64,000 bases of DNA from Natrinema salaciae (GTDB lineage Archaea; Halobacteriota; Halobacteria; Halobacteriales; Natrialbaceae). This document shows positions 1 to 64,000 of this stretch, one piece after another. Under the pieces are notes generated by a model. The model ran no database searches and had not been told where the DNA came from. It was given only the letters and a program-made list of their open reading frames with translations. A program made the translations under genes and the position numbers. How positions within the stretch are numbered: the first letter of the stretch is position 1; the number at the start of each line of letters is the position of its first letter. The DNA lies in assembly GCF_900110865.1 (NCBI RefSeq), contig NZ_FOFD01000004.1:186001-250000 (forward strand), in the 5' to 3' direction.

Positions 1-657
1 GTCGCCGATGAACAGCTTGTCGCGCTGGCTGTGCTCGAGCGGATCACCGTCCTGTTCGACCCACTCCATGAGGGTTCCGTAGTCGGGAATCCAGCCGTCC
101 TGTACGTCACCGTCGTCGTCTACCCAGCGGTTTTTCTCCTCGAGCGAGCGGATGTTCGTGCCGAGTAGCGAGTTCTCCTGGTGGAGTGCCCGCCACCGTT
201 GTGCGAGGAGGCACGCGAAGTCGGTCTTTCCCGCGCCCATCTCGCCCATGACGACGATCACCGGAGCGGGGCCGTCGACAAGCTCGTCTATCTTTCCGAT
301 CGCCTTCAACCCGGAGATGTCCGCCCGCTGGCTGGTGTCGCCGACCATGTGCTTGATCGTCGGCATATCGCCGTTCTCCATCGCTTCGCGGAAGGTTTCG
401 GTTCCCTCAGCCAGCCGAATTTGCTCGTGTTTCTCGAGATCGTGAACCTGGCCGGGCATCTTGTCGGGTCGATCGGCCGCTGTCGGATCGTAGTGAATCG
501 ATCGGATCGACAGCGCCCGCGAAACCGTCTCGTCGCGGACGATCCCGCCGTGGTCGGCGATTTCTCGATTCTCTCGGGCACTGTACCCCTCCTGGTGTTC
601 TCTCGCTGCAGCGGTCGTATAGAGTGCCTGCTGATCGGCCTGCTTTCCGTCACTCAT
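1..657 (-). CDS. Pleolipovirus VP8-like P-loop ATPase (partial)
   Basis: Open reading frame with no stop up to the window edge, so the C-terminus is missing. The frame begins at ATG 657, which overlaps the stop of the upstream membrane-protein gene (ATGA). About 218 residues are visible. An N-terminal polar region is followed by VIVVMGEMGAGKTDFA, a clear Walker A motif near residue 146. Pleolipoviruses carry a conserved NTPase (VP8 in HRPV-1) as the last gene after spike and membrane-protein genes, and this gene sits in that position. The role is presumably virion assembly or genome handling, but that is inference. Family assignment rests on the P-loop plus gene order. Walker B and later motifs lie outside the window. 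Confidence 0.75.
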   Translation of the reverse strand, partial: MSDGKQADQQALYTTAAAREHQEGYSARENREIADHGGIVRDETVSRALSIRSIHYDPTAADRPDKMPGQVHDLEKHEQIRLAEGTETFREAMENGDMPTIKHMVGDTSQRADISGLKAIGKIDELVDGPAPVIVVMGEMGAGKTDFACLLAQRWRALHQENSLLGTNIRSLEEKNRWVDDDGDVQDGWIPDYGTLMEWVEQDGDPLEHSQRDKLFIGD

Positions 658-1463
658 TCGTTGATCCCTCCGTCGGATACGGTGGTCTGCTCGCTGCCCT
701 GATCGATCGTGATACCGCTCGGATCGGTCGGATCAAACTCGTGTTCGTAGTCGCCGAGGTCGCTGATTTCGTCGGTCGACCACTCTTTCGCGTCGTCTTC
801 GGCTGCCTCGAAGCGTTCCTTCACGCTGGTCCGCTGGGTCATGAGCCCGCGCTCGTCGGCTTCGGCGTGGGCATTCACGGTGTCGCGTTCGATCTCGACA
901 CCCATCCGGGAGATACGACCGCGAAGCTTGTTGTACGCGATCGCCGTCTCGATCAACTCGCCGTGGATGTCCTCGAGCATGGCCTTGACCGTGATGAGTT
1001 TCGAATCCGCCATCTGGCTGAAGTGGCAGCCGGTAACGATGAGGGTCCCGTTCTCGCCCTGATCCGGGTACCAGTCGAACTCGCGAACCTCGAACGCGTC
1101 GCCGTCGTTACACCGGTACGGCGACGGTCCTTCGACGGTTTTGTTCTCCCAGACACCCGGCTCGACGTATTTCTTCTTGCGGGTGTCGGTGACGCCGTTG
1201 ATGTGGTAGACCGGGACCATGTTCCGGTTTCGGAGCCGGCGCGCACCGGTCACGAACAGCCCGAGCAACGGCGGCCCGAGGAGCAACAGCGCCGCGAAGA
1301 TCCCCTTCGTGACTGGCGGAACACCGGGAATCTCCGGACGAATCCAGAGCAACAGCGCCCCGAGCGTAACCGCGAACCCGGCGACGACCAGCTGGCCTTC
1401 GGCGACGACGTAGGTCAGCCGATCGGCCCATCCGCTAAAGGTACCGCTCGTCTCGGGACTCAC
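654..1463 (-). CDS. Viral membrane protein (pleolipovirus ORF7-like position)
   Basis: 269-residue protein read from GTG 1463, chosen because GTGA overlaps the TGA of the preceding gene; an upstream ATG at 1505 is possible but would overlap that gene more deeply. Two hydrophobic segments lie in the first 80 residues (GQLVVAGFAVTLGALLLWI and GIFAALLLLGPPLLGLFV). They are followed by a basic RRLRNRN turn and a soluble, acidic C-terminal domain. The topology suggests a membrane-anchored protein with a cytoplasmic domain. Its place between a signal-peptide protein and a P-loop ATPase matches the conserved hypothetical membrane genes of pleolipoviruses. Its biochemical function is unknown. Confidence 0.65.
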   Translation of the reverse strand: MSPETSGTFSGWADRLTYVVAEGQLVVAGFAVTLGALLLWIRPEIPGVPPVTKGIFAALLLLGPPLLGLFVTGARRLRNRNMVPVYHINGVTDTRKKKYVEPGVWENKTVEGPSPYRCNDGDAFEVREFDWYPDQGENGTLIVTGCHFSQMADSKLITVKAMLEDIHGELIETAIAYNKLRGRISRMGVEIERDTVNAHAEADERGLMTQRTSVKERFEAAEDDAKEWSTDEISDLGDYEHEFDPTDPSGITIDQGSEQTTVSDGGINE

Positions 1464-2008
1464 GCATCGATCACCCCGCTTTCCTCCGACCGAACGACCC
1501 ACCACGCGCCGACCGCGGCGAGAACGACGGTCATGCCGACGCCGGTGAATAGCCCGCTCTCGCCGCCGAACGTCTCGAGGGGGTTCGATTCGCTGCTGTC
1601 TCGACCGGTGCTGATGAACGCGCCGCGCTCTTCCTCTTGACTGAGCGACGTTCCGAAGGTGAGCGCCGCGCCTTCGGGGTCCATTACCGAGATCGTGTGT
1701 GTCGACTCGCCTTCGGGAACCGCAAGTTCTCGGTAGGTGAACTGGCCAGAGCCTTCTTCGAAGCTCCCCGATTCGGCGACCGCAACCGTCGTCGGCTCGT
1801 CCGCCTCGAGCGTGATCGTGAACGTCCCATCGTCAAACGACCACTCGAGGATGCGGGTGTTGCTGTCGATGATCTCCTCGTAGTCGCTTGCCGTCGTATT
1901 CGTGGCTGTCTCATTGGCGTCCTGCGCGGCGACAGGCCCACCGCCCATGCCCATCGCGAGCGCGGCCGCTGCGACAACAGCGACAAGAATAATTCGGCGC
2001 ATCGTCAC
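1460..2008 (-). CDS. Secreted, C-terminally anchored viral protein (ORF6-like position)
   Basis: 182 residues. It starts with a Sec-type signal peptide (MTMRR followed by a hydrophobic Ala/Val/Gly stretch ending near VAAQ), then a Thr/Glu-rich beta-type ectodomain. A C-terminal hydrophobic helix (LFTGVGMTVVLAAVGAWWVV) precedes a short charged tail. Its ATG overlaps the spike gene stop (ATGA), so the two are probably translationally coupled. A signal peptide at one end and an anchor at the other implies exposure on the virion or cell surface. Position after the spike gene corresponds to the ORF6-type genes of pleolipoviruses. No enzymatic motif is visible. Confidence 0.65.
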   Translation of the reverse strand: MTMRRIILVAVVAAAALAMGMGGGPVAAQDANETATNTTASDYEEIIDSNTRILEWSFDDGTFTITLEADEPTTVAVAESGSFEEGSGQFTYRELAVPEGESTHTISVMDPEGAALTFGTSLSQEEERGAFISTGRDSSESNPLETFGGESGLFTGVGMTVVLAAVGAWWVVRSEESGVIDA

Positions 2009-3888
2009 TCACCCAGCCCCGGCACAAGGTCAGTCACGATGCCGATCACCGCGAGAACGACAACTCCGACGATGCCGAGGCCGAGCCACTGGCCGGCTGC
2101 ACCGTCGGGGAGATCGGGGACTCCCGGCCATCCCGGACCATCATCATCGTCGTCTTTGGCCAGTTGTTCGATCAATTGCTGCTGTTTTTCCAGTACTTCC
2201 CTCTGGAACTGGTCCATTTCGTCGAGCCGAGTGTGAAGTTCGTCGTAGTCCGTTGGCGTTTCCGTCGGCAGCGAACTCGAGAAGGTGATTTCATCAACTT
2301 CTTCGACTTCGCCGTTATCGTCAAGTCGTTCGGCCGACGTGACGGTAAACTCTCGATCATCCGCGAGTTGGATGATATTGGCCCGTTCGTTGCCTTCGTC
2401 GTCCTTGAATCCGTACGAGAAGGTGATGTTCGGTGTGACATCGCCCGCGATACTTTTCGCCGTGTAGGTTTCCCCCACCTCGAGAGGATTGCTCGGCGGC
2501 GTATCGAAGTGGAGGCTCCCATCGACCTCGAGACCGATCATGTCGTCATCATCGGGGTGGTACTCGGGGTCGTCGGGGTGTTCGCCGGCGGATTCGTCCC
2601 AGCCGGTCCGTTCGCCGAATTTGACGGTCGTGAACGACTCCGAAGGGCTGTTGCCAAGCATCGCCAGATGGGTGTTCACCCACGCGAGTGGCTCATCATC
2701 GGAAATGTCCTCAACCATCGTATCGAGACTCTGGATCTCTTCCCGGTCGATTTCGCCGTCGACGAGTTTGGCGTACTCCTGGTCGATGAACGCCTCGACG
2801 TTATCGACGGCAGTCTGATGGGCGTTCAGGAGTGCGTTTGCGGCATCATTGAACGGTTCCGTCTCGTAGAGAACTTGCCGGCCGTCCACTGCATCGAACT
2901 CCTCATCGTAGACGCTACGATACTCGGCCGCGTCGAAGGGGCGAACTTCGACAGAGAAGCCGGAGAAGCCATCGAGTCGGGAGTGATACGCGAGTTGATC
3001 GTCTTCGTTGACCGGCGAGGCGTACTCTTTGAGCGCAGGGATATGAATCAACCCCGTCGCTATCGAACTGATACCGTTCGTACCCGCCTCGAAGTTGTAG
3101 TACGGCGAGAACGTCTCGAGGGTAGTGCCATCGAAGAGTTCGTAGGCGGTCCCGTCGGTTTGGGACTCGTACTTGCCACGAACATCCCATTTGTAGTCCT
3201 CGTCGTCCGAATTGTACGTCGATGCGCTTCGTAGCTCCCAATAGAAGTGATCGAGGACGCGTCCGTCGAGACTGTCGTCCTGATACAGATTGCGCATCTG
3301 ATCGACGTACTGATTCGTCTCTCGAATGTGGAGGTGGAACTCTTCGATGATCTCCCGCTGGGGAACGGAATAAATCTCATCGACACCGGCCTTGCCAGCC
3401 GCGATTGCCTCGTCGCGGGTCGCGTTCTCATCTTCGACAGCGTCGTACGCACGGAGAAGGCCACGGATGTACGCGCGCCCCTCGAGCAGGGAAACATTAT
3501 CCTTGACCCACGTGAGCGTCGTGTCGAACGAGCCCTCGGCAGTGAGGCCGTGTCGGTAGGCATCGCCGTGAATGCGCAGCGTCTCGTCTTCGAGGTATTC
3601 CTCGAACTGGTCGGAATCGCCGTCGCTACTGCCGAACAACATTCCGAGACCATTGCGGGCCGCATTCGCCGCGGCTCCTGCCTGACAGGCAACGTTGATC
3701 GAGGAGTAATCCGAACAGATTCCGGTCCCTCCCCACCCTCCTTCATCGGCGGCACCAGTCCCGCTTGAGGCAGCCACTCCCGCGCCGATCGTCCCGGCAG
3801 CGGCGAGTGACTGAATCGCCTGTCGGCGAGTGAGCGATCGGCCAGGCGTTGGGTCGTGATCGGTGGGCTGTGGGCGTTGGGCCGACAT
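2005..3888 (-). CDS. Pleolipovirus spike-like protein (VP4-type), Tat-exported
   Basis: 627 residues with the architecture of a pleolipovirus spike. A twin-arginine signal (SLTRRQAIQSLAAAG) lies near residues 18-45, followed by a large acidic ectodomain with few cysteines. Next comes a heptad-like stretch (DELHTRLDEMDQFQREVLEK) about residues 545-580, a short Asp-run linker, and a single C-terminal transmembrane helix (LGLGIVGVVVLAVIGIV). In pleolipoviruses the spike binds the host and drives membrane fusion. The gene is downstream of a four-helix membrane protein and upstream of two small membrane proteins and a P-loop ATPase, the conserved pleolipovirus order. Assignment rests on architecture and synteny, since spikes diverge quickly in sequence. 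Confidence 0.8.
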   Translation of the reverse strand: MSAQRPQPTDHDPTPGRSLTRRQAIQSLAAAGTIGAGVAASSGTGAADEGGWGGTGICSDYSSINVACQAGAAANAARNGLGMLFGSSDGDSDQFEEYLEDETLRIHGDAYRHGLTAEGSFDTTLTWVKDNVSLLEGRAYIRGLLRAYDAVEDENATRDEAIAAGKAGVDEIYSVPQREIIEEFHLHIRETNQYVDQMRNLYQDDSLDGRVLDHFYWELRSASTYNSDDEDYKWDVRGKYESQTDGTAYELFDGTTLETFSPYYNFEAGTNGISSIATGLIHIPALKEYASPVNEDDQLAYHSRLDGFSGFSVEVRPFDAAEYRSVYDEEFDAVDGRQVLYETEPFNDAANALLNAHQTAVDNVEAFIDQEYAKLVDGEIDREEIQSLDTMVEDISDDEPLAWVNTHLAMLGNSPSESFTTVKFGERTGWDESAGEHPDDPEYHPDDDDMIGLEVDGSLHFDTPPSNPLEVGETYTAKSIAGDVTPNITFSYGFKDDEGNERANIIQLADDREFTVTSAERLDDNGEVEEVDEITFSSSLPTETPTDYDELHTRLDEMDQFQREVLEKQQQLIEQLAKDDDDDGPGWPGVPDLPDGAAGQWLGLGIVGVVVLAVIGIVTDLVPGLGE

Positions 3889-3966
3889 TCAGATCACCTC
3901 CACGAATCGGTTACTCAAAGATCGGTACTGCTGGGACGACTGCGTGGTGAAATCGATAGAATTCAT
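3889..3966 (-). CDS. Micro-ORF between membrane protein and spike genes
   Basis: A 25-codon ORF, from ATG 3966 to the TGA at 3889, lies exactly in the gap between the VP3-like and spike genes and ends immediately before the spike ATG. The peptide begins MNSIDFTTQSSQQYRS and has no membrane segment. It could be a true small virion or regulatory peptide, or a leader that couples spike translation. The tight abutment is the only support. It may simply be untranslated spacer. Confidence 0.3.
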   Translation of the reverse strand: MNSIDFTTQSSQQYRSLSNRFVEVI

Positions 3967-3980
3967 GGATTGACCTCGAG

Positions 3981-4418
<438 letters not shown>

Positions 4419-4542
4419 TTACCCAGGCCACGCTTCCGGAGAGGGTAACTTAAAATCGTCAAACGCTGTTATCGACTGTTTCAATCCTTCTGGAGAGCGA
4501 ATAGATTTTGACCTCCATACTCGATTTGGAGGACGGAATCTT

Positions 4543-4803
4543 TTAAACCGAGATATTCTTTTCCGCGTACTCTTCGCCTTCTTCTGTTAGAGTATAATAT
4601 GGCTTCTCGGGATCCATCTTGGTTATAAGCCCCTGATCACTTAGACCTTCAATCGCTCTTGTGACCGTTGACCTTGATGGTGGACGTTCTAGTTGATACT
4701 GTAGGTTTAGCGTAATTGCCCCTGGAGACACGGCAATTCCCGCCTCATAGAGAAGACGGAGGACTGGGTCTGTTGCGCTGTTTTGCCAGTCCTCATTGAC
4801 CAT
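4543..4803 (-). CDS. Winged-helix transcriptional regulator, probable virus repressor
   Basis: 86 residues. A winged-helix fold is suggested by LRLLYEAGIAVSPGAITLNL, a recognition-helix stretch PSRSTVTRAIEGLSDQGLI, and a wing KPYYTLTEEGEEYAEK. It resembles PadR/MarR-like small haloarchaeal virus regulators. The gene is noticeably AT-richer than its neighbours. An AT-rich box (TTTTATATC, 4827-4834 on the minus strand) lies 24-31 nt upstream of the ATG, consistent with leaderless transcription. It faces away from the integrase, with palindromic and repeated GGCTCA sites between them, a typical lysogeny-switch layout. Control of the integrase side is inferred. Confidence 0.7.
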   Translation of the reverse strand: MVNEDWQNSATDPVLRLLYEAGIAVSPGAITLNLQYQLERPPSRSTVTRAIEGLSDQGLITKMDPEKPYYTLTEEGEEYAEKNISV

Positions 4804-4850
4804 AACTGTCCTAACCCACAGAAATGATATAAAATCCGCCTGATTATATT

Positions 4851-4900
4851 AGGCTCAATTGAGTCAGTTCTGGCTCAAATTTATTACCCTGTGGCTCACA
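4851..4900. promoter_or_regulatory. Operator-like repeats at the virus divergent promoter
   Basis: A perfect 10-bp palindrome CTCAATTGAG (4854-4863) lies within AGGCTCAATTGAGTCA. Two further GGCTCA half-sites occur at 4872-4877 and 4892-4897, spaced 20 bp apart. They flank a TATA-like ATTTATTA (about 4879-4886) that would drive rightward transcription into the structured element and integrase. The adjacent winged-helix gene is the obvious candidate binder. No binding is proven. Confidence 0.55.
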
Positions 4901-4912
4901 CATGTTCTTCAA

Positions 4913-5016
4913 CGGAAGCTACACGCGGACCTGACTCTCATAGGTCCCGAAAGGTAGCGGACCGGTGTTAGGGCCACCGGGTCCGCGAGAAGCTTCCGTA
5001 AGCAGGCTACGGAAGC
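4913..5016 (+). other. Strongly structured element (possible regulatory RNA or replication origin)
   Basis: A closing stem CGGAAGCT (4913-4920) pairs with AGCTTCCG (4991-4998). Inside are hairpin A, GGACCT/AGGTCC (4927-4947), and hairpin B, an 11-pair arm with one bulge, GCGGACCGGTG (4957-4967) with CACCGGGTCCGC (4975-4986). A third hairpin, GCTTCCGTA/TACGGAAGC (4992-5016), uses the same bases as the closing stem, so the two are mutually exclusive. The outline resembles a cloverleaf but lacks a T-arm, so it is not a tRNA. It could be a switch in the integrase leader, an attachment or recombination site, or a virus replication origin. Confidence 0.5.
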
Positions 5017-5298
5017 ATGAACGACAACGCACATTCGGGGTATAAAGCCCCCGCTCGATGGACGCCGTCCGGCGGTTTCGGAAGTATCGGAAACCGCTCG
5101 GTTATGCTTAATACCACACCGAACAGTCGTTACAAATCACCGACGGACAGCAGCCGCGCACGCCCCAGCTCCTACACAACGGCGTGCGCGGTTCGTCCGC
5201 GGTCCCATAACAGTGAGACCATGCCCGAATGCACGCTACACTACGGTAAGAGTACCGAATACTGTAATCGCCCCAACACGCTCGAGGTGAGTCGATGA
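5017..5298 (+). CDS. Small provirus protein upstream of integrase
   Basis: 93 residues, starting at ATG 5017 directly after the third hairpin and ending with a stop that overlaps the integrase start (ATGA at 5295-5298). The overlap argues for a genuine cotranslated gene. The protein is basic and Ser/Arg-rich, with a C-terminal pair of cysteines (MPECTLHYGKSTEYCNRP). An internal ATG at 5221 would give just that 25-residue Cys peptide, a possible alternative start. No family is recognised. An accessory factor for recombination is a guess from context only. Confidence 0.45.
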   Translation: MNDNAHSGYKAPARWTPSGGFGSIGNRSVMLNTTPNSRYKSPTDSSRARPSSYTTACAVRPRSHNSETMPECTLHYGKSTEYCNRPNTLEVSR

Positions 5299-6302
5299 GC
5301 GACGACCTCGAGCCCATGTCCCCGCACGAGGGGATGAAGCGGTTCCTCGCACACCGCGAGTCCGGCGTTTCAGAATCGACGTATCGGAACAACCAGACCA
5401 CGCTCGAGCAGTTCGTGGCGTGGTGTTCGGACAACGAGATCGACAACCTGAATCACCTCACGGGACGCGACCTCTCGCAGTTCGTCGCGTACCGCCGATC
5501 GAAGGTGAAACCGATCACCCTCCAGAAGAACCTCAGCGCCATCCGCGAGTTCCTGGCGTTCTGCGCGGACATCGAAGCCGTCCGCGATGGGCTCAACGAG
5601 AAAGTCCACGCGCCCGAACTCCCCGACGGGGCTGAGGCTCGAGATATCATGCTCGAGCCGGAGGCCGCCGAGACCGCGCTGGATCACATGGACAAGTTCG
5701 ACTACGCAAGTCGGGACCACGTGATACTGCTCCTTCTCTGGCGAACCGGGATGCGACGCGGTGCGCTCCGATCGCTGGATCTTGACGATCTCCGGCCCGA
5801 CGACCACGCGCTCGAACTCCAACATCGTCCAGAGACCGATACGCCACTGAAGAACGGCGAGAAGGGCGAGCGGTGGGTTTGGCTCGGACCGGTCAGCTAT
5901 CAGGTGCTCGAGGACTACGTGAACACGAATCGTCACGACAAGGTGGACGATCACGGCCGGGAGCCCCTGATAACGACCATACAGGGTCGCCCACACGTGA
6001 CGACGATCACCGACGCAGTGAATCGAATCACCCAGCCTTGCCACTACGGAGAGTGCCCGCACGCACGTAACCCCGAGATCTGCGAGGCATTCGGCCAGGC
6101 CAGTGTCCCCGCCAAGTGCCCGTCGGCGCGGTCGCCGCATGCGGTTCGTCGCGGAGCGATCACAACCCATCTGAACGAGGGCACGCCACCGGAGATCGTC
6201 TCCGAGCGGATGAACGTCTCGTTGGACGTGCTGTATCGCCACTACGACGCCCGGAGTTCGCGCGAAAAAATGGCCGTCCGGAAAGAACACCTGTCGGAAT
6301 AA
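5295..6302 (+). CDS. Tyrosine recombinase / integrase
   Basis: 335 residues. An N-terminal SAM-like core-binding domain (about residues 10-105) is followed by the catalytic domain. The first catalytic Arg is in WRTGMRRGALRSLDLDDL. The HxxR box is in SPHAVRRGAITTHL, and the nucleophile Tyr is probably in LYRHYDAR. Between them is a Cys-rich insertion (CHYGECPHARNPEICEAFG and CPSARS) typical of haloarchaeal virus and plasmid integrases, and likely to bind zinc. It lies at the regulatory end of the pleolipovirus-like module and points out of it, so one attachment site should be near 6.3-6.5 kb. No tRNA target was seen. Confidence 0.9.
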   Translation: MSDDLEPMSPHEGMKRFLAHRESGVSESTYRNNQTTLEQFVAWCSDNEIDNLNHLTGRDLSQFVAYRRSKVKPITLQKNLSAIREFLAFCADIEAVRDGLNEKVHAPELPDGAEARDIMLEPEAAETALDHMDKFDYASRDHVILLLLWRTGMRRGALRSLDLDDLRPDDHALELQHRPETDTPLKNGEKGERWVWLGPVSYQVLEDYVNTNRHDKVDDHGREPLITTIQGRPHVTTITDAVNRITQPCHYGECPHARNPEICEAFGQASVPAKCPSARSPHAVRRGAITTHLNEGTPPEIVSERMNVSLDVLYRHYDARSSREKMAVRKEHLSE

Positions 6303-6556
6303 TATAATAATGAAATCGCAATCCGATGGAATGGTAACCGGGGTTCATATCAATAGAAGCTACGGTTCCCGACGAGTCCATTCCGTTGTTTTGACATTTC
6401 GAACTATCCACTAAGTCGCATCGCTGGCGCTCGACAAGATAAATTACTTCAGAGCCTATCTTGTGAAGAACGGGGCAAAATTTTGAGTTCTGCCATCCGG
6501 ATCAACCGGGTCGGCATTGTCCTGCGATTAGGTCGAAGGAAATCGGGGTGGTTTGC

Positions 6557-6880
6557 GTGAGTACGTTCCAGAACCCCCCGGACAAGGAATCCCTCGACTG
6601 TCTGACTGAACGCGACGAGCGGACTGGATCATGGGTTCGATCGAACCTACGCGAAGCGCTGATCCAATCATTCGGACGGTTCGGGTACAAGGTCACGCTC
6701 AGAGACGGCGAGGACGTCCACTACTGTGCGCTCGGGCTCGAGGGCGAGGTACATCGGTCGGTCCCCAGCCTGTGCTTCCTGACGATGAGCGGGTCGCTGA
6801 AGCGGACCGCATTCTTCACGACCGCGCTCACGCTCGGTACAAACCGAGCCACGAGTACGACCTGAGACTGCAAAGAACAA
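6557..6880 (+). pseudogene. Frameshifted small gene downstream of integrase
   Basis: From GTG 6557 a coding-like stretch reads VSTFQNPPDKESLDCL then SNLREALIQSFGRFGYKVTL. It loses its protein-like character after ALGLEG near 6750. Protein-like sequence resumes in another forward frame (PVLPDDERVAEADRILHD, then HEYDLRLQR) from about 6765. This pattern suggests one gene broken by a small indel between about 6745 and 6765. No family is recognised. The intergenic DNA between the integrase and this gene (6303-6546) is AT-rich and holds no ORF or tRNA that I can support. Confidence 0.35.
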
Positions 6881-6881
6881 G

Positions 6882-7232
6882 CTATTCAGCAACGACACGC
6901 CAAAAAGTGCCGTTCTCGACCTTCATCAAGCCCTTGAAGTCGGAATCGACAACCGCCCCATCTTCCCACAGCAAAAGGTCCTGCGTCGTCGGGCTCTCGA
7001 GTTCGAACGTCTCCGTGTTGTCGGCGGTGTCGTCAGTGGTGTGGTGTTCGTAGGCCGTCAGTACGAGCCGGAGCTCACTGTCAGGGTCGTCTCGAAGCTG
7101 CAACGGACGAGTGCCTTCCATCTCGGCGACGATGCTCTCCTCGTCGGCGGTGCCCGGCTGGGTCATGAACTCCCGAAGGGTGACGCTGCCGGGGACCCAG
7201 TTGGCCGCCTTGAGTTGATCTTCAATCGCCAT
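6882..7232 (-). CDS. Beta-rich virus structural protein candidate
   Basis: 116 acidic residues, no membrane segment and no cysteines, with alternating hydrophobic and polar residues throughout (SELRLVLTAYEHH, TQDLLLWEDGAVV, NGTFWRVVAE), suggesting an all-beta fold. It is the last of three abutting minus-strand genes; its ATG overlaps the upstream TAA by one base. A tandem pair of beta-rich proteins is reminiscent of the two single-jelly-roll capsid proteins of sphaerolipoviruses such as SH1 and SNJ1. That is inference from size and order; no signature residue was recognised. It could be truncated at the provirus edge. Confidence 0.4.
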   Translation of the reverse strand: MAIEDQLKAANWVPGSVTLREFMTQPGTADEESIVAEMEGTRPLQLRDDPDSELRLVLTAYEHHTTDDTADNTETFELESPTTQDLLLWEDGAVVDSDFKGLMKVENGTFWRVVAE

Positions 7233-7723
7233 TACTCGAGATCCACCTCCGAGAGCGCCGACTCTTCGAAGTAGATCTCGCTCTGGGTGTGGTCGATCTG
7301 CTCGGACGAGTCGACGAGGATGTACGCGTCGTCGATGTCCCGGATCTCGAGCTTGCTGCCCTTGAGCTGGTGCTTGACCGCGTCGACCTTCCGGTCGTCC
7401 TGCTGGTCGGAGACGCTATTCTTGATGTAGCTCGCGATCGTCGCCTTCGGGTCGGAGACGACCTGGATGCTCTCGTCGGTCGGAGCTTCGTAGCCGAGCG
7501 CGACTCGAGTGTTCGCCGGTAGTGGGTTGCCGTTCGAATCCCGGAACTTGCCGTAGATCGGCAGGCCAGACTTGTCCCCGACGTTGACGGCGTTCCGGAT
7601 GAGAACGCCCACGCCGTCCTTTGGCCGGATCGAGAGGACCGGCGTCAGCTGGTCGGTGATGTTGGTCTGGGTGGTGACGTACTTCGAAGTATCACCGAGC
7701 GCGGCGTACAGCGAGAGGCTCAT
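7232..7723 (-). CDS. Beta-rich virus structural protein candidate (capsid-like)
   Basis: 163 residues, opening MSLSLYAALGDTSKYVTTQ. It has regular beta-strand patterning, for example VGVLIRNAVNVGDKSGLPI, NTRVALGYEAP and KLEIRDIDDAYILVD, with many Asp and no cysteines or membrane helices. It abuts the upstream broken gene with no spacer and overlaps the downstream gene by one base, so the three form one operon. Size and fold type fit a small single-jelly-roll capsid protein, as in the sphaerolipovirus VP7 class, but I could not verify homology. A structure prediction would be decisive. The pleolipovirus module needs no capsid, so this gene probably belongs to a different element. Confidence 0.45.
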   Translation of the reverse strand: MSLSLYAALGDTSKYVTTQTNITDQLTPVLSIRPKDGVGVLIRNAVNVGDKSGLPIYGKFRDSNGNPLPANTRVALGYEAPTDESIQVVSDPKATIASYIKNSVSDQQDDRKVDAVKHQLKGSKLEIRDIDDAYILVDSSEQIDHTQSEIYFEESALSEVDLE

Positions 7724-7998
7724 CTACGCCAGCACCTCGTTGATCATGCCCTGTGCGTTGAACCGCTCGGCCGCCTCGCGGACGACGAACGCGCCCGACC
7801 CGAGGGTGAACGCGCGATTGTCGACAACCATCTCACCGAGGGCCATCCCGCCGACGCCGAAGATCTCCGACGGGAGCATCGTGCCCGTTGCCGTTCGACG
7901 AGGTACGGCGCGAGGTAGCCGCCCGCGACGAAGCCGACATCCATCCACACGTCGCTGTCAGTCAGAGCCTGCGTGGCCTGATCGAAATTCATCGCCAT
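7724..7998 (-). pseudogene. Frameshifted virus gene heading the capsid-like operon
   Basis: The protein begins at ATG 7998 (MAMNFDQATQALTDSDVW, then FVAGGYLAPYLVE) and runs into low-complexity Arg/Ser sequence. The correct continuation (TMLPSEIFGVGGMALGEMVV, then FTLGSGAFVVREAAERFNAQ) is in another frame ending at 7724. The shift is near 7890-7905. The reconstructed protein would be about 90 residues with one or two hydrophobic helices, a plausible small virion membrane protein. A TATA-like box (CTTATATCC, 8018-8026 minus) precedes it. The break may be real decay or a sequencing error. Confidence 0.5.
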
Positions 7999-8263
7999 GA
8001 GTCCGACCAACCGGCCGAATTTGGATATAAGAGCGCGCCAGAACCGCAGTCAGCGACGTAGCTGGTGGCGGTCTGCGGTGATCTGCAGTCAACCGCTGTT
8101 GTAGTCCGATCGATTTGATGGTCGGTCCACGTTCGTCGGTGGATAGGGGCCGTGTTCTCCAAAACTCCCGCCTCGTATTTTGATCAGATCCATCTCAAAC
8201 GCCAGTAGTCAAATCAATTTAAGGGTGATATGATTAACAGGCCGGGGTTCGTGGTATAGTCAA

Positions 8264-9421
8264 ATGCGGACTCGAGAACTTCCAGCAGAGGCACCCGGGC
8301 ACTATCGCAAGTCCCATCCACATCCGTACTACATTCCGGACAAGCTCCCCCTCTCGACACGGATCGATGTCGACGACGAACTCACGGAGCTCATCGCCGA
8401 TGCGTCTTTTCAGCTCGGCCGAATCGACGGGATCAGTCCAACCGTCGATTTCTCACCGGTTCTCTATACGTCCTTCGTCCGGCTCGAGGCCGTCGAGACC
8501 GCCGAGATAGAAGGTGCCGATGTCGACGTGGACGAGGTATACGCCCATCACACGCGGACCAGCGGAGACGAGACCGTCGACGTGAGTCGGGACTTGCAGG
8601 AGGTCCTGAATGCCGAGCGCGCCCTTCAAGAAGGATTCAACGCGATCAAACAGGGCGAACCGATAACGCTCGAACTCCTCCAGTCGCTTCACGAGTTGCT
8701 CCTCGAAAACGTTCGTAACGAAGGTGAGGTCGTGGGAGAATGGCGGACGACCGATGTCCACCTCCCCTCTCCGTACGCCAGCCAACCACCGTTCGTTCCC
8801 CCGCCGCACCAATCGGTTCCCGAGCTGATGGACTCTCTGGAGACGTATATCCAGATGGGCGGCCAATATCACCCGCTCGTCGATCTCGCGATTACACATT
8901 ATCAGTTCGAGACGGTTCATCCCTGCGAGGACGGGAATGGCCGTCTTGGCCGCGTTCTCGTCGTCTTACAGCTTTGCGCTGAGGGGTATCTGAGCGAGCC
9001 GTATCTCTATCCGAGCGCCTACTTCAATCGCAATAAGCAAGAATACGTCGAGAAAATGCGTGCCGTGAGCGAAACCGGGGACTGGCGCGATTGGATCACG
9101 TTCTTCATCGAAGGGATCGAGGTACAGGCGCGGGACTCGTACGAGCGGACACAGCGACTGATGGAACTCCGGCGCGACTACGAACAGCGGTATCCACACC
9201 AGAAAACGAGCCATCGCCTCGCGCGGGGCGTCTTCGACATGCCGTACTTCACTGCCAACGATGTCCAAACGGAGTTCGATGTCAGTCGACAAACCGCGTA
9301 CAACGCCATCGAGGAGTTAGTTTCCGACGCTATTCTCGTCGAGACGACTGGCAAACAGCGGAATCAAGAGTACAAAGCGATCGACATCTTCGACGTCCTC
9401 GAGAGACGGCCGGATCACTAA
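8264..9421 (+). CDS. Fic-domain AMP transferase with N-terminal inhibitory helix and C-terminal winged helix
   Basis: 385 residues. The Fic active-site loop HPCEDGNGRLGR is at residues 219-230 with catalytic His219; the usual Phe after HP is Cys. A class II inhibitory motif, (S/T)xxxE(G/N), appears as TAEIEG at residues 79-84 in the Fic_N region, so the enzyme is probably autoinhibited. The C-terminal 60 residues (FTANDVQTEFDVSRQTAYNA and following) form a winged helix-turn-helix. Fic proteins transfer AMP from ATP to a target hydroxyl; the target here is unknown. The octamer AGTCAAAT occurs twice just upstream, once about 50 bp away and once overlapping the ATG, which might allow autoregulation. 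It stands alone between virus remnants and an insertion element. Confidence 0.88.
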   Translation: MRTRELPAEAPGHYRKSHPHPYYIPDKLPLSTRIDVDDELTELIADASFQLGRIDGISPTVDFSPVLYTSFVRLEAVETAEIEGADVDVDEVYAHHTRTSGDETVDVSRDLQEVLNAERALQEGFNAIKQGEPITLELLQSLHELLLENVRNEGEVVGEWRTTDVHLPSPYASQPPFVPPPHQSVPELMDSLETYIQMGGQYHPLVDLAITHYQFETVHPCEDGNGRLGRVLVVLQLCAEGYLSEPYLYPSAYFNRNKQEYVEKMRAVSETGDWRDWITFFIEGIEVQARDSYERTQRLMELRRDYEQRYPHQKTSHRLARGVFDMPYFTANDVQTEFDVSRQTAYNAIEELVSDAILVETTGKQRNQEYKAIDIFDVLERRPDH

Positions 9422-9447
9422 CTCGGAGAGAGGAGGTTCGTTTCCCA

Positions 9448-9621
9448 CTACGTCGTCGAACGGAACCGGCACGGGGTCCTCGAGGTTCTGCTCGAATCCG
9501 CCATCAAGGCCCCCACGACACCGGCCCGCGAACGTTCGTGACCGCGCCGATCCTCGAGGTACTCTTGAATCCGTTCAAACTGATCGGTTTTGCTCCCACG
9601 GAGTGAGATATCGATGCGCAT
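9448..9621 (-). CDS. Small ribbon-helix-helix-like protein
   Basis: A 57-codon ORF from ATG 9621. The peptide starts MRIDISLRGSKTDQFERI and continues QEYLEDRRGHERSRAGVVGA. A short beta strand followed by two amphipathic helices resembles CopG/Arc-type ribbon-helix-helix regulators. It ends close to the convergent Fic gene, so the pair might be functionally linked, but no antitoxin family is recognised. The Ser/Arg-rich last 15 residues look non-conserved, so the gene could be frameshifted near its end. Confidence 0.4.
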   Translation of the reverse strand: MRIDISLRGSKTDQFERIQEYLEDRRGHERSRAGVVGALMADSSRTSRTPCRFRSTT

Positions 9622-9627
9622 CGTGTG

Positions 9628-9912
9628 TTAGTCGAAGGGATGGTTGATCCGGCCGCGGCCGCTCTCGTAGTACGTACTCTTGACCGTCCAATCGCGCGAG
9701 TCGATGCGTCGGTGCGTTGTGTCGTCCGCACAGATTCATTCCGAGCCGATCGTGTTGCCCGCGTCGCCACAGAGTCGACGGAGTGTGACGGCTCACCATC
9801 GACGAGCAGCTCACCGGGCAGCGTCCGTGGACAGGTTTCGGCGTCGATCTTGTGGACGCTGGCGGGATACTCGACGATTCCGCGGACCTTCTCGAGGTTG
9901 TTGCCGCAGGTA
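9628..9912 (-). pseudogene. Decayed gene next to the TnpB element
   Basis: Reading the minus strand from 9912, TCGNNLEKVRGIVEYPASVH and KIDAETCPRTLPGELLVDGE are clearly coding-like. The frame then shifts near 9790 to CGDAGNTIGSE, meets a stop, and continues CADDTTHRRIDSRDWTVKS to a TAA at 9628. Several Cys pairs suggest a zinc-ribbon protein. The 5' part is absent: the fragment begins where the TnpB element ends, so the insertion probably cut the gene. Confidence 0.4.
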
Positions 9913-9989
9913 AACTACCCTACCCTACTCCTTCGGCGCATACGCGCCTCGGTCCTTGAGGGTGGGGCTTTGATGTGGACTCCCGGCAA

Positions 9990-11234
9990 TCAGTCGCCAA
10001 CAGTAGGTTGGTAACTCTCGCCGTTCAACGTCCCACCATTTACACGCACGTCTACTGGTGCGTCTCCGCTCCCCGACTTGGGCGAGGAACGGAGTCTGTG
10101 TTTTCGCTTTCGGGCATAGCGTAGCCCGATATTCTTCGCTGCATTGTAGTCTGCGTTGACCTCGTAGCCACACTTCTGGCAATGGAAGTGTTCGCCGTCA
10201 CGGTTCGATTCGTGAGTGAACCCACAGTCCATTCGAGAACAGCGTTGGGACGTGTGGTTCGGCTCAACTTGTTTTAGGGTGACACCCTGTTCGGGCGCTT
10301 TGTACTCGACGTACTCGATGAGGCGTCGGAACGCCCAGATGTGGTGCCACTTCGCCTGTGGAAGTCGCTCGCGGATGTCCGTTAGGTCTTCGAACGTGAT
10401 CACGTCGCATCCGTTCTCGACGGCTTCCGAAACAATCTCGTTGGCGACCGTGTGGATGTACTGTTTCCGCCACGCTTCTTCGCGCTTTCCGAGGCGAAGA
10501 ACCGCGTTGTGCGCGGCTTGCGTGCCGCGCTGTTGCATCTCACCACGCCGCTTCTCGAACTCGCGGCACCAGTGATCGTATTCGTCGCCCTGCCAGAACG
10601 TGCCGGTCGAAGCTACTGCGAGGCTGTTGACGCCGAGGTCGATACCAAGAACTGTTTGGTGCTCGGAATCTTCCGAAACCTCGGATTCGTCGGTATCGTA
10701 CTTCCGCGTCGTGATGTGGAAGTAGAACTCGTCGGTCACCTCGTCGTATTGCAGTGTGCTCGCCCGGAACTCGTAGTCCTCCGAGAGAACGTACCGCTCG
10801 TAGGGAGTCGGGCTATCCGCTGGGAGTTCAAAATCGCACTCGACGCGCCCGTTGACGGTCGAGAGTGAGACTTTGTTCCGGTAGAATGTGGCACTTCGCT
10901 TATCGTAGAGCATACTCCACGACGTGAACTCCGGCTGGCTCACGCGCTTGCCCTGTTTCCACCGTTCGACGCACCCTTTCGTCGCTTGTACGGCACGTCG
11001 TATGGCCTCTTGAACGAGGTTCGCGGTGAGATCGGTTTCCTCTCGGAGGTCCTCATAGAGCGCGTCTCGTGCGGTTGTGTTCGCCGTAACGCAGTTCGTG
11101 GAGGAGTCGTCGTCCCAACAGAACTCGGCGGCACGATTCGCACAGTGAAGGAACTGTCGCGCGGATTCGTGGAGGTCGTCGCGCCGCTCATCGGGAACAA
11201 CGAGTTTGACCGGCGTGGTTCGACGCACCTCCAT
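9990..11234 (-). CDS. tnpB: TnpB RNA-guided nuclease / IS1341-type transposase
   Basis: 414 residues with all catalytic positions of an active RuvC-like TnpB: Asp199 in GIDLGVNSLAVAS, Glu282 in VITFEDLTDI, and Asp362 in YEVNADYNAAKNIG. The zinc-ribbon cysteines are present (C332, C337, C352, C355). TnpB proteins are RNA-guided nucleases, ancestors of Cas12, that use an RNA made from the 3' end of their own gene and flank. The corresponding RNA here would cover roughly 9920-10100 on the minus strand. The N-terminal 190 residues match the haloarchaeal OrfB lineage. No frameshift is present, so the protein may be functional. Confidence 0.93.
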   Translation of the reverse strand: MEVRRTTPVKLVVPDERRDDLHESARQFLHCANRAAEFCWDDDSSTNCVTANTTARDALYEDLREETDLTANLVQEAIRRAVQATKGCVERWKQGKRVSQPEFTSWSMLYDKRSATFYRNKVSLSTVNGRVECDFELPADSPTPYERYVLSEDYEFRASTLQYDEVTDEFYFHITTRKYDTDESEVSEDSEHQTVLGIDLGVNSLAVASTGTFWQGDEYDHWCREFEKRRGEMQQRGTQAAHNAVLRLGKREEAWRKQYIHTVANEIVSEAVENGCDVITFEDLTDIRERLPQAKWHHIWAFRRLIEYVEYKAPEQGVTLKQVEPNHTSQRCSRMDCGFTHESNRDGEHFHCQKCGYEVNADYNAAKNIGLRYARKRKHRLRSSPKSGSGDAPVDVRVNGGTLNGESYQPTVGD

Positions 11235-11321
11235 ATTTCAGATAATTACTCGACGGTACTTATGCGCTTGGGAGTCAGGTAGCTACCGTCGTGCGGTTGT
11301 GTCGTCCGTTGTCGGTTTCCT

Positions 11322-11364
11322 CTCCGACCTACTCGCTCGCTGTACTCGCTCCTTGAGGTCGGAG
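11322..11364. repeat. Left-end palindrome of the TnpB element
   Basis: CTCCGACCT (11322-11330) and AGGTCGGAG (11356-11364) form a 9-bp stem with a 25-nt loop containing TCCTTGAGG, which also occurs at the other end of the element. Subterminal imperfect palindromes of this kind are recognised by TnpA in IS200/IS605 elements. Confidence 0.5.
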
Positions 11365-11432
11365 GCTCCACCTCGATTTATGCTGAAATACGACGTCTTC
11401 ACAGTAGAATTATTAGTCTCTGTTCGGTAACG

Positions 11433-11735
11433 TTGGCTGTGTATTTAACGCTCGTGGCGATACTCGGATTCGTGTGGCTGTGTGTGAGCATCTGGGTCGG
11501 GTTCGATGCAACAACCAACAGTTCGCACGATGCGTTGTTGTGGAGTCTTACGGTGGTTTTTGGAGGTATTGTCGGGCTGTTGCTCTACTTTAATATCGGA
11601 CGTGACAAGGCAGACGTGGCAACCCAGACGACGACCCAAGTGACGGACCTCGTGGAGTGTCCCAATTGTCGCGCCAAAGAAGAAGCCAACAGGGATACCT
11701 GCCGATTCTGTAACGAACCGTTGCACACATCCTAA
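11433..11735 (+). CDS. Small membrane protein with C-terminal zinc ribbon
   Basis: 100 residues from a TTG start. Two transmembrane helices (YLTLVAILGFVWLCVSIWVG and WSLTVVFGGIVGLLLYFNIG) are followed by a short linker and a CPNC...CRFC zinc ribbon (ECPNCRAKEEANRDTCRFCN). This zinc-ribbon-on-a-membrane-hairpin design is common in haloarchaeal proteins of unknown function. The gene lies just outside the TnpB element and is intact. No operon partner is visible. Confidence 0.6.
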   Translation: MAVYLTLVAILGFVWLCVSIWVGFDATTNSSHDALLWSLTVVFGGIVGLLLYFNIGRDKADVATQTTTQVTDLVECPNCRAKEEANRDTCRFCNEPLHTS

Positions 11736-12391
11736 ACTCCATTCAGAGCCGTTCTCAAGGGAATTCTTCGGTCCTTGCATATTCTATACGTAGCACTCCA
11801 GTTGATCGCGAGTCAGGACCGGAAAGGCAGACCCGAGTAGATTGAGTAGGAAACGGAGTCGATCAAAATCTTCGCCTGCTTAGTCCCGCGGCGATCGTCA
11901 CTGCTCGAGGTCGATCTTACACATCCCGACTCGAGCTCGATGTGCAAAATCGGAGATCGGACTTCGTCGACGTGTGACCCCAACGACCATCTCAGTGACT
12001 GTCAAGTGCTGCAGGACGAGGACGGGGATTCGTTCGAGGTCGCGACTGCGGACGGGAGCGCCACGTGGAGGACCCGGACGTGCTGACCGTCGGCGACGAC
12101 TCGACTCCGCCTACAGACCCTGACGGCGACGACGTGGGCTATGCGGACACAGTGGCACTGCTCGGGGGGCCGGTGTCGCGCTGCCGGCCGGTGATCGAGA
12201 GCTCCGATCGCCGGATCGCGTGACGCTGGCGCTCCGATTTCCGCTCCCTCACCGAGTTCGCCGTGTCCCGCGCCGAAGTCGTGCTGGTCGCCGTGACGGC
12301 CTCACCCCCGGTACACTATCGAAATATCTGTTTATTACAAAATTAATTTAAAACAACAAATTTATAATATATTGGTCGGGAGGTCCAGAAG
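11736..12391. other. Gene-free stretch with a dockerin-like remnant
   Basis: No intact gene is supported here. From about 12000 to 12220 forward frames read SDCQVLQDEDGDSFEVATAD and then, after a shift, VEDPDVLTVGDDSTPPTDPD followed by GDDVGYADTVALLG. The last part resembles the dockerin-like DPDGDG...YADTVALL tail of haloarchaeal secreted glycosidases, so this is probably the eroded end of such a gene. The last 60 bp before the glycosidase ATG are AT-rich (TTATTACAAAATTAATTTAA) and form its likely promoter. Confidence 0.4.
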
Positions 12392-14428
12392 ATGATTCCA
12401 CCTTCTGACGAAAGTGATAGGGGTTCGGACGATCGATCAGATGAATCAGCAGACGCCGAAGGGGCTGTGCTCGACCGTCGGCGGTTCCTCGGGGCTGCGT
12501 CGGGCGTGGCCGCGACCGCCGCGTTCGGCGTCCCCGCCAGTGGCGCAACGACCAGCTACGAGTACGCGCCGTTTTTCCAGATGGGAGTCTACGACCCCCG
12601 CGAAGAGACGGCCAAGGCCGGGGTTTCGAGAATCCATCTCGCGAACATCAAAAGCGACGGCAATGGCGCGCCGGTCTGGCACGACACGGAAAACCTCCCG
12701 GCCTCCCGCGCGGATCTCGTGAGGGACCTGCAAGCCCAGGGGGTGACGGTCTCGATCTCGGTCGGTGGGTACGACACACGGACCATGGCCCTCGACCGTT
12801 CGACCGTCGAGGGGGTAGTCGACGCCTATCTCAAGATCGTCGACGAACTGGGGGTGACTCATTTTGACATCAACGACGAGTACAGACATGACGAGAGCGC
12901 GGATTTGCGTGACTACCGGCGACGCCGCAACAAGGCGCTGGTCAAACTCCAGAATCGGCGCCCGGAGGTTTCGGTGGGCTACACGGTTCCGTCGCACCCC
13001 GAGGGCCTCACCAACACACCGTACGACGACTGGATCAACGTCAAGGACTACGTCAAGCACGCGGTCGACGTAGGCGTCGACATCGAGTACCTGACCTTGA
13101 TGACGCATGGATTGCAGCCCACCACCGTCGACAAGATCCAGTCGCGTCTCACGAAGACCCACGACATCCTAGGACAGTGGTATCCCGGCAAGAGTGCGAC
13201 CGAACTGTGGCAGATGCTCGGTTGCTGCCCGCTGCTCGGCAAGCAGATCAACAAGGAGGACTACTTCCACCCTTATGAGGCCAACGGGCACCCCGATGAG
13301 GCCGACGAGCTAGCCCGCTGGGCTGCGGACAAGGGACTCGGCATGATGGCCCCGTGGGCGCTGAACCGCGATCGGCCGGGTGAACCGGGGGACTATCCCC
13401 TTGTGGGAGACTCAGGGCTGCCGGGCATCAAGACCTACGAGTTCTCGCAGACGTTCCTCCAGTACGCGGCGCCGGGGGGCGGCGGCTCCCAGCCGACGCA
13501 ATCGCCCTACAACCGCTCCTCCGGCTGGCCCGTTCCCGGACGGATCCAGGCCGAAGACTTCGACGAGGGTGGCTCGATGGCCTCCTTCACCGACTCGACA
13601 GCGGGCAACGAGCACGGTGCCTATCGGGACACCAACGTCGACATCGAGGAGTCGACCGAGGACGGCTACAACATCAGCTACATACGCTCCGACGAGTGGC
13701 TGGAGTACACGATCGACGTGAAGAGCGCCGGGACGTACGACATTTACGCACGCGTCGCCGGCCCCAACAAACATGACGGCGGGTCGTTCTCCGTCGATGT
13801 GGACGGGTCGCCGGTCGCGACGGCGAGCTTCGGTCCAACTGGTGGCTGGCAAGAGTGGACGACGGTTCACGTAGGTAGCGCAGACCTCTCGGCTGGCGAG
13901 CACGTCGTTCGGATCACGTCGTCGGAGCTGGGGTACAACCTCAACTGGTTTGCGATCCGGAACCAGTCGCCCTACGGACGGACGACTGGCTGGCCCGTTC
14001 CCGGAACGATCCAGGCCGAAGACTTCGACGAAGGCGGATCGGGCGTCGCCTACAGCGACTCGACGCCGGGGAACGAGGGAAGTGTCTACCGGGACACTAA
14101 CGTCGACATCCACGAGTCGACCGAGGATGGCTACAACGTCGCCTGGATCCGTTCCGACGAGTGGCTGGAGTACACGGTCGACGTGCAAAGCACCGGGACG
14201 TACGACATCTACGCACGCGTCGCCGGCGGTTCCTCGTACGATGGCGGGGAGCTGTCCGTCGCTGTGGACGGGTCGTCGGTCGCGACGGCGAGCTTCGGTC
14301 CAACCGGTGGCTGGCAGGAGTGGACGACGGTCCACGTGGGTACCGCCGATCTCGAAGCTGGCGAGCACGTTGTCCGCGTCACGACGGAGGAGATGGGGTA
14401 CAATCTCAACCGGATCAAGTTCGAGTGA
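12392..14428 (+). CDS. Secreted GH18-like protein with two CBM6-type modules
   Basis: 678 residues. A Tat signal (DRRRFLGAASGVAATAAFG) lies at residues 29-50. Residues 55-370 form a GH18-like barrel: SISVGG at 121-126 is the family's SxGG motif, and the DxDxE catalytic strand appears as D159-I-N161-D-E163. The acid Glu163 is kept but the central Asp is Asn, so activity may be altered. Two tandem modules of about 130 residues (roughly 375-505 and 530-678) share GWPVPG.IQAEDFDEGGS, SDEWLEYT and GPTGGWQEWTTVHVG and match carbohydrate-binding family CBM6. It probably binds and perhaps cuts a chitin-like or other polysaccharide outside the cell. Confidence 0.8.
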   Translation: MIPPSDESDRGSDDRSDESADAEGAVLDRRRFLGAASGVAATAAFGVPASGATTSYEYAPFFQMGVYDPREETAKAGVSRIHLANIKSDGNGAPVWHDTENLPASRADLVRDLQAQGVTVSISVGGYDTRTMALDRSTVEGVVDAYLKIVDELGVTHFDINDEYRHDESADLRDYRRRRNKALVKLQNRRPEVSVGYTVPSHPEGLTNTPYDDWINVKDYVKHAVDVGVDIEYLTLMTHGLQPTTVDKIQSRLTKTHDILGQWYPGKSATELWQMLGCCPLLGKQINKEDYFHPYEANGHPDEADELARWAADKGLGMMAPWALNRDRPGEPGDYPLVGDSGLPGIKTYEFSQTFLQYAAPGGGGSQPTQSPYNRSSGWPVPGRIQAEDFDEGGSMASFTDSTAGNEHGAYRDTNVDIEESTEDGYNISYIRSDEWLEYTIDVKSAGTYDIYARVAGPNKHDGGSFSVDVDGSPVATASFGPTGGWQEWTTVHVGSADLSAGEHVVRITSSELGYNLNWFAIRNQSPYGRTTGWPVPGTIQAEDFDEGGSGVAYSDSTPGNEGSVYRDTNVDIHESTEDGYNVAWIRSDEWLEYTVDVQSTGTYDIYARVAGGSSYDGGELSVAVDGSSVATASFGPTGGWQEWTTVHVGTADLEAGEHVVRVTTEEMGYNLNRIKFE

Positions 14429-14438
14429 GCGCCCGATC

Positions 14439-14672
14439 CATCTCGCACTCGAGGGGATCGCGACGGAGCTCCGCTATCCGAACGCGGTTCCCTGTGAGAC
14501 GATCGACGCGGTCGACGAGCTGGCCGCGCGCGTCGACGATCACCACGTCCCGGACACCGAGCCGCGGATCCGTTCGGTAACCGCGCTGCAGACCGCGATC
14601 GCCGATCGGCTGTTCGAACGCGACGACCTCGAGGACGGTCCGATGAGCGCGCTCGGGCTCGCCGAGAACTGA
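14439..14672 (+). pseudogene. C-terminal gene fragment after the glycosidase
   Basis: A forward frame reads LEGIATELRYPNAVPCETID then AVDELAARVDDHHVPDTEPR, ending GPMSALGLAEN and a stop at 14672. It has typical haloarchaeal acidic composition but no usable start codon. It looks like the surviving 3' end of a gene whose 5' part was lost when the glycosidase region was inserted. The remainder of 14673-14960 holds nothing that I can support. Confidence 0.3.
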
Positions 14673-14960
14673 CAGGGTGATCGCGACGAGTGACGACCTG
14701 CAGCCGCTCACGCCCGCGGCGGGCGATTTGCGATCACCTACGAGTCGCCGAGGTTCGACCGTCCTGACGAGTCTACGACTGAACGAGCGAAGCGACGGCA
14801 AGAAGTGGACTCGTCGAACATCGCACCCTCCTCGAGTTTGCTCGAGGGGAGGTCTACCCATCGAACGGGAGTTCGAAACGGAAGTCGAAGTCTGTGAGTG
14901 AAAGAGAGCAAGTCGACGGTATGCGGAGTCGACCGACGAGCGGAAGCGGTGCCGTGGTTC

Positions 14961-15350
14961 TCAGGTTTCCGTCTCGGTATCGGTATCGACGAGCAGATGT
15001 GGGATCGTGCTGGCCCGATCGACGACCTCGAGCACCGGGAACGGTTTCTGTCGGTCGAACGCCACGAAGAGCCCGTTGTATCGGGAAGAGGGGAACAGAA
15101 AACCGATATTTACATCGGTGAACAGGATCTGGCACTCGAGGGCTCCGAGCTCGAGACTGTGCTTGAAATCGTCGGCCGACACTTGATTGGCGATTAGATT
15201 CCTGTACGCGTGATCGAGATCCTGCTCGCTGTAGGCGTCCTCGAGGTCGTCCCGGACGAAATCGAGCGTATACTCGAGTGCGTCAACCGTCACAACGAAG
15301 CGCAGTGATGTCCCCTCGATGGTTCGAAAAACGTCGACGTGACCAGTCAT
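14961..15350 (-). CDS. Conserved haloarchaeal hypothetical protein (DUF7522-like)
   Basis: 129 residues, MTGHVDVFRTIEGTSLRFVV onward, with mixed alpha/beta patterning, an acidic middle (FVRDDLEDAYSEQDLDHAYR) and no membrane segment. It resembles a widespread haloarchaeal family of about 120 residues with no known function (DUF7522, from memory). The gene is monocistronic, with 100 bp of spacer to the HalOD1 gene. Nothing in the context points to a role. Confidence 0.55.
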   Translation of the reverse strand: MTGHVDVFRTIEGTSLRFVVTVDALEYTLDFVRDDLEDAYSEQDLDHAYRNLIANQVSADDFKHSLELGALECQILFTDVNIGFLFPSSRYNGLFVAFDRQKPFPVLEVVDRASTIPHLLVDTDTETET

Positions 15351-15451
15351 TGGTTACGTGAGACTCGTCTCCCGGCATAAAAAGATCGACTGTGAGAACC
15401 GTCCATGCTGTAGTTACACATGCCGACGGATCGACTGTCGAGGCGGGGGCC

Positions 15452-15775
15452 TCACCGCTCGCTCGAGCATCCGTCAACGATCGGCTCGATCTCGAGTAGG
15501 CCGTCCCCCGAGGCGGTAACCAGCAGCTCTCGGTAGCGAAACGAAACCGTCAGCTCTCGCCGATGCTGCATCGGCCCGGACGGCTGCAACACGGTATCGA
15601 GTCCGTCCGGATCGATGACCTCGTAGAGCGGCGTGAGCTCCGCCGGGTCGCACTCGATGACCGCCTCGAGCGCCGTGGTCACGGCGACGCTCGGGGCGAC
15701 TGCAGTCGGATCGTAGCGGACGCGGTAGGTGTTCGACTCGATGTCGTAGTCGATCGGGCCGATGCGGTCACTCAT
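15452..15775 (-). CDS. HalOD1 output-domain protein
   Basis: 107 residues. The middle carries the HalOD1 pattern: SVAVTTALEAVIECDPAELT followed by PLYEVIDPDGLDTVL, then a strand pair ending in GDGLLEIEP. HalOD1 is a small haloarchaeal domain proposed to be an output module of signalling proteins, often stand-alone. Its ATG overlaps the end of the upstream Lrp gene by 8 bp, so the two are probably cotranscribed and functionally connected. Confidence 0.75.
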   Translation of the reverse strand: MSDRIGPIDYDIESNTYRVRYDPTAVAPSVAVTTALEAVIECDPAELTPLYEVIDPDGLDTVLQPSGPMQHRRELTVSFRYRELLVTASGDGLLEIEPIVDGCSSER

Positions 15776-16244
15776 TCCTGTCGTCGACGATCTGTTTACC
15801 GAAGTGGTCGAACGGCTGTTTGTGGAAGCTCTTGAGAATCTTCGAGTTGACGACCTCGAGGCCGATAGCGGAGAGTTCGTCGCTGACGCGTGCGATATCG
15901 TCGGTTTCCGTACCGACGGCCTCGATCTGGATGTTCTGCTGTCCGTTGAGTACCTCCTGGATCGTGACGACGCCGCTGACGTCTCGAGCCGCTCGCGCCA
16001 GTTCCTCGCGTTTCGGATTCGGCGCGGTACAGATAAAGAGGACGTGCAGTTGGAGCCCGGCTTTGTCGTAATCGACGATCGGATAGTAGCCGCGAATGAT
16101 ACCCTCCGCTTCGAGTTGCTCGATCCGATTCCGTACCGTACTGGCCGAGACACCGATTTCCTCGGCCATTTCTCTGGTAGTAAGCCCTCTCGCGTCTCGC
16201 TGGAGCAGATAGAGGACGGCTTTGTTCGTCTCATCGAGGTCCAT
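15768..16244 (-). CDS. Lrp/AsnC-family transcriptional regulator
   Basis: 158 residues. The N-terminal helix-turn-helix (LTTREMAEEIGVSASTVRNR, residues 21-40) is followed by an AsnC/RAM-type ligand-binding domain (YPIVDYDKAGLQLHVLFICT, then GVVTIQEVLNGQQNIQIEA). Lrp proteins are octameric, amino-acid-responsive regulators. The last 25 residues (SFHKQPFDHFGKQIVDDRNE) extend the usual fold. It is translationally coupled to a HalOD1 gene. An inverted repeat 72 bp upstream may be its own operator. Confidence 0.88.
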   Translation of the reverse strand: MDLDETNKAVLYLLQRDARGLTTREMAEEIGVSASTVRNRIEQLEAEGIIRGYYPIVDYDKAGLQLHVLFICTAPNPKREELARAARDVSGVVTIQEVLNGQQNIQIEAVGTETDDIARVSDELSAIGLEVVNSKILKSFHKQPFDHFGKQIVDDRNE

Positions 16245-16315
16245 TTGTTCGGTTTCGAAGATGTTCTCCCGTCTCTTGTCTTTTTCGCACTTTACCGGAT
16301 TAATTCTACAAATAC

Positions 16316-16328
16316 CGCAAAATATGCG
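16316..16328. promoter_or_regulatory. Inverted repeat CGCA-N5-TGCG upstream of the Lrp gene
   Basis: CGCAAAATATGCG is a short palindrome in an AT-rich tract 72 bp before the Lrp start, next to ATTAAT, a possible TATA box for that gene. The 16245-16594 interval also contains a 40-codon forward ORF (16364-16486) that I do not trust; otherwise it is promoter DNA for the two divergent genes. Confidence 0.3.
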
Positions 16329-16594
16329 ATGAAAATAGTTTTTTCCTCGCCATTATCTGTGGAATGAGCAATTCGGGAGCCGGCGATCACCCGTCACTGG
16401 TACGCCGGACGGGAGCGGAGCGCGAATGGACGGTAATGCGGCTCGATACGACGCGAGCGTCGCTCGGGCGGGACGGTACCCGGTGATTACCGTTCGATGA
16501 TTACGGCGCGACATCAGTTGGGAGTCGTTACGGTACCGACACTCGGACGGAATGGACGGACTACCAAATAGGAAACACCTGTTGCTATCGGATA

Positions 16595-17710
16595 ATGGCA
16601 CAAAAGACCGGCGGCAACGCTCGCTCGAGGCTCCATCGAATCGGGTCGCTGTTCTCGAATCAGTACGGACGGTCGACCCGAACCGAGGGATCGGGTCTCG
16701 AGGTAACCGTCGTCGACACGGTACGAGAGGTGGGACGAGACCAGTGGAACGGGATCGTCGACCGCTCGAGTCGTGGCAGCGTGTTTCATCGCTACGAGTG
16801 GCTCGACGCGATCGAGCGGGGGCTCGAGTACACGCCGAAACACCTGGTGGTCACGAAAGACGGGAATACGATCGGCTGCATGCCGAACTTCGTCGTGGGG
16901 ATCGAGAAGACGCCGTTCGATCGGTTGTCGTCGCTCTATCCGGGCTTCGGCGGACCGTTGCTACCGACGGATACGGACGAGTCGCTCGAGCGGGTGCTCG
17001 AGGAAGTCCCGAACCGCTGTCGCGGGAAGACGATCGTCCACCAGATCCGCGGGCTCGACATGAGTTATCTGCGGTACAACGACGCGCTCCAGTCGCACGG
17101 GTATCGGCCCTACCGACGGGAGTGTCGGTTCCTGCTCGACCTCACGAAAGGGCACGACGAGATCCGCGCGGACATGAGTCGGAGCCGGCGACGGGGGATC
17201 GAACACGGACTGGACGTCGACTACGAGATCGTCGAAGAGGAGATCACGCGGGAGAACCTGCGGCGGTTCCATCGGACGTACGAACGCGTCATGGACCGGG
17301 TCGGTGGCGATGTGTATCCGTTTTCCTTCTTCGAACGGTTGCAGCCGATGGCCGAGCGGCTCCTCTTGCTGACGATTCGGATCGACGGCGAGTACGCGGG
17401 CGGGATGCTCGAGGTGCTCGATACCGAACAGGATTCGGTGCACGGATTCTTCGCGGCCGTTCCGCGGGAGTACTTCGACGATCACGCGTCGGAGCTCCTC
17501 TACGATCACGTGTTCCAGTGGGGGATCGAGAACGGGTACGAAACCTACGACTTCGGGAGCACGAACACCGACTTCGAAGACGGCGTGTTCCGGTTCAAGG
17601 AGGGGTTCGGCGGCCGGGCCGTGCCGGTGCTCGTCTGGGAGCGGGGCTGCAGTCCCCTCTGGCCGCTCGTGAAGGCCGGTCGAGCGCTGTACTGGCCGTA
17701 CTACACCTGA
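16595..17710 (+). CDS. FemAB-like / GNAT-fold acyltransferase
   Basis: 371 residues with the tandem GNAT-like fold of FemAB proteins: SVFHRYEWLDAIERGLEYTP near residue 65, then FDRLSSLYPGFGGPLLP, and in the second half RRFHRTYERVMDRVGGDVYP, HGFFAAVPREYFDDHASELL and ETYDFGSTNTDFEDGVFRFK. Bacterial relatives transfer amino acids from aminoacyl-tRNA to peptidoglycan or act in exopolysaccharide synthesis. Haloarchaea have no murein, so the substrate is unknown, perhaps a surface glycan or lipid. It is monocistronic, with no glycan cluster beside it. Confidence 0.75.
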   Translation: MAQKTGGNARSRLHRIGSLFSNQYGRSTRTEGSGLEVTVVDTVREVGRDQWNGIVDRSSRGSVFHRYEWLDAIERGLEYTPKHLVVTKDGNTIGCMPNFVVGIEKTPFDRLSSLYPGFGGPLLPTDTDESLERVLEEVPNRCRGKTIVHQIRGLDMSYLRYNDALQSHGYRPYRRECRFLLDLTKGHDEIRADMSRSRRRGIEHGLDVDYEIVEEEITRENLRRFHRTYERVMDRVGGDVYPFSFFERLQPMAERLLLLTIRIDGEYAGGMLEVLDTEQDSVHGFFAAVPREYFDDHASELLYDHVFQWGIENGYETYDFGSTNTDFEDGVFRFKEGFGGRAVPVLVWERGCSPLWPLVKAGRALYWPYYT

Positions 17711-17921
17711 TGTGACCGGTATCCGTGTCGGCCATCGCGGCGTCGTGGCCTGCCGTGATCAGCCGGCCAGAACGGATTGCTGATGGCCGGTGGGAGCGGG
17801 GAAACGCCTGCCAGTACGAGATAGAATCGTCGTCGAGATGGTTAAACATCTCATTTTTACCGTTCAATTAACTGATTGCAATTCATAACTGTTTTTTACG
17901 AGAATACTGTAATTCGGCGCT

Positions 17922-18641
17922 ATGCGATATGTGACATACGTTATCACACCCGACCGAGGATACTTCGATCCGGGCGCGGAGCGGTTCCGTGAACTGGGTA
18001 TCACGTTCGAATCCATCCAGGACATCGATCAGCTCGACGACGGGACGATCATCACGCAGATGGTCATCCGCGGCGAGCCGGCCACCGTCCGGCGCGCATT
18101 CGAGAACGCGGGGCCGGTGCTCGTCGACTACCAGCTCACCGACGCCGGCGAGACGACGATTCTCCAATTGCACTATCGACCGAGCGATCTCACGCGGAAG
18201 CTCCTCGCCATCCACCGTCGACACGCGGTGTTGCTGGAGTATCCGCTCGAGTATACAGGGCCCGAGAAGCGACGCCTTCGCGTCGCGGAGATCGGTCGCG
18301 AGGAGTCGTTACGTCGCGTCATCGAGGAGACGAAGGCGATCGTCGACGTCGAAATTGAACGGCTGGGCAACTACGACCCGTCCGAGGAACGGGCCTTCGC
18401 GAATCTGACGGATCGACAGCGAGAGGTGTTGCGCGTCGCGATCGAAGCGGGATACTACGAGGAGCCACGACAGGTTACCTACGAGGAGATCGCCGCTCGT
18501 CTGGATTGCTGCGCGGGGACCGTGGGACAGCACCTCCGGCGGATCGAAGCGCGTCTCATGTCGACGCTCGCTATCGGCGGTGACCGGCATCCAAAGACCG
18601 ATCCCGAGCGAGATCCGACACGGACCGGCCCCTCTCGATAG
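17922..18641 (+). CDS. HTH_10 (bacterio-opsin activator-like) regulator
   Basis: 239 residues. The N-terminal domain (TPDRGYFDPGAERFRELGIT and following) is a haloarchaeal sensor-type domain of unknown ligand. The C-terminal HTH_10 domain is clear: LTDRQREVLRVAIEAGYYEE, then TYEEIAARLDCCAGTVGQHL. This is the DNA-binding module of Bat-like activators. The promoter tract upstream (17860-17921) is very AT-rich. The gene is isolated, so its targets cannot be inferred from neighbours. Confidence 0.85.
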   Translation: MRYVTYVITPDRGYFDPGAERFRELGITFESIQDIDQLDDGTIITQMVIRGEPATVRRAFENAGPVLVDYQLTDAGETTILQLHYRPSDLTRKLLAIHRRHAVLLEYPLEYTGPEKRRLRVAEIGREESLRRVIEETKAIVDVEIERLGNYDPSEERAFANLTDRQREVLRVAIEAGYYEEPRQVTYEEIAARLDCCAGTVGQHLRRIEARLMSTLAIGGDRHPKTDPERDPTRTGPSR

Positions 18642-18729
18642 GCGATCGATTCGTCCCGTCGGGCGGCGCACGCAGTGCGCGCCCAGCGCGGAGCCGATCG
18701 GGTACCGATGCGACGGCTCGAGTCGATCG

Positions 18730-19146
18730 CTACCGAACGATCGTTACCGGGACCGGTGCCTGTCGAGCGATCCGCTCGGCGACGCTCCCCAGTAATACTC
18801 TCGAGAATCCGGTTCGGCCGTGGCTCCCGACGGCGATCCGATCCACCTCGTTGGTCGCGGCGTAGTCGACGACCGCGTCGGCCGGCTGGCCGACGATCGT
18901 CTCCGTTTCGAGCGAGCAGCCGTGATCGACCGCGCGGTCTTCGGCCGCCGCGAGCAGTTCCTCGGCCGCTTCCCGTTGGCGCTCGAGCAACCCGCTCGGT
19001 CCGAGGTGCGCTACCTCCCCGTAGCCGCTGTCGGTCGGGTCGACGGCGTGGACGACCGTGAGTTCGTCGTCGGGATGTTCCGTGCACGCGAACTCGAGCG
19101 CCGCCCACCCCGGCTCCGAGTCGTCGAGCGCGACCAGCAGGTGCAT
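18730..19146 (-). CDS. Universal stress protein (UspA family)
   Basis: 138 residues, a single Usp domain. The N-terminal strand MHLLVALDDSEPGWAALEFA and the C-terminal ATP-binding signature GSHGRTGFSRVLLGSVAERI followed by RQAPVPVTIVR fit the G-2x-G-9x-G(S) pattern of ATP-binding Usp proteins. Size matches the family. These proteins bind ATP and help cells survive stress; the precise role is not known. Confidence 0.92.
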   Translation of the reverse strand: MHLLVALDDSEPGWAALEFACTEHPDDELTVVHAVDPTDSGYGEVAHLGPSGLLERQREAAEELLAAAEDRAVDHGCSLETETIVGQPADAVVDYAATNEVDRIAVGSHGRTGFSRVLLGSVAERIARQAPVPVTIVR

Positions 19147-19311
19147 ACCGATCGGTACGGGGAGCAGCTACTTGAGTGTCATCATCACACACAGTCAGTG
19201 AACCGTGGTCGGTTCGCAATCGATCGCGACCCGCACCGCTCCGGCGCGGACGCCGGGACTCGCGGCGCGAATCGGCCGGCGACGACGCGGTTCCCGAGCC
19301 CCGTACGCGGG

Positions 19312-19461
19312 TTACTCGGAGTAGCCTTCCTGCAGGAACGCCCCTTCCGTCTCGTACATCGAGACCAGTTCCTCGATGAGTTCCTCGGGTGACTGGCCCT
19401 CCTCGCGGTGGCTGTCGAGTCGGTCCATCAGGTCGTCGCTGATCTCGAGTGTCTGTGTCAT
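19312..19461 (-). CDS. Small ribbon-helix-helix-type protein
   Basis: 49 residues from ATG 19461: MTQTLEISDDLMDRLDSHRE, then EGQSPEELIEELVSMYETEG. A short strand plus two amphipathic helices fits the haloarchaeal CopG-like family with the pattern LEISDDLMDRLDSH...EELIEEL (DUF7557-type, from memory). Such proteins are probably dimeric DNA- or protein-binding regulators. No toxin partner is adjacent. A longer upstream start is possible but the sequence before this ATG looks non-coding. Confidence 0.65.
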   Translation of the reverse strand: MTQTLEISDDLMDRLDSHREEGQSPEELIEELVSMYETEGAFLQEGYSE

Positions 19462-19634
19462 GGTAGTGGTGAGAGTCACACGGTCGGACCCGTCGGCTGT
19501 ACCGTCGACCGCCAGCGGCAAATAGTCCGGGGGCGCGTGTGCAGCCGACGCGGATCGATCGGTCGACCGACACACGACCGCCGCACGACGCGACGACGCA
19601 GGCACGGGACGGCCGATCGGTTACCCGATATGTC

Positions 19635-19889
19635 GTGGAAGAACCGACGACGACTGCACCACTGACCGACGACGACGTCGGCAAGACGGTCGTCGACACG
19701 GAGGGGAAACAGCTCGGAATCGTCGCGAAGGTCGAGAACGACAGGGCCGCCGTCGATCTAGAGCCCAGCCTCGCGGAACAGCTACTCGTGTCGCTCGGCA
19801 AGGAGCGGGAAGACGAAGAGGACTACGCCGTCACCGAAGACATGCTCGAGCGGGTCGACAACGAGGACGTTCTTCGCGGCGAGCGCTAA
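19635..19889 (+). CDS. PRC-barrel-like small protein
   Basis: 84 residues from GTG 19635. The core LTDDDVGKTVVDTEGKQLGI VA, ending ERVDNEDVLR, follows the haloarchaeal PRC-barrel-like pattern: strand, GKTVVD, strand, acidic helix, DNEDVLR. Upstream in-frame ATGs would add a low-complexity Arg/Thr extension that overlaps the divergent gene's promoter, so the GTG is preferred. PRC-barrel proteins act in RNA processing and other scaffold roles; no role can be assigned here. Confidence 0.6.
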   Translation: MEEPTTTAPLTDDDVGKTVVDTEGKQLGIVAKVENDRAAVDLEPSLAEQLLVSLGKEREDEEDYAVTEDMLERVDNEDVLRGER

Positions 19890-20057
19890 CGCCTCGAACC
19901 GGTGGTTCCGCGATCGGTGACGGGCACGACCTCGAGCGAGCCGCGGCGTCGGTGTGGCGCGAGAGCCAGCACCCGGGACGGAGCCGACCCCGTGCGAAGC
20001 GCGAGGAACACATCCCGCAGTCACACCGGGACGACGTGCCCCCCGCTCGCGGCCGTC

Positions 20058-20849
20058 CTACTCGAGGGTGCCGTCGTCGAACGACTGTTCTCGCCAAGTG
20101 GTCCAGTCGTAGAGCCGCTCGAGTTCGCCGCCCTGCTGGCGGATCGCGACGGCGGTGTCGAACAGGAACGCAGCGACCAGCGTCGTTCCGACGATCCAGG
20201 CGGCGTCGGCGAGCGCACCGTACCCGTTCGCGTAGCTCGTCACCAGATCGACGAACACGACGGCGGTGACGCAGACGATCGCCGGCAGCAGGTGGCGGGT
20301 CAGCGCAGCGAACGTCGTTCCCTCGTGGACGCGGACGGCGCGGACGGCGTAGAGCACCGCCCACGCAGAGGTGACGACCCAGCCGATCGCGACGACCGGT
20401 CTGGTCGAGGAGCTCTCGACCAGAAACGTACCCCACCAGGCGACGACGAAACCGCCGATGACGACGTAATCCGCCCACGTGGGCAACAGCCGGGTCCGAT
20501 CGCCCGCGGTCGGCTGCTCGTGGTACATCGCGCGGATCGACAGCGCGAGAAAGAGGATGAAAAAGAGGATCGCGCCGTCGGCGAACCGGCCGATCCAGTC
20601 CGGCTCGAGCAGCAGTGAGCCGACGCCGGCGGCGGCGTAGACGACCGCCGCACCGATCCCGATCAGGAGGTACCACTGCTCGGTGCCAGCCTCGACTGCC
20701 AGGACCTCGCGGACGTAAATCGTCGCGTAGTAGAGCAACACGACGGCTGCGACGCCCATCGCGAGATATGCGAACAGCCGCCCGATTGCGACCGTCGTGG
20801 CCGGATCGCCGGCATCGAACGCGATCGACGGAACCCGAGTGGACACCAT
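20058..20849 (-). CDS. Seven-helix integral membrane protein of unknown function
   Basis: 263 residues from ATG 20849. About seven hydrophobic helices are visible, for example GRLFAYLAMGVAAVVLLYY, WYLLIGIGAAVVYAAAGVGS, GAILFFILFLALSIRAMYH, YVVIGGFVVAWWGTFLV, VAIGWVVTSAWAVLYAV and IVCVTAVVFVDLVTSYANG. The layout recalls microbial rhodopsins, but I see no retinal-binding Lys in the last helix (AAFLFDTAVAIRQQGGE), so it is not called a rhodopsin. A longer reading to 21167 adds low-complexity sequence and is rejected. The gene is alone, convergent with a PRC-barrel gene. Confidence 0.65.
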   Translation of the reverse strand: MVSTRVPSIAFDAGDPATTVAIGRLFAYLAMGVAAVVLLYYATIYVREVLAVEAGTEQWYLLIGIGAAVVYAAAGVGSLLLEPDWIGRFADGAILFFILFLALSIRAMYHEQPTAGDRTRLLPTWADYVVIGGFVVAWWGTFLVESSSTRPVVAIGWVVTSAWAVLYAVRAVRVHEGTTFAALTRHLLPAIVCVTAVVFVDLVTSYANGYGALADAAWIVGTTLVAAFLFDTAVAIRQQGGELERLYDWTTWREQSFDDGTLE

Positions 20850-21099
20850 CGGGTGAACGTGACAGCCGAGCCGGTATAAGCACCCACCCCTGTTACCACC
20901 GGTCGGGAAGCGGACGAGGACCAGCGCCAAATTCGCGCTCCCGGAGGTCGAGCTGCCGACGCGAATCGACGACCGGGGGGTCGTCGTTCGACCGGTATCG
21001 GCTCCGGGCGCGATCCACGCGTTCAACAGACGGGACGACGTGGACGCGCTGCTCGAGTCGCTGTAGAGGGTGGAACCGAGGGCGTCGAGCGCGGCCGCG

Positions 21100-22029
21100 T
21101 CAGTCGGCGGCCTGTCGTTCCTCGAGGGTGGCCCGAACGTCGCCGTAGCGCTCGAACCGGTCGGCACCGATGTAGTCGACGGTGTCCTGCAGGAACTGGG
21201 TGACCCGGTTGCCGATCGCCCGCTGGTCGTAGCCGTCGAACGGCTGGTCGTCGTAGAGCGGATCCGCGAGCAGCCGGTTCTCGACGTACTCCTCGATGCG
21301 TGGCTCGTAGATGTCCGCGACGATGTCGGGTTCGGCGTCGGCCAGTTTGCGCATCACCCAGCGCCCGTTTTCGATATGGCGCGTCTCGTCCTGACGGACC
21401 TTGCCGATGGCATCCTGGAACGACTCGAGGACGACGTCTCGCCTCATCTCCTCGGCCTTCAGTTCGATCATCTGGTCGAAGCTGAGGTAGCCGCCGCGGG
21501 CGAGTTGCGCCTCGACGATACCCATGTAGTTCAGGTAGGCTTCGCCGAGCGCGTAGACGAGTTCGGTCCGATCGCCGCTGTCGATCGCCGCTCGTAGCTC
21601 GTCCGCAGTGTCGTAGAGATCGTCCGTACTGTACCCCTGCTCCTGATAGCCGCCCTCGCGGTACGGTGCCGTCTCCTGCGTGCCGAAGACGGCCTCGAAG
21701 TAGCGGCTGAAGAAGTCGGTGTGCTTGGCCTCCTCGTAGACCTGCTGGGCCAGGTACATCTCTTCCTGGACCGTGTCGAACGGCATCTCCTCGTTCGGCA
21801 GCGCGTCCAGCGCCATCATGTACGGCGCGAGCGTCCGCGTGACGTCCTCTTCGCCGTCGTAAAATCCCGAACACGTCGCGAGGAATCGGTGTTGCTCGTC
21901 CTCGGAGAACTGCTGCCAGTCGGCTCGATCCCCCTCGAGGTCGTACTCGTCGGGGTCCCACGTGCCCTCCTGTTTGCCCTTTCGGTAGAGTTCGTACGAT
22001 TTCTCGCGCTCGCTGTAGTCGATCGGCAT
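21100..22029 (-). CDS. R2-like ligand-binding oxidase / ribonucleotide reductase small-subunit family
   Basis: 309 residues with a ferritin-like diiron fold. Metal ligands are visible as EEAKHTDFF (ExxH) in one helix pair, Glu in GIVEAQLARGG, and DETRHIENG (ExxH-type) in the last. The length and the absence of an adjacent nrdE/nrdA large-subunit gene fit the R2lox group better than a class I RNR small subunit. R2lox proteins carry a Mn/Fe cofactor and are thought to oxidise a fatty-acid-like ligand. Databases often label haloarchaeal members RNR subunit beta. Confidence 0.82.
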   Translation of the reverse strand: MPIDYSEREKSYELYRKGKQEGTWDPDEYDLEGDRADWQQFSEDEQHRFLATCSGFYDGEEDVTRTLAPYMMALDALPNEEMPFDTVQEEMYLAQQVYEEAKHTDFFSRYFEAVFGTQETAPYREGGYQEQGYSTDDLYDTADELRAAIDSGDRTELVYALGEAYLNYMGIVEAQLARGGYLSFDQMIELKAEEMRRDVVLESFQDAIGKVRQDETRHIENGRWVMRKLADAEPDIVADIYEPRIEEYVENRLLADPLYDDQPFDGYDQRAIGNRVTQFLQDTVDYIGADRFERYGDVRATLEERQAAD

Positions 22030-22143
22030 GTGTTGACACTATAACACGATCTCCAATGAAGGTTCGGGTGAGTATCACTATCAGGGGTGCAGGTCCGCGG
22101 AACACCCCCACGAGCGACGCCTCGTTGTCGGTGCGCTCGACCG

Positions 22144-22647
22144 CTATTCGTCCCTCGAATCGACCGACTCGGCCGCGGCCTCGACCATCGTCTGCCGCTC
22201 GTCGAAGTACACCGGCGCGTCCGTGTCGGCCTCGAACTCGACGACGCGAGTCAGCGCCGTCTGTCCGTCGTCGACATCGGACGCGAGTTCCTCGGCGAGC
22301 TCGGTATAGCCGGCGGCCAGGTCCTGAAAGGCCTGCATCCGCGCCTGCTTGGCCTCGACGAGCAGCTGTTTCTCCTCGAGTTCCGCCTGTAGCTCCTCGA
22401 TCGCCGCGACATCGACCTCGCTCGCGTCCGGCACGTCGGCGGTCGACGGGGTTTCGGGACCCGCCACCTCGTCCGGGAGCGCCTCGAGGCGCGATCGGAT
22501 TTCGGCCATCTCCCGATCGATTTCGTCGAGGAGATCGTCAGCCTCCGCTGCCATCGTCTCGACCCGTCCCGACAGCAGCCCGGCCTGCGTGCGACAGTAC
22601 TCGACGAATTCGCCGACCGCGAGTGCGTCCGCGGCGTCCTCGCTCAT
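22144..22647 (-). CDS. Acidic coiled-coil protein
   Basis: 167 residues dominated by Glu/Ala/Leu heptads, for example ADDLLDEIDREMAEIRSRLE and IEELQAELEEKQLLVEAKQA, broken by a Pro-containing linker near residue 65. No membrane, metal or catalytic motif is present. It is probably an elongated helical protein. The family is unknown to me, though similar proteins are common in haloarchaea. It is transcribed in the same direction as the R2-like oxidase, 115 bp upstream of it, so cotranscription is possible. Confidence 0.6.
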   Translation of the reverse strand: MSEDAADALAVGEFVEYCRTQAGLLSGRVETMAAEADDLLDEIDREMAEIRSRLEALPDEVAGPETPSTADVPDASEVDVAAIEELQAELEEKQLLVEAKQARMQAFQDLAAGYTELAEELASDVDDGQTALTRVVEFEADTDAPVYFDERQTMVEAAAESVDSRDE

Positions 22648-22997
22648 GGTCGTCCTTGGGGCTGCCGGCCGAAGTCACTTTGGTCCGGGCGTTGGTCATC
22701 GGGGCCGCGCACGCAGCCTCGAGCGTAGTCGCGATCGGACCCGACGAATCGTTCAGTACAGGTGAAGCAGTTACCGGAGGCACTCGATCGCTCCGATTAC
22801 TGTTAAAACCGGCATGCTGACGACAGCGGAGGAGTGCAGCACGACGACGCCGTTCGTTTCGCACCACAGCCAATGACCCAGCCGTTCGGTAGATCCACAC
22901 CCTGAACGCGTTCGGCAGCGTGTCACTCACTTACTCATAAAAACTATTTGCGTGAAAATGTTGCGCTTATAACTTCTCACGGTACATCTCGTATATA
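22648..22997. other. Intergenic region, promoter of the DUF7344-like gene
   Basis: No supportable gene. A forward reading (LVRALVIGAAHAASSVVAIG) looks protein-like but has no start. The last 70 bp are sharply AT-rich and include TATA-like sequences (CATAAAAACTATTT and TCGTATATAATG) directly before the next start codon. Confidence 0.4.
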
Positions 22998-23312
22998 ATG
23001 TCAACCGTGGACAGGTTCTTTCAAGCAGTTTCGAATGTCCAACGACGGCGATTATTAATACACATGTTGGAGCATAATCCGGAAGATGAGTCGAAAGTGT
23101 ATACTGGCGCTGTGGATACGACCGAGAAGGAGTTGTCGAACTTGCGTATCGAGATGAAGCACACACATCTTCCACTGTTGGAAGATTATGGATTCGTCAA
23201 CTGGGACAGAGAAAATCACGAGGTGACGAAGGGACCGGAATTTGACGAAATCAGACCGGTCTTGGAGATGATGATAAAATACCAAGACGAACTCTCGGAT
23301 GACTGGTTGTAG
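22998..23312 (+). CDS. Winged-helix protein, DUF7344-like
   Basis: 104 residues. MSTVDRFFQAVSNVQRRRLL followed by IHMLEHNPED is the typical opening of haloarchaeal DUF7344 (ArsR-like winged helix). ELSNLRIEMKHTHLPLLEDY then GFVNWDRENHEVTKGPEF supplies the recognition helix and wing. The gene is AT-richer than the window average, suggesting recent acquisition. It is monocistronic; its target is unknown. Confidence 0.7.
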   Translation: MSTVDRFFQAVSNVQRRRLLIHMLEHNPEDESKVYTGAVDTTEKELSNLRIEMKHTHLPLLEDYGFVNWDRENHEVTKGPEFDEIRPVLEMMIKYQDELSDDWL

Positions 23313-23681
23313 TACCGCTAAGTACAGGTGGATACCACCCCAAAAAGTGGCCCAACCGGTACGTCTATTTTCGGACTAACGGATAGCGTGATCGTTCACC
23401 CGGATCATCACAGCGACGCAGAGGTGAATGACGAGGCCGCCACCTGTACTGAGCGTTCGGCCTTCCGTATTGCTCGCTCTTAGCTGGAAACAAGGGTCGC
23501 GCAGTCGGTGCGACGGCGCGTGAACGTTCAGCGGACGACTGGTCGGAGTCGACTCGAGGTTCGGACCGGACTCGAGCGCTCGAGGACCGCGTCGGAGACG
23601 GGACGACACGGGTTGGTAACTGGTAACATTCCATTGGCCTTTCAGACTCGTTAAGTCCTTCCGGCCACTGACTCAGATACA
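23313..23681. other. Intergenic region upstream of uvrA
   Basis: No intact gene. A short minus-strand run ([20 protein letters not shown], about 23375-23440) resembles a membrane helix but has no start. A TATA-like GTTAAG near 23650 lies about 28 nt before the mini-ORF that precedes uvrA. Confidence 0.35.
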
Positions 23682-23734
23682 ATGAATCTGGAACCGCGTC
23701 GACAGGAGAGACAGTCTCTACGTGCGATCGAACG

Positions 23735-23738
<4 letters not shown>
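23682..23738 (+). CDS. Leaderless mini-ORF overlapping the uvrA start
   Basis: An 18-codon [21 protein letters not shown], starts about 28 nt after a TATA-like GTTAAG, where haloarchaeal leaderless transcripts begin. Its TGA overlaps the uvrA ATG (ATGA, 23735-23738). If the transcript starts here, ribosomes would translate the peptide first and then reinitiate on uvrA. The peptide is strongly basic, unlike real haloarchaeal proteins, so a regulatory leader is likelier than a functional peptide. Confidence 0.35.
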
Positions 23739-26698
<2,960 letters not shown>

Positions 26699-26764
26699 GG
26701 GGGGGCGTTATATCCGCTCCCGACGGCGGACTGTTCGGACAGCGGCTGGTGATTCCCTCGTGTC

Positions 26765-28126
26765 TCACCCGGAGATGAACGATCCGAACTCGTAGTCGTG
26801 ATCGACGACTTCGAAGACCTGATAGAACCCCTTCGGATCGCCGTTCTCGTCGAGTGCGAGCGGGCCGCTGACGCCGTCGTAGTTGATGTCTTCGGGGCCA
26901 CCGTCGGCCAACGCCGCTTTCGCCTCCTGAAACGAGGTAACCGTGTCACCGGGTTCGACCGTGATTTCTCGGACGATGTCTCCGATCGCGCTCCCGGTAG
27001 CCGTCTCGGCAGCCTCGAGGGCGATCGCCGAGAGCACCACCGCATCGTACGTGTAGGCCGCCCAGACGGTGGGGTCCATCCCCCAGATGGAGCGATACTC
27101 GTCACGGAACTGCTGATAGTTCTCCTGATCGACGGGTGCGCTCTCGGTGATCCCCGTGAGCCCTTCCTGGCTCCCCTCCGGCGTTCCCGCGAGGATCTCC
27201 TCCGCGATCGTACTCTCCGCGCCGTAGTAGTCGACCGCCTCGTGATAGTTCTGTTCGTAGGCTTCGGTTATCATCACGGTGAACTCGTCGGCGTACGTGA
27301 GGAAGACCCAGGCGGTCGCATCGGTGTCGGCCATCGACGACAGCTCCGACTCGAACGACGACCCGCCGGCGGGGTGGGGGTCGTTCGACGCGACAGTTCC
27401 ATCGAAGGCGTCGACGAAGACTTCCGAGAGCGCCTTCCCGTACGCGTTGTCGATCCACGTGAGCGCAACCGTCTCGTGACCGTCCTCGCTGACTTGATTC
27501 GCCAGCGCGGCGCCCAAGGTATTGCTGCTCGGCGCGGTCCGCAAGAGGTCGGGATAGTCCGAGAGGGAGCTACTGGTGCTGTTCTGGCTGATCTGGACGA
27601 CGTCGGTCCCCGAGACGACGTCCTGATGAATGCGCTCCGTGATTCCGGAGCCGACGGTCCCGACGAGAACCGGAACCTCGACCTGCTCGACCAGCCGTCG
27701 GGCCGCGTCGACGCCGCCAGTCTCACTGCTCCTGTCGTTTTCGACCTCGACGACGAGCGGTTCGTTCGATGGCCCGATACCGGCCGCGTTGATCGCGGTG
27801 AGCGCACTCCGCAATCCACGTTCGTTCCGACGACCGAACGCGGCGAGCGTCCCCGATTCCGAGTTCACCATCCCGATGGTGTAGGACCCGTGGTCCTCGC
27901 TGCCGAATCCGGGAATCGTCCCACTCCCCAGACAGCCGGCCGTCCCGGCGAGACCCGCGGCCCCAAGCGAGAGCGCGCCGCGGCGGGTCAGGGACGGCTG
28001 GGACCGTTCCGTCGAACCGTCGCACGTGGTGCGTTCGGATGGGGGACGAGGTGGCTCGCCATCGTTCCCGCTCGTATCTTCCGTTCGATTCCGTCCGTCG
28101 CCCTCGCGTCGATCGTTAGTCCCCAT
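26765..28126 (-). CDS. Amino-acid-binding lipoprotein, probably a chemotaxis co-receptor
   Basis: 453 residues. After an unusually long hydrophilic leader of about 45 residues comes a Tat lipoprotein signal, SLTRRGALSLGAAGLAGTAG followed by the lipobox Cys. The mature part is a LivJ/ANF-type type I periplasmic-binding domain (YTIGMVNSESGTLAAFGRRN, GTVGSGITERIHQDVVSGTD, GNDPHPAGGSSFE region). The ATG overlaps the stop of the transducer gene upstream (28116-28126), so both are one operon. In Halobacterium, BasB/CosB lipoproteins present amino acids or betaines to transducers encoded beside them, and this pair has the same design. It could instead feed the LIV transporter encoded 3 kb away. Confidence 0.85.
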   Translation of the reverse strand: MGTNDRREGDGRNRTEDTSGNDGEPPRPPSERTTCDGSTERSQPSLTRRGALSLGAAGLAGTAGCLGSGTIPGFGSEDHGSYTIGMVNSESGTLAAFGRRNERGLRSALTAINAAGIGPSNEPLVVEVENDRSSETGGVDAARRLVEQVEVPVLVGTVGSGITERIHQDVVSGTDVVQISQNSTSSSLSDYPDLLRTAPSSNTLGAALANQVSEDGHETVALTWIDNAYGKALSEVFVDAFDGTVASNDPHPAGGSSFESELSSMADTDATAWVFLTYADEFTVMITEAYEQNYHEAVDYYGAESTIAEEILAGTPEGSQEGLTGITESAPVDQENYQQFRDEYRSIWGMDPTVWAAYTYDAVVLSAIALEAAETATGSAIGDIVREITVEPGDTVTSFQEAKAALADGGPEDINYDGVSGPLALDENGDPKGFYQVFEVVDHDYEFGSFISG

Positions 28127-30695
28127 CGTGGCCCTCCGTCTGCGTCGAATCGGCTCCGAATCTGAATACGTCGTTTTCGTTCGGTTCGTCGTCCGCCTCC
28201 GTGCCTTCGTCACCGTCCGGTTCGTCGTCCGCCTCCGTGCCTTCGTCACCGTCCGGTTCGTCGTCCGCCTCCGTGCCTTCGTCACCGTCCGGTTCGAATC
28301 CCACCGGTCGATCGCTATCGGGATCGCCGGACGGTGCCTCGCCTGTCCCGACCGGTGCCGGCGGGTCGGCAGCGTCGTCGCTCGTCTCGGCTGACGAACG
28401 ACTGGGTTCGAACTGTCGTTGTATCGATTCGTCGAGTTCGAACCGGTCGAGCGTCTCGGACAGCCGGCTGGCCTGCGTCGCGAGGTCGGATGCGCTCGTC
28501 GTGACCTCCGAGAGCGCGGTCGTCTGCTCTTCGGCCGCGGCGGCGACGGTTTCGGTCTCCGCGGTCGTTTCCGCCGAGATCGTCGCCGCTTCGTCGACGA
28601 TCGTCACGACCGTTTCCGTCGAGGCCGCCTGTTCCTCGGTGGCCGCCGAAATCTCCTGCACGCCCGTATTCGTCTCCTGTGCGTAGTCGGCGATCTCCTC
28701 GAGCGACTCGACCGTCCCCTCGATCACGTCCCGATTCTCGGCGACCCGTTCCCGGGTCGTCGTGACGACATCGACCGCCTGCTCGGTCTGGGTCTGGATG
28801 CGCTCGAGGCGATCCTCGATGTCGTCGGCGGTCTCCTTGGTCTTCGCCGAGAGCTCTTTCACCTCGTTTGCGACGACCGAGAATCCCTCGCTATCGGTAC
28901 CGTCGCGGGACGCCTCGATGTTCGCGTTCAGCGCCAGGAGGTTGGTCTCCTCCGCGACCTCCGAGATGAACTCGACGAGCTCGTCGACCTGAGCCATCTC
29001 CGACTCGAGCGCCTCTATCTCGGCGACGGCCTCGCTGGAGTCGCGTTCGATCCGGTTCAGTCCCGCGACCGCTTCCTGTGCCGAGGCTTTCCCGTCGACG
29101 CCCGTTTCCGCCGTCCGTTCGGCGATATCGGCGACCTCGTTCGACGAGGCCGCGATCTCCTCGGTCGTCGTCGAGAGGCCCTCGATCTCCGTCGAGGCCC
29201 GCTGGAACCGTTCGTGTTGCGTATCGGCCCCGTCGGCGATCTCCTGGACGGACTCGGAGACCTGTTTCGACGCGGACTGGACCTCCTCGGAACTCGCGGT
29301 GACCTGCTCCGTCGCGACGGCCACCTCGTTCGCGAAGGCCGACACTCGAGCGACCGTCGTCTCGAGTTCGTCGACCATCTCGTTGAACTCCGTCGCGATC
29401 TCGCGCATCGCTTCGTTCTCGCTCTCGGCGTCCATCCGTGCCGTGAGATCGCCGTCGGCGCACGCACGCATGATCACCCGATACTCGTCGGCTTTCTCCT
29501 CGAGGTGCCGATTGATCCGCTCCGTCTCGGTCCGTGCCTGCTCGGCTTCTTCGCGAGCCGCTTTCGCCTCCTGTATCTGCGTCTTCAACGAGTCGCGCAT
29601 GCTGGCGAACCCGTCGTAGAGCCGGCCGATGTTGTCGATCCGTGTCGTATCGAACTCGACCTCGAGATCGCCGTCTTTCATGCGGTCGGTCTTGTCCGTG
29701 AGTCGGTCGATCGAGACGGCGGTGTTCCGTCCGAGGACGGCACCGACCGCGCCGATCAACAAGACGCCGGCGAACGTCGCGTACAGCCCGTACGTTCGAA
29801 CCTGGGAGACGAAACCGTAGGCCGTGCTCTCGGGAGTATGCGAGAGGACGACCCAGTCGCTGTTCCGGACCTGCGCATACCCGACGACGTGGTCCTCGTC
29901 GGTGGAAACCGGGTAGGCGGTCGAGCCGAGAAGGTCGTCCGGCGCGACGGTCATCGCCCCCGGGTTCGTCGGTCCACCGCTCCGCGCCCGGTCGAGGGGC
30001 GCTGCGGTGTCGTACTGCTCGAGCAGGTTCGCATTGGAGCCGTCGGCAATGATGCGGTCCTCACCGTCGGCGACGAGCACGACCGACCCCTCCTCGCTCT
30101 GCTGGAGGTTCGCGGCGTAGGAGTGCAAGTTGACCGTGTAGACGATCGCGTGGCCCGAATCGCCGTTAACCTGTGTCGTGTACGCGATCATCGGCAACGA
30201 TTCGCCGGTAAATTGGTCCTCGTAGGCCGTCGAGACTGCGACGTCGGCGCTCGGACTCGAGGCGGTTTCCGTCCACGGTTCATCGACACCGGCGAGCGAA
30301 CGACCGGTCGCGTCGTCGGCCGAACTCGCGACGATCCGTCCCTCCTCGACGTCGACGTAATGGATCGCCTGCGAGCCGATCGGCAACTCGAGGACCCGCT
30401 GTGAGAGGTAGTCGTCGATCACCGCCTCGTTGCCGCTCGTAACCGGACCGGACCGGGATAGCATGGTGGCCGTGAGCTGGTTTTTCTCGTTCCAGGTCTC
30501 GAGTTTCTCCGCTTCCTGGGCGGCGACCGTGCCCGAATCCTCCGTGACCCGTTGTTCGATATCGTCCTGGATGAGAACCGTCCCCCCGTACCCGATTATC
30601 CCGACCGACACGCCGAGTACCAGCAACGCGATGCCGAATTTGAGCGCGTAGTTTCGGCGTATCGGCGCTGGGACCGCTGTTCGCAGTCGCTTCAT
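28116..30695 (-). CDS. Methyl-accepting chemotaxis transducer with Cache-type sensor
   Basis: 859 residues. A first membrane helix (FGIALLVLGVSVGIIGYGGT) is followed by a Cache-like extracellular sensor of about 250 residues, a second helix (YGLYATFAGVLLIGAVGAVL), HAMP domains (VEFDTTRIDNIGRLYDGFAS and following) and the signalling hairpin with tip EETNLLALNANIEASRDGTD. The tail carries three perfect 12-residue acidic repeats. ATG 30695 is chosen over 30719 because TTGATATG then lies at -30 to -23 and the CCATGG palindrome at -44, as for neighbouring genes. It signals to CheA/CheW, which are not in this window. Confidence 0.93.
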   Translation of the reverse strand: MKRLRTAVPAPIRRNYALKFGIALLVLGVSVGIIGYGGTVLIQDDIEQRVTEDSGTVAAQEAEKLETWNEKNQLTATMLSRSGPVTSGNEAVIDDYLSQRVLELPIGSQAIHYVDVEEGRIVASSADDATGRSLAGVDEPWTETASSPSADVAVSTAYEDQFTGESLPMIAYTTQVNGDSGHAIVYTVNLHSYAANLQQSEEGSVVLVADGEDRIIADGSNANLLEQYDTAAPLDRARSGGPTNPGAMTVAPDDLLGSTAYPVSTDEDHVVGYAQVRNSDWVVLSHTPESTAYGFVSQVRTYGLYATFAGVLLIGAVGAVLGRNTAVSIDRLTDKTDRMKDGDLEVEFDTTRIDNIGRLYDGFASMRDSLKTQIQEAKAAREEAEQARTETERINRHLEEKADEYRVIMRACADGDLTARMDAESENEAMREIATEFNEMVDELETTVARVSAFANEVAVATEQVTASSEEVQSASKQVSESVQEIADGADTQHERFQRASTEIEGLSTTTEEIAASSNEVADIAERTAETGVDGKASAQEAVAGLNRIERDSSEAVAEIEALESEMAQVDELVEFISEVAEETNLLALNANIEASRDGTDSEGFSVVANEVKELSAKTKETADDIEDRLERIQTQTEQAVDVVTTTRERVAENRDVIEGTVESLEEIADYAQETNTGVQEISAATEEQAASTETVVTIVDEAATISAETTAETETVAAAAEEQTTALSEVTTSASDLATQASRLSETLDRFELDESIQRQFEPSRSSAETSDDAADPPAPVGTGEAPSGDPDSDRPVGFEPDGDEGTEADDEPDGDEGTEADDEPDGDEGTEADDEPNENDVFRFGADSTQTEGHDGD
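28185..28292. repeat. Three tandem 36-bp repeats in the transducer tail
   Basis: Three identical 36-bp units (28185-28220, 28221-28256, 28257-28292) encode repeated PDGDEGTEADDE in the transducer's C-terminal tail. The multiple of three keeps the frame, so copy number can change without breaking the gene. The tail would act as an acidic flexible tether. Confidence 0.9.
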
Positions 30696-30730
30696 ACTGT
30701 CAGACTGGAAGGATAACATATCAAGGCAGA

Positions 30731-30746
30731 CCTGACCATGGTCGGG
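30731..30746. promoter_or_regulatory. CCATGG palindrome upstream of the transducer (site 1)
   Basis: CCTGACCATGGTCGGG matches its own reverse complement at 7 of 8 positions per arm. The centre is 43.5 bp before the transducer ATG at 30695 and just upstream of its TATA-like box, the location of an activator site. It shares its core with sites near 36.3 and 38.0 kb. Confidence 0.6.
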
Positions 30747-30817
30747 CGGTGGCCAAAACGGGACCGAAACAGCGGCTTCAGGACGATAGGGCCTCGATCG
30801 CGACCGTCCCCGAGCAA

Positions 30818-30833
30818 TGGTCCCATGGTCGGG
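30818..30833. promoter_or_regulatory. CCATGG half-conserved site upstream of the transducer (site 2)
   Basis: TGGTCCCATGGTCGGG keeps the right arm of the shared palindrome (TGGTCGGG) but has a degenerate left arm. It lies 87 bp from site 1 and 71 bp upstream of the small zinc-finger gene, so it could serve either divergent gene as a secondary site. Confidence 0.4.
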
Positions 30834-30896
30834 CCGCTCTATAGGCACGTCGCTCACGAGTCTCCAGATAGCGGTCTCCGAACGATCGCGATACAC

Positions 30897-31046
30897 ATGA
30901 ATCACCAATCCACAATCGAAACACAAGCCGGCACGTCGCCGTACAGTGCGCCACTGTGTCTCAAGTGCGAGACGGAACTGGTCGCCGGCATCGGCCGGCT
31001 TCACTGTCCGTCCTGTGGCTGGGGCGAGTGCTCCGGAGCCGACTAA
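30897..31046 (+). CDS. Small zinc-finger protein (CPxCG type)
   Basis: 49 residues from ATG 30897. Two CxxC pairs, CLKCETELVAGIGRLHCPSC followed by GWGE, form a single zinc ribbon. Haloarchaea encode dozens of such one-domain zinc-finger proteins under 60 residues, several with regulatory effects on motility, biofilm or metabolism. Divergent from the transducer and sharing its operator-containing promoter region, it may belong to the same regulon. The interval to the next gene (31047-31339) holds nothing else supported. Confidence 0.65.
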   Translation: MNHQSTIETQAGTSPYSAPLCLKCETELVAGIGRLHCPSCGWGECSGAD

Positions 31047-31339
31047 GTACCGTACCGAAACCCGATCACGATACCAGCCGACGACCGGTGCAGACTGTCA
31101 ACCATTCCATAGCTCGTCGGCGCTGTCCCATTTTCCGGCGGCTCGCTCGAGCCGTCATTCGAGACGACATCGACAGTCTCGAATGCAGTCGCTCGAACCC
31201 GGCAGATAGCCTCGAGTGGTTGCCGTCGAACGGAAACAGCAACGGCGAGAAGCATCCGTCGGTTTGTGTCGAAAAGCGAACGACAGCAACGATCGCGGCT
31301 CGAGCACCGACCGCGAGGAATCGCCGTCGGGGCCTGTCC

Positions 31340-32053
31340 TCAGCCGCCGAGGTACAGTTTGGACACTTCCTCGTTGTCCAGCAGCTCGTCCGCTTCGTCC
31401 TCGAATCGCACCGTCCCCTGATCGAGGACGTAGCCCCGATCGGAGATCCCCAGCCCCTTCTTGGCGTTCTGTTCGACCATCAGGATCGCCGTATCCATCG
31501 CGTTGACCTCCTGCACGTCGGCGAACACGCCGTCGGCGGTGTTCGGAGCCAGTCCCGCGGAGGGTTCGTCGATCAGGAGCACGTCCGGTTCCATCACCAG
31601 CGCTCGGGCGAGTGCGAGCACCTGTCGCTGCCCGCCCGACAGGTTCTGCGCCTTCGCCGTTCGCTTCTCCTCGAGCAGCGGGAACCGATCGTACAGCGTC
31701 TCGAGGACGGGCTCGAGGTCGTCGTCGCGGGCGACGCCGCCCATCCGCAGGTTCTCCTCGATGGTGAGCGAGCCGAAGACGTTCTCCGTCTGGGGTACGA
31801 AGCCGATCCCCTCGCGGACGATATCTTCGGGGGCCATGCCGCCGATGTCCCGATCGTGGTAGGTCACTGCACCCTCCCACGGCGTCAGCATGCCGAACGC
31901 GGTCTTGAGTACCGTCGACTTCCCGGCACCGTTCGGACCGATCAGGCAGACGATCTCACCCTCGTCGAGGTGAAGCGTGCAGTCGTCGAGCACTTGCACC
32001 TCGCCGTAGCCGCTGTCGACGGCGTCGAGTGCGAGGACGTGATCGCCACTCAT
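31340..32053 (-). CDS. livF: Branched-chain-type amino-acid ABC transporter ATPase LivF
   Basis: 237 residues, a complete ABC ATPase: Walker A GPNGAGKSTVLK, signature NLSGGQRQVLALARAL, Walker B VLLIDEPSAGLAPN, and the LivF-type pattern VEQNAKKGLGISDRGYVLDQ. It is the last gene of the SBP-livH-livM-livG-livF operon, its start overlapping the stop of livG (ATGA). Together with LivG it powers import through LivHM. The likely substrate is proline, glutamate or a related amino acid rather than Leu/Ile/Val, judged only from the neighbouring catabolic genes. Confidence 0.92.
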   Translation of the reverse strand: MSGDHVLALDAVDSGYGEVQVLDDCTLHLDEGEIVCLIGPNGAGKSTVLKTAFGMLTPWEGAVTYHDRDIGGMAPEDIVREGIGFVPQTENVFGSLTIEENLRMGGVARDDDLEPVLETLYDRFPLLEEKRTAKAQNLSGGQRQVLALARALVMEPDVLLIDEPSAGLAPNTADGVFADVQEVNAMDTAILMVEQNAKKGLGISDRGYVLDQGTVRFEDEADELLDNEEVSKLYLGG

Positions 32054-32898
32054 GCGCCACCACCCCCGAGATAGGCGTCGATGACCTGGTCGTCCGACTG
32101 GATCTCCGCCGGTGTCCCCTCGGTGAGGACGCTCCCCCGATCGAGGACGACGACCGGATCGGCGAGACTCATCACGAACTCCATGTCGTGTTCGATGAGC
32201 AAGCAGGTCGTTCCCTGCTCGTTGAGCCGACGGATCTGGTCGGCGAGTTTGTTCCTGAGCGTCGGATTGACGCCCGCAACCGGCTCGTCGAGCAGGAGCA
32301 CCTCCGGTTCGGCGAGCATCGCACGAGCCAGCTCGACGAGTTTCATCTGCCCGCCGGAGATGTCCGTCGCGGGCTGGGTCGCGAGATGGTCGATCTCGAA
32401 CTCCTCGAGGATTTGTTCGACGTCCGCGAGGTTCTTTTTCTCGTGTTCGGCGACGGTCCCGGGATCGGTGAACAGTTTGATGAACGACTCGCCGGGCTGT
32501 TTCCGCGGGCCGACGAGCATCGCCTCGCGGACGGTCATCCCCTCGAGTTTCCGTGGCGTCTGGAACGTCCGGATGAGACCGTGTTCGGCGACCTCGTAGG
32601 GTTCCTTGCCGGTGACGTCCGTCCCGTTGACCGTGACGGTGCCGCCGTCAGGCTCGTAGAAGCCGGAGACGAGGTTGAACAGGGTCGATTTCCCGGCACC
32701 GTTCGGGCCGATGAGGCCCGTGATGGTCCCACGTTCGACCTCGAAGGTGGCGTGGTCGGTCGCGATGAGCGCCCCGAACGATTTCTGGAGGTCCTCGACA
32801 CGAAGGACGACGTCGTCTTTCGACATGTCGGCGTTCGTCTGAGCCGTACTCGCGTCCGTCTGTTCGGTCGATTTCGTCTCTTCGATCACGTCACTCAT
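32050..32898 (-). CDS. livG: Branched-chain-type amino-acid ABC transporter ATPase LivG
   Basis: 282 residues. Walker A GPNGAGKSTLFNLVSGFYEP, signature ISGGQMKLVELARAML, Walker B VLLLDEPVAGVNPTLRNKLA, and the LivG-type ending CLLIEHDMEFVMSLADPVVV. A 35-residue hydrophilic N-terminal extension (Thr/Gln/Asp-rich) precedes the ATPase domain. ATG 32898 overlaps the livM stop by 8 bp; an ATG nine bases earlier is also possible. Confidence 0.92.
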   Translation of the reverse strand: MSDVIEETKSTEQTDASTAQTNADMSKDDVVLRVEDLQKSFGALIATDHATFEVERGTITGLIGPNGAGKSTLFNLVSGFYEPDGGTVTVNGTDVTGKEPYEVAEHGLIRTFQTPRKLEGMTVREAMLVGPRKQPGESFIKLFTDPGTVAEHEKKNLADVEQILEEFEIDHLATQPATDISGGQMKLVELARAMLAEPEVLLLDEPVAGVNPTLRNKLADQIRRLNEQGTTCLLIEHDMEFVMSLADPVVVLDRGSVLTEGTPAEIQSDDQVIDAYLGGGGA

Positions 32899-34072
32899 TC
32901 TTCTCACCTGCTTTCACGTCGCGGACGCCCTGTTCTGGGCGCGATGGCGCAGCATTGTCGACCGCGCTCGGCCAGATCAACTCCCGCTGTGGCGGGAGGA
33001 TTCCCTGTGGCCGGAACCGCATGACGAGGATGATCAGGAGCCCGATCGTGAGCAGTCGGAAAGGTGCGCCGCCGATCGGTAGCCACCCGATGTCGTTGAC
33101 GAATCGGGACCCCTCCCGAATGGCCACGACGACGAAGCCGCCGAGCAAGGCCCCGCGGTTCGAACCGCTTCCGCCGAGGATCACCGCGACCCACACGTAG
33201 AACGTCGTGATCGGGTCGAGTTGGTCCGGCGTCACCACGAGGTTCAGGTGGGCGAAGAAGACACCCGCGAGCGCCATGATAAGGCTGCCGAGAACGAACG
33301 ACTGCATCTTGTACGAGTAAGTGTTCTTCCCCAGCGCCTTCGCGAGGTCTTCGTCGGATCGGATCGTCCGGAGGAGTCGACCCCACGGCGACCGCTGGGC
33401 CCGTCGGAGAACGGCGAAAGATGCACCGAGGAAGATGAGCAGGAGGAGCACGTTGAGCAGCTGTTGCCAGAACGCGAACCCGAGGACGACTGGCGATCCG
33501 GGGAGCAACCGGATCTCGAGGGCCGGCATCACGTCGGGGAACGTTCCCAGTACCGGCCACTCCTCGAAGAAGGTCGGGATTCCGCGAAGCCCTTGCCCCC
33601 CGTTGGTCCACTGCCGTTCGTTGACCATGAACAGCCGGACGACTTCCGCGAGGCCGAGGGTCGCGATAGCGAGGTAGTCCGAACGGAGTCGCAGCGTCGG
33701 AATCCCGATCGCAACCGCGACCACTGCCGCGAGAACCAGACCGAGGAGCAGGCCGAAGATGGGGTTGAATTCCCTCGGCAACGGCGAGTTGCTCGCAGTC
33801 ATCAGCGCTGCGCCGTAGGCACCGAGCCCGAAGAAGGCGGCGACGCTGAAATTGATCAATCCCGTAAACCCCCACTGGGAGTTCAGCCCGAACGAGAGGA
33901 GCGCGTACATCCCCGCCAGTCCGAACAGGAAGAGGAAATACGACGCGCTGAGGAGGCCGGTAAGCAGCGCGAACACGAGCGCCAGCACGATCGCTCCGAG
34001 CGCAGCCGTGACGCCTCGCTCCGTGACCGTCAGATCGTCCCAGTAGCCGCGGGGGTCGGAGGGAACGCCCAT
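32891..34072 (-). CDS. livM: Branched-chain-type amino-acid ABC transporter permease LivM
   Basis: 393 residues with about ten transmembrane helices (for example VTAALGAIVLALVFALLTG and LLGLVLAAVVAVAIGIP). The LivM hallmark loop TLRLRSDYLAIATLGLAEVV is present, as is the conserved GGSGSNRGALLGGFVVV region. It forms the membrane channel with LivH. Its start lies one base after the livH stop, so the genes are coupled. Confidence 0.92.
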   Translation of the reverse strand: MGVPSDPRGYWDDLTVTERGVTAALGAIVLALVFALLTGLLSASYFLFLFGLAGMYALLSFGLNSQWGFTGLINFSVAAFFGLGAYGAALMTASNSPLPREFNPIFGLLLGLVLAAVVAVAIGIPTLRLRSDYLAIATLGLAEVVRLFMVNERQWTNGGQGLRGIPTFFEEWPVLGTFPDVMPALEIRLLPGSPVVLGFAFWQQLLNVLLLLIFLGASFAVLRRAQRSPWGRLLRTIRSDEDLAKALGKNTYSYKMQSFVLGSLIMALAGVFFAHLNLVVTPDQLDPITTFYVWVAVILGGSGSNRGALLGGFVVVAIREGSRFVNDIGWLPIGGAPFRLLTIGLLIILVMRFRPQGILPPQRELIWPSAVDNAAPSRPEQGVRDVKAGEKNE

Positions 34073-34073
34073 C

Positions 34074-35000
34074 TCACACCCCCTCCTCGCCGATGGCTTC
34101 GCCGGCGATCCCGGTCGGTCGCAAGAGCAGTACGGCGACCATGATGAGGAACGCGACCGCGTTCGCGTACTCGATGCCGATCGGAATTCCGATATCCGAC
34201 AGGAGCGGCATCAGTTCGACGACCATCCCGATGAGGAAGCCACCGAGCATCGCGCCGTAGACGGAACCGATCCCGCCGAGGATCACTGCGGCGAAGATGA
34301 CCAGCAGCACGTTAAACCCCATCCGGGGCTCGAGGGAGTTGAACAGTCCGAGGAACCCGCCGCCGGCGCCCGCGAGCCCCGCACCGATGATCCACGACCA
34401 GCGTTTGATGCGGTCGGTTCGAATGCCGCTGGCGCGGGCCAGATCGGGATTGTCGGCCATCGCGCGCATCTTGCGCCCGAGATCAGTGTGTTGCAACAGG
34501 ACGTGGAGGCTGCCCACGAGCACGGCTGCGGAGATGACGATCGCGACGTCGTGTTCGGTCATCCGGACGCCGTAGGGCAGCAGCGCTTCGATCGGTCGGA
34601 GCGTCGCGATGTCGTACTGTGCCGTATCAGCGCCGAATCCGAGTCGAATCACGGCGCGATAGACGAACGCGACCCCGATCGACGTGATCAGCATCCCGAT
34701 CGAGCCGATGTCGAGCGGGTCGTAGACGATTTTCTCCGTGACGATCGCGACGGCGGCGGCGACGGCGAGTCCGACGAGCAACGCGACGAAAAACCCGATC
34801 GGGAGACTCAGGATGCTGAAGCCGATACCGCCGATCGCACCGAACGCGACCAGCGTCGCATATGCGCCGACGGTCATCGTATCACCGTGCGCGAAGTTCG
34901 CGAAGCCGGCGATGCTGTAGATCAACGAAAGGCCGATGCTCCCGAGAACGATGATGCTACTATATACCAGCCCGTTCGCGGCGTATTCTATAATAGACAT
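34074..35000 (-). CDS. livH: Branched-chain-type amino-acid ABC transporter permease LivH
   Basis: 308 residues, eight or so transmembrane helices, with the LivH signatures LSLIYSIAGFANFAHGDTMT near the N-terminus, RKMRAMADNPDLARASGIRT in the coupling loop, and AAVILGGIGSVYGAMLGGFL towards the C-terminus. It begins 12 bp after the binding-protein gene and shares its promoter. Confidence 0.93.
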   Translation of the reverse strand: MSIIEYAANGLVYSSIIVLGSIGLSLIYSIAGFANFAHGDTMTVGAYATLVAFGAIGGIGFSILSLPIGFFVALLVGLAVAAAVAIVTEKIVYDPLDIGSIGMLITSIGVAFVYRAVIRLGFGADTAQYDIATLRPIEALLPYGVRMTEHDVAIVISAAVLVGSLHVLLQHTDLGRKMRAMADNPDLARASGIRTDRIKRWSWIIGAGLAGAGGGFLGLFNSLEPRMGFNVLLVIFAAVILGGIGSVYGAMLGGFLIGMVVELMPLLSDIGIPIGIEYANAVAFLIMVAVLLLRPTGIAGEAIGEEGV

Positions 35001-35012
35001 TGTCAGAGCCGA

Positions 35013-36248
35013 TTACGACTGTCGGGACCCGATCGAGACGTACGCGTGGTCCTGAACTTCGATCACCTTGAGACTGCCTCGCGGATCGCCGTTCTCGTCG
35101 AAGTCGATCGGGCCGCTGACCCCCTGGTAATCGATATCCGACGGCGAGCCGCCGTCCGAGAGAATCGAATGGGCTTCCTCGTACGTGAAGACCGCCTCGC
35201 CCTCGGGGCGAGTGACGTCGCGGACGGTCTCCTGGAGTGCCGCCCCCGTGAACTCGTCGGCGGCCTGGATCGACAGTGCGGCAGTGATCACGCAGTCGTA
35301 CGCGAACGCCGACCAGGCCGTCGGCGCTTCGCCGTGCTCGTCCTCGAAGGCGGCGGCGAACGCCTTGTAGTTGTCCTGCTCCTCCGGAGCCGCCGGTTCG
35401 ACGACCTTCATGCCGTCCATGCTCCCTTCGGGCGTCCCCTCAAGGACGGAGTCACCGCGGTTGGAGTCGGCCCCGTACAGCTGGGCCTCGTACCCGCCCT
35501 CGTACATGTTGGTGACCATCGTCGCGAATTCCGTCTGGTAGGTGATACAGAGCCACGCGTCCGCACCGGAGCCGTCCATCTGAGAGACGAGACTGGAGTA
35601 CGACGATTTTTCGCCGTCGTGGGCGCTCTCGTAGACGACCTCGCCGTCGTAGGCTTCTGCGAACGCATCGTACAGACTCTCCCCGAAGTCGTCGTTGATG
35701 TAGGTGACCGCGACTTCGTCGTAGCCGTCCTCGCTGATGATGTCCGCCAGCGCGATCGACTGCGTCCGTCCGCTGGGCGACATCCGGAGGAGCCCCGGGA
35801 AGTCCGTCAGTCCGAGTCCAGTGGAGTTCTGGCTCAACTGGACGGTGTCGGTCCCCTGGATGACGCTCTCGTAGATGGCCATCGACACACCCGATCCGAC
35901 CGCCCCGATGATGAACGGAACGCCGTCCTGATTGACCAGCTTCTGTGCCGCCGACACGCCCTGCTGAATGTCACCTTCGGAGTCCTCGACGAGAATCTCG
36001 AGGTCCTTGTCTTTGACCCCGATCTCGTTGACGTCCGCCAGCGCGATTTCCTTGGCCTTCTGATTGCGTTCCCCGAAGTCCGCGAGCGACCCGGACCGCG
36101 AGTCGATCATCCCGATCGTGTACGCGTCCTCGCTGCCCTCGCTCTCGTCGGTCGTTCCGATACAGCCGGCCAACCCTGCAACGCCCAAGGCACCCCCGTA
36201 TGTCAGTATCTCTCGTCGATTTCGAAGTGATGTGTCATCAACCGTCAT
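35013..36248 (-). CDS. Amino-acid-binding lipoprotein of the LIV-type transporter
   Basis: 411 residues from ATG 36248. A Tat-type lipoprotein signal (LRNRREILTYGGALGVAGLA followed by GC) precedes a LivJ-like two-lobed binding domain (YTIGMIDSRSGSLADFGERN, GAVGSGVSMAIYESVIQGTD, LYGADSNRGDSVLEGTPEGS). It shares extensive similarity with the lipoprotein at 26.8-28.1 kb, so the two are paralogues, one with the transporter and one with the transducer. First gene of the liv operon; a CCATGG-type site lies 50 bp upstream. Confidence 0.92.
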   Translation of the reverse strand: MTVDDTSLRNRREILTYGGALGVAGLAGCIGTTDESEGSEDAYTIGMIDSRSGSLADFGERNQKAKEIALADVNEIGVKDKDLEILVEDSEGDIQQGVSAAQKLVNQDGVPFIIGAVGSGVSMAIYESVIQGTDTVQLSQNSTGLGLTDFPGLLRMSPSGRTQSIALADIISEDGYDEVAVTYINDDFGESLYDAFAEAYDGEVVYESAHDGEKSSYSSLVSQMDGSGADAWLCITYQTEFATMVTNMYEGGYEAQLYGADSNRGDSVLEGTPEGSMDGMKVVEPAAPEEQDNYKAFAAAFEDEHGEAPTAWSAFAYDCVITAALSIQAADEFTGAALQETVRDVTRPEGEAVFTYEEAHSILSDGGSPSDIDYQGVSGPIDFDENGDPRGSLKVIEVQDHAYVSIGSRQS

Positions 36249-36290
36249 AGCTGTGATCTTGGGTTCGAATTTTTCCCCGGTAATACCACA

Positions 36291-36306
36291 CCCGACCATG
36301 GACAGA
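36291..36306. promoter_or_regulatory. CCATGG site upstream of the liv operon (site 3)
   Basis: CCCGACCATGGACAGA keeps a perfect left arm of the shared motif; the right arm differs at three positions. The centre is 50.5 bp before the start of the transporter binding protein on the minus strand, upstream of an A-rich TATA-like tract at about 36268-36277. Confidence 0.55.
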
Positions 36307-36362
36307 AACCAGTTAGGTGATCGAAGAAGTGCGAAATTCCGACATTCGCGGCGGGTTTCACC

Positions 36363-36378
36363 CCCGACTATGGTCGGG
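36363..36378. promoter_or_regulatory. CCATGG-type palindrome upstream of proline dehydrogenase (site 4)
   Basis: CCCGACTATGGTCGGG is a 16-bp palindrome with one mismatch. Its centre is 44.5 bp before the proline dehydrogenase ATG, immediately upstream of TTTAGG (36385-36390), which sits at -30 to -25 as a TATA box for leaderless transcription. Confidence 0.65.
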
Positions 36379-36414
36379 TGGCCGTTTAGGCTTTGTCGAT
36401 CTAATCCACCGACA

Positions 36415-37251
36415 ATGCTCCTTCCGATTGCGAGAAATTTCGTCGCTGCCGAAGAACCGTCCGGGGCACTATCGCACGTCAAGTCACTCAACGAAGACGG
36501 TATCAACGGCATTCTCAATCTGCTCGGTGAACATTACGACGAGCCGTCGGAAGCGACTGCCGACGCGGATACGTACATCGAACTCATCGAAGCGATCGAC
36601 GACGCCGATCTCGACTGCTGTGTCTCGGTCAAACCGTCACAGATCGGCCTCGATATTGGCGACGGCGTGTTCCGGACACACCTCGAGCGGATCGTCACCG
36701 CGGGCGTCGAACACGACGTCTTCGTCTGGATCGATATGGAAGACTACACCACGACCGACGTCACGCTCGACGCGTTCGAACACCACGCACACGAGACGGA
36801 CGGGAACGTCGGCGTCTGTGTGCAGGCGAACCTGAAGCGAACGCGCGAGGACGTCGAACGACTGGCCGACGTCCCCGGGAAAGTACGCTTCGTCAAGGGC
36901 GCGTACGACGAACCGGCCGATGTCTCGTACAAGAAGAAAGAACAGGTCAACGAGTCCTATCGAGAACTACTCGCGTTTGCCTTCGAGGCGTTCGACGACG
37001 GGATCGCCGTCGGCAGCCACGATCCGGACGTCATCGAGTACGTCGAGGGGCTCTCCGAGACGCACGACACGCCCTTCGAGTTCCAGTTGCTCATGGGCGT
37101 TCGCGAGGACGCACAGCGGGAACTCGCCGCGGAGTACGACGTCTACCAGTACGCGCCCTACGGACCGAAGTGGCTCTCCTACTTCTACCGTCGTGTCCGC
37201 GAACGCAAAGAAAACGCCCTCTTCGCCCTTCGAGCAGTGCTCACGGGCTAA
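36415..37251 (+). CDS. Proline dehydrogenase
   Basis: 278 residues from ATG 36415, a compact single-domain PRODH barrel. Conserved features: VSVKPSQIGLDIGDGVFRTH, FVWIDMEDYTTTDVTLDAFE, GVCVQANLKRTREDVERLAD, VRFVKGAYDEPADVSYKKKE, GSHDPDVIEYV, FQLLMGVREDAQRELAAEYD, and the substrate-binding end YFYRRVRERKENALFALRAV. It oxidises L-proline to pyrroline-5-carboxylate with FAD. The matching second enzyme is probably the aldehyde dehydrogenase at 38.1 kb. The intervening gene on the other strand is the likely regulator. Confidence 0.93.
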   Translation: MLLPIARNFVAAEEPSGALSHVKSLNEDGINGILNLLGEHYDEPSEATADADTYIELIEAIDDADLDCCVSVKPSQIGLDIGDGVFRTHLERIVTAGVEHDVFVWIDMEDYTTTDVTLDAFEHHAHETDGNVGVCVQANLKRTREDVERLADVPGKVRFVKGAYDEPADVSYKKKEQVNESYRELLAFAFEAFDDGIAVGSHDPDVIEYVEGLSETHDTPFEFQLLMGVREDAQRELAAEYDVYQYAPYGPKWLSYFYRRVRERKENALFALRAVLTG

Positions 37252-37252
37252 C

Positions 37253-37987
37253 TTACTCGACACCGATGTCGTCGGGATCCAGTAGCTTCGATTCCGCTTT
37301 TCGCAGGTGGTCGAGCATCGTCGTCTTCGAGATGTCGAGTTCGTCGGCGAGTTCGCGGGTCGAGATGCCGCGAGGCCACTGGTAGTATCCCCGCTTGCGG
37401 GCGAGTTTGAACACCTCTCGCTGGGTGTTCGTGAGGGCGTCCATGCGGTGTTTGCGCTCGGATTCACCCGTCGGCGTACTCGTGACGGTTTCGACCGTTA
37501 CCTCGGCGCACCCGTCGTCACAGACGTGCTCGATCGCGGTTTCGATCTCGTCCCGACTGCCGGCGAATCCGACCTCCCAGTACTCCCGTCCATCCTCGAT
37601 TCGAACGGGGGCGCTGTGGACGAAGCCGTGCTCGAGCAACGTCGGACAGATCATGTCCGCGGGATCGTACTCGAGGAAGAATTCGCGGACGACGTTCCCC
37701 GGGAGCGTGGACGGTTGTCGTCGACCGAACCGTTCCTGGAGTCCGAGGACTTCGCCCGCCAGTGGCGACTCGCGAATCTCTTCGATCAACGTCTCGACCT
37801 CGTCGGTCGTCTGACCGAACGCGGTGAACAGTCCGTTGACCGACTCCCCCTCCGTGGTCGGTGCGGTGTAGATCGCGTGTGCCAGAATGCCCCCGCCGAC
37901 ACGCTCGGTCGACTCGATCGCCCAGCAGTTCGGATGCCACAACTCGAGCGTGATCCGCGTTCCGTGGGATGATCGACTCTGTGCCAT
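37253..37987 (-). CDS. HTH_10 (Bat-like) regulator, probable proline-catabolism activator
   Basis: 244 residues from ATG 37987. The N-terminal 170 residues form a haloarchaeal sensor region (RITLELWHPNCWAIESTERV, YTAPTTEGESVNGLFTAFGQ). The C-terminal HTH_10 domain is explicit: ALTNTQREVFKLARKRGYYQ, then STRELADELDISKTTMLDHL. It ends 1 bp from the convergent proline dehydrogenase stop and shares a promoter region with the aldehyde dehydrogenase. The CCATGG palindrome at 38039-38054 lies 59 bp from its own start, so autoregulation is possible. It is the natural candidate to bind all five sites. Confidence 0.85.
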   Translation of the reverse strand: MAQSRSSHGTRITLELWHPNCWAIESTERVGGGILAHAIYTAPTTEGESVNGLFTAFGQTTDEVETLIEEIRESPLAGEVLGLQERFGRRQPSTLPGNVVREFFLEYDPADMICPTLLEHGFVHSAPVRIEDGREYWEVGFAGSRDEIETAIEHVCDDGCAEVTVETVTSTPTGESERKHRMDALTNTQREVFKLARKRGYYQWPRGISTRELADELDISKTTMLDHLRKAESKLLDPDDIGVE

Positions 37988-38038
37988 GGTGTATCTAGGT
38001 ACATCCCATGCAAATAGTTCTCGTTTCACGAATTGCCC

Positions 38039-38054
38039 CCCGACCATGGACGGG
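38039..38054. promoter_or_regulatory. CCATGG palindrome upstream of the aldehyde dehydrogenase (site 5)
   Basis: CCCGACCATGGACGGG is a 16-bp palindrome with one mismatch per arm pair. Its centre is 44.5 bp before the dehydrogenase ATG at 38091, the same distance as at proline dehydrogenase, with TTATTC (38060-38065) at -31 to -26. Confidence 0.65.
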
Positions 38055-38090
38055 TCCCGTTATTCGATGCCGACGAGCCAATCGCTATTC

Positions 38091-39632
38091 ATGAGTCAAC
38101 AAACCGCGGAGCAGGTATACGGCCACCATATCGACGGGGACTGGACCGATGGTGACGGAGACGAAACGTTCGAGAGCGAGAATCCGGCGACGGGCGAGAC
38201 GCTCGCACGGTTCCAGCAGGGGACCGAGAGCGACGTCGACGCCGCCCTCGCGGCCGCCGAGGACGCGGCCGAAGAGTGGCGCGAGCTGTCCTACATCGAC
38301 CGCGCGGAGTACCTCTGGGACATCTATCACGAGCTACGCGAGCGCACCGACGAACTCGCCGAAATCGTCACCAAGGAGTGTGGCAAGGAGATCAGCGAAG
38401 GCCGCGCGGACGTCATCGAGGCCTACCACATGGTCGAGTGGGCGGCGGGCAACGCGCGTCACCCCCACGGGGACGTCATTCCGAGCGAGATCGGTAGCAA
38501 AGACGCCTCCATGCGGCGCAAACCCCGCGGCGTCGTCGGCTGTATCACGCCGTGGAACTTCCCGGTCGCGATCCCGTTCTGGCACATGGCCATCGCCCTG
38601 GTCGAGGGCAACACCGTCGTCTGGAAGCCCGCCGAGCAGACGCCGTGGTGCGCCCAGATCATCGCCGAGATGATGGACGACGCAGGCATCCCCGACGGCG
38701 TCTTCAACATGGTACAGGGCTTCGGCGACGCCGGCGCGGCCATTAGCGAGGACGATCGGGTCGACACCGTCCTCTTTACGGGCTCCGCGGAGGTGGGTCA
38801 CGAGATCGCCAGCAAGGTCGGCGGCCAACCCGGCAAACTCGCAGCATGCGAGATGGGCGGCAAGAACGGAATCGTCGTGACCGAAGAGGCGGATCTGGAC
38901 ATCGCGGTTCACTCCGCGGTGATGTCGAGCTTCAAGACGACCGGCCAGCGCTGCGTCTCGAGCGAGCGCCTGATCGTCCACGAGGACGTCTACGACGAGT
39001 TCAAGGAGCGCTTCGTCGAAGTCGCGGAACGCGTCACCGTCGGCGACCCGCTCGAGGAGGGGACGTTCATGGGCCCGGCCATCGAGGCCGAGCACGTCGA
39101 GAAGATCCGCCAACACAACCAGCTGGCACGAGACGAGGGTGCGGAGGTACTCGTCGACCGGGAGGACCTCGCGGACGAGGAGATTCCGGACGGCCACGAG
39201 GACGGGCAGTGGGTCGGCCCGTTCGTCTACGAGGTCAGCGCCGACGAGACCGACCTCGAGTGTGTGAACGAGGAGTGTTTCGGTCCGCACGTCGCTCTAC
39301 TCGAGTACTCGGGTGACATCGAGGACGCGGTCGAGATCCACAACGACACGCCGTACGGCCTCGCGGGCGCGATCATCTCCGAGGACTACCGCCAGATCAA
39401 CTACTTCCGCGATCACGCCGAACTCGGACTCGCGTACGCGAACCTGCCGTGTATCGGCGCGGAGGTCCAGCTCCCCTTCGGCGGCGTCAAGAAGTCCGGC
39501 AACGGCTACCCCAGCGCTCGAGAAGCCATCGAGGCCGTCACCGAGCGCACCGCCTGGACGCTGAACAACTCGAAGGATATCGAGATGGCACAGGGACTGT
39601 CGGCGGATATCGAGACCTCGAGCGACGACTGA
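38091..39632 (+). CDS. Aldehyde dehydrogenase, probably L-glutamate gamma-semialdehyde (P5C) dehydrogenase
   Basis: 513 residues from ATG 38091. NAD(P)-dependent ALDH fold: ITPWNFPVAIPFWHMAIALV, VLFTGSAEVGHEIASKVGGQ, general base Glu in ACEMGGKNGIVV, catalytic Cys in TTGQRCVSSERLIVHEDVYD, and ECFGPHVALLEY near the C-terminus. Pyrroline-5-carboxylate dehydrogenases belong to this superfamily, and the proximity to proline dehydrogenase and the shared operator suggest that role: P5C to glutamate. Related semialdehydes are alternatives. A longer ORF upstream reads through the operator and is rejected. Confidence 0.88.
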   Translation: MSQQTAEQVYGHHIDGDWTDGDGDETFESENPATGETLARFQQGTESDVDAALAAAEDAAEEWRELSYIDRAEYLWDIYHELRERTDELAEIVTKECGKEISEGRADVIEAYHMVEWAAGNARHPHGDVIPSEIGSKDASMRRKPRGVVGCITPWNFPVAIPFWHMAIALVEGNTVVWKPAEQTPWCAQIIAEMMDDAGIPDGVFNMVQGFGDAGAAISEDDRVDTVLFTGSAEVGHEIASKVGGQPGKLAACEMGGKNGIVVTEEADLDIAVHSAVMSSFKTTGQRCVSSERLIVHEDVYDEFKERFVEVAERVTVGDPLEEGTFMGPAIEAEHVEKIRQHNQLARDEGAEVLVDREDLADEEIPDGHEDGQWVGPFVYEVSADETDLECVNEECFGPHVALLEYSGDIEDAVEIHNDTPYGLAGAIISEDYRQINYFRDHAELGLAYANLPCIGAEVQLPFGGVKKSGNGYPSAREAIEAVTERTAWTLNNSKDIEMAQGLSADIETSSDD

Positions 39633-39745
39633 TCGGCGTGGGTCGCACGAGCGACCGAACTGCAGTCGCGCTCGAGTGATGGTCACGACTGATCGGCGCG
39701 ACGAGTGGGAACCACTAACTTCGCACCCGGAGAATCGGTCGATCG

Positions 39746-40165
39746 ATGAGCGGACTGAAGACCATCGTTCGACACGGGTTCGCCGGTAGTGGGGCCGCGA
39801 CGCTGGTGCTCGCGGGACTCTTCGTCGTCAACGGCGGCTTACAGGCGCTCGAGACACTGCTCGTGATCGGGTGGCTGATCGTCGTCGGTGTCACACTGCT
39901 TCTCGCCGGCACCCGAGAACGGCTCGCCGTTGGCGGACGGGCCGTCGGCTGGCCCCGCGTCGCCGCGATTGGGGTCGGTATTCTTGGGATCGGTTGTGCC
40001 GGGTTCGGTCTTTCGCAGCTTCGAACTCTCGAGGTCGCGAGCGGGGCGTGGCTGCTCACTGCTGCGCTTACAGTGTTCGTAGTCGGGTACGTCACGTGGT
40101 TCGCCCGCGAGTGCTGGACGGGTGGCCGTCAGTTGGACGAGGAGATGTTCGCCGTCGAGCGGTGA
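39746..40165 (+). CDS. Small four-helix membrane protein
   Basis: 139 residues with four hydrophobic helices: GAATLVLAGLFVVNGGLQAL, LLVIGWLIVVGVTLLLAG, VAAIGVGILGIGCAGFGL and WLLTAALTVFVVGYVTWFA. It ends in a short acidic tail. It matches no family known to me. It sits between the dehydrogenase and the AT-richer insert and has normal haloarchaeal codon use. Confidence 0.6.
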   Translation: MSGLKTIVRHGFAGSGAATLVLAGLFVVNGGLQALETLLVIGWLIVVGVTLLLAGTRERLAVGGRAVGWPRVAAIGVGILGIGCAGFGLSQLRTLEVASGAWLLTAALTVFVVGYVTWFARECWTGGRQLDEEMFAVER

Positions 40166-40168
40166 GAC

Positions 40169-40828
40169 GTGCTCGAGCTAAGTGCCATCGTAAAAAAGTA
40201 TGGGGTATACTCTGGCCACGTGTATACGGACAGCGAGTTAGTGAAGACGGACCCTGGATATACGAGTAGCCACGGAACTGGCAATCAGGGTCCGATGCTG
40301 TTTGGCGATTGGATTCCAGACAATCCGATTGATAGTATCATAAACAAAGGAAAAGACATCATCGACGGTGCAACGGATAAGTGGGAGGAGACTGTGGAGT
40401 TCGTCTCCAACAACGACAAGATCGAGTCCGCAGTTGATCTCGGTGAAGACGCGTACGGTTTCGGTAAAGATGCTTTGAATCCGGTCGACGGTGATGAACC
40501 GCCTGAGGGACTCGAAAACTGGTTCCAAGACAACAACTTCGACCACTGCGCAACGCTTGACCTCACCAAAACTTGTTGGAATATTGATGCTGCTGCTCTT
40601 GCCGGGGCTACCGGATTCACGGTTGCCACGGGGAGTGCCGGTGCGGTTACCTATGCTGTCCCGAAAGGTATTACGGAAGCGTGTCTCGTTATTTCGGGAG
40701 TTGACGCGGTATTGAGTGATGCAGATGATGTCTGTAATCCTACTAATCTCTACGTCTTCTGTCCGAATAATCCAGCGGACAATCAGGAACACCCCATTCC
40801 TCCCGTGGCCGTACCTCATTGCAAGTAG
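40169..40828 (+). CDS. Cys-containing candidate halocin-type protein
   Basis: 219 residues from GTG 40169; an ATG at codon 43 (40295) is an alternative start. An Asp/Lys-rich helical N-terminal region is followed by a compact C-terminal region with six cysteines (C127, C136, C172, C189, C198, C218) flanking a small-residue hydrophobic core, IDAAALAGATGFTVATGSAG. Halocin C8 has the same plan: an N-terminal immunity/leader part and a C-terminal Cys-rich hydrophobic peptide. No signal peptide is seen here, unlike HalC8. Base composition is AT-richer than the flanks, suggesting transfer. A structural or virus-type protein is an alternative. Confidence 0.4.
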   Translation: MLELSAIVKKYGVYSGHVYTDSELVKTDPGYTSSHGTGNQGPMLFGDWIPDNPIDSIINKGKDIIDGATDKWEETVEFVSNNDKIESAVDLGEDAYGFGKDALNPVDGDEPPEGLENWFQDNNFDHCATLDLTKTCWNIDAAALAGATGFTVATGSAGAVTYAVPKGITEACLVISGVDAVLSDADDVCNPTNLYVFCPNNPADNQEHPIPPVAVPHCK

Positions 40829-40882
40829 TCGAGAATTGACTGAATAGATAATATCAAGCGTGAACGTTTGTTTAATAATACT

Positions 40883-41161
40883 ATGGAATACGCAATACAT
40901 CTCTTGCTCATGGTCGGTATAGCATTAATTGGACTATTTATCCGACATGTGCTTAACATTCCTCCGACAGAGTATCAGACCTTTGTAATGACGATAATAA
41001 TGTTTGCCATACTCACAGTAGCAGTGTTTCTGCCGGGCCACAATTCATTCAAGAAAATCATCATAGCCGTTGGTCTCGGATTTGCTATCGTGGGTTTCAA
41101 TGACACGCTCTGGAAGAAGTATCGAATGGGAAAAAGCGTCACAGAACCGTTTGACGAGTAA
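40883..41161 (+). CDS. Three-helix membrane protein, candidate immunity factor
   Basis: 92 residues from ATG 40883, with an AT-rich box (GATAATATC) about 30 nt upstream. Three transmembrane helices: AIHLLLMVGIALIGLFI, FVMTIIMFAILTVAVFL and IIIAVGLGFAIVGF, then a short polar tail. It follows the Cys-containing gene by 54 bp in the same direction and shares its AT-rich composition. Small multi-helix membrane proteins next to bacteriocin genes often confer immunity; that role here is inference. Confidence 0.5.
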   Translation: MEYAIHLLLMVGIALIGLFIRHVLNIPPTEYQTFVMTIIMFAILTVAVFLPGHNSFKKIIIAVGLGFAIVGFNDTLWKKYRMGKSVTEPFDE

Positions 41162-41789
41162 GCAGTTGAGAGAATCGTTACGGCACCTCGACTACTGGGT
41201 AGCTATCCGGATCGACAGGACCCCGGTGACGCGCGGGTGCCAGACGTAGACAGGGAACATCACGCCGAAGATGAGGAGCGCTGGTCACCGGTTCTGGTGC
41301 CAGACGTGCCCTATCTCGAGGAGAGCCCCAAACGGAGCACTGTGCGATGGAGGAGGGATGCGAATGTCTGCTGGAGGCGACGCTCCCAGACGGAGTTGCT
41401 CCGCGCTTCGATCATCGCTCATCGTCGTGGCGCTCGAGAGTACGTCGTCCTTGACGGGAGGGCCTGATCGTTGTTGGATGTCGTTACGCACCGTCGTGAT
41501 CGGACTCATCGACGCTCGAAAACGCACTTGGGGATGATGGCCATCGGCTGGCGAGCGCCGCTGCGGGCATCGTACTCGTCTCCCACCCGTTCATGGTGTT
41601 GCTGAGCTACGCGCTCCGGATCGCGACGATCGCCGCGCGGACCGCGGATTTCGGGCCGTTCGTCCCGCGATCCTCGAGCGAACGGGGTCGACCCGGTGAC
41701 CGTACTCGGCGCAGCCGCTCGGTCCGAACGGACGCGGGGGAGAGCCAGCCGGGAGTACAGCCAAGGGGACGGCCGGACAACCGTCGCGT
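41162..41789. other. Gene-free stretch with a membrane-protein remnant
   Basis: No intact gene. From about 41495 a forward frame reads SDSSTLENALGDDGHRLASA then HPFMVLLSYALRIATIAART, a protein-like segment with a hydrophobic helix but no start codon. It looks like a decayed membrane protein. GGTGCCAGACGT occurs twice, exactly 60 bp apart (41236-41247 and 41296-41307). I assign no function to either. Confidence 0.35.
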
Positions 41790-42173
41790 ATGACGGACGA
41801 CCGCACTCGCGACGAGCCGACGCCGATCGAGGAGGCGCGAACGGATTCGTTCGACCTCGAGCACTCCGAGCGCGTTCGGATCGGCGTGACGCGCGGCGAG
41901 ACCGACCTCGAGCTCGGGCCGCCGCGGGACTACCCCGACCGGGCCGACGTGTCGGTACGACCCGAGTCGGCGGACGGGCACCGGATCGTACTGAGCATCG
42001 ACGCGATGGCGGGCGACCACGGCACGGGTCACGCCGACGTCGAGCTGACGCCGATCGAGGCGCGGACGCTCCGCGATCGACTCGACGATATCGTGCGCTG
42101 GATGACCGAAGCGGACGCCGACCCCGATCGCGCGGATGGAACGGGCGACGGCGACGACGCCGGCCGGCACTGA
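41790..42173 (+). CDS. Haloarchaeal hypothetical acidic protein
   Basis: 127 residues. The central part has beta-strand character (ERVRIGVTRGETDLELGPPR, GHRIVLSIDAM) followed by a helix, LTPIEARTLRDRLDDIVRWM, and a disordered Asp-rich tail. It resembles small haloarchaeal proteins of unknown function. No partner gene is obvious; the next gene is convergent. Confidence 0.6.
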   Translation: MTDDRTRDEPTPIEEARTDSFDLEHSERVRIGVTRGETDLELGPPRDYPDRADVSVRPESADGHRIVLSIDAMAGDHGTGHADVELTPIEARTLRDRLDDIVRWMTEADADPDRADGTGDGDDAGRH

Positions 42174-42179
42174 GGCGGA

Positions 42180-42584
42180 TTACTCCGGGCTCGGCGACTG
42201 CTCGCGGGACAGGTACCCCGCCAGATCCGACGTCGTCACCATCCCGATGACGCCCTCGTCCTCGTCGACGACGGGGATGTGGTGGAAGCCGCGTTCGACC
42301 ATCACGTCCGCGGCGTCGCGAATGCTGTCCTGGGCCGAGGCCGTCACGACGTCGGTACTCATGTACTTCGAGACCGGCGTCTGATCCTTCGGCCGCTGTT
42401 CGGCGACGATCCGGACGAAGTCCGTCGTCGTCAAAATCCCCTCGAGCTGGTTGTCGTCGTCGACGATGACGACCGATCCGATTCCGTTCTCGAGCATTTC
42501 CTGTGCCGCTTCCTCGACGAGCGTGTCGGGCGCCGCCGTGTGCAGCGACGAGGACATGACTCGCGCGACGAAAATATCCTCCAT
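42180..42584 (-). CDS. CBS-domain pair protein
   Basis: 134 residues comprising two CBS motifs: MSSSLHTAAPDTLVEEAAQE with IGSVVIVDDDNQLEGILTTT, and STDVVTASAQDSIRDAADVM with FHHIPVVDEDEGVIGMVTTS. Stand-alone CBS pairs bind adenosyl nucleotides and usually regulate a partner enzyme or channel. No partner is adjacent; the next genes are a divergent DNA-processing operon. Confidence 0.9.
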   Translation of the reverse strand: MEDIFVARVMSSSLHTAAPDTLVEEAAQEMLENGIGSVVIVDDDNQLEGILTTTDFVRIVAEQRPKDQTPVSKYMSTDVVTASAQDSIRDAADVMVERGFHHIPVVDEDEGVIGMVTTSDLAGYLSREQSPSPE

Positions 42585-42804
42585 ACGGAATACTATTGGT
42601 TAAACACTATAAGGATTGTCGGAGTCGGAACCCTCGACCGGTGGAACGGCCCCCGCCCGGACATCCGTCGCGTCGGCGGGTTCGACATCCGTCGGGTCGG
42701 CTCGTCGGGCCGATCGGCGGTCGACCGCGTTCGACTCGAGCGTCGTCTCCACCACGTGCCCACATTTAAGTAGCAATTCCGCCATACTCGGTGACGTACG
42801 ACCG

Positions 42805-45063
42805 ATGGCGTCTCCCCCGCCCGCACTCGACGGCGTCTGCAAACTCCGTCCCGCACCCGCATCGGGTAGCGACGTGTTCGCCGGCGTCGCCGCCGAGTAC
42901 GCCGCGCTCGCCGACGAGTACGGCCCGCGAAACGTGCTGGTCCTGAAACGGCATCCGGCGGGCCTCGAGCCCCTGATCGACGCGCTCGCCGACGCCGACC
43001 GCGAGCGGGCCGACGGTGGTCCCCGCTCGCCCCGCGTCGAGTCTCTCCCGGAACATGCCTCGAAGACCATCGAGGAGTTCGATCCGACGCTCGACCGCCT
43101 CGAGTACGAGGAACGTATCGAGCTCATCTCGCTGGTGATCGACGGGGCGAGCCGCGCGGTGCCCGCGTACCTCGAGCGCGCCGCCGACCACGAGAGCTTC
43201 GCCCGCGACGTCGGACAACTGCTGCTCGAGGCGACCCGACAGCGGCTCCGGCTCGACGAGCTCGCGGTCGAGGACCCCCACGACTGTCTGGCGTTCCTCT
43301 ACGCGATGAACGACCGGTTCCACGCGGAGCTCGACGACCGCGGATACGTCGAGCGGGCGGACGTGGTCCCGCGCGCCGTCGACCTGCTCGAGCGGAACGC
43401 GGACGGACTTCGGACCCGCGTCACCGCCTCCGTCGACGCCGTCCTCGCCGTCGAGTTCGAGGAGTACCGACGGCTCGACCGGCGATATCTCGCGGCGCTC
43501 ACGGGCGACGCCGACCTCGTCTGTCTCGGCGAACGCCACGCCAGCGTCGAGCGGACGCGAGTCGAACCGGGCCGCGTCGCGGCGATCGCGGCCGAGGCCG
43601 GCCTCGAGATCGAACCGCTCGACGCCGGCGCGGAACGCGACGCGGACGAGACGCCGCCGCACCGAGCGATCACGCGATTCCTCGCGACCGGCGAGCCGCC
43701 GACGCGAGCCGCGGCTCCCGAAGACGGAGACGGGCAGACGGGCGTGAACCCGACGGGCCGCGCCCGACGTATCCGCACCGAGACCGCCCGGGAACAGGTC
43801 CGGGCGGTCGCCACCGAAATCCAGTCGCTGCGCGACCGCCACGGCTGGGCCGCCGACGAGTTCGCCGTCGCCGTCCCGCGGATCGAGCGAGTTCCCGAAA
43901 CCAGACGGCGGCTGCGGGAGGCGGGCGTCCCGACCGCGACGGTCGGCACGCCATCGCTCGCGGAGGACCCCGCGGTGAACGAACTCTACGCGGTCGTCAC
44001 GCTGCAGTGCGAGCGCGCCCGCGACGGCGACGCGCTGGCCCCGGCCGAGCCCGACGCGTCCGCACGCGACTCGAGCGATCCGCGAACCGCCTCGCTGAAC
44101 CGCCTCCGTGCCCGCGTTCCGGACTTCTCGCCGGCCCTCCTCGCGGAGACCGACGGCTCGAGCGTTCGTCGCTCGCTCGAGCGCTGGGTCCGCCGGACGG
44201 ATCTGAAGGGGCGGATCGCCCGCGAGGAGGACTGGATCGACGCCCGCGAGCAGTACGCGGGGCTCCGGCGGGTCCTCGAGATCGCCCGGTTCGTCGAGGA
44301 GACGGACCTCGTAGGCCCGGACTGGCAGGGCCTGCGCCGGATGCTCCGGCGGACGATCCAGTACGACGCGCCCTACGTCCACGCGGTCGAGACGCGGCCG
44401 CCGGCCGGCGGCGTCACCGTCTGCGCCGTCGACGACCTGAAGTACGACTCGCGGACGGCCGTCTTCCTGCTCGATCTGATCGACGAAACCTATCCGGGCG
44501 AACAGTTCCTCACGCAACTGTTCCCGACGGCCTGGCTGCGGGAGATGCCGGCCTACCCCGCGGTGACCGCCCCGTCGCTCGAGGACGTCGCTGACACGTT
44601 CGAGACGGCCGACGCCGATATCGGCGATCCGTTCGAAACCTACCACGCCCAGCGAGCGCGCCGCCGGCTCGCGCTCGGCTCCCGGGCCGCCGAACGCGCA
44701 CTCTACGTGTGCTCCTACGAGCGCGGCTCCGGCGGGCTGCGCCGGACCTACGACGAGTCGCGCTACCTGAAACTGCTCGAGTCGACGCCCGGGCTCGCGC
44801 TCGAGGACGTCGACGCCGCCGCCGACGCGGCGATCCACGGCGAGACGAACGCGCTCGAAGCGCTGCTCGACCAGCCCCGCGGCGAACTCGAGCGGGTGCT
44901 CCGGGAGGCCAGCACCGGCGGCGAGGCGGATCTCGGCGAGACGGAGGCGCTGTTCGAGGAGATCGCGGTCGTGCTCGCGGACGGCGACGTCGACGACGAG
45001 CTCGCCGAGGCGGTCCGATCGCAGTTCGAGTTCGCTGCGGGCGAGGTGGTCCGCCGTGACTGA
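42805..45063 (+). CDS. Degenerate UvrD/AddB-like helicase-fold protein
   Basis: 752 residues from ATG 42805. The layout follows an SF1 helicase, but the Walker A region reads FAGVAAEYAALADEYGPRNV with no GxGKT, so it cannot hydrolyse ATP. Helicase-like pieces remain: RTETAREQVRAVATEIQSLR, VTVCAVDDLKYDSRTAVFLL near motif V, and RALYVCSYERGSGGLRRTYD. Inactivated helicase-like subunits of this type are typical of AddB and RecC, which scan DNA for their partner. Its stop overlaps the GTG of the next gene (GTGACTGA). Family assignment is by fold pattern and operon. Confidence 0.65.
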   Translation: MASPPPALDGVCKLRPAPASGSDVFAGVAAEYAALADEYGPRNVLVLKRHPAGLEPLIDALADADRERADGGPRSPRVESLPEHASKTIEEFDPTLDRLEYEERIELISLVIDGASRAVPAYLERAADHESFARDVGQLLLEATRQRLRLDELAVEDPHDCLAFLYAMNDRFHAELDDRGYVERADVVPRAVDLLERNADGLRTRVTASVDAVLAVEFEEYRRLDRRYLAALTGDADLVCLGERHASVERTRVEPGRVAAIAAEAGLEIEPLDAGAERDADETPPHRAITRFLATGEPPTRAAAPEDGDGQTGVNPTGRARRIRTETAREQVRAVATEIQSLRDRHGWAADEFAVAVPRIERVPETRRRLREAGVPTATVGTPSLAEDPAVNELYAVVTLQCERARDGDALAPAEPDASARDSSDPRTASLNRLRARVPDFSPALLAETDGSSVRRSLERWVRRTDLKGRIAREEDWIDAREQYAGLRRVLEIARFVEETDLVGPDWQGLRRMLRRTIQYDAPYVHAVETRPPAGGVTVCAVDDLKYDSRTAVFLLDLIDETYPGEQFLTQLFPTAWLREMPAYPAVTAPSLEDVADTFETADADIGDPFETYHAQRARRRLALGSRAAERALYVCSYERGSGGLRRTYDESRYLKLLESTPGLALEDVDAAADAAIHGETNALEALLDQPRGELERVLREASTGGEADLGETEALFEEIAVVLADGDVDDELAEAVRSQFEFAAGEVVRRD

Positions 45064-46108
45064 CGCCGCGGCGACCGGCCCACCGCTCGACATCGACGGC
45101 CTCCGGACCGCGCTCCACTGCCCCCGCCGATACGAGTTCGCCCACGTCCACGGCCTCGAGGGCGGCGACGACGACGCGATCGACGACCGCGTCGACCTGC
45201 TGCGGACCGCCATCTGCGACGCGCTCCGGAGCGGCGAGACGGATCGCGAGGAACTCGAGGCCGTCGCCCGCGATCGACTCGCGACGCGCTGGACCGACCA
45301 CGACGAGCCGTTCCACTCCGCGACGCAGCGCCGCCACGAACGCCGGGTGCTCGAGGCGACCCTGTCCGCGTACCTCGAGCGCGTCGGGGCCGACCACGCG
45401 GCGGGGATCGAGCGGCTGGACGACGACGCGGCCCGCGGCGAGCTGATCGGGCCGCGACTGCCGCTCTCGAGGACGATCGGGATCTCGGCGTCGAGCGCGA
45501 CGGCCGACGACGGACGCGAGGGCGACGCGGTAACGATCGACGCGACGGTCGACTACGTCTACGGCGACGGCTCGTCGATCGTCGGCGTCCGGTTCGTCCC
45601 GACGCTCGCGCCGCTGGGTCGCCTGCGCTACCGGTCCGAGTGGGAGGGCGACGTCGCCGAACTGTTCGCCGATCACTTCGACGCCGATTCCGACGCGTTC
45701 GACCCGGACCCGGTCGGTGCGCTCTTCGAGACCGCGGTCGTCCTCGACGGCCTCCGCGGCCTCCGCGACCGACTCGAGCTCGAGGACCGGACCTGTCGCT
45801 ACGTCCAGATCCCGCTGGCCGATCGGTCGAGGACGACGGTGAACTGGGTGCGGGGCACCGTCGAGACGAGCCTCGAAGTCGCCGATCTGACCGACGTCTA
45901 CATCGATCACCACACCTACGGCATGACTCACGAGCATCGGAACGACACCGTCGACGATCGGCTCGCCGCGGTCGCCGCCCGGTTGATTTCGGGACCGTTC
46001 GATCCGTCCGAGCGGTGGGAGCGGATCGCGGAACACGCCTGCCCCGACTGTGACTACACCGTCTGCTGTCAGGAGTACATCGCCCAGGAGGTGCGCTTCG
46101 ATGGCTGA
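45056..46108 (+). CDS. Cas4/AddB-like Fe-S nuclease fold, probably inactive
   Basis: 350 residues from GTG 45056. Cys22 in LHCPRRYEF and C329, C332 and C337/C338 in CPDCDYTVCCQEYI match the four-Cys [4Fe-4S] staple of Cas4/AddB-type PD-(D/E)XK nucleases. In the expected active-site strand pair, TIDATVDYVYGDGSSIVGVR, the D/E-x-K triad is missing: GVRF stands where DYK would be. It therefore looks like a non-catalytic DNA-binding subunit. It is coupled to both flanking genes by 8-bp overlaps, so the three products are made together. Confidence 0.65.
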   Translation: MTDAAATGPPLDIDGLRTALHCPRRYEFAHVHGLEGGDDDAIDDRVDLLRTAICDALRSGETDREELEAVARDRLATRWTDHDEPFHSATQRRHERRVLEATLSAYLERVGADHAAGIERLDDDAARGELIGPRLPLSRTIGISASSATADDGREGDAVTIDATVDYVYGDGSSIVGVRFVPTLAPLGRLRYRSEWEGDVAELFADHFDADSDAFDPDPVGALFETAVVLDGLRGLRDRLELEDRTCRYVQIPLADRSRTTVNWVRGTVETSLEVADLTDVYIDHHTYGMTHEHRNDTVDDRLAAVAARLISGPFDPSERWERIAEHACPDCDYTVCCQEYIAQEVRFDG

Positions 46109-49100
46109 GGAGGGACGGCCGACGGCGGACGCCCGGGATCTCGTCGCCGCCGACGGGGTCGAGCCGAGAGGCAATCAGCAGACGGTCATCGACAGTCGCG
46201 CGGCCTGTACCTCGGTCGACGCGGGAGCCGGCACCGGAAAGACGACGACCATGCTCGTCCGGATCGAGCGCGCCATCGAACGGGGGGAGGTCGATCCCGA
46301 CGACGTGCTCGTGTTGACCTTCGCGAACGAAGCCGCCGCGAGCATTCGCGCGGCGGTCGCCGAGCGGCTCGATCCCGACGCCGCGGCGGCGATCGACGTC
46401 TACACCTATCATTCGTTCTGTTACCGGCTCGTCCGCGAGTACGCCTACTACCTGGGGTACTCGCCCGAGTTCGACGTCGTCACCGAGCGCACGCGGCGGC
46501 GGATCATCGGCCGGTTGCTCACCGAAAACGACTACGGCTTCGCGGCCGCGTCGACCCGCAACGACGGCTCGTCGGCCGACCTCACGGATTCGGTCGACCG
46601 CTTTATTCGGGCGATGAGTCAGGAGGACGTCACGCCCGCGGACCTCCAGTCGGGACTGCCGCCGGTGCGAACCCTCGAACTGTGCAACGAGTTCGTCCTG
46701 TGGCTCGAGCGGACCGCCGGCGAGGAGCTGTCCTTCGACAACGAGGCGCTGCGCTACTTCAACCGGGACGACCACCTCGAGACGGCCCGGGAGTCGCTGG
46801 TCGACTACGGGAAACTGGTCTCGTTCTGCCGGGAGAAGATCGCGGAAGCGCCGGAAGCCTTTCGCGACGACGACCTGGTTCGGGATATCGATCAGTACCT
46901 CCGAGTGCTGCAGACGTGCGTGACGAACACGATCGACACGCTCTCGCTGGACGACCGAACGACGAAACACCTGCCGCGGGCGCTGTTCGGCAACCGGATC
47001 TGGGGACAGGCGACGAGCCGGATCGAACAGACCCCCTTCGGTCGCCTGAAACACTACGTCGAGTTTCTGCGGCTCGCCCGCCACTACACCGACGTCTACG
47101 CGGACTACCACGCGCACCTCGAGCGCGAGCGGACGATGGACTTCGACGAACTGGTGCGGACGGCGACCGGCCTGCTGGACGACGACAGAATCGCCGCGGA
47201 GATCACCGACCGGTGGAGCCAGGTCTACTGCGACGAGTTCCAGGACACCGACGAGACGCAGTTCGCGCTGCTCACCGAACTCACGGACGGCGCCGACCGA
47301 CCCGATCTGCTCGCGATCGGCGACAAGGACCAGGCGATCTACGGCTGGCGCGGCACGGACCGCGAGGGGCTGGACCGGCTGGCCGACGCCTACGACGACC
47401 ACCGGGGAATCGAGCTCGAACTCAACTTCCGCTCGCGACAGGAGATCCTGGACCTGACCAACGCCTGTGACTACGGCCCGCAGTCCTCGAAGACGCTGCG
47501 GGAGGACGGCCGGACGGCCGGCACGTACGACGAGCGCGAGCCGCCGGATCGGGTCGTCAAGATCGAGAGCGACGCGGTCCCGCAGTCGACCCCCGAGCAA
47601 GTCGCGACGACGGTCTCGCGGCTGCTCAACGGGGAGGCCGCGAACGTCCCCCGGCGCTCGCTGGGCGACATCGCGGTCATCGTCCGGACCAACCGCCACG
47701 CGCAGGCGGTGGCCGAGGAGCTCCGCGAGTTGCAGATCCCCTACGAGATCTCCGGCTCGCCCCGGGGGGAGATCTCCCCCGGCATTCGGACCGTCCTCTC
47801 GTACCTCCGCATCCTCGTCGAGCCGACCGCGGACGCCCACCTCCGGCGCGTGCTGCTCTACCGCTACCGGCTCACGGAGGGGGATCTCGCGACGCTACAG
47901 CGGCAGGACGGCTCGCTGTACGACGCGGTGACGGCGGCCGATCCGGCGGCGCTCGACCTCGAGCACCCCGAGCGGCTCGAGACGGCTCGCGATCACGTCG
48001 CCGCCCTCGAGCGGTTCCGCGACGTCTACCCGCTCTCGGGCTTTCTGCGCCGGTTCCGGGAACTGACCCGAATCGAGTGGTTCTGCGCGAGCGAGGAGCG
48101 CGCGCAGTTCGACCGGATCGAGCGGTTCGTCGAGGCCTACACCGCCGACGGCGTCGTCCAGTCGCTGACGACCGACTTCGTCGAGGCGCTCGCGGGGACG
48201 CTCCGGAGCGGCGGGAGCGACCGGGCCCGCGGGAGCCGATCGGCGGACAGCGTCGACGTGATGACGGTCCATCAGGCCAAAGGTCTCGAGTTCGATACGG
48301 TCCTCGTCCCCTTCCTCTCGGACGAGGAGTGGTGCGTCGACGGCGACTACGTCGAACGGGCCCGCTATCGGCTGCTCGCTGCGACGCTGGACGACGAGGT
48401 CGATGCCCCCCTGCTCGCCGATCTCGCGGCCGAGCGGGTCGGCGAGGAGTGGCGGGTGCTCCACGTCGCGCTCACCCGGGCCGAAGAGCACCTGTTCCTG
48501 TTCGGTTCCGACTACGACTACGACGGCGCGGCCGACGAACTCGCGGCGTCGACGGCCGAGACCTGTCTGGCTGCCGATATCGAGTGGTCGGTGACCGGCC
48601 AGCGGATGAACCTGTGGTCGTCGCTGACCGAGAGCGTCGAGCGCGTCCGCGAGACCTACCCCGAGACGGTCGTCGACCGGACGGACGAGATCGCCGCCTC
48701 GGCCGGCGAGAGCCCGGGAACGATCACTTACGACGCCGACTCCGACGACCGCCCCGTCGAACCCCTCGAGACCCGTGAGGCGATCGCGACCGTCCACCGG
48801 CTGGGCCGGCTGCTCCGCGACGGATCGCTGTTGCCGGCCGCCGACGCCGCGAGCCACGGCGGCCTCGAGGGCGGGAGCGACGACCGACCGGGGCCGAGTC
48901 GGACCCGAATTCCGAGCGGGCGGCGTCTCTCCGCGCTGACGGCCGACACGGTCCGGTTCCCCGTCGAAACGCTCGCGGCCGCGACCGAGCTGCCGGTCGC
49001 GATGCGACACAGCTACTCGGCGATGGACACCTACGAGACCTGCGCGCGGAAGCACTACCTCGATCACGTCGTCCGGGCGATCGACGATCCGATCGGCGCA

Positions 49101-49814
49101 GCCGCGGGAGACGCCGCGGAGCCCGAGACGAACGGCGGGCCGTCCGCGGCGACCGACGACTCGGCGTCGCGAGTCGTCGGCACCGTCTTCCACGACGTCG
49201 CCGAAGAGGCCTTCCACCGGGAGTACCGCACCCGCGAGGCCTGGCGGGAGGCTGCCGTCCGACAGCTCACCGCGCGGGATCTGCTCGAGCACCGCGAGGC
49301 CGTGCTCGCCTGCGTCGACCGCTACTTCGGGGCGAGCGCACCCGCGTTCGACCGGCCGATCGCCGACTGGGAGACGCTGGCCGCGGAGCTGCCCTTCGCG
49401 CTCGAGGACGTGGCCGGCGTGACGGGAGACGTGGTCGGCTACGTGGACTCGGTCCGACGGCTTCCCGACGGCGGACTCGCCGTCCTCGACTACAAGACGA
49501 CGGCCGAGCGGATCGCGCCCACAGACGCGGTCCAGCTCTCGCTGTACCTGCGGGCCTGCGCGGACCGGTTCGACGAGCCGCTGTCGGCCGCCGGCTACGT
49601 CTACGTCGGCGACGTCGACGGCCCCCGCGTCGATCTCTTCGAGCCCGGCGAGTTGCCGCCGTGGGAGTCGGTGCTCGAGACGCTCGAAGCTGTCGACGAG
49701 CCGTCGTTCGCCGAGACGACGTCCGGCGAGCACTGCCGGCACTGTCCCCACCGGTCGCTGGGCTGTGGGCCGGACGAGTACGCGCCCGGAACCGACGCGA
49801 CGGGTGACGACTGA
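46101..49814 (+). CDS. UvrD/RecB-type helicase with C-terminal Fe-S PD-(D/E)XK nuclease
   Basis: 1237 residues from ATG 46101. SF1A helicase motifs are complete: Walker A DAGAGTGKTTTM, motif II VYCDEFQDTDETQ, motif III AIGDKDQAIYGWRGTD, motif IV ELNFRS, motif V MTVHQAKGLEFDTVLVPF, motif VI LHVALTRAEEHLFLF. The C-terminal nuclease has GYVDSVRRLPDGGLAVLDYK (D...DxK). Its iron-sulfur staple cysteines are C981, C1212, C1215 and C1222. This is the architecture of AddA/RecB plus an AddB-type Fe-S nuclease. With the two overlapping upstream genes it probably forms a DNA-end resection complex. Confidence 0.88.
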   Translation: MAEEGRPTADARDLVAADGVEPRGNQQTVIDSRAACTSVDAGAGTGKTTTMLVRIERAIERGEVDPDDVLVLTFANEAAASIRAAVAERLDPDAAAAIDVYTYHSFCYRLVREYAYYLGYSPEFDVVTERTRRRIIGRLLTENDYGFAAASTRNDGSSADLTDSVDRFIRAMSQEDVTPADLQSGLPPVRTLELCNEFVLWLERTAGEELSFDNEALRYFNRDDHLETARESLVDYGKLVSFCREKIAEAPEAFRDDDLVRDIDQYLRVLQTCVTNTIDTLSLDDRTTKHLPRALFGNRIWGQATSRIEQTPFGRLKHYVEFLRLARHYTDVYADYHAHLERERTMDFDELVRTATGLLDDDRIAAEITDRWSQVYCDEFQDTDETQFALLTELTDGADRPDLLAIGDKDQAIYGWRGTDREGLDRLADAYDDHRGIELELNFRSRQEILDLTNACDYGPQSSKTLREDGRTAGTYDEREPPDRVVKIESDAVPQSTPEQVATTVSRLLNGEAANVPRRSLGDIAVIVRTNRHAQAVAEELRELQIPYEISGSPRGEISPGIRTVLSYLRILVEPTADAHLRRVLLYRYRLTEGDLATLQRQDGSLYDAVTAADPAALDLEHPERLETARDHVAALERFRDVYPLSGFLRRFRELTRIEWFCASEERAQFDRIERFVEAYTADGVVQSLTTDFVEALAGTLRSGGSDRARGSRSADSVDVMTVHQAKGLEFDTVLVPFLSDEEWCVDGDYVERARYRLLAATLDDEVDAPLLADLAAERVGEEWRVLHVALTRAEEHLFLFGSDYDYDGAADELAASTAETCLAADIEWSVTGQRMNLWSSLTESVERVRETYPETVVDRTDEIAASAGESPGTITYDADSDDRPVEPLETREAIATVHRLGRLLRDGSLLPAADAASHGGLEGGSDDRPGPSRTRIPSGRRLSALTADTVRFPVETLAAATELPVAMRHSYSAMDTYETCARKHYLDHVVRAIDDPIGAAAGDAAEPETNGGPSAATDDSASRVVGTVFHDVAEEAFHREYRTREAWREAAVRQLTARDLLEHREAVLACVDRYFGASAPAFDRPIADWETLAAELPFALEDVAGVTGDVVGYVDSVRRLPDGGLAVLDYKTTAERIAPTDAVQLSLYLRACADRFDEPLSAAGYVYVGDVDGPRVDLFEPGELPPWESVLETLEAVDEPSFAETTSGEHCRHCPHRSLGCGPDEYAPGTDATGDD

Positions 49815-49844
49815 CGGGAGCCGCTCGTGTTCGGTCCGGAGCGG

Positions 49845-52800
49845 TCACGTCTCGCGACCGCTCGCGGCGGGGAGCGTAACCGAGAACGTCGTCCCCGCGC
49901 CGGGCTCGGAGTCGACCCGGATGTCGCCGCCGTGGCGTTCGACGATCCGCTCGCACAGCGCGAGCCCCACTCCGGTTCCGGCGTGTTCCTCGTGTGTGTG
50001 AAGCCGCTGGAACACCTCGAAGATCCGATCCTGTTCCTCGGGGTCGATGCCGATCCCCCGGTCGCTGACCGAAACCCGCCACATCGAGCCCGCACGCTCG
50101 GCCGTGACCGAGACCCGCGGCGGCTCGTCGCCGCTGTACTCGAGCGCGTTCGACAGCAGGTTCTGGAACACCTGCCGAAGCTGATCCGCATCGCCGTCGA
50201 CGACGGGCAGGGACTCGGTCGCGATTTCGGCGTCGGTCTCCTCGATCCGCAACTGGAGGTCGGTGAGCACGTCGTCGACCACCTCGTTCAGGTCGGTCGG
50301 TTCGAGCGGATCGCCCCGGGTCTCGACCCGCGAGTACTCGAGGAGTGCGTCGATCATCGCGCGCATGCGCTCCGCGCCGTCGACGGCGTAGTCGAGGAAC
50401 TCCTCGCCGTCCGCGTCGAAGACCTCGCCGTACCGATCCTCGAGCAACTGGAGGTAGCTCGTCACCATCCGCAGCGGTTCCTGCAGATCGTGCGAGACGG
50501 CGTACGCGAACTGCTCCAAGCGTTCGTTCGACGCCTCGAGCTTTCGCTGATACTCTCGGCGTTCCGTGATATCCTGCACCAGTACCATGCCGGCGGCGAT
50601 GTCACCGTCGTCGTTCTCGACCGGGAGCGTGTGCACGAACCAGTGGCGGTCGTGGAACTCGATCTCGAGGGTGTTGGGGTCGCCGTCGAGCGCCGCTCGA
50701 AAGTTCGGCTCGAACTGCGCGGCCAGATCCGCCGGGTAGCGCTCCCAGAGGGTCTTGCCGACGATCTCGTCCGCCGAAACGCCGACTCCCTCCAGAATCG
50801 CCCCGCCGGCGGCCGTGTACCGGAGGTCCTCGTCGAACAGCGCCACTGCACCGTTCGGGAAGTTCTCGACGAGCGTCCGGTACCGTCGTTCGGACGCCGC
50901 AAGTCGGCGTTGGGCCCGCCTGCGGTCGGTAACGTCGCTCATCGTGACGACCCCGCGAACCACCTCGCCGGTGTCGTCACGGATCGGCATTCCCTCCACC
51001 TCGACGCACCGGTGTTCGCCGTCGGCAGCGTCGATCTCGAAGACGTCCGGTTCGGTGACCGCCTCGCCGCGAAGTACTCGGGCCAGCGGCATCTCTTCGG
51101 GCTCGACTCGCTCGCCCGAGTCGGCCCACCACACCGGGTACTGCTTGTAATCCTCGACGGAGTCGGCGTCGAACACGTCCCCGCCCCAGATGTCGTGTGC
51201 CGTGTCGTTGGCCGCGACGAGCTCCCCGTCGGCCTCCGCGACGACGACACCGACCGGGAGGACCTCGAACAGGGTCTCGAGTTGTTCCTTGTTCCGCTCG
51301 AGTTCGCGCTTGCGCTCCTCGCGTTCGGAGACGTCGCGAACGACGCCAGCGCGACCGACCTCGTCGTCGGTCTCGAAGGGGGTAAGCCGGGTAACGACCG
51401 GGATCTCGCCGTCGGCCGCTTTGACGCGCTCGTCCAGTTCCGCGATGTCGGTTTCGCCCTCGATCAGCTCCCGCTGGAGTCGCTCGGCTCGGTCGACCTT
51501 CGGTTTCCGGAACACCGACGAGGCGTGCTCGCCGACCAGCGACTCGCGGTCGCGGTCGAGCATGGTCGCGAAGGCCTCGTTTACGGTGAGGAATCGGCTG
51601 TCCCCGTCGAGGACGTAGACGCCGTCGTCGATCGTCTCCAGGATCCGCTCGTACCGCTGGAGTGTCCGCTCGCGCGTCTTTCGCTGGGTGATATCGCGGT
51701 CCGAGACGATGATCGACACCACCTCGCCGTCGTCGTTCGTGACCGGCCGGAAGTAACCGCTGAGCGCGTACCGCTGGCCGTCCGGGCCGGTGAGCTCCGT
51801 CTCGAAGTCGACGTACTCGCCGGCCGCCGCCCGTGCAGTCCACTCCTCGACGTCGTCTCGGACGGCCGCGGATTCGCCCCACCAGGGAGTCTCCCAGAAC
51901 GGCTCGCCGATCACAGCCTCGAGGTTGGCCTCGATGTACTCCATCGCCGTCCCGTTGATGTCGAGTACCGTTCCGTCCGGTTCGAGCAACCCGACGAGGA
52001 TGTTCGGGTCCTCGAAGACGGCCTCGTATCGGCGCTCCTTGCGCTCGAGTTCCCGTTCGCGCGCCCGTCGCTCGGTAACGTCCCGGGAGATAGCGAGCAC
52101 GTACCCCCGATCCAGTTCGACGTAGGACGCGTTGACTTCCACGGGATAGGTCGTCCCGTCCCTTCGCCGGTGGCGGCCGTCGAACGTGATCGTCCCCTCC
52201 GCTCGCAGGTCATCGACGAAGGACTGCCAGGCGTCCCGATCGGGAAGCCCGGTTTCGACATCGGGGACGGTTAGGTCCAGGAAGGTCTCCCGAGAGTAGC
52301 CGCGGCGTCGACAGGCCGTCTCGTTGACGTCCAGGTACCGACCGGTGTCCGGATCGATGACCAGCACGCTGTCGGTGGAGTGGTCGAGCAGAACGCGGAA
52401 CAGTTCGAGCTCCCGCTCGCGGCGTTTCTGCTCGGTGATATCCTCGATGATCCCCTCGACGTCGACCAGGTCGCCGTCGTCGTCGAAGACGCCGCGGCCG
52501 TAGTCCCTGACCCACCGCCGGTCGCCGTCCGCGGTTTCGATCCGGTAGGTCTCCGAAAACGTCCCCCCATCGCCAGCCTCGCGTTGCACCGCCTCCCAGA
52601 GGTCCCGACGGTCCGCCTGAACCACGACGTCCTCGCCCCAGACGACGTCCCCGCGCTCGAGCGCCTCGGGCTCGTAGCCGGTGATGTCCCGACAGGCATC
52701 GCTGACGAACTGCATGGGCCAGCCCCGCTCGTTCCGACAGCGGTAGACCATTCCAGGAACGTTGTCGATCAGCGTCGAGAGCTGTCGTTCCCGTTCGCGG

Positions 52801-53261
52801 AGCTCCTGTTCCAGCTCCCGGCGTTCGATGATGGCCTCGGCGCGCTTCCGATCGCTCACGTCTCGAACGATGCCGACGGTTCCCCGGAATTCGCCGTCGT
52901 CGATCAGGAGACTCGATCGGAGTTCACAGGGGATCGTCTCCCCGTCGGCAGTCCGTACCGTCAGTTCGAACGGTTGCTGCGGCCGTTCGCCCGTCTCGAG
53001 GCGAGCGTCGATGTGCCGTCCGATCCGCTCGTGATCGTCCTCGTCGATGACGAGCGAAACGGTCGCTCCGAGAAGTTCGTCGCGCGTGTAGCCGGTCAAC
53101 TCGACGAGACGGTCGTTGACCGCGACGAACTGCCCGTCGGGATCGAGCTGGTAGATGGCATCGTCGACGATGTCCACGAGCGTTCGATACCGCTGAAGCG
53201 CCTCGGACTCGTCGACGTCCCCCCAGAACGTCAACCCCGGGGCGTCCGCTCGGTCGCTCAT
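49845..53261 (-). CDS. Multi-PAS sensor histidine kinase
   Basis: 1138 residues, cytoplasmic, no membrane helix. Seven consecutive PAS domains begin at about LVDIVDDAIYQLDPDG, LIDNVPGMVYRCRNE, LLDHSTDSVLVIDPD, VFEDPNILVGLLEPDG, ILETIDDGVYVLDGD, LFEVLPVGVVVAEAD and LVENFPNGAVALFDED. The kinase core follows: H-box AYAVSHDLQEPLRMV, N-box FQNLLSNALEYSG, G1 DRGIGIDPEEQDRIFEVFQR, G2 GTGVGLALC. It autophosphorylates on His and signals to an unlinked regulator. Start at ATG 53261 is chosen over longer readings, which are Arg-rich. Confidence 0.93.
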   Translation of the reverse strand: MSDRADAPGLTFWGDVDESEALQRYRTLVDIVDDAIYQLDPDGQFVAVNDRLVELTGYTRDELLGATVSLVIDEDDHERIGRHIDARLETGERPQQPFELTVRTADGETIPCELRSSLLIDDGEFRGTVGIVRDVSDRKRAEAIIERRELEQELRERERQLSTLIDNVPGMVYRCRNERGWPMQFVSDACRDITGYEPEALERGDVVWGEDVVVQADRRDLWEAVQREAGDGGTFSETYRIETADGDRRWVRDYGRGVFDDDGDLVDVEGIIEDITEQKRRERELELFRVLLDHSTDSVLVIDPDTGRYLDVNETACRRRGYSRETFLDLTVPDVETGLPDRDAWQSFVDDLRAEGTITFDGRHRRRDGTTYPVEVNASYVELDRGYVLAISRDVTERRARERELERKERRYEAVFEDPNILVGLLEPDGTVLDINGTAMEYIEANLEAVIGEPFWETPWWGESAAVRDDVEEWTARAAAGEYVDFETELTGPDGQRYALSGYFRPVTNDDGEVVSIIVSDRDITQRKTRERTLQRYERILETIDDGVYVLDGDSRFLTVNEAFATMLDRDRESLVGEHASSVFRKPKVDRAERLQRELIEGETDIAELDERVKAADGEIPVVTRLTPFETDDEVGRAGVVRDVSEREERKRELERNKEQLETLFEVLPVGVVVAEADGELVAANDTAHDIWGGDVFDADSVEDYKQYPVWWADSGERVEPEEMPLARVLRGEAVTEPDVFEIDAADGEHRCVEVEGMPIRDDTGEVVRGVVTMSDVTDRRRAQRRLAASERRYRTLVENFPNGAVALFDEDLRYTAAGGAILEGVGVSADEIVGKTLWERYPADLAAQFEPNFRAALDGDPNTLEIEFHDRHWFVHTLPVENDDGDIAAGMVLVQDITERREYQRKLEASNERLEQFAYAVSHDLQEPLRMVTSYLQLLEDRYGEVFDADGEEFLDYAVDGAERMRAMIDALLEYSRVETRGDPLEPTDLNEVVDDVLTDLQLRIEETDAEIATESLPVVDGDADQLRQVFQNLLSNALEYSGDEPPRVSVTAERAGSMWRVSVSDRGIGIDPEEQDRIFEVFQRLHTHEEHAGTGVGLALCERIVERHGGDIRVDSEPGAGTTFSVTLPAASGRET

Positions 53262-53408
53262 GTCCGCGGAAAAAGTGACGAAGGCGTATAAGCTCCGTCC
53301 CGGTGCATCGCGTCCCCGGTCGGCGTCGCGTCTCCCTGACCGCAGCCACGGACCGAACCGCACCACCCGCCAGCCTGTGCGGAGCGGGGTCTCCGTCGAC
53401 AGCGGCAA

Positions 53409-56015
53409 CTACGAGGAGGTCCAGTCGAACCGGTCCGGCTCCCGGGCCGCCAGCGCGGTCCGGACCGCGGCGACGTTCTCGGGAACGTCGTGAACGCGAA
53501 TCAGGTCGGCCCCGCGGTCGGCCGCGAGGGCGGTGGCTGCGACGGTCGCCTCGAGTCGCTCGCCGGCCTCGCGGCCGACCCGTTCGAACATGGATTTGTG
53601 GGAGTGACCGAACAGCACCGGACAGCCCAACGCCCGGAACTCGTCGATGCGGTCGAGCAGTTCGAAGTTCTCGCTCGCGGACTTGCCGAAGCCGATGCCG
53701 GGATCGACGACGATCTGGTCCCGGTCGAGGCCGGCCTTTTCGGCCAGCAGCACCCGCTCGGAGAGCTGATCGATCACGTCCGCGACGACGTCGTCGTACT
53801 CGACGTCGCGGTCCGGCACGACCGGCGCGTCGATGCTGTGCATCACCACCAATCCCGCGTCGTGCTCGGCGGCGACGAAGCGCATCTCGGGGTCCTCGAG
53901 TCCCGACACGTCGTTGACGATGTCGGCACCGGCTGCGAGCGCGGCGTCCGCGACGGTGGCCCGGCGGGTGTCGACCGAAATCAGCGCGTCGAGGTCTGCG
54001 ATCCGTTCGATCACCGGGACGACCCGGTCCAGTTCCTCGTCGACCGAGACGGGGTCTGCCCCGGGTCGCGTGGACTCCCCACCGACGTCGATCACGTCGG
54101 CGTCGGCCGCGACCATCGACTCCGCGCGGGCCACGGCGTCCTCGAGCGCGTCGTACTCACCGCCGTCGTGGAAGCTGTCGGGAGTGACGTTCAGGATGCC
54201 CATCACGGCCGTCCGATCCCCCCAGGGGTAGTCCGGGCCGCTCGAGCCGTCGGCCGTCCGGTCGGGGGTCGCGGACCGGTCGTCCGTTCCCGTCGTCGCG
54301 GCTGCACCGTCGCCGTCGGCTCCCGCGTCCGCGTCCCTCCCGACGTCGACGGTCGGCTCGGCTCCGGCGTCGAGCTCGAGCGTGTCCCGTAACTCCCGGG
54401 CGACGTCGGCCAACCCGTGGGGCCGGGTCCGGGTCTCGAGCGCGTCGACGAGCGCCTCGAACTGGGCGAGCGTCCCCATCAACACGGCGTCGACGGCCTC
54501 GTCGTCCCGCTCGAGGCCCGAGAGGGCACACTCCCCGCCGAGGCGCAGCAGCTCCTCTTTGAGGACGGTCGCCTGTCGGTCACGGAGGACCGTCCTGACG
54601 ACCCGATGGACGGCGTCGCCATCCAGCCGCTCGACGTCGCCCGCGGCGACGTTCGCTTCCTCGAGGGCGTCGCGGGCGTCCGCGAGGTCGCGGACGTGCT
54701 TCGGGACGTCGGTGCGGGTCCACCGCGATCGAGCCTCCGCCACGGCGTACAGCGAGCCGGTGACGAGCACGCAGTCGTCGTCGTCGGCGTCGGCGAGCGC
54801 CGTCGCGAGGGCGTCCTGCACCGCGGCCTCGGTGCGGACCGCGCCGGCACCGGCAGCCGCGAAGACCTCGGCGAGGACGGCCCGATCCTCGGCGCGGTCG
54901 AGGGTCGGTTCGGTCGCGACGACGGCGTCCGGGGTCGGCAGCGCAGCGGCCATCTCGCGGTGGTCCTTGTCGTGCATCGCGCCGAAGACGAGGTGGAGGC
55001 GGTCGTAGTCGTACGTCCCGAGCGTCTCGGCGAGCCCCTCGCAGGCACCCGGGTTGTGCGCACCGTCGAGGACGATCAGGGGCTCGGTGTCGAGCACCTC
55101 GAACCGTCCCGGCCAGTGAGCGCTCCGCAACCCGCGCTCGAGATCGGCGTCCGAGACGTCACCGACCTGCCGAGCGAGGGTCGCGGCGATCCCCGCGTTT
55201 TCGGCCTGGTGTTCGCCCAGCAGCGGGATTCGCGTCTCGAGGTCCCAGTCGGGACCGTCGATCGAGACGGCCGCTTCGGTGTGGTTGGCCCGTCCGTCGT
55301 AGGCGACGCGAACGTCCGGTCGCGGCTGCGGTTCCGATCCATCGTCGTCGGTTCTCTCCGGCCCCGTTCCGACGGTTACCACGTCGCCGGCCACCTCGCG
55401 GACCGCCTCGAGCGGGCTCCCGGTGACGCCCGTCACGAGCGGCGCGTCGGCCGGCACGACGTGGGCCTTGTCGCGGGCGATCTCCTCGACGGTATCGCCG
55501 AGGATACCCGTGTGCTCCAGCGTCACGCTCGTGACGGCGCTGGCGACGGGATCGACGACGCTCGTGGCGTCGTACCTGCCGCCGATACCGACCTCGAGGA
55601 CGGCGACGTCCACGTCCTCGCGGCCGAACTGCCACAGCGCCATGCCGGTCATCGTCTCGAAGAAGGTCGGGGATTCGCCGTCGGCGGCCCGCTCGGTGAC
55701 GTACTCGCGAACGGAGTCGACGTAGTCACTGACCGCCGCTCGGGGGATCTTCCGGCCGTCGACGCGCACGCGCTCGCGGAGGTCCTCAAGGTGCGGCGAG
55801 GTGTAGAGGCCGACGGAGTAGCCGGCCTCCCGCAGGGTGCGCTCGAGCATTCGGGCCGTGCTCCCCTTCCCGTTGGAGCCGGCGATCTGGACGTAGTCGA
55901 CGTTCTCGTGAGGGTTCTCGAGGTGGGCCAGCAGCCGGGCCGTCGACTCGGTGCCCGGCTTCGGGCGGAACCGCCGCAGATCGAATAAGAAGTCCGCCGC
56001 CTCGTGATACTCCAT
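53409..56015 (-). CDS. folCP: Bifunctional dihydrofolate synthase (FolC) / dihydropteroate synthase (FolP)
   Basis: 868 residues. The N-terminal half is a Mur-ligase-type FolC: VQIAGSNGKGSTARMLERTL (P-loop), GLYTSPHLEDLRERVRVDGR, VDPVASAVTSVTLEHTGILG and VLDGAHNPGACEGLAETLGT. After a disordered Asp/Thr linker near residue 585 comes FolP: AVMGILNVTPDSFHDGGEYD, DVIDVGGESTRPGADPVSVD, IVVDPGIGFGKSASENFELL and LFGHSHKSMF. The fusion is known in haloarchaea (Haloferax folCP). It makes 7,8-dihydropteroate and then dihydrofolate. Confidence 0.95.
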   Translation of the reverse strand: MEYHEAADFLFDLRRFRPKPGTESTARLLAHLENPHENVDYVQIAGSNGKGSTARMLERTLREAGYSVGLYTSPHLEDLRERVRVDGRKIPRAAVSDYVDSVREYVTERAADGESPTFFETMTGMALWQFGREDVDVAVLEVGIGGRYDATSVVDPVASAVTSVTLEHTGILGDTVEEIARDKAHVVPADAPLVTGVTGSPLEAVREVAGDVVTVGTGPERTDDDGSEPQPRPDVRVAYDGRANHTEAAVSIDGPDWDLETRIPLLGEHQAENAGIAATLARQVGDVSDADLERGLRSAHWPGRFEVLDTEPLIVLDGAHNPGACEGLAETLGTYDYDRLHLVFGAMHDKDHREMAAALPTPDAVVATEPTLDRAEDRAVLAEVFAAAGAGAVRTEAAVQDALATALADADDDDCVLVTGSLYAVAEARSRWTRTDVPKHVRDLADARDALEEANVAAGDVERLDGDAVHRVVRTVLRDRQATVLKEELLRLGGECALSGLERDDEAVDAVLMGTLAQFEALVDALETRTRPHGLADVARELRDTLELDAGAEPTVDVGRDADAGADGDGAAATTGTDDRSATPDRTADGSSGPDYPWGDRTAVMGILNVTPDSFHDGGEYDALEDAVARAESMVAADADVIDVGGESTRPGADPVSVDEELDRVVPVIERIADLDALISVDTRRATVADAALAAGADIVNDVSGLEDPEMRFVAAEHDAGLVVMHSIDAPVVPDRDVEYDDVVADVIDQLSERVLLAEKAGLDRDQIVVDPGIGFGKSASENFELLDRIDEFRALGCPVLFGHSHKSMFERVGREAGERLEATVAATALAADRGADLIRVHDVPENVAAVRTALAAREPDRFDWTSS

Positions 56016-56254
56016 ATCCGAACCACAGAGTCCGCCCGCTTTAGGGTGTCGGACTCGGGTTTCGAGCCGGGTTGTGGATGTCACCGATCGACGGCAGCTA
56101 CGCGGGAACGAATCGATCGACGGCGGCCGCTCGGAGCGCCACCTCGAGCACCGCACGCAGCAGTTCGCCGGCGATCACCAGGGGGCCGCCAGCCGCCGGG
56201 GTCGATGCGCCGAACCGATTGCGGAGACGATCGATCCGATCGGCGCGGTTGGTC

Positions 56255-57346
56255 TCACGCGCTCGTCGCAGTCAGCGACAGTTCCAGGCCAACGTGGTCG
56301 GTAACGTAGTTCGGAACTTCTTCGGCGTCGTCGGCGTAGAACTGGTCCGGCGACGCGCGTTCACGCCAGAATACGCGACGATCCATGGCTTCGACGTTCA
56401 GTTCCATCGCGTGGTCGGCCGTGGGCGCCTCGAGGAAGACGTAGTCGATTCGCTTGCCTGCGTCGTCGATCGGGCAGTACGCCGGCGGTGCATCGTTCGG
56501 ATCGAACGCACAGCCGTCGATAATCGCGCCGTCATTCGTGCCGCCCGGGCCGCTCCCGTGGTCGAGCCACGCGTCGTTCAGGCCGGCGTCGGCCGCGAAC
56601 GCCTCGAGGTCGTCGGCCGCCTCGCCGTCCGGCGCGATGTTGAAATCGCCAGCGACGACGGTCACGTTTTCCGGACTGCTCTGTTCGTCGACGAACTCCC
56701 CTAGTTCGTTGAGCTGCTGGCCGCGGAGCGCCGGGATGTCCTCGTCGCCGCCGTCGGCCCACGGAAGGAGCGATCCGGTCACTAGATGCGTCGTGAACAG
56801 ATCCACCGCTCCGGGGCCGAGATCTAGTTCGGCGTAGTTGGCGCCCTTGCCGACGTGTGCGTCGACGTAGGTCAGATTACCATCCGGCTCCGCCTCGTAC
56901 TCGATCGTCGCTTGATCGGTGACCTCGACGTTCGAAACTAGATCGAGCAACCCCGCGCCCTTTTCGCCGCCGTCGGGCTCAGGTCCCGGAATCGCTTCTC
57001 CGGACCCGACGACGTCGACGTACTCGGTCTCGACGCTGTCCTGCTCGTCGTTGAACACTTCACAGAGGCCGACGATGTCGTACCCTCCCTCGCCAAGCCG
57101 TCGGCCGAGTTCGACCGCGCGTTCTTGATACTGCGGTTTCGCCGCAACGTTGAGCGAAGAGCCGAGAACGCCTTCGATGCCGTCTGTGAGCCACGAGTTT
57201 ACCCACAGGAATCGATACGACTCGGGGGCCGCTCGACCGGCGACCGGAAGCCCCGACGCGCCGAGTACGACGCCGCCGATTCCGGCCGCGCCGGCTTTTA
57301 TCGCTGTTCGCCGTCGAACGGCCGGAGGATGCGTGTCATTGGTCAT
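56255..57346 (-). CDS. Exported endonuclease/exonuclease/phosphatase-family protein
   Basis: 363 residues with a Tat-like signal, VRRRTAIKAGAAGIGGVVLG. The mature part is an EEP (DNase I/sphingomyelinase-like) fold: RFLWVNSWLTDGIEG, YDIVGLCEVFNDEQ (metal-binding Glu), VDLFTTHLVTGSLLP, VVAGDFNIAPDGEAADDLEA (GDFN motif), KRIDYVFLEAP, and the terminal DHVGLELSLTA. Possible substrates are extracellular DNA or phosphodiester lipids. It is secreted, monocistronic and convergent with a degraded cupin fragment's strand. Confidence 0.85.
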   Translation of the reverse strand: MTNDTHPPAVRRRTAIKAGAAGIGGVVLGASGLPVAGRAAPESYRFLWVNSWLTDGIEGVLGSSLNVAAKPQYQERAVELGRRLGEGGYDIVGLCEVFNDEQDSVETEYVDVVGSGEAIPGPEPDGGEKGAGLLDLVSNVEVTDQATIEYEAEPDGNLTYVDAHVGKGANYAELDLGPGAVDLFTTHLVTGSLLPWADGGDEDIPALRGQQLNELGEFVDEQSSPENVTVVAGDFNIAPDGEAADDLEAFAADAGLNDAWLDHGSGPGGTNDGAIIDGCAFDPNDAPPAYCPIDDAGKRIDYVFLEAPTADHAMELNVEAMDRRVFWRERASPDQFYADDAEEVPNYVTDHVGLELSLTATSA

Positions 57347-57462
57347 GCCTCTACTCCTGTTTACGGACCGAACAGACTAATAAGTTTACAGTACCATACA
57401 TTGTATTTGTTGTCCCTCGAACGTAATATCCGCGCTCGTTTCGATACTTCGAGACCGACCAG

Positions 57463-57615
57463 ATGAAAGTCGTCTGCGGCTACTTCGAACCCGGACAGTT
57501 CATCCCGGTCCACGCACCCGGTAGCGACATTGCCATCCACACCTGCTCCGGCACCGGGGTCGTCCGCGACGGCGACGACGAGCACGCGGTCGAGCCTGGC
57601 GTCATCGATCCCTGA
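57463..57615 (+). pseudogene. Truncated cupin-like gene
   Basis: A 50-codon ORF, MKVVCGYFEPGQFIPVHAPG then TGVVRDGDDEHAVEPGVIDP, matches the first half of a small haloarchaeal cupin (EPGQFIPVH is the first cupin strand pair). It stops where the second cupin box should begin. The remainder is missing, so it is a remnant. Nothing else in 57347-57754 is supported. Confidence 0.5.
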
Positions 57616-57754
57616 CGGAACGACCCATCGGAGAACGGGATCCGCTTGGCTCCCCACACGCAAAACCAGTCGGTGCGTGTTACTCCCATCGCTCATCACC
57701 AATTAGTATAGGGTGTTGGTCGTGTGAGAGGTGTATCGATAGCGGAGGCACTCC

Positions 57755-58705
57755 ATGACAGGAACGAACGACTCATATCGAACCCGGCGAGCGAGTGGTC
57801 GGCGGATCGGCGATCGACGAACGTTCCTCCGCGCCGTGGCGTGTGTCGGAGCGACGCTTGGCGTACCCGAGACCGTCGCCGGGAACACGACTGACCGGCA
57901 GTTTCCACCGCGGAAGCACACCACGTGGAGCGATCCCGTGACGCTCGGCGACGGCGAGGTCCGAACGTTCACCACGGTCACGCCATCGGACGAACCGAGA
58001 TACCACGGCGTCGTTCTCGAGCGCGATGCACTCACCGGCCTCCCGTCCGCGTCGGCGCTCCGAGCTCGGGCGGAACGCGGCGAACCCGGGGATAAATACG
58101 GGCCCGACGGAGCGGCCGTCGAAATCCACCACGCGTGGTCACAGGAGTTTTTCGTTCCGTTTCCCGAGACGTCGGCGACGCCGTTTACGTTCCTCGGGCT
58201 GACCTGGAATCCGACAGGCCATCCGCCGCCGGGGATCTACGATCGCCCACACGTCGACGTCCACTTCCACATGCTCGCTGCGGAGACGGTAGACGCCATC
58301 GAGGGCCTACACCCGGCGACGTATTCGATTCCGAACCCACGGCTGCCGGAGGGGTATACACGCGTACCGGAACCGACACTCGACGACGACGCCGCAGTCG
58401 TGACGGACATGGGCGAACACCTGATCGACCCCGGAGCGTCTGAGTTCAGCGGCGGTCAGTTCACGCACACGCTCATCTGGGGTGCGTACGATACGAACGG
58501 CGACGGACGCGGCGAGCTTACGTTCGTCGAACCGATGCTGACGAAGCGCTACCTCGAGACCGTGACCGGCTGCAACCGGTACGAGATACCGCAGCCGCAG
58601 GTGTATCCCGCCGCCGGGGCCTACCCGACGGTCTACGGCGTCCGCGACGTTCCGCGCGAGGACGCGATCGCGGTCACGATCGAATCGTTCACCGGCGGGC
58701 GGTGA
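57755..58705 (+). CDS. Tat-exported protein with His-rich motif (DUF5602/TTHB210-like)
   Basis: 316 residues. The Tat signal GDRRTFLRAVACVGATLG is near residues 20-40. The mature domain contains HHAWSQEFFVPFPETSATPF, GHPPPGIYDRPHVDVHFHML, GGQFTHTLIWGAYDTNGDGR and ELTFVEPMLTKRYLETVTGC. HVDVHFHM suggests a metal site and resembles the DUF5602/TTHB210-like family of secreted proteins, whose function is unknown. It is monocistronic. Confidence 0.65.
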   Translation: MTGTNDSYRTRRASGRRIGDRRTFLRAVACVGATLGVPETVAGNTTDRQFPPRKHTTWSDPVTLGDGEVRTFTTVTPSDEPRYHGVVLERDALTGLPSASALRARAERGEPGDKYGPDGAAVEIHHAWSQEFFVPFPETSATPFTFLGLTWNPTGHPPPGIYDRPHVDVHFHMLAAETVDAIEGLHPATYSIPNPRLPEGYTRVPEPTLDDDAAVVTDMGEHLIDPGASEFSGGQFTHTLIWGAYDTNGDGRGELTFVEPMLTKRYLETVTGCNRYEIPQPQVYPAAGAYPTVYGVRDVPREDAIAVTIESFTGGR

Positions 58706-58729
58706 CTCGAGGGCACCGCGACAGGACGC

Positions 58730-58972
58730 TTACGCGCCCTGCAGGCCGGTGGGCGGCCGGAAGAACAGGCCGTCGAACAGGGCGAGCGAGGCGACCGCGA
58801 CGCCGCCGAGCAGGGTCGCCTCGAGGGGGAGGCCGAAGACGCGACCGGCGAGGAACGCGGCCGCGAACGCGGTCGGAATCAGCCCGAGCAGGAGATCGTA
58901 TCGGTCGATCGACGAGACGCGATCGGCGAGCCGAACGACGGTATCGAACCCGGTGATGTCTCTCTGCAGCAT
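58730..58972 (-). CDS. Small two-helix membrane protein
   Basis: 80 residues, MLQRDITGFDTVVRLADRVS then two hydrophobic helices, LLLGLIPTAFAAAFLAGRVF and ATLLGGVAVASLALFDGLFF. This is a frequent haloarchaeal design of unknown function. It reads in the same direction as the ABC ATPase but is separated from it by 180 bp. Confidence 0.6.
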   Translation of the reverse strand: MLQRDITGFDTVVRLADRVSSIDRYDLLLGLIPTAFAAAFLAGRVFGLPLEATLLGGVAVASLALFDGLFFRPPTGLQGA

Positions 58973-59153
58973 CGACGCTCACCACCGGGCGGCCGTACGG
59001 CGGCCACCGACTAAAATCGTTCGGAAGAGAGTTGCACAGAACGCTGCTCCGCCACCCTCGGTGTCTCTCAGCCGGTCTAAGCGCGAGTGGGGGATCGGCT
59101 CCCGCTGGCCGGGCGGGCGACGCGGTTCGAACCCTCGGCGCGAATCGCTCGCG

Positions 59154-59936
59154 TTACTCGGCAGCCCGCCCCGCCGCCAGCCCCTCCTCGCCAGGCTCGC
59201 GGGTGATCTCGAGGAAGGCGTCCTCCAGACTGCGGGCATCGCCGGTCTCGGCGCGGGACTTGAGCGTCTCGGGGTCGCCTTCGGCGACGAGTTCTCCGTC
59301 GTGGAGGACGCCGATCTCGTCGGCCAGTTCGTCGACGACGGGGAGGATGTGCGTCGAGAGGAAGATCGTCATCTCGCGGTCGGCCAGTTCCGCGATGGTG
59401 TCCCGCATCGTCCGCGCGGCGCGGGGGTCGAGCCCGCTCGTCGGCTCGTCGAGGAAGGCGACGGCCGGTTCGTGCAACACCGCCTGAATGACGCCGACCT
59501 TCTGTCGCATCCCTTTCGAGTAGTCCTCGATACGCTTGTTGGCGTCCTCGAGGAGGTCGAACCGCTCGAGCAGCGACTCGATGCGCTCGCTCGCCGCCTC
59601 CTCGGGCATGTCGCGGAGGCCGGCCGCGTACTCGAGCTGTTCACGACCGGTAAGTTCGTCGTAGACCGGCGGCTCCTCGGGCAGGTAGCCGATGTGCGGG
59701 GTGACCGACTCCCGATCCTGGATGGAGTGACCGGCGACGCGGGCCGTCCCGGCGGTCGGTTTCGTGAGCGTCGTCAGCATCCGCATCGTGGTCGTCTTCC
59801 CCGCGCCGTTCGGGCCGAGGAAGCCGTAGACCGTGCCGCGCTCGACATCCATCGTCAGATCGGAGACGGCGGTCGTCTCGCCGTATCGCTTCGTCAGTCC
59901 GTCGGTTTCGATGGCGAGGGCGTCGACAGGGCTCAT
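59154..59936 (-). CDS. ABC transporter ATP-binding protein (exporter type)
   Basis: 260 residues with Walker A GPNGAGKTTTMRMLTTL, Q-loop YLPEEPPVYDELTGREQLEY, signature YSKGMRQKVGVIQAVLHEPA, Walker B VAFLDEPTSGLDPRAARTMR and a His switch STHILPVVDELADEIGVLHD. It matches the CcmA/DrrA-type ATPase of two-component ABC-2 exporters. The divergent gene across a 167-bp shared promoter region is its probable permease. Confidence 0.93.
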   Translation of the reverse strand: MSPVDALAIETDGLTKRYGETTAVSDLTMDVERGTVYGFLGPNGAGKTTTMRMLTTLTKPTAGTARVAGHSIQDRESVTPHIGYLPEEPPVYDELTGREQLEYAAGLRDMPEEAASERIESLLERFDLLEDANKRIEDYSKGMRQKVGVIQAVLHEPAVAFLDEPTSGLDPRAARTMRDTIAELADREMTIFLSTHILPVVDELADEIGVLHDGELVAEGDPETLKSRAETGDARSLEDAFLEITREPGEEGLAAGRAAE

Positions 59937-60103
59937 ATACGCCTTTTCGTCCGAATATAATTAAAGGTATGTCATGTTCAGCGTCCGTCTCCAGCGGGAA
60001 GGATATTCGCTGCGACGGCGCACTGCAACTCGGTCGCAGTCGTCGACCGATGGAATGACAGAAATCCAAATAGTTTTACCCGGAGCGCAACTCGAGTTCG
60101 ACC

Positions 60104-60154
60104 ATGAGACCCGTCCGTTTCCCCTCCCCACGCTCGAAACGAGGTGGCCGCTGA
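60104..60154 (+). CDS. Leaderless mini-ORF overlapping the ABC permease start
   Basis: A 16-codon ORF, MRPVRFPSPRSKRGGR, starts 26-30 nt after TTTTA (60074-60078), the expected leaderless transcription start. It ends in TGATG, sharing bases with the permease ATG at 60154. Translation of the permease would need reinitiation. The basic peptide is unlike haloarchaeal proteins, so it is probably a regulatory leader, if it is translated at all. Confidence 0.35.
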   Translation: MRPVRFPSPRSKRGGR

Positions 60155-61821
60155 TGGTCCACGCCCCGATCTCGCTCGCCGTGACGAGAACGGAGGTCCG
60201 GCGAACCGTTCGAGCCGTCGCCGGAAGCCGAACGAAACTGCTCATGATGGCGGCGGTCGCCCTGTTCGCGCTCGGACCGGTGACGGCCGTCGGGCTCCTC
60301 GTGATCCCGGAGCTCGGCGAGCAGGCCGCCACCGGGACGCTCTCCGCGGCCGACGCGACGACAGCGACCGAGTTCGTTACCGGCGGGACCGCAGTCCTGT
60401 GGCTGTTTCTGGTCCTCATGGCGGTCATGCGTGCGGTCACGACGGTGGCCGACGTCGACGAACCGGCATTTCTTCTCTTGTCCACGTCCGTTCGGAACAC
60501 CGTCGTCGGCGTCGTCGCCGCGGAGGTCGCGCTCTTTTCGCTCTGGCTCCTGCCGCCCACGTTGCTCTTCGCGGCCGCGTTCGCCTCCGGCGCGGGAACG
60601 GCGCTCCCGGTCGTCGCCGCGTCGCTGCTGATCGTCTCCCTCCTCGCGACCGCCGTCCCCGTCGGGTTCGGCGTCGGCGTCTGGGTCCGCCACCTGCTCA
60701 CCGCCTACGAACCGATCGCTCGCTACCGGACGCTGCTGTTCGCCGCGTTCTGGATCGTCTACTTCGGTGCGATCGCGACCGGCGGGCTCAACGACGTCAT
60801 GGCGACGCTGTTCACGCACCTGCAGGCCAGCCCGCTCGGGTGGCCCGGCCACCTGCTGGTCCTCGGTATCCCTGGTCTCGAGCCGTCGGTACCGGTGATC
60901 GGTGGCGCGGTCGTCGGCTCGGTGGTCGTCGTCGGCGTCGCACTCGCCGTCGGTACCAGGGGTGCGCAGACGCACTGGTTCGCCGATCCGGCCCGCACCG
61001 ACGACGACGAAACCGACGAGGAGCCGTCGTCCGATCGACTCGAGGGGCTCCTCTCGGGCGGGATCTCGCGGCCGGTCCGAACGGTGACGGTGACGGCGAT
61101 CCGTCGAACGAAACGGTCGCCGATCCGGCTGGCGTACGTCGGCTACCCGCTGCTCGGAACGTTCGGGTTCGCCCAGCAGGTCGTCGAGGCCGGAACGCTG
61201 CCGTCGTTCGTGGCCGTCCTGTTCTCGCTGTACGTCGTCTGGGCGGCCGGGGCCCTGTTCACGCTCAACCCGCTGGGCGATCTCGGACCGGCGCTCCCCG
61301 CCGTCGTTACCTCGACGCTCACCGGCCGGCAAGCGATTCGCGGCCGGATCGTGGCCGGGGCGCTCGTCAGCGTCCCCATCGCGCTGCTCGTGTCGCTCGC
61401 CGTGGGGATCGTCAGCCCGCTCTCGCTCGAGCGAACGGGCGCGCTCGTCGCCGGAACCGTCGTCGGGGCGGTCGTCACGCCGGCGCTGGCGTCCGGGATC
61501 GGTTCGGCCTTTCCCCGCTTCGGCAGCGTCAACGTCACCAACAATCGCGAAGCAGTGATGCCGAGCAAGACCGCGTTCCTCGTCTACACGCTGGCGATCA
61601 TGCTCCCCGCGGTCGCCGCCGTCGTGTTGTATCTCGAGGCCCCGGAGACGATCGCCGGACTGATCGCGACGGTTTCGGCGTGGGCGCCGGGACCCGAGCT
61701 GACGGTATCCGCCCGCTCGATCACCGTCGGTGCCTGGCTCGTCCTGGTCGGCGGGTTGCTCGCGCCGTTCGTCTCCTATCGGTACGCGGTCGAGCGGTTC
61801 GACTGGTACGCGTTCGAGTGA
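60154..61821 (+). CDS. ABC-2-type exporter permease
   Basis: 555 residues, about 12 transmembrane helices, including LLMMAAVALFALGPVTAVGL, AVLWLFLVLMAVMRAV, TVVGVVAAEVALFSLWLLPP and VSVPIALLVSLAVGIVSPL. A soluble acidic loop (DPARTDDDETDEEPSSDRLE) lies near residue 290. It is the likely membrane partner of the divergent ATPase. The substrate cannot be told. Start at ATG 60154 follows a short upstream ORF; longer in-frame readings are rejected because they run through the TATA box. Confidence 0.85.
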   Translation: MVHAPISLAVTRTEVRRTVRAVAGSRTKLLMMAAVALFALGPVTAVGLLVIPELGEQAATGTLSAADATTATEFVTGGTAVLWLFLVLMAVMRAVTTVADVDEPAFLLLSTSVRNTVVGVVAAEVALFSLWLLPPTLLFAAAFASGAGTALPVVAASLLIVSLLATAVPVGFGVGVWVRHLLTAYEPIARYRTLLFAAFWIVYFGAIATGGLNDVMATLFTHLQASPLGWPGHLLVLGIPGLEPSVPVIGGAVVGSVVVVGVALAVGTRGAQTHWFADPARTDDDETDEEPSSDRLEGLLSGGISRPVRTVTVTAIRRTKRSPIRLAYVGYPLLGTFGFAQQVVEAGTLPSFVAVLFSLYVVWAAGALFTLNPLGDLGPALPAVVTSTLTGRQAIRGRIVAGALVSVPIALLVSLAVGIVSPLSLERTGALVAGTVVGAVVTPALASGIGSAFPRFGSVNVTNNREAVMPSKTAFLVYTLAIMLPAVAAVVLYLEAPETIAGLIATVSAWAPGPELTVSARSITVGAWLVLVGGLLAPFVSYRYAVERFDWYAFE

Positions 61822-61845
61822 GTCGACCGTCGGGGGACGACGAGA

Positions 61846-63003
61846 TCAGGACTGCGAGGCGTCGATCCACTCCCCCTCGACGTAGTTCTCGACCGACAAC
61901 GGTTCGGCCGCGGACGCGTCCAGCGAGAGGGCCGCAGCCGTGATCGCCGTCGTGTTCGTCTCGTTGTCGTCGCCGGTGGTCGTCTCGTTGTCGTCGCCGT
62001 CGGCGGGATCGTCGTTCCCGACCTGCCGCTCGAGGATCGTCCCGCCGTCGCCGACCGCGACGGCGTACGACGAACCTATCGCGACGCCGTCCAGTTTGGT
62101 CTCCACCGCCGTGTCGTGCTGTCGCCACTGGCCGGCCGACTGGCGCTCGTAGATCGCACCGCCGTCACCGGCCGCGAGCCCGTCGCTCCCGTTGCGGTCG
62201 ATGCCGCGGATGGCCCGTCGCTGATCGTCGACGACGTGGGGCGTCCAGCGAAAACCGTCGTAGCGGTAGACGATGCCGGAGCCGGCGGCGACGTTCACGT
62301 CTCGCTCGCCCTGACTCGCGAGATCGAAGAACGCGCCACCCGCGAAGTCGATGCCGATCTGTTCCCACGTCGCCCCGCCGTCGGTCGTCTCGCCGACGAA
62401 CTGGCTCGTGGTACAGACGTGGCCCGCCTCTCGAGCGTAGTAGTCGATGCCGGGGATCGTCGACCCGCCGCCGGGTTTGACCACCTCCTCGTACTGCATC
62501 GCGCCGCTGTCCTGCCGGACGCCGACGAGGAGTTCGCCGGAGCCGTTGACGAACGAGACGCGCTCGTTCTCGCCGGCGGCCCCCTGCACGGCGCAGTCCT
62601 CCCACGTGCTCGTCTTGCCACCCGGCGCGGAGTAGTTCGTCAACGTCTGCGTCTCGACGTTGTACTCACCGATGACGCCGCTTCCGCCGACGAACCAGAC
62701 CGCTTTGCCGTCGTCGGTGGCGTCGATGCCGGTCAGTCGTCGGTTCCGTGCCTGCGGGCCGTACGCCACGACTTTCCGCCAGCCGTCCTCGCCTCGAGCG
62801 ACGACGTTGCCGTCCGCGCCCGCCGCGAACGGCCCCGCGGCGGTGTCGACGGCGTCGTTGAGCGCCTTCCCGGTCGGTGATTCGACCTGTGTCCACCCCC
62901 CGTCGTTCGATTGTGCAGTCGCCGCCGAGCCGAGCGTGAGGACGCCGGCGGCCGTCGATGCGGTCGCGAGCCGAAGTACGTCGCGTCTGGTCTGTTCGGG
63001 CAT
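61846..63003 (-). CDS. Tat-exported beta-propeller protein (Ycf48/YVTN-like)
   Basis: 385 residues. The Tat signal EQTRRDVLRLATASTAAGVL is followed by about seven propeller-like repeats, with recurring G.DGNVVARGEDGWRKVV, GSGVIGEYNVETQTL, GETTDGGATWEQIGIDFAGG, AGDGGAIYERQSAGQWRQHD and GDGGTILERQVG. Thr/Asp-rich linkers (DDPADGDDNETTTGDDNETN) near residue 335 separate a short C-terminal region. The repeats resemble Ycf48-type propellers. It is probably a secreted binding scaffold; the ligand is unknown. Confidence 0.8.
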   Translation of the reverse strand: MPEQTRRDVLRLATASTAAGVLTLGSAATAQSNDGGWTQVESPTGKALNDAVDTAAGPFAAGADGNVVARGEDGWRKVVAYGPQARNRRLTGIDATDDGKAVWFVGGSGVIGEYNVETQTLTNYSAPGGKTSTWEDCAVQGAAGENERVSFVNGSGELLVGVRQDSGAMQYEEVVKPGGGSTIPGIDYYAREAGHVCTTSQFVGETTDGGATWEQIGIDFAGGAFFDLASQGERDVNVAAGSGIVYRYDGFRWTPHVVDDQRRAIRGIDRNGSDGLAAGDGGAIYERQSAGQWRQHDTAVETKLDGVAIGSSYAVAVGDGGTILERQVGNDDPADGDDNETTTGDDNETNTTAITAAALSLDASAAEPLSVENYVEGEWIDASQS

Positions 63004-63211
63004 GGATCGCGACCCGGGGTAGCGCTCGAGCGGGGAAAAGGATGTGAGATAGTATACATTTCTGGACCGAGCCGAACGTCGGCGGGAACCGGCGGTCCGA
63101 CACGAAAGGGGCGGACAGACGGCGGACGTCGGGGGCTGGAAAAGACGGACAAACGGTGAGCGTCAGGGGACGCTAGCGTCGAGCGCGATTACGGACCCGC
63201 TCGAGTCGACG

Positions 63212-64000
63212 TTACTCCGCCGTTCCCCACTCGTCCGTCGTTTTCGGACGGTCGGATACCGACGACACCTCGAGTTCCCCCTCGAAGCTGTCGAGCGCCT
63301 CGACGTAGGCCTCGGCGCTGGCGACCGTCGAGAGGTAGGGGATCTCCTCCTCGACGGCCATCTCCAGCGAGTCGCGGTCGCGGCTGACGACGAAGTCGAC
63401 TTCGCCCTCGCGGATGGCCTGTGGGACGTCGTCGAACTCGGCGATCTCGAAGTGGTCCTCGAAGCCGTCGACGTCGAGGTCGACGACGGCGGTGCCCTCG
63501 CTGACTGCGTTGTTGGCGGCCTGCTGGGCCTTCCAGTAGGCCGTCCCGAACTCGCTCGCCGTGCCCATGACCTCGCCCGTGGACTTCATCTCCGGGCCGA
63601 GACGCGGGTCCGAGCCCGGCAGGCGGTCGAACGGCAGGACGACCTCCTTGATCGAGGTGTGGTCGGGGATCTGCTCGTCGGCATCGAGGCTCGAGAGCGT
63701 CTCGCCGGCCATGACCTGCGCCGCGAGTTTGGCGATCGGGACGCCCGTCGCCTTGGAGACGAACGGGACGGTGCGCGAGGAGCGGGGGTTCGCCTCGAGC
63801 ACGTACACCTCGCCGTCGCGAACGGCCAGCTGAACGTTCAACAGTCCCTTCGTCTTCAGCGCCGCGGCGATATCTTCGGTGACTTCGCGGACGCGCTCGA
63901 GCGTGTCTTCGTCGAGCGAACGCGGCGGAATCATACAGGCCGAGTCGCCGGAGTGGACGCCCGCGCTCTCGACGTGTTCCATGATGCCGCCGATGAGGAC
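63212..64000 (-). CDS. carB: Carbamoyl-phosphate synthase large subunit (partial, C-terminal part)
   Basis: The window ends inside the gene; its last 262 codons, up to the stop at 63212, are visible. VLIGGIMEHVESAGVHSGDS ACM opens the second ATP-grasp domain region, followed by VYVLEANPRSSRTVPFVSKA and GVPIAKLAAQVMAGETLSSL, then the MGS-like allosteric domain (VSRDRDSLEMAVEEEIPYLS). CarB with CarA makes carbamoyl phosphate for arginine and pyrimidines. carA is not in the window. Confidence 0.95.
   Translation of the reverse strand, partial: VLIGGIMEHVESAGVHSGDSACMIPPRSLDEDTLERVREVTEDIAAALKTKGLLNVQLAVRDGEVYVLEANPRSSRTVPFVSKATGVPIAKLAAQVMAGETLSSLDADEQIPDHTSIKEVVLPFDRLPGSDPRLGPEMKSTGEVMGTASEFGTAYWKAQQAANNAVSEGTAVVDLDVDGFEDHFEIAEFDDVPQAIREGEVDFVVSRDRDSLEMAVEEEIPYLSTVASAEAYVEALDSFEGELEVSSVSDRPKTTDEWGTAE

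Follow-up and report, generated by a model that had tools for sequence, protein, structure and literature searches.

Genes A, B and C of Natrinema salaciae (together the trio, positions 42805–49814 of the 64,000-nucleotide stretch of DNA analysed, the window) probably encode a single DNA-end helicase-nuclease of the AddAB/AdnAB/RecBCD type, with one motor and a split subunit plan. Two types of the trio exist: a chromosomal one, near-universal in the family of N. salaciae and termed window-type here as it is the branch found in the window, and a divergent accessory type located in plasmids and defence islands.

All three genes are on the plus strand. Gene A (42805–45063, ATG start) encodes a 752-residue UvrD/AddB-type helicase-like protein lacking Walker A, predicted to be a scaffold or strand-channel subunit. 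Gene B (45056–46108, GTG start) encodes a 350-residue Cas4/AddB-type PD-(D/E)XK protein that has lost its catalytic residues, and gene C (46101–49814, ATG start) a 1237-residue UvrD-type SF1 helicase with a C-terminal Fe-S PD-(D/E)XK nuclease. The initial annotation had described three genes joined by two 8-bp start-stop overlaps; the coordinates and both overlaps (A/B, 45056–45063; B/C, 46101–46108; plus strand) are exact. No third helicase or RecD-type second motor is found within the overlapping A-B-C unit. A possible archaeal TATA box, TTTAAGTA (42765–42772, plus strand), lies 33–40 nt upstream of gene A and is a candidate promoter element judged by sequence only. The trio is flanked by CBS and PAS-kinase proteins. 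The CBS-domain gene (42180–42584, minus strand), divergent from the trio and a conserved neighbour in 37 of 54 window-type loci, is not counted as part of the machine.

C is predicted from its sequence to be the only ATP-driven motor of the trio and its active engine. The helicase motifs comprise Walker A (A41–T48), DEFQD (378–382), GDxDQxIYxWRG and motif VI, while the nuclease residues are H1031, D1116 and D1130-Y-K1132, with four cysteines at 981, 1212, 1215 and 1222. Helicase and nuclease motifs are retained in every untruncated member, and the Pfam domains UvrD_N, UvrD_C and PDDEXK_1 all score far over their cut-offs, bearing out the earlier description of C as a full helicase with a C-terminal Fe-S nuclease. 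C thus has the AddA/RecB trait of an SF1A motor followed by a RecB-family nuclease. Neither AddA nor RecB is its top profile match (PcrA 278 bits, AdnB 218, AddA 200, RecB 126), whereas a haloarchaeal fused AddA does match AddA first; AdnB is matched by C in several stretches. The full-length relatives of C are single-protein UvrD-Cas4 fusions from other archaea (292–316 bits), a group described previously (PMC5704561). A clade of C with AddA and RecB was neither recovered in the helicase tree nor rejected (p-AU 0.40), and the tree does not fix the place of C among AddA/RecB, UvrD and UvrD-Cas4.

For A, Walker A is absent from the aligned N-terminal region in all 87 aligned members, and no Walker-A-like pattern occurs elsewhere in these proteins. 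A Pfam search with A of N. salaciae alone gave no significant match, and single-sequence PDB searches with A and with B gave no matches. Because the single-protein search was empty, a profile was required to reach a PDB match for A: the 31-member profile found AddB first (3u44_B, E 9e-9), followed by UvrD1 (6e-7). An AlphaFold model of A (pLDDT 70, pTM 0.67) was matched by Foldseek to UvrD (E 7e-21) and AddB (E 8e-20, TMq 0.55–0.57), then to AdnAB and RecB. Weak matches below the cut-offs were obtained with NCBIfam addB_Gpos for 16 of 31 A members and with Pfam ADDB_N for 6 of 31. With NCBIfam addB (equivalog cut-off 903.7 bits), A of N. salaciae had no match and the best A-family member reached E 8e-5. 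Sequence and predicted structure agree on a UvrD-like fold with a non-functional motor, as in AddB, and A is accordingly modelled as an inactive motor with a UvrD/AddB fold; the initial view of a helicase-like protein devoid of Walker A is upheld.

The Fe-S cysteines of B (C22, C329, C332 and C338) are invariant in 31 aligned members and form an AddB-type four-cysteine signature around the nuclease. In the N. salaciae protein the catalytic D-Y-K is replaced by V178-R179-F180 and the catalytic His by Arg50, with D166 retained. PDDEXK_1 scores below threshold against this protein alone (E 0.012); it is matched by 30 of the 31 aligned members, as strongly as 2e-25, and Cas4 is matched too in two. 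Of the B proteins, 29 from the accessory branch retain the catalytic His and D-Y-K, the 56 untruncated ones of the window branch have lost them, and the nuclease tree splits B into the same two branches, active and dead. These sequences indicate that inactive B is a trait of the window branch, not of the trio family as a whole. Hence, the earlier claims of a Cas4/AddB-like Fe-S fold lacking the catalytic Lys, and of one active plus two inactive subunits, are correct for N. salaciae and for the window branch respectively, but do not extend to the 29 relatives with intact B. The simplest history would be an active ancestor with one loss of catalysis. The dN/dS of window-branch B against relatives is 0.28–0.47, and the catalytically dead protein is therefore still under purifying selection. 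The structure model of B is weak (pLDDT 59), and a fold search with it gave no significant match.

The distribution of the trio was followed through A, which is present in 35 of 61 relatives searched. Among 391 Halobacteria it was found in 140, spread over 51 of 86 genera, with one weak match (E 1e-5) included. It occurs in 89 of 101 genomes of the Natrialbaceae, the family of N. salaciae, and in 50 of 290 Halobacteria elsewhere; the first count stands for the window-type, the second for the accessory type. When 84,980 species genomes were scanned, 79 loci came up, all haloarchaeal. Outside Halobacteria, the phylum survey found only weak matches to A, in UvrD-Cas4, AddB and other archaeal proteins of ~1000 aa. 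The order A-B-C on one strand is kept in all loci save at contig ends. Among the 80 complete loci, A and B overlap by 8 bp in 49 and by 4 bp in 31, and B and C overlap in every one, by 8, 4, 1 or 11 bp; the start nearest the upstream stop was taken, which favours short overlaps. This arrangement holds down to ~33% protein identity, across plasmids and chromosomes, and rules out a chance neighbourhood. The initial annotation had proposed that conservation across Halobacteria be checked and had staked its reading on this and on a helicase or nuclease fold in the first two proteins: the three genes do occur together in every complete locus, and A has a predicted helicase-like fold. A viral origin was also considered and rejected, as a search of the phage collection with an accessory-branch A gave no match and viral contigs held no relative.

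The two types differ in genomic setting. The accessory trio was found on 16 plasmid records, and its neighbours are restriction-modification and PLD genes, or BREX-5 pglZ, methyltransferases and a metallophosphoesterase, or a Mre11/Rad50-like pair. Six of 27 accessory-branch loci, as well as one plasmid, show the order pAgo-PLD-A-B-C, with a gap of ~6 bp between PLD and A and with the Piwi and PLD domains confirmed. Only a PLD fragment is left directly before A at L130 and L132, and at L127 the end of PLD is at the contig edge. The pAgo-PLD pair (pAgo-AgaP, APAP) is an experimentally shown haloarchaeal defence system against plasmids and viruses, and the authors of that work remark that some of the ago-agaP operons have a gene for a helicase close by (PMC11442185). 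In contrast, none of the 54 window-type loci has pAgo, PLD, Mre11/Rad50-like or restriction-modification neighbours of the kinds searched for; besides the CBS gene, uvrA lies within 10 kb in 19 of the 54, and other housekeeping genes are found nearby. PADLOC has no model matching A or N. salaciae B, finds only weak Cas4/DruK matches for an accessory-branch B and only generic UvrD models for C, and does not identify the trio. A known PADLOC defence system is thus ruled out, since no system contains A.

In genomes that lack the trio, a check on relatives of UvrD brought up a second kind of operon, in which a fused AddB of ~1030–1082 aa and an AddA of 1213–1301 aa, mostly overlapping, give clear addB and addA matches. 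These fused operons are present in 85 of 391 Halobacteria (E below 1e-50) and on 44 plasmid records, one of them adjoins BREX brxA and brxB, and they also occur in other archaea, apparently methanogens (L162–L164). Eleven members of the family of N. salaciae carry one beside the trio. Outside the family, on genome lists entered by hand, 12 genomes have both against 12.8 expected (Fisher p 0.86), which rules out mutual exclusion. By their sequences, the fused operons are true archaeal AddAB, a lineage separate from the trio and co-occurring with it independently.

The profile-profile comparison with AddB that had been proposed beforehand was positive for the first two proteins: hhalign aligned A with methanogen/bacterial AddB at E 6e-13, beginning at the N-terminus of A, and B with AddB nucleases at E 1.6e-8. 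A also aligned with C (4e-11) and with haloarchaeal AddB (7e-11). In the maximum-likelihood helicase tree, built without AdnAB sequences, a branch with 100/99 support separates A and AddB from all active motors, and AddB forms its own 89/90 clade. Both are long branches, and because A is one, their grouping may partly be attraction of degenerate motors. Taken with the four-cysteine signature of B and the addB_Gpos matches of A, these results could be read as a true AddAB orthologue whose addB is merely split in two. We regard this as quite unlikely, since B is excluded from the AddB clade (96/96) of the nuclease tree, AddA gives C a lower score than PcrA/UvrD and AdnB do, the nuclease of C contains Fe-S cysteines, the scores fall far under equivalog cut-offs, and real fused AddB-AddA operons exist within the same order, even beside the trio. 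An AdnAB-type origin, in which a UvrD-Cas4 (PF12705) gene was duplicated and one copy became C while the other was split and degraded into A and B, is likewise an unlikely account. It fits the AdnAB plan of two UvrD-plus-nuclease paralogues (PMC13309787), and the archaeal UvrD-Cas4 fusions are similar to C from end to end, are in the best case (L160) collinear with A and B, and align with A at E 2.8e-15, ahead of AddB. However, the fusion alignments leave out the N-terminal 150 residues of A, a region covered by AddB alignments only, and AU tests reject both A with UvrD-Cas4 (p 0.016) and A with C (p 0.020).

As to function, the trio might be a dedicated antiviral or antiplasmid system in all lineages, the window-type included. 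The accessory branch does sit in defence islands and with pAgo-AgaP, an experimentally shown defence system (PMC11442185), and UvrD-Cas4 fusions are tied to defence (PMC5704561). We nevertheless consider the proposal doubtful given the near-universal, chromosomal occurrence of the window-type close to CBS and in part uvrA, the lack of the searched-for defence neighbours at its 54 loci and the failure of PADLOC to recognise the trio. That the genes are three neighbours with no joint function is extremely improbable: no complete locus departs from the gene order, the common strand or the overlapping arrangement, despite wide sequence divergence. The preferred reading therefore remains a single split helicase-nuclease, and on the best reading the accessory type serves defence while the window-type, having lost one nuclease, looks domesticated. 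The initial annotation had offered DNA-end processing or virus defence, and both may hold, by branch: the accessory form is placed in defence islands and with pAgo, the window-type in a conserved chromosomal setting. A role for the trio as substitute for HerA-NurA is ruled out by the NurA-family gene in 144 of 145 Halobacteria tested, N. salaciae included.

Bacterial AddAB has one AddA motor and two active nucleases, one at each strand exit, and the UvrD-like N-terminus of AddB reads Chi (PMC4027173). From this layout, the AddA motor, the AddB nuclease and the AddB N-terminus would map onto C, B and A respectively. We infer complex formation, polarity, strand assignment and the physiological role of the trio on this basis. 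C would drive ATP-dependent unwinding in UvrD-like fashion, expected to be 3'-5', with its nuclease at the exit. A, a dead helicase like AddB and RecC, would clamp the duplex, split it and guide one strand, and B would correspond to the Fe-S nuclease module of AddB, made as a protein of its own. B and C of the accessory branch would both cut, each taking one strand, as the two AddAB nucleases do; in the window branch C alone would cut, as RecBCD manages with one nuclease. The N. salaciae enzyme would accordingly unwind from an end by means of C, pass the strands through A and cut with the C nuclease. Within defence islands, accessory copies would act on invader DNA or on broken DNA, and some would pass the fragments on to an Argonaute. 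For the window-type copy on the chromosome, the most likely task is resection or degradation of broken chromosomal and of foreign linear DNA. More tentatively, the trio may represent an undescribed three-protein class of DNA-end enzyme, whose accessory form supplies the active Argonaute clustered with it, and the PLD partner, with fragments of invader DNA and whose nuclease-reduced form was domesticated as the core chromosomal repair enzyme of the family.

Archaeal break-repair reviews, in their available text, treat Mre11-Rad50 and HerA-NurA, and RecBCD-type machines are absent from it. The trio and the true AddAB operons together suggest that RecBCD-type processing is widespread, and partly mobile, in Halobacteria. 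The split design puts the dead helicase and the Fe-S nuclease on separate proteins, and leave-one-out tests are therefore possible; furthermore, the two branches amount to a natural experiment on having two active nucleases or one. The pAgo-PLD-A-B-C cluster provides a genetic way to ask whether an enzyme devoted to end processing is the source of Argonaute guides. So far, this idea rests on co-precipitation of TtAgo with AddAB and, for E. coli, on guide patterns shaped by RecBCD (PMC10269773).

Among known systems, the AddAB/RecBCD-like division of labour proposed initially remains the best reading, although the trio is not AddAB proper. It shares with AddAB (RexAB) an active SF1A motor-nuclease and a dead-motor helicase-like part with an Fe-S nuclease, and AddB is the best PDB match of A. 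It differs in that the AddB part is split over two genes at every locus examined, the C motor is PcrA/UvrD-like and the C nuclease has Fe-S cysteines, window-branch B has no active site, and no family cut-off is reached by the trio. Actinobacterial AdnAB similarly has two UvrD-plus-nuclease units, whereas the dead-motor unit of the trio consists of two proteins, with A lacking Walker A. The single active nuclease and RecC-like dead partners of the window branch recall RecBCD, from which the trio departs in having one motor rather than two, no RecD, and a C that matches RecB less well. Archaeal and bacterial UvrD-Cas4 fusions (PF12705; PMC5704561) resemble full-length C, including the Fe-S nuclease and defence contexts, yet are single proteins that lack A and B as partners. 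The fused AddB-AddA operons (L154–L157, L162–L164) are also helicase-nuclease operons, but of two genes with AddB as one protein. APAP is related by position, as pAgo-AgaP precedes the accessory trio at 6 loci and in one plasmid; the trio itself is neither described nor tested in the available text of that report (PMC11442185), and the N. salaciae copy has no pAgo. The trio would work like AddAB, AdnAB and RecBCD, yet belongs to none of them.

In the window, a distance of 16 kb separates uvrA (23735-26698) from the trio of overlapping genes A, B and C, compared with about 3 kb in 17 relatives, and the GC content is lower to the left of 42 kb than to the right. The greater distance together with the lower left-hand GC suggests a possible insertion or rearrangement between uvrA and the trio (window 23735-42600).

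Both trio branches occur in the single genome of Natrinema zhouii (loci L033 and L034), with the window-type trio located on the chromosome and the accessory-type trio on a plasmid. The accessory trio belongs to a five-gene cluster, pAgo-PLD(AgaP)-A-B-C, at L131, L135, L139, L140, L144 and L146, and the same gene order is seen at the plasmid locus L183. Truncated AgaP remnants immediately precede gene A at L130 and L132. At L119, L120 and L184, a Mre11-like and Rad50-like gene pair precedes the accessory trio by ~0.5 kb; such a pair also lies upstream at L121, but at a greater distance.

True two-gene operons consisting of a fused AddB and AddA, separate from the trio, were found in 85 of 391 halobacterial genomes (many plasmid-borne) as well as in methanogen-like archaea (loci across both groups: L154-L157; L162-L164). 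The BREX genes brxA and brxB directly adjoin the fused operon at L187, on Natrinema pellirubrum plasmid pNATPE02.

A review (PMC7776575) states that HerA and NurA are absent from Halobacteria/Haloferax volcanii. Contrary to this, a NurA-family gene is present at G000:C7:159159-160103 (genome:contig:position) and likewise in 143 other Halobacteria, i.e. it is nearly universal, with the Haloferax volcanii control also giving a NurA-family match above the cut-off.
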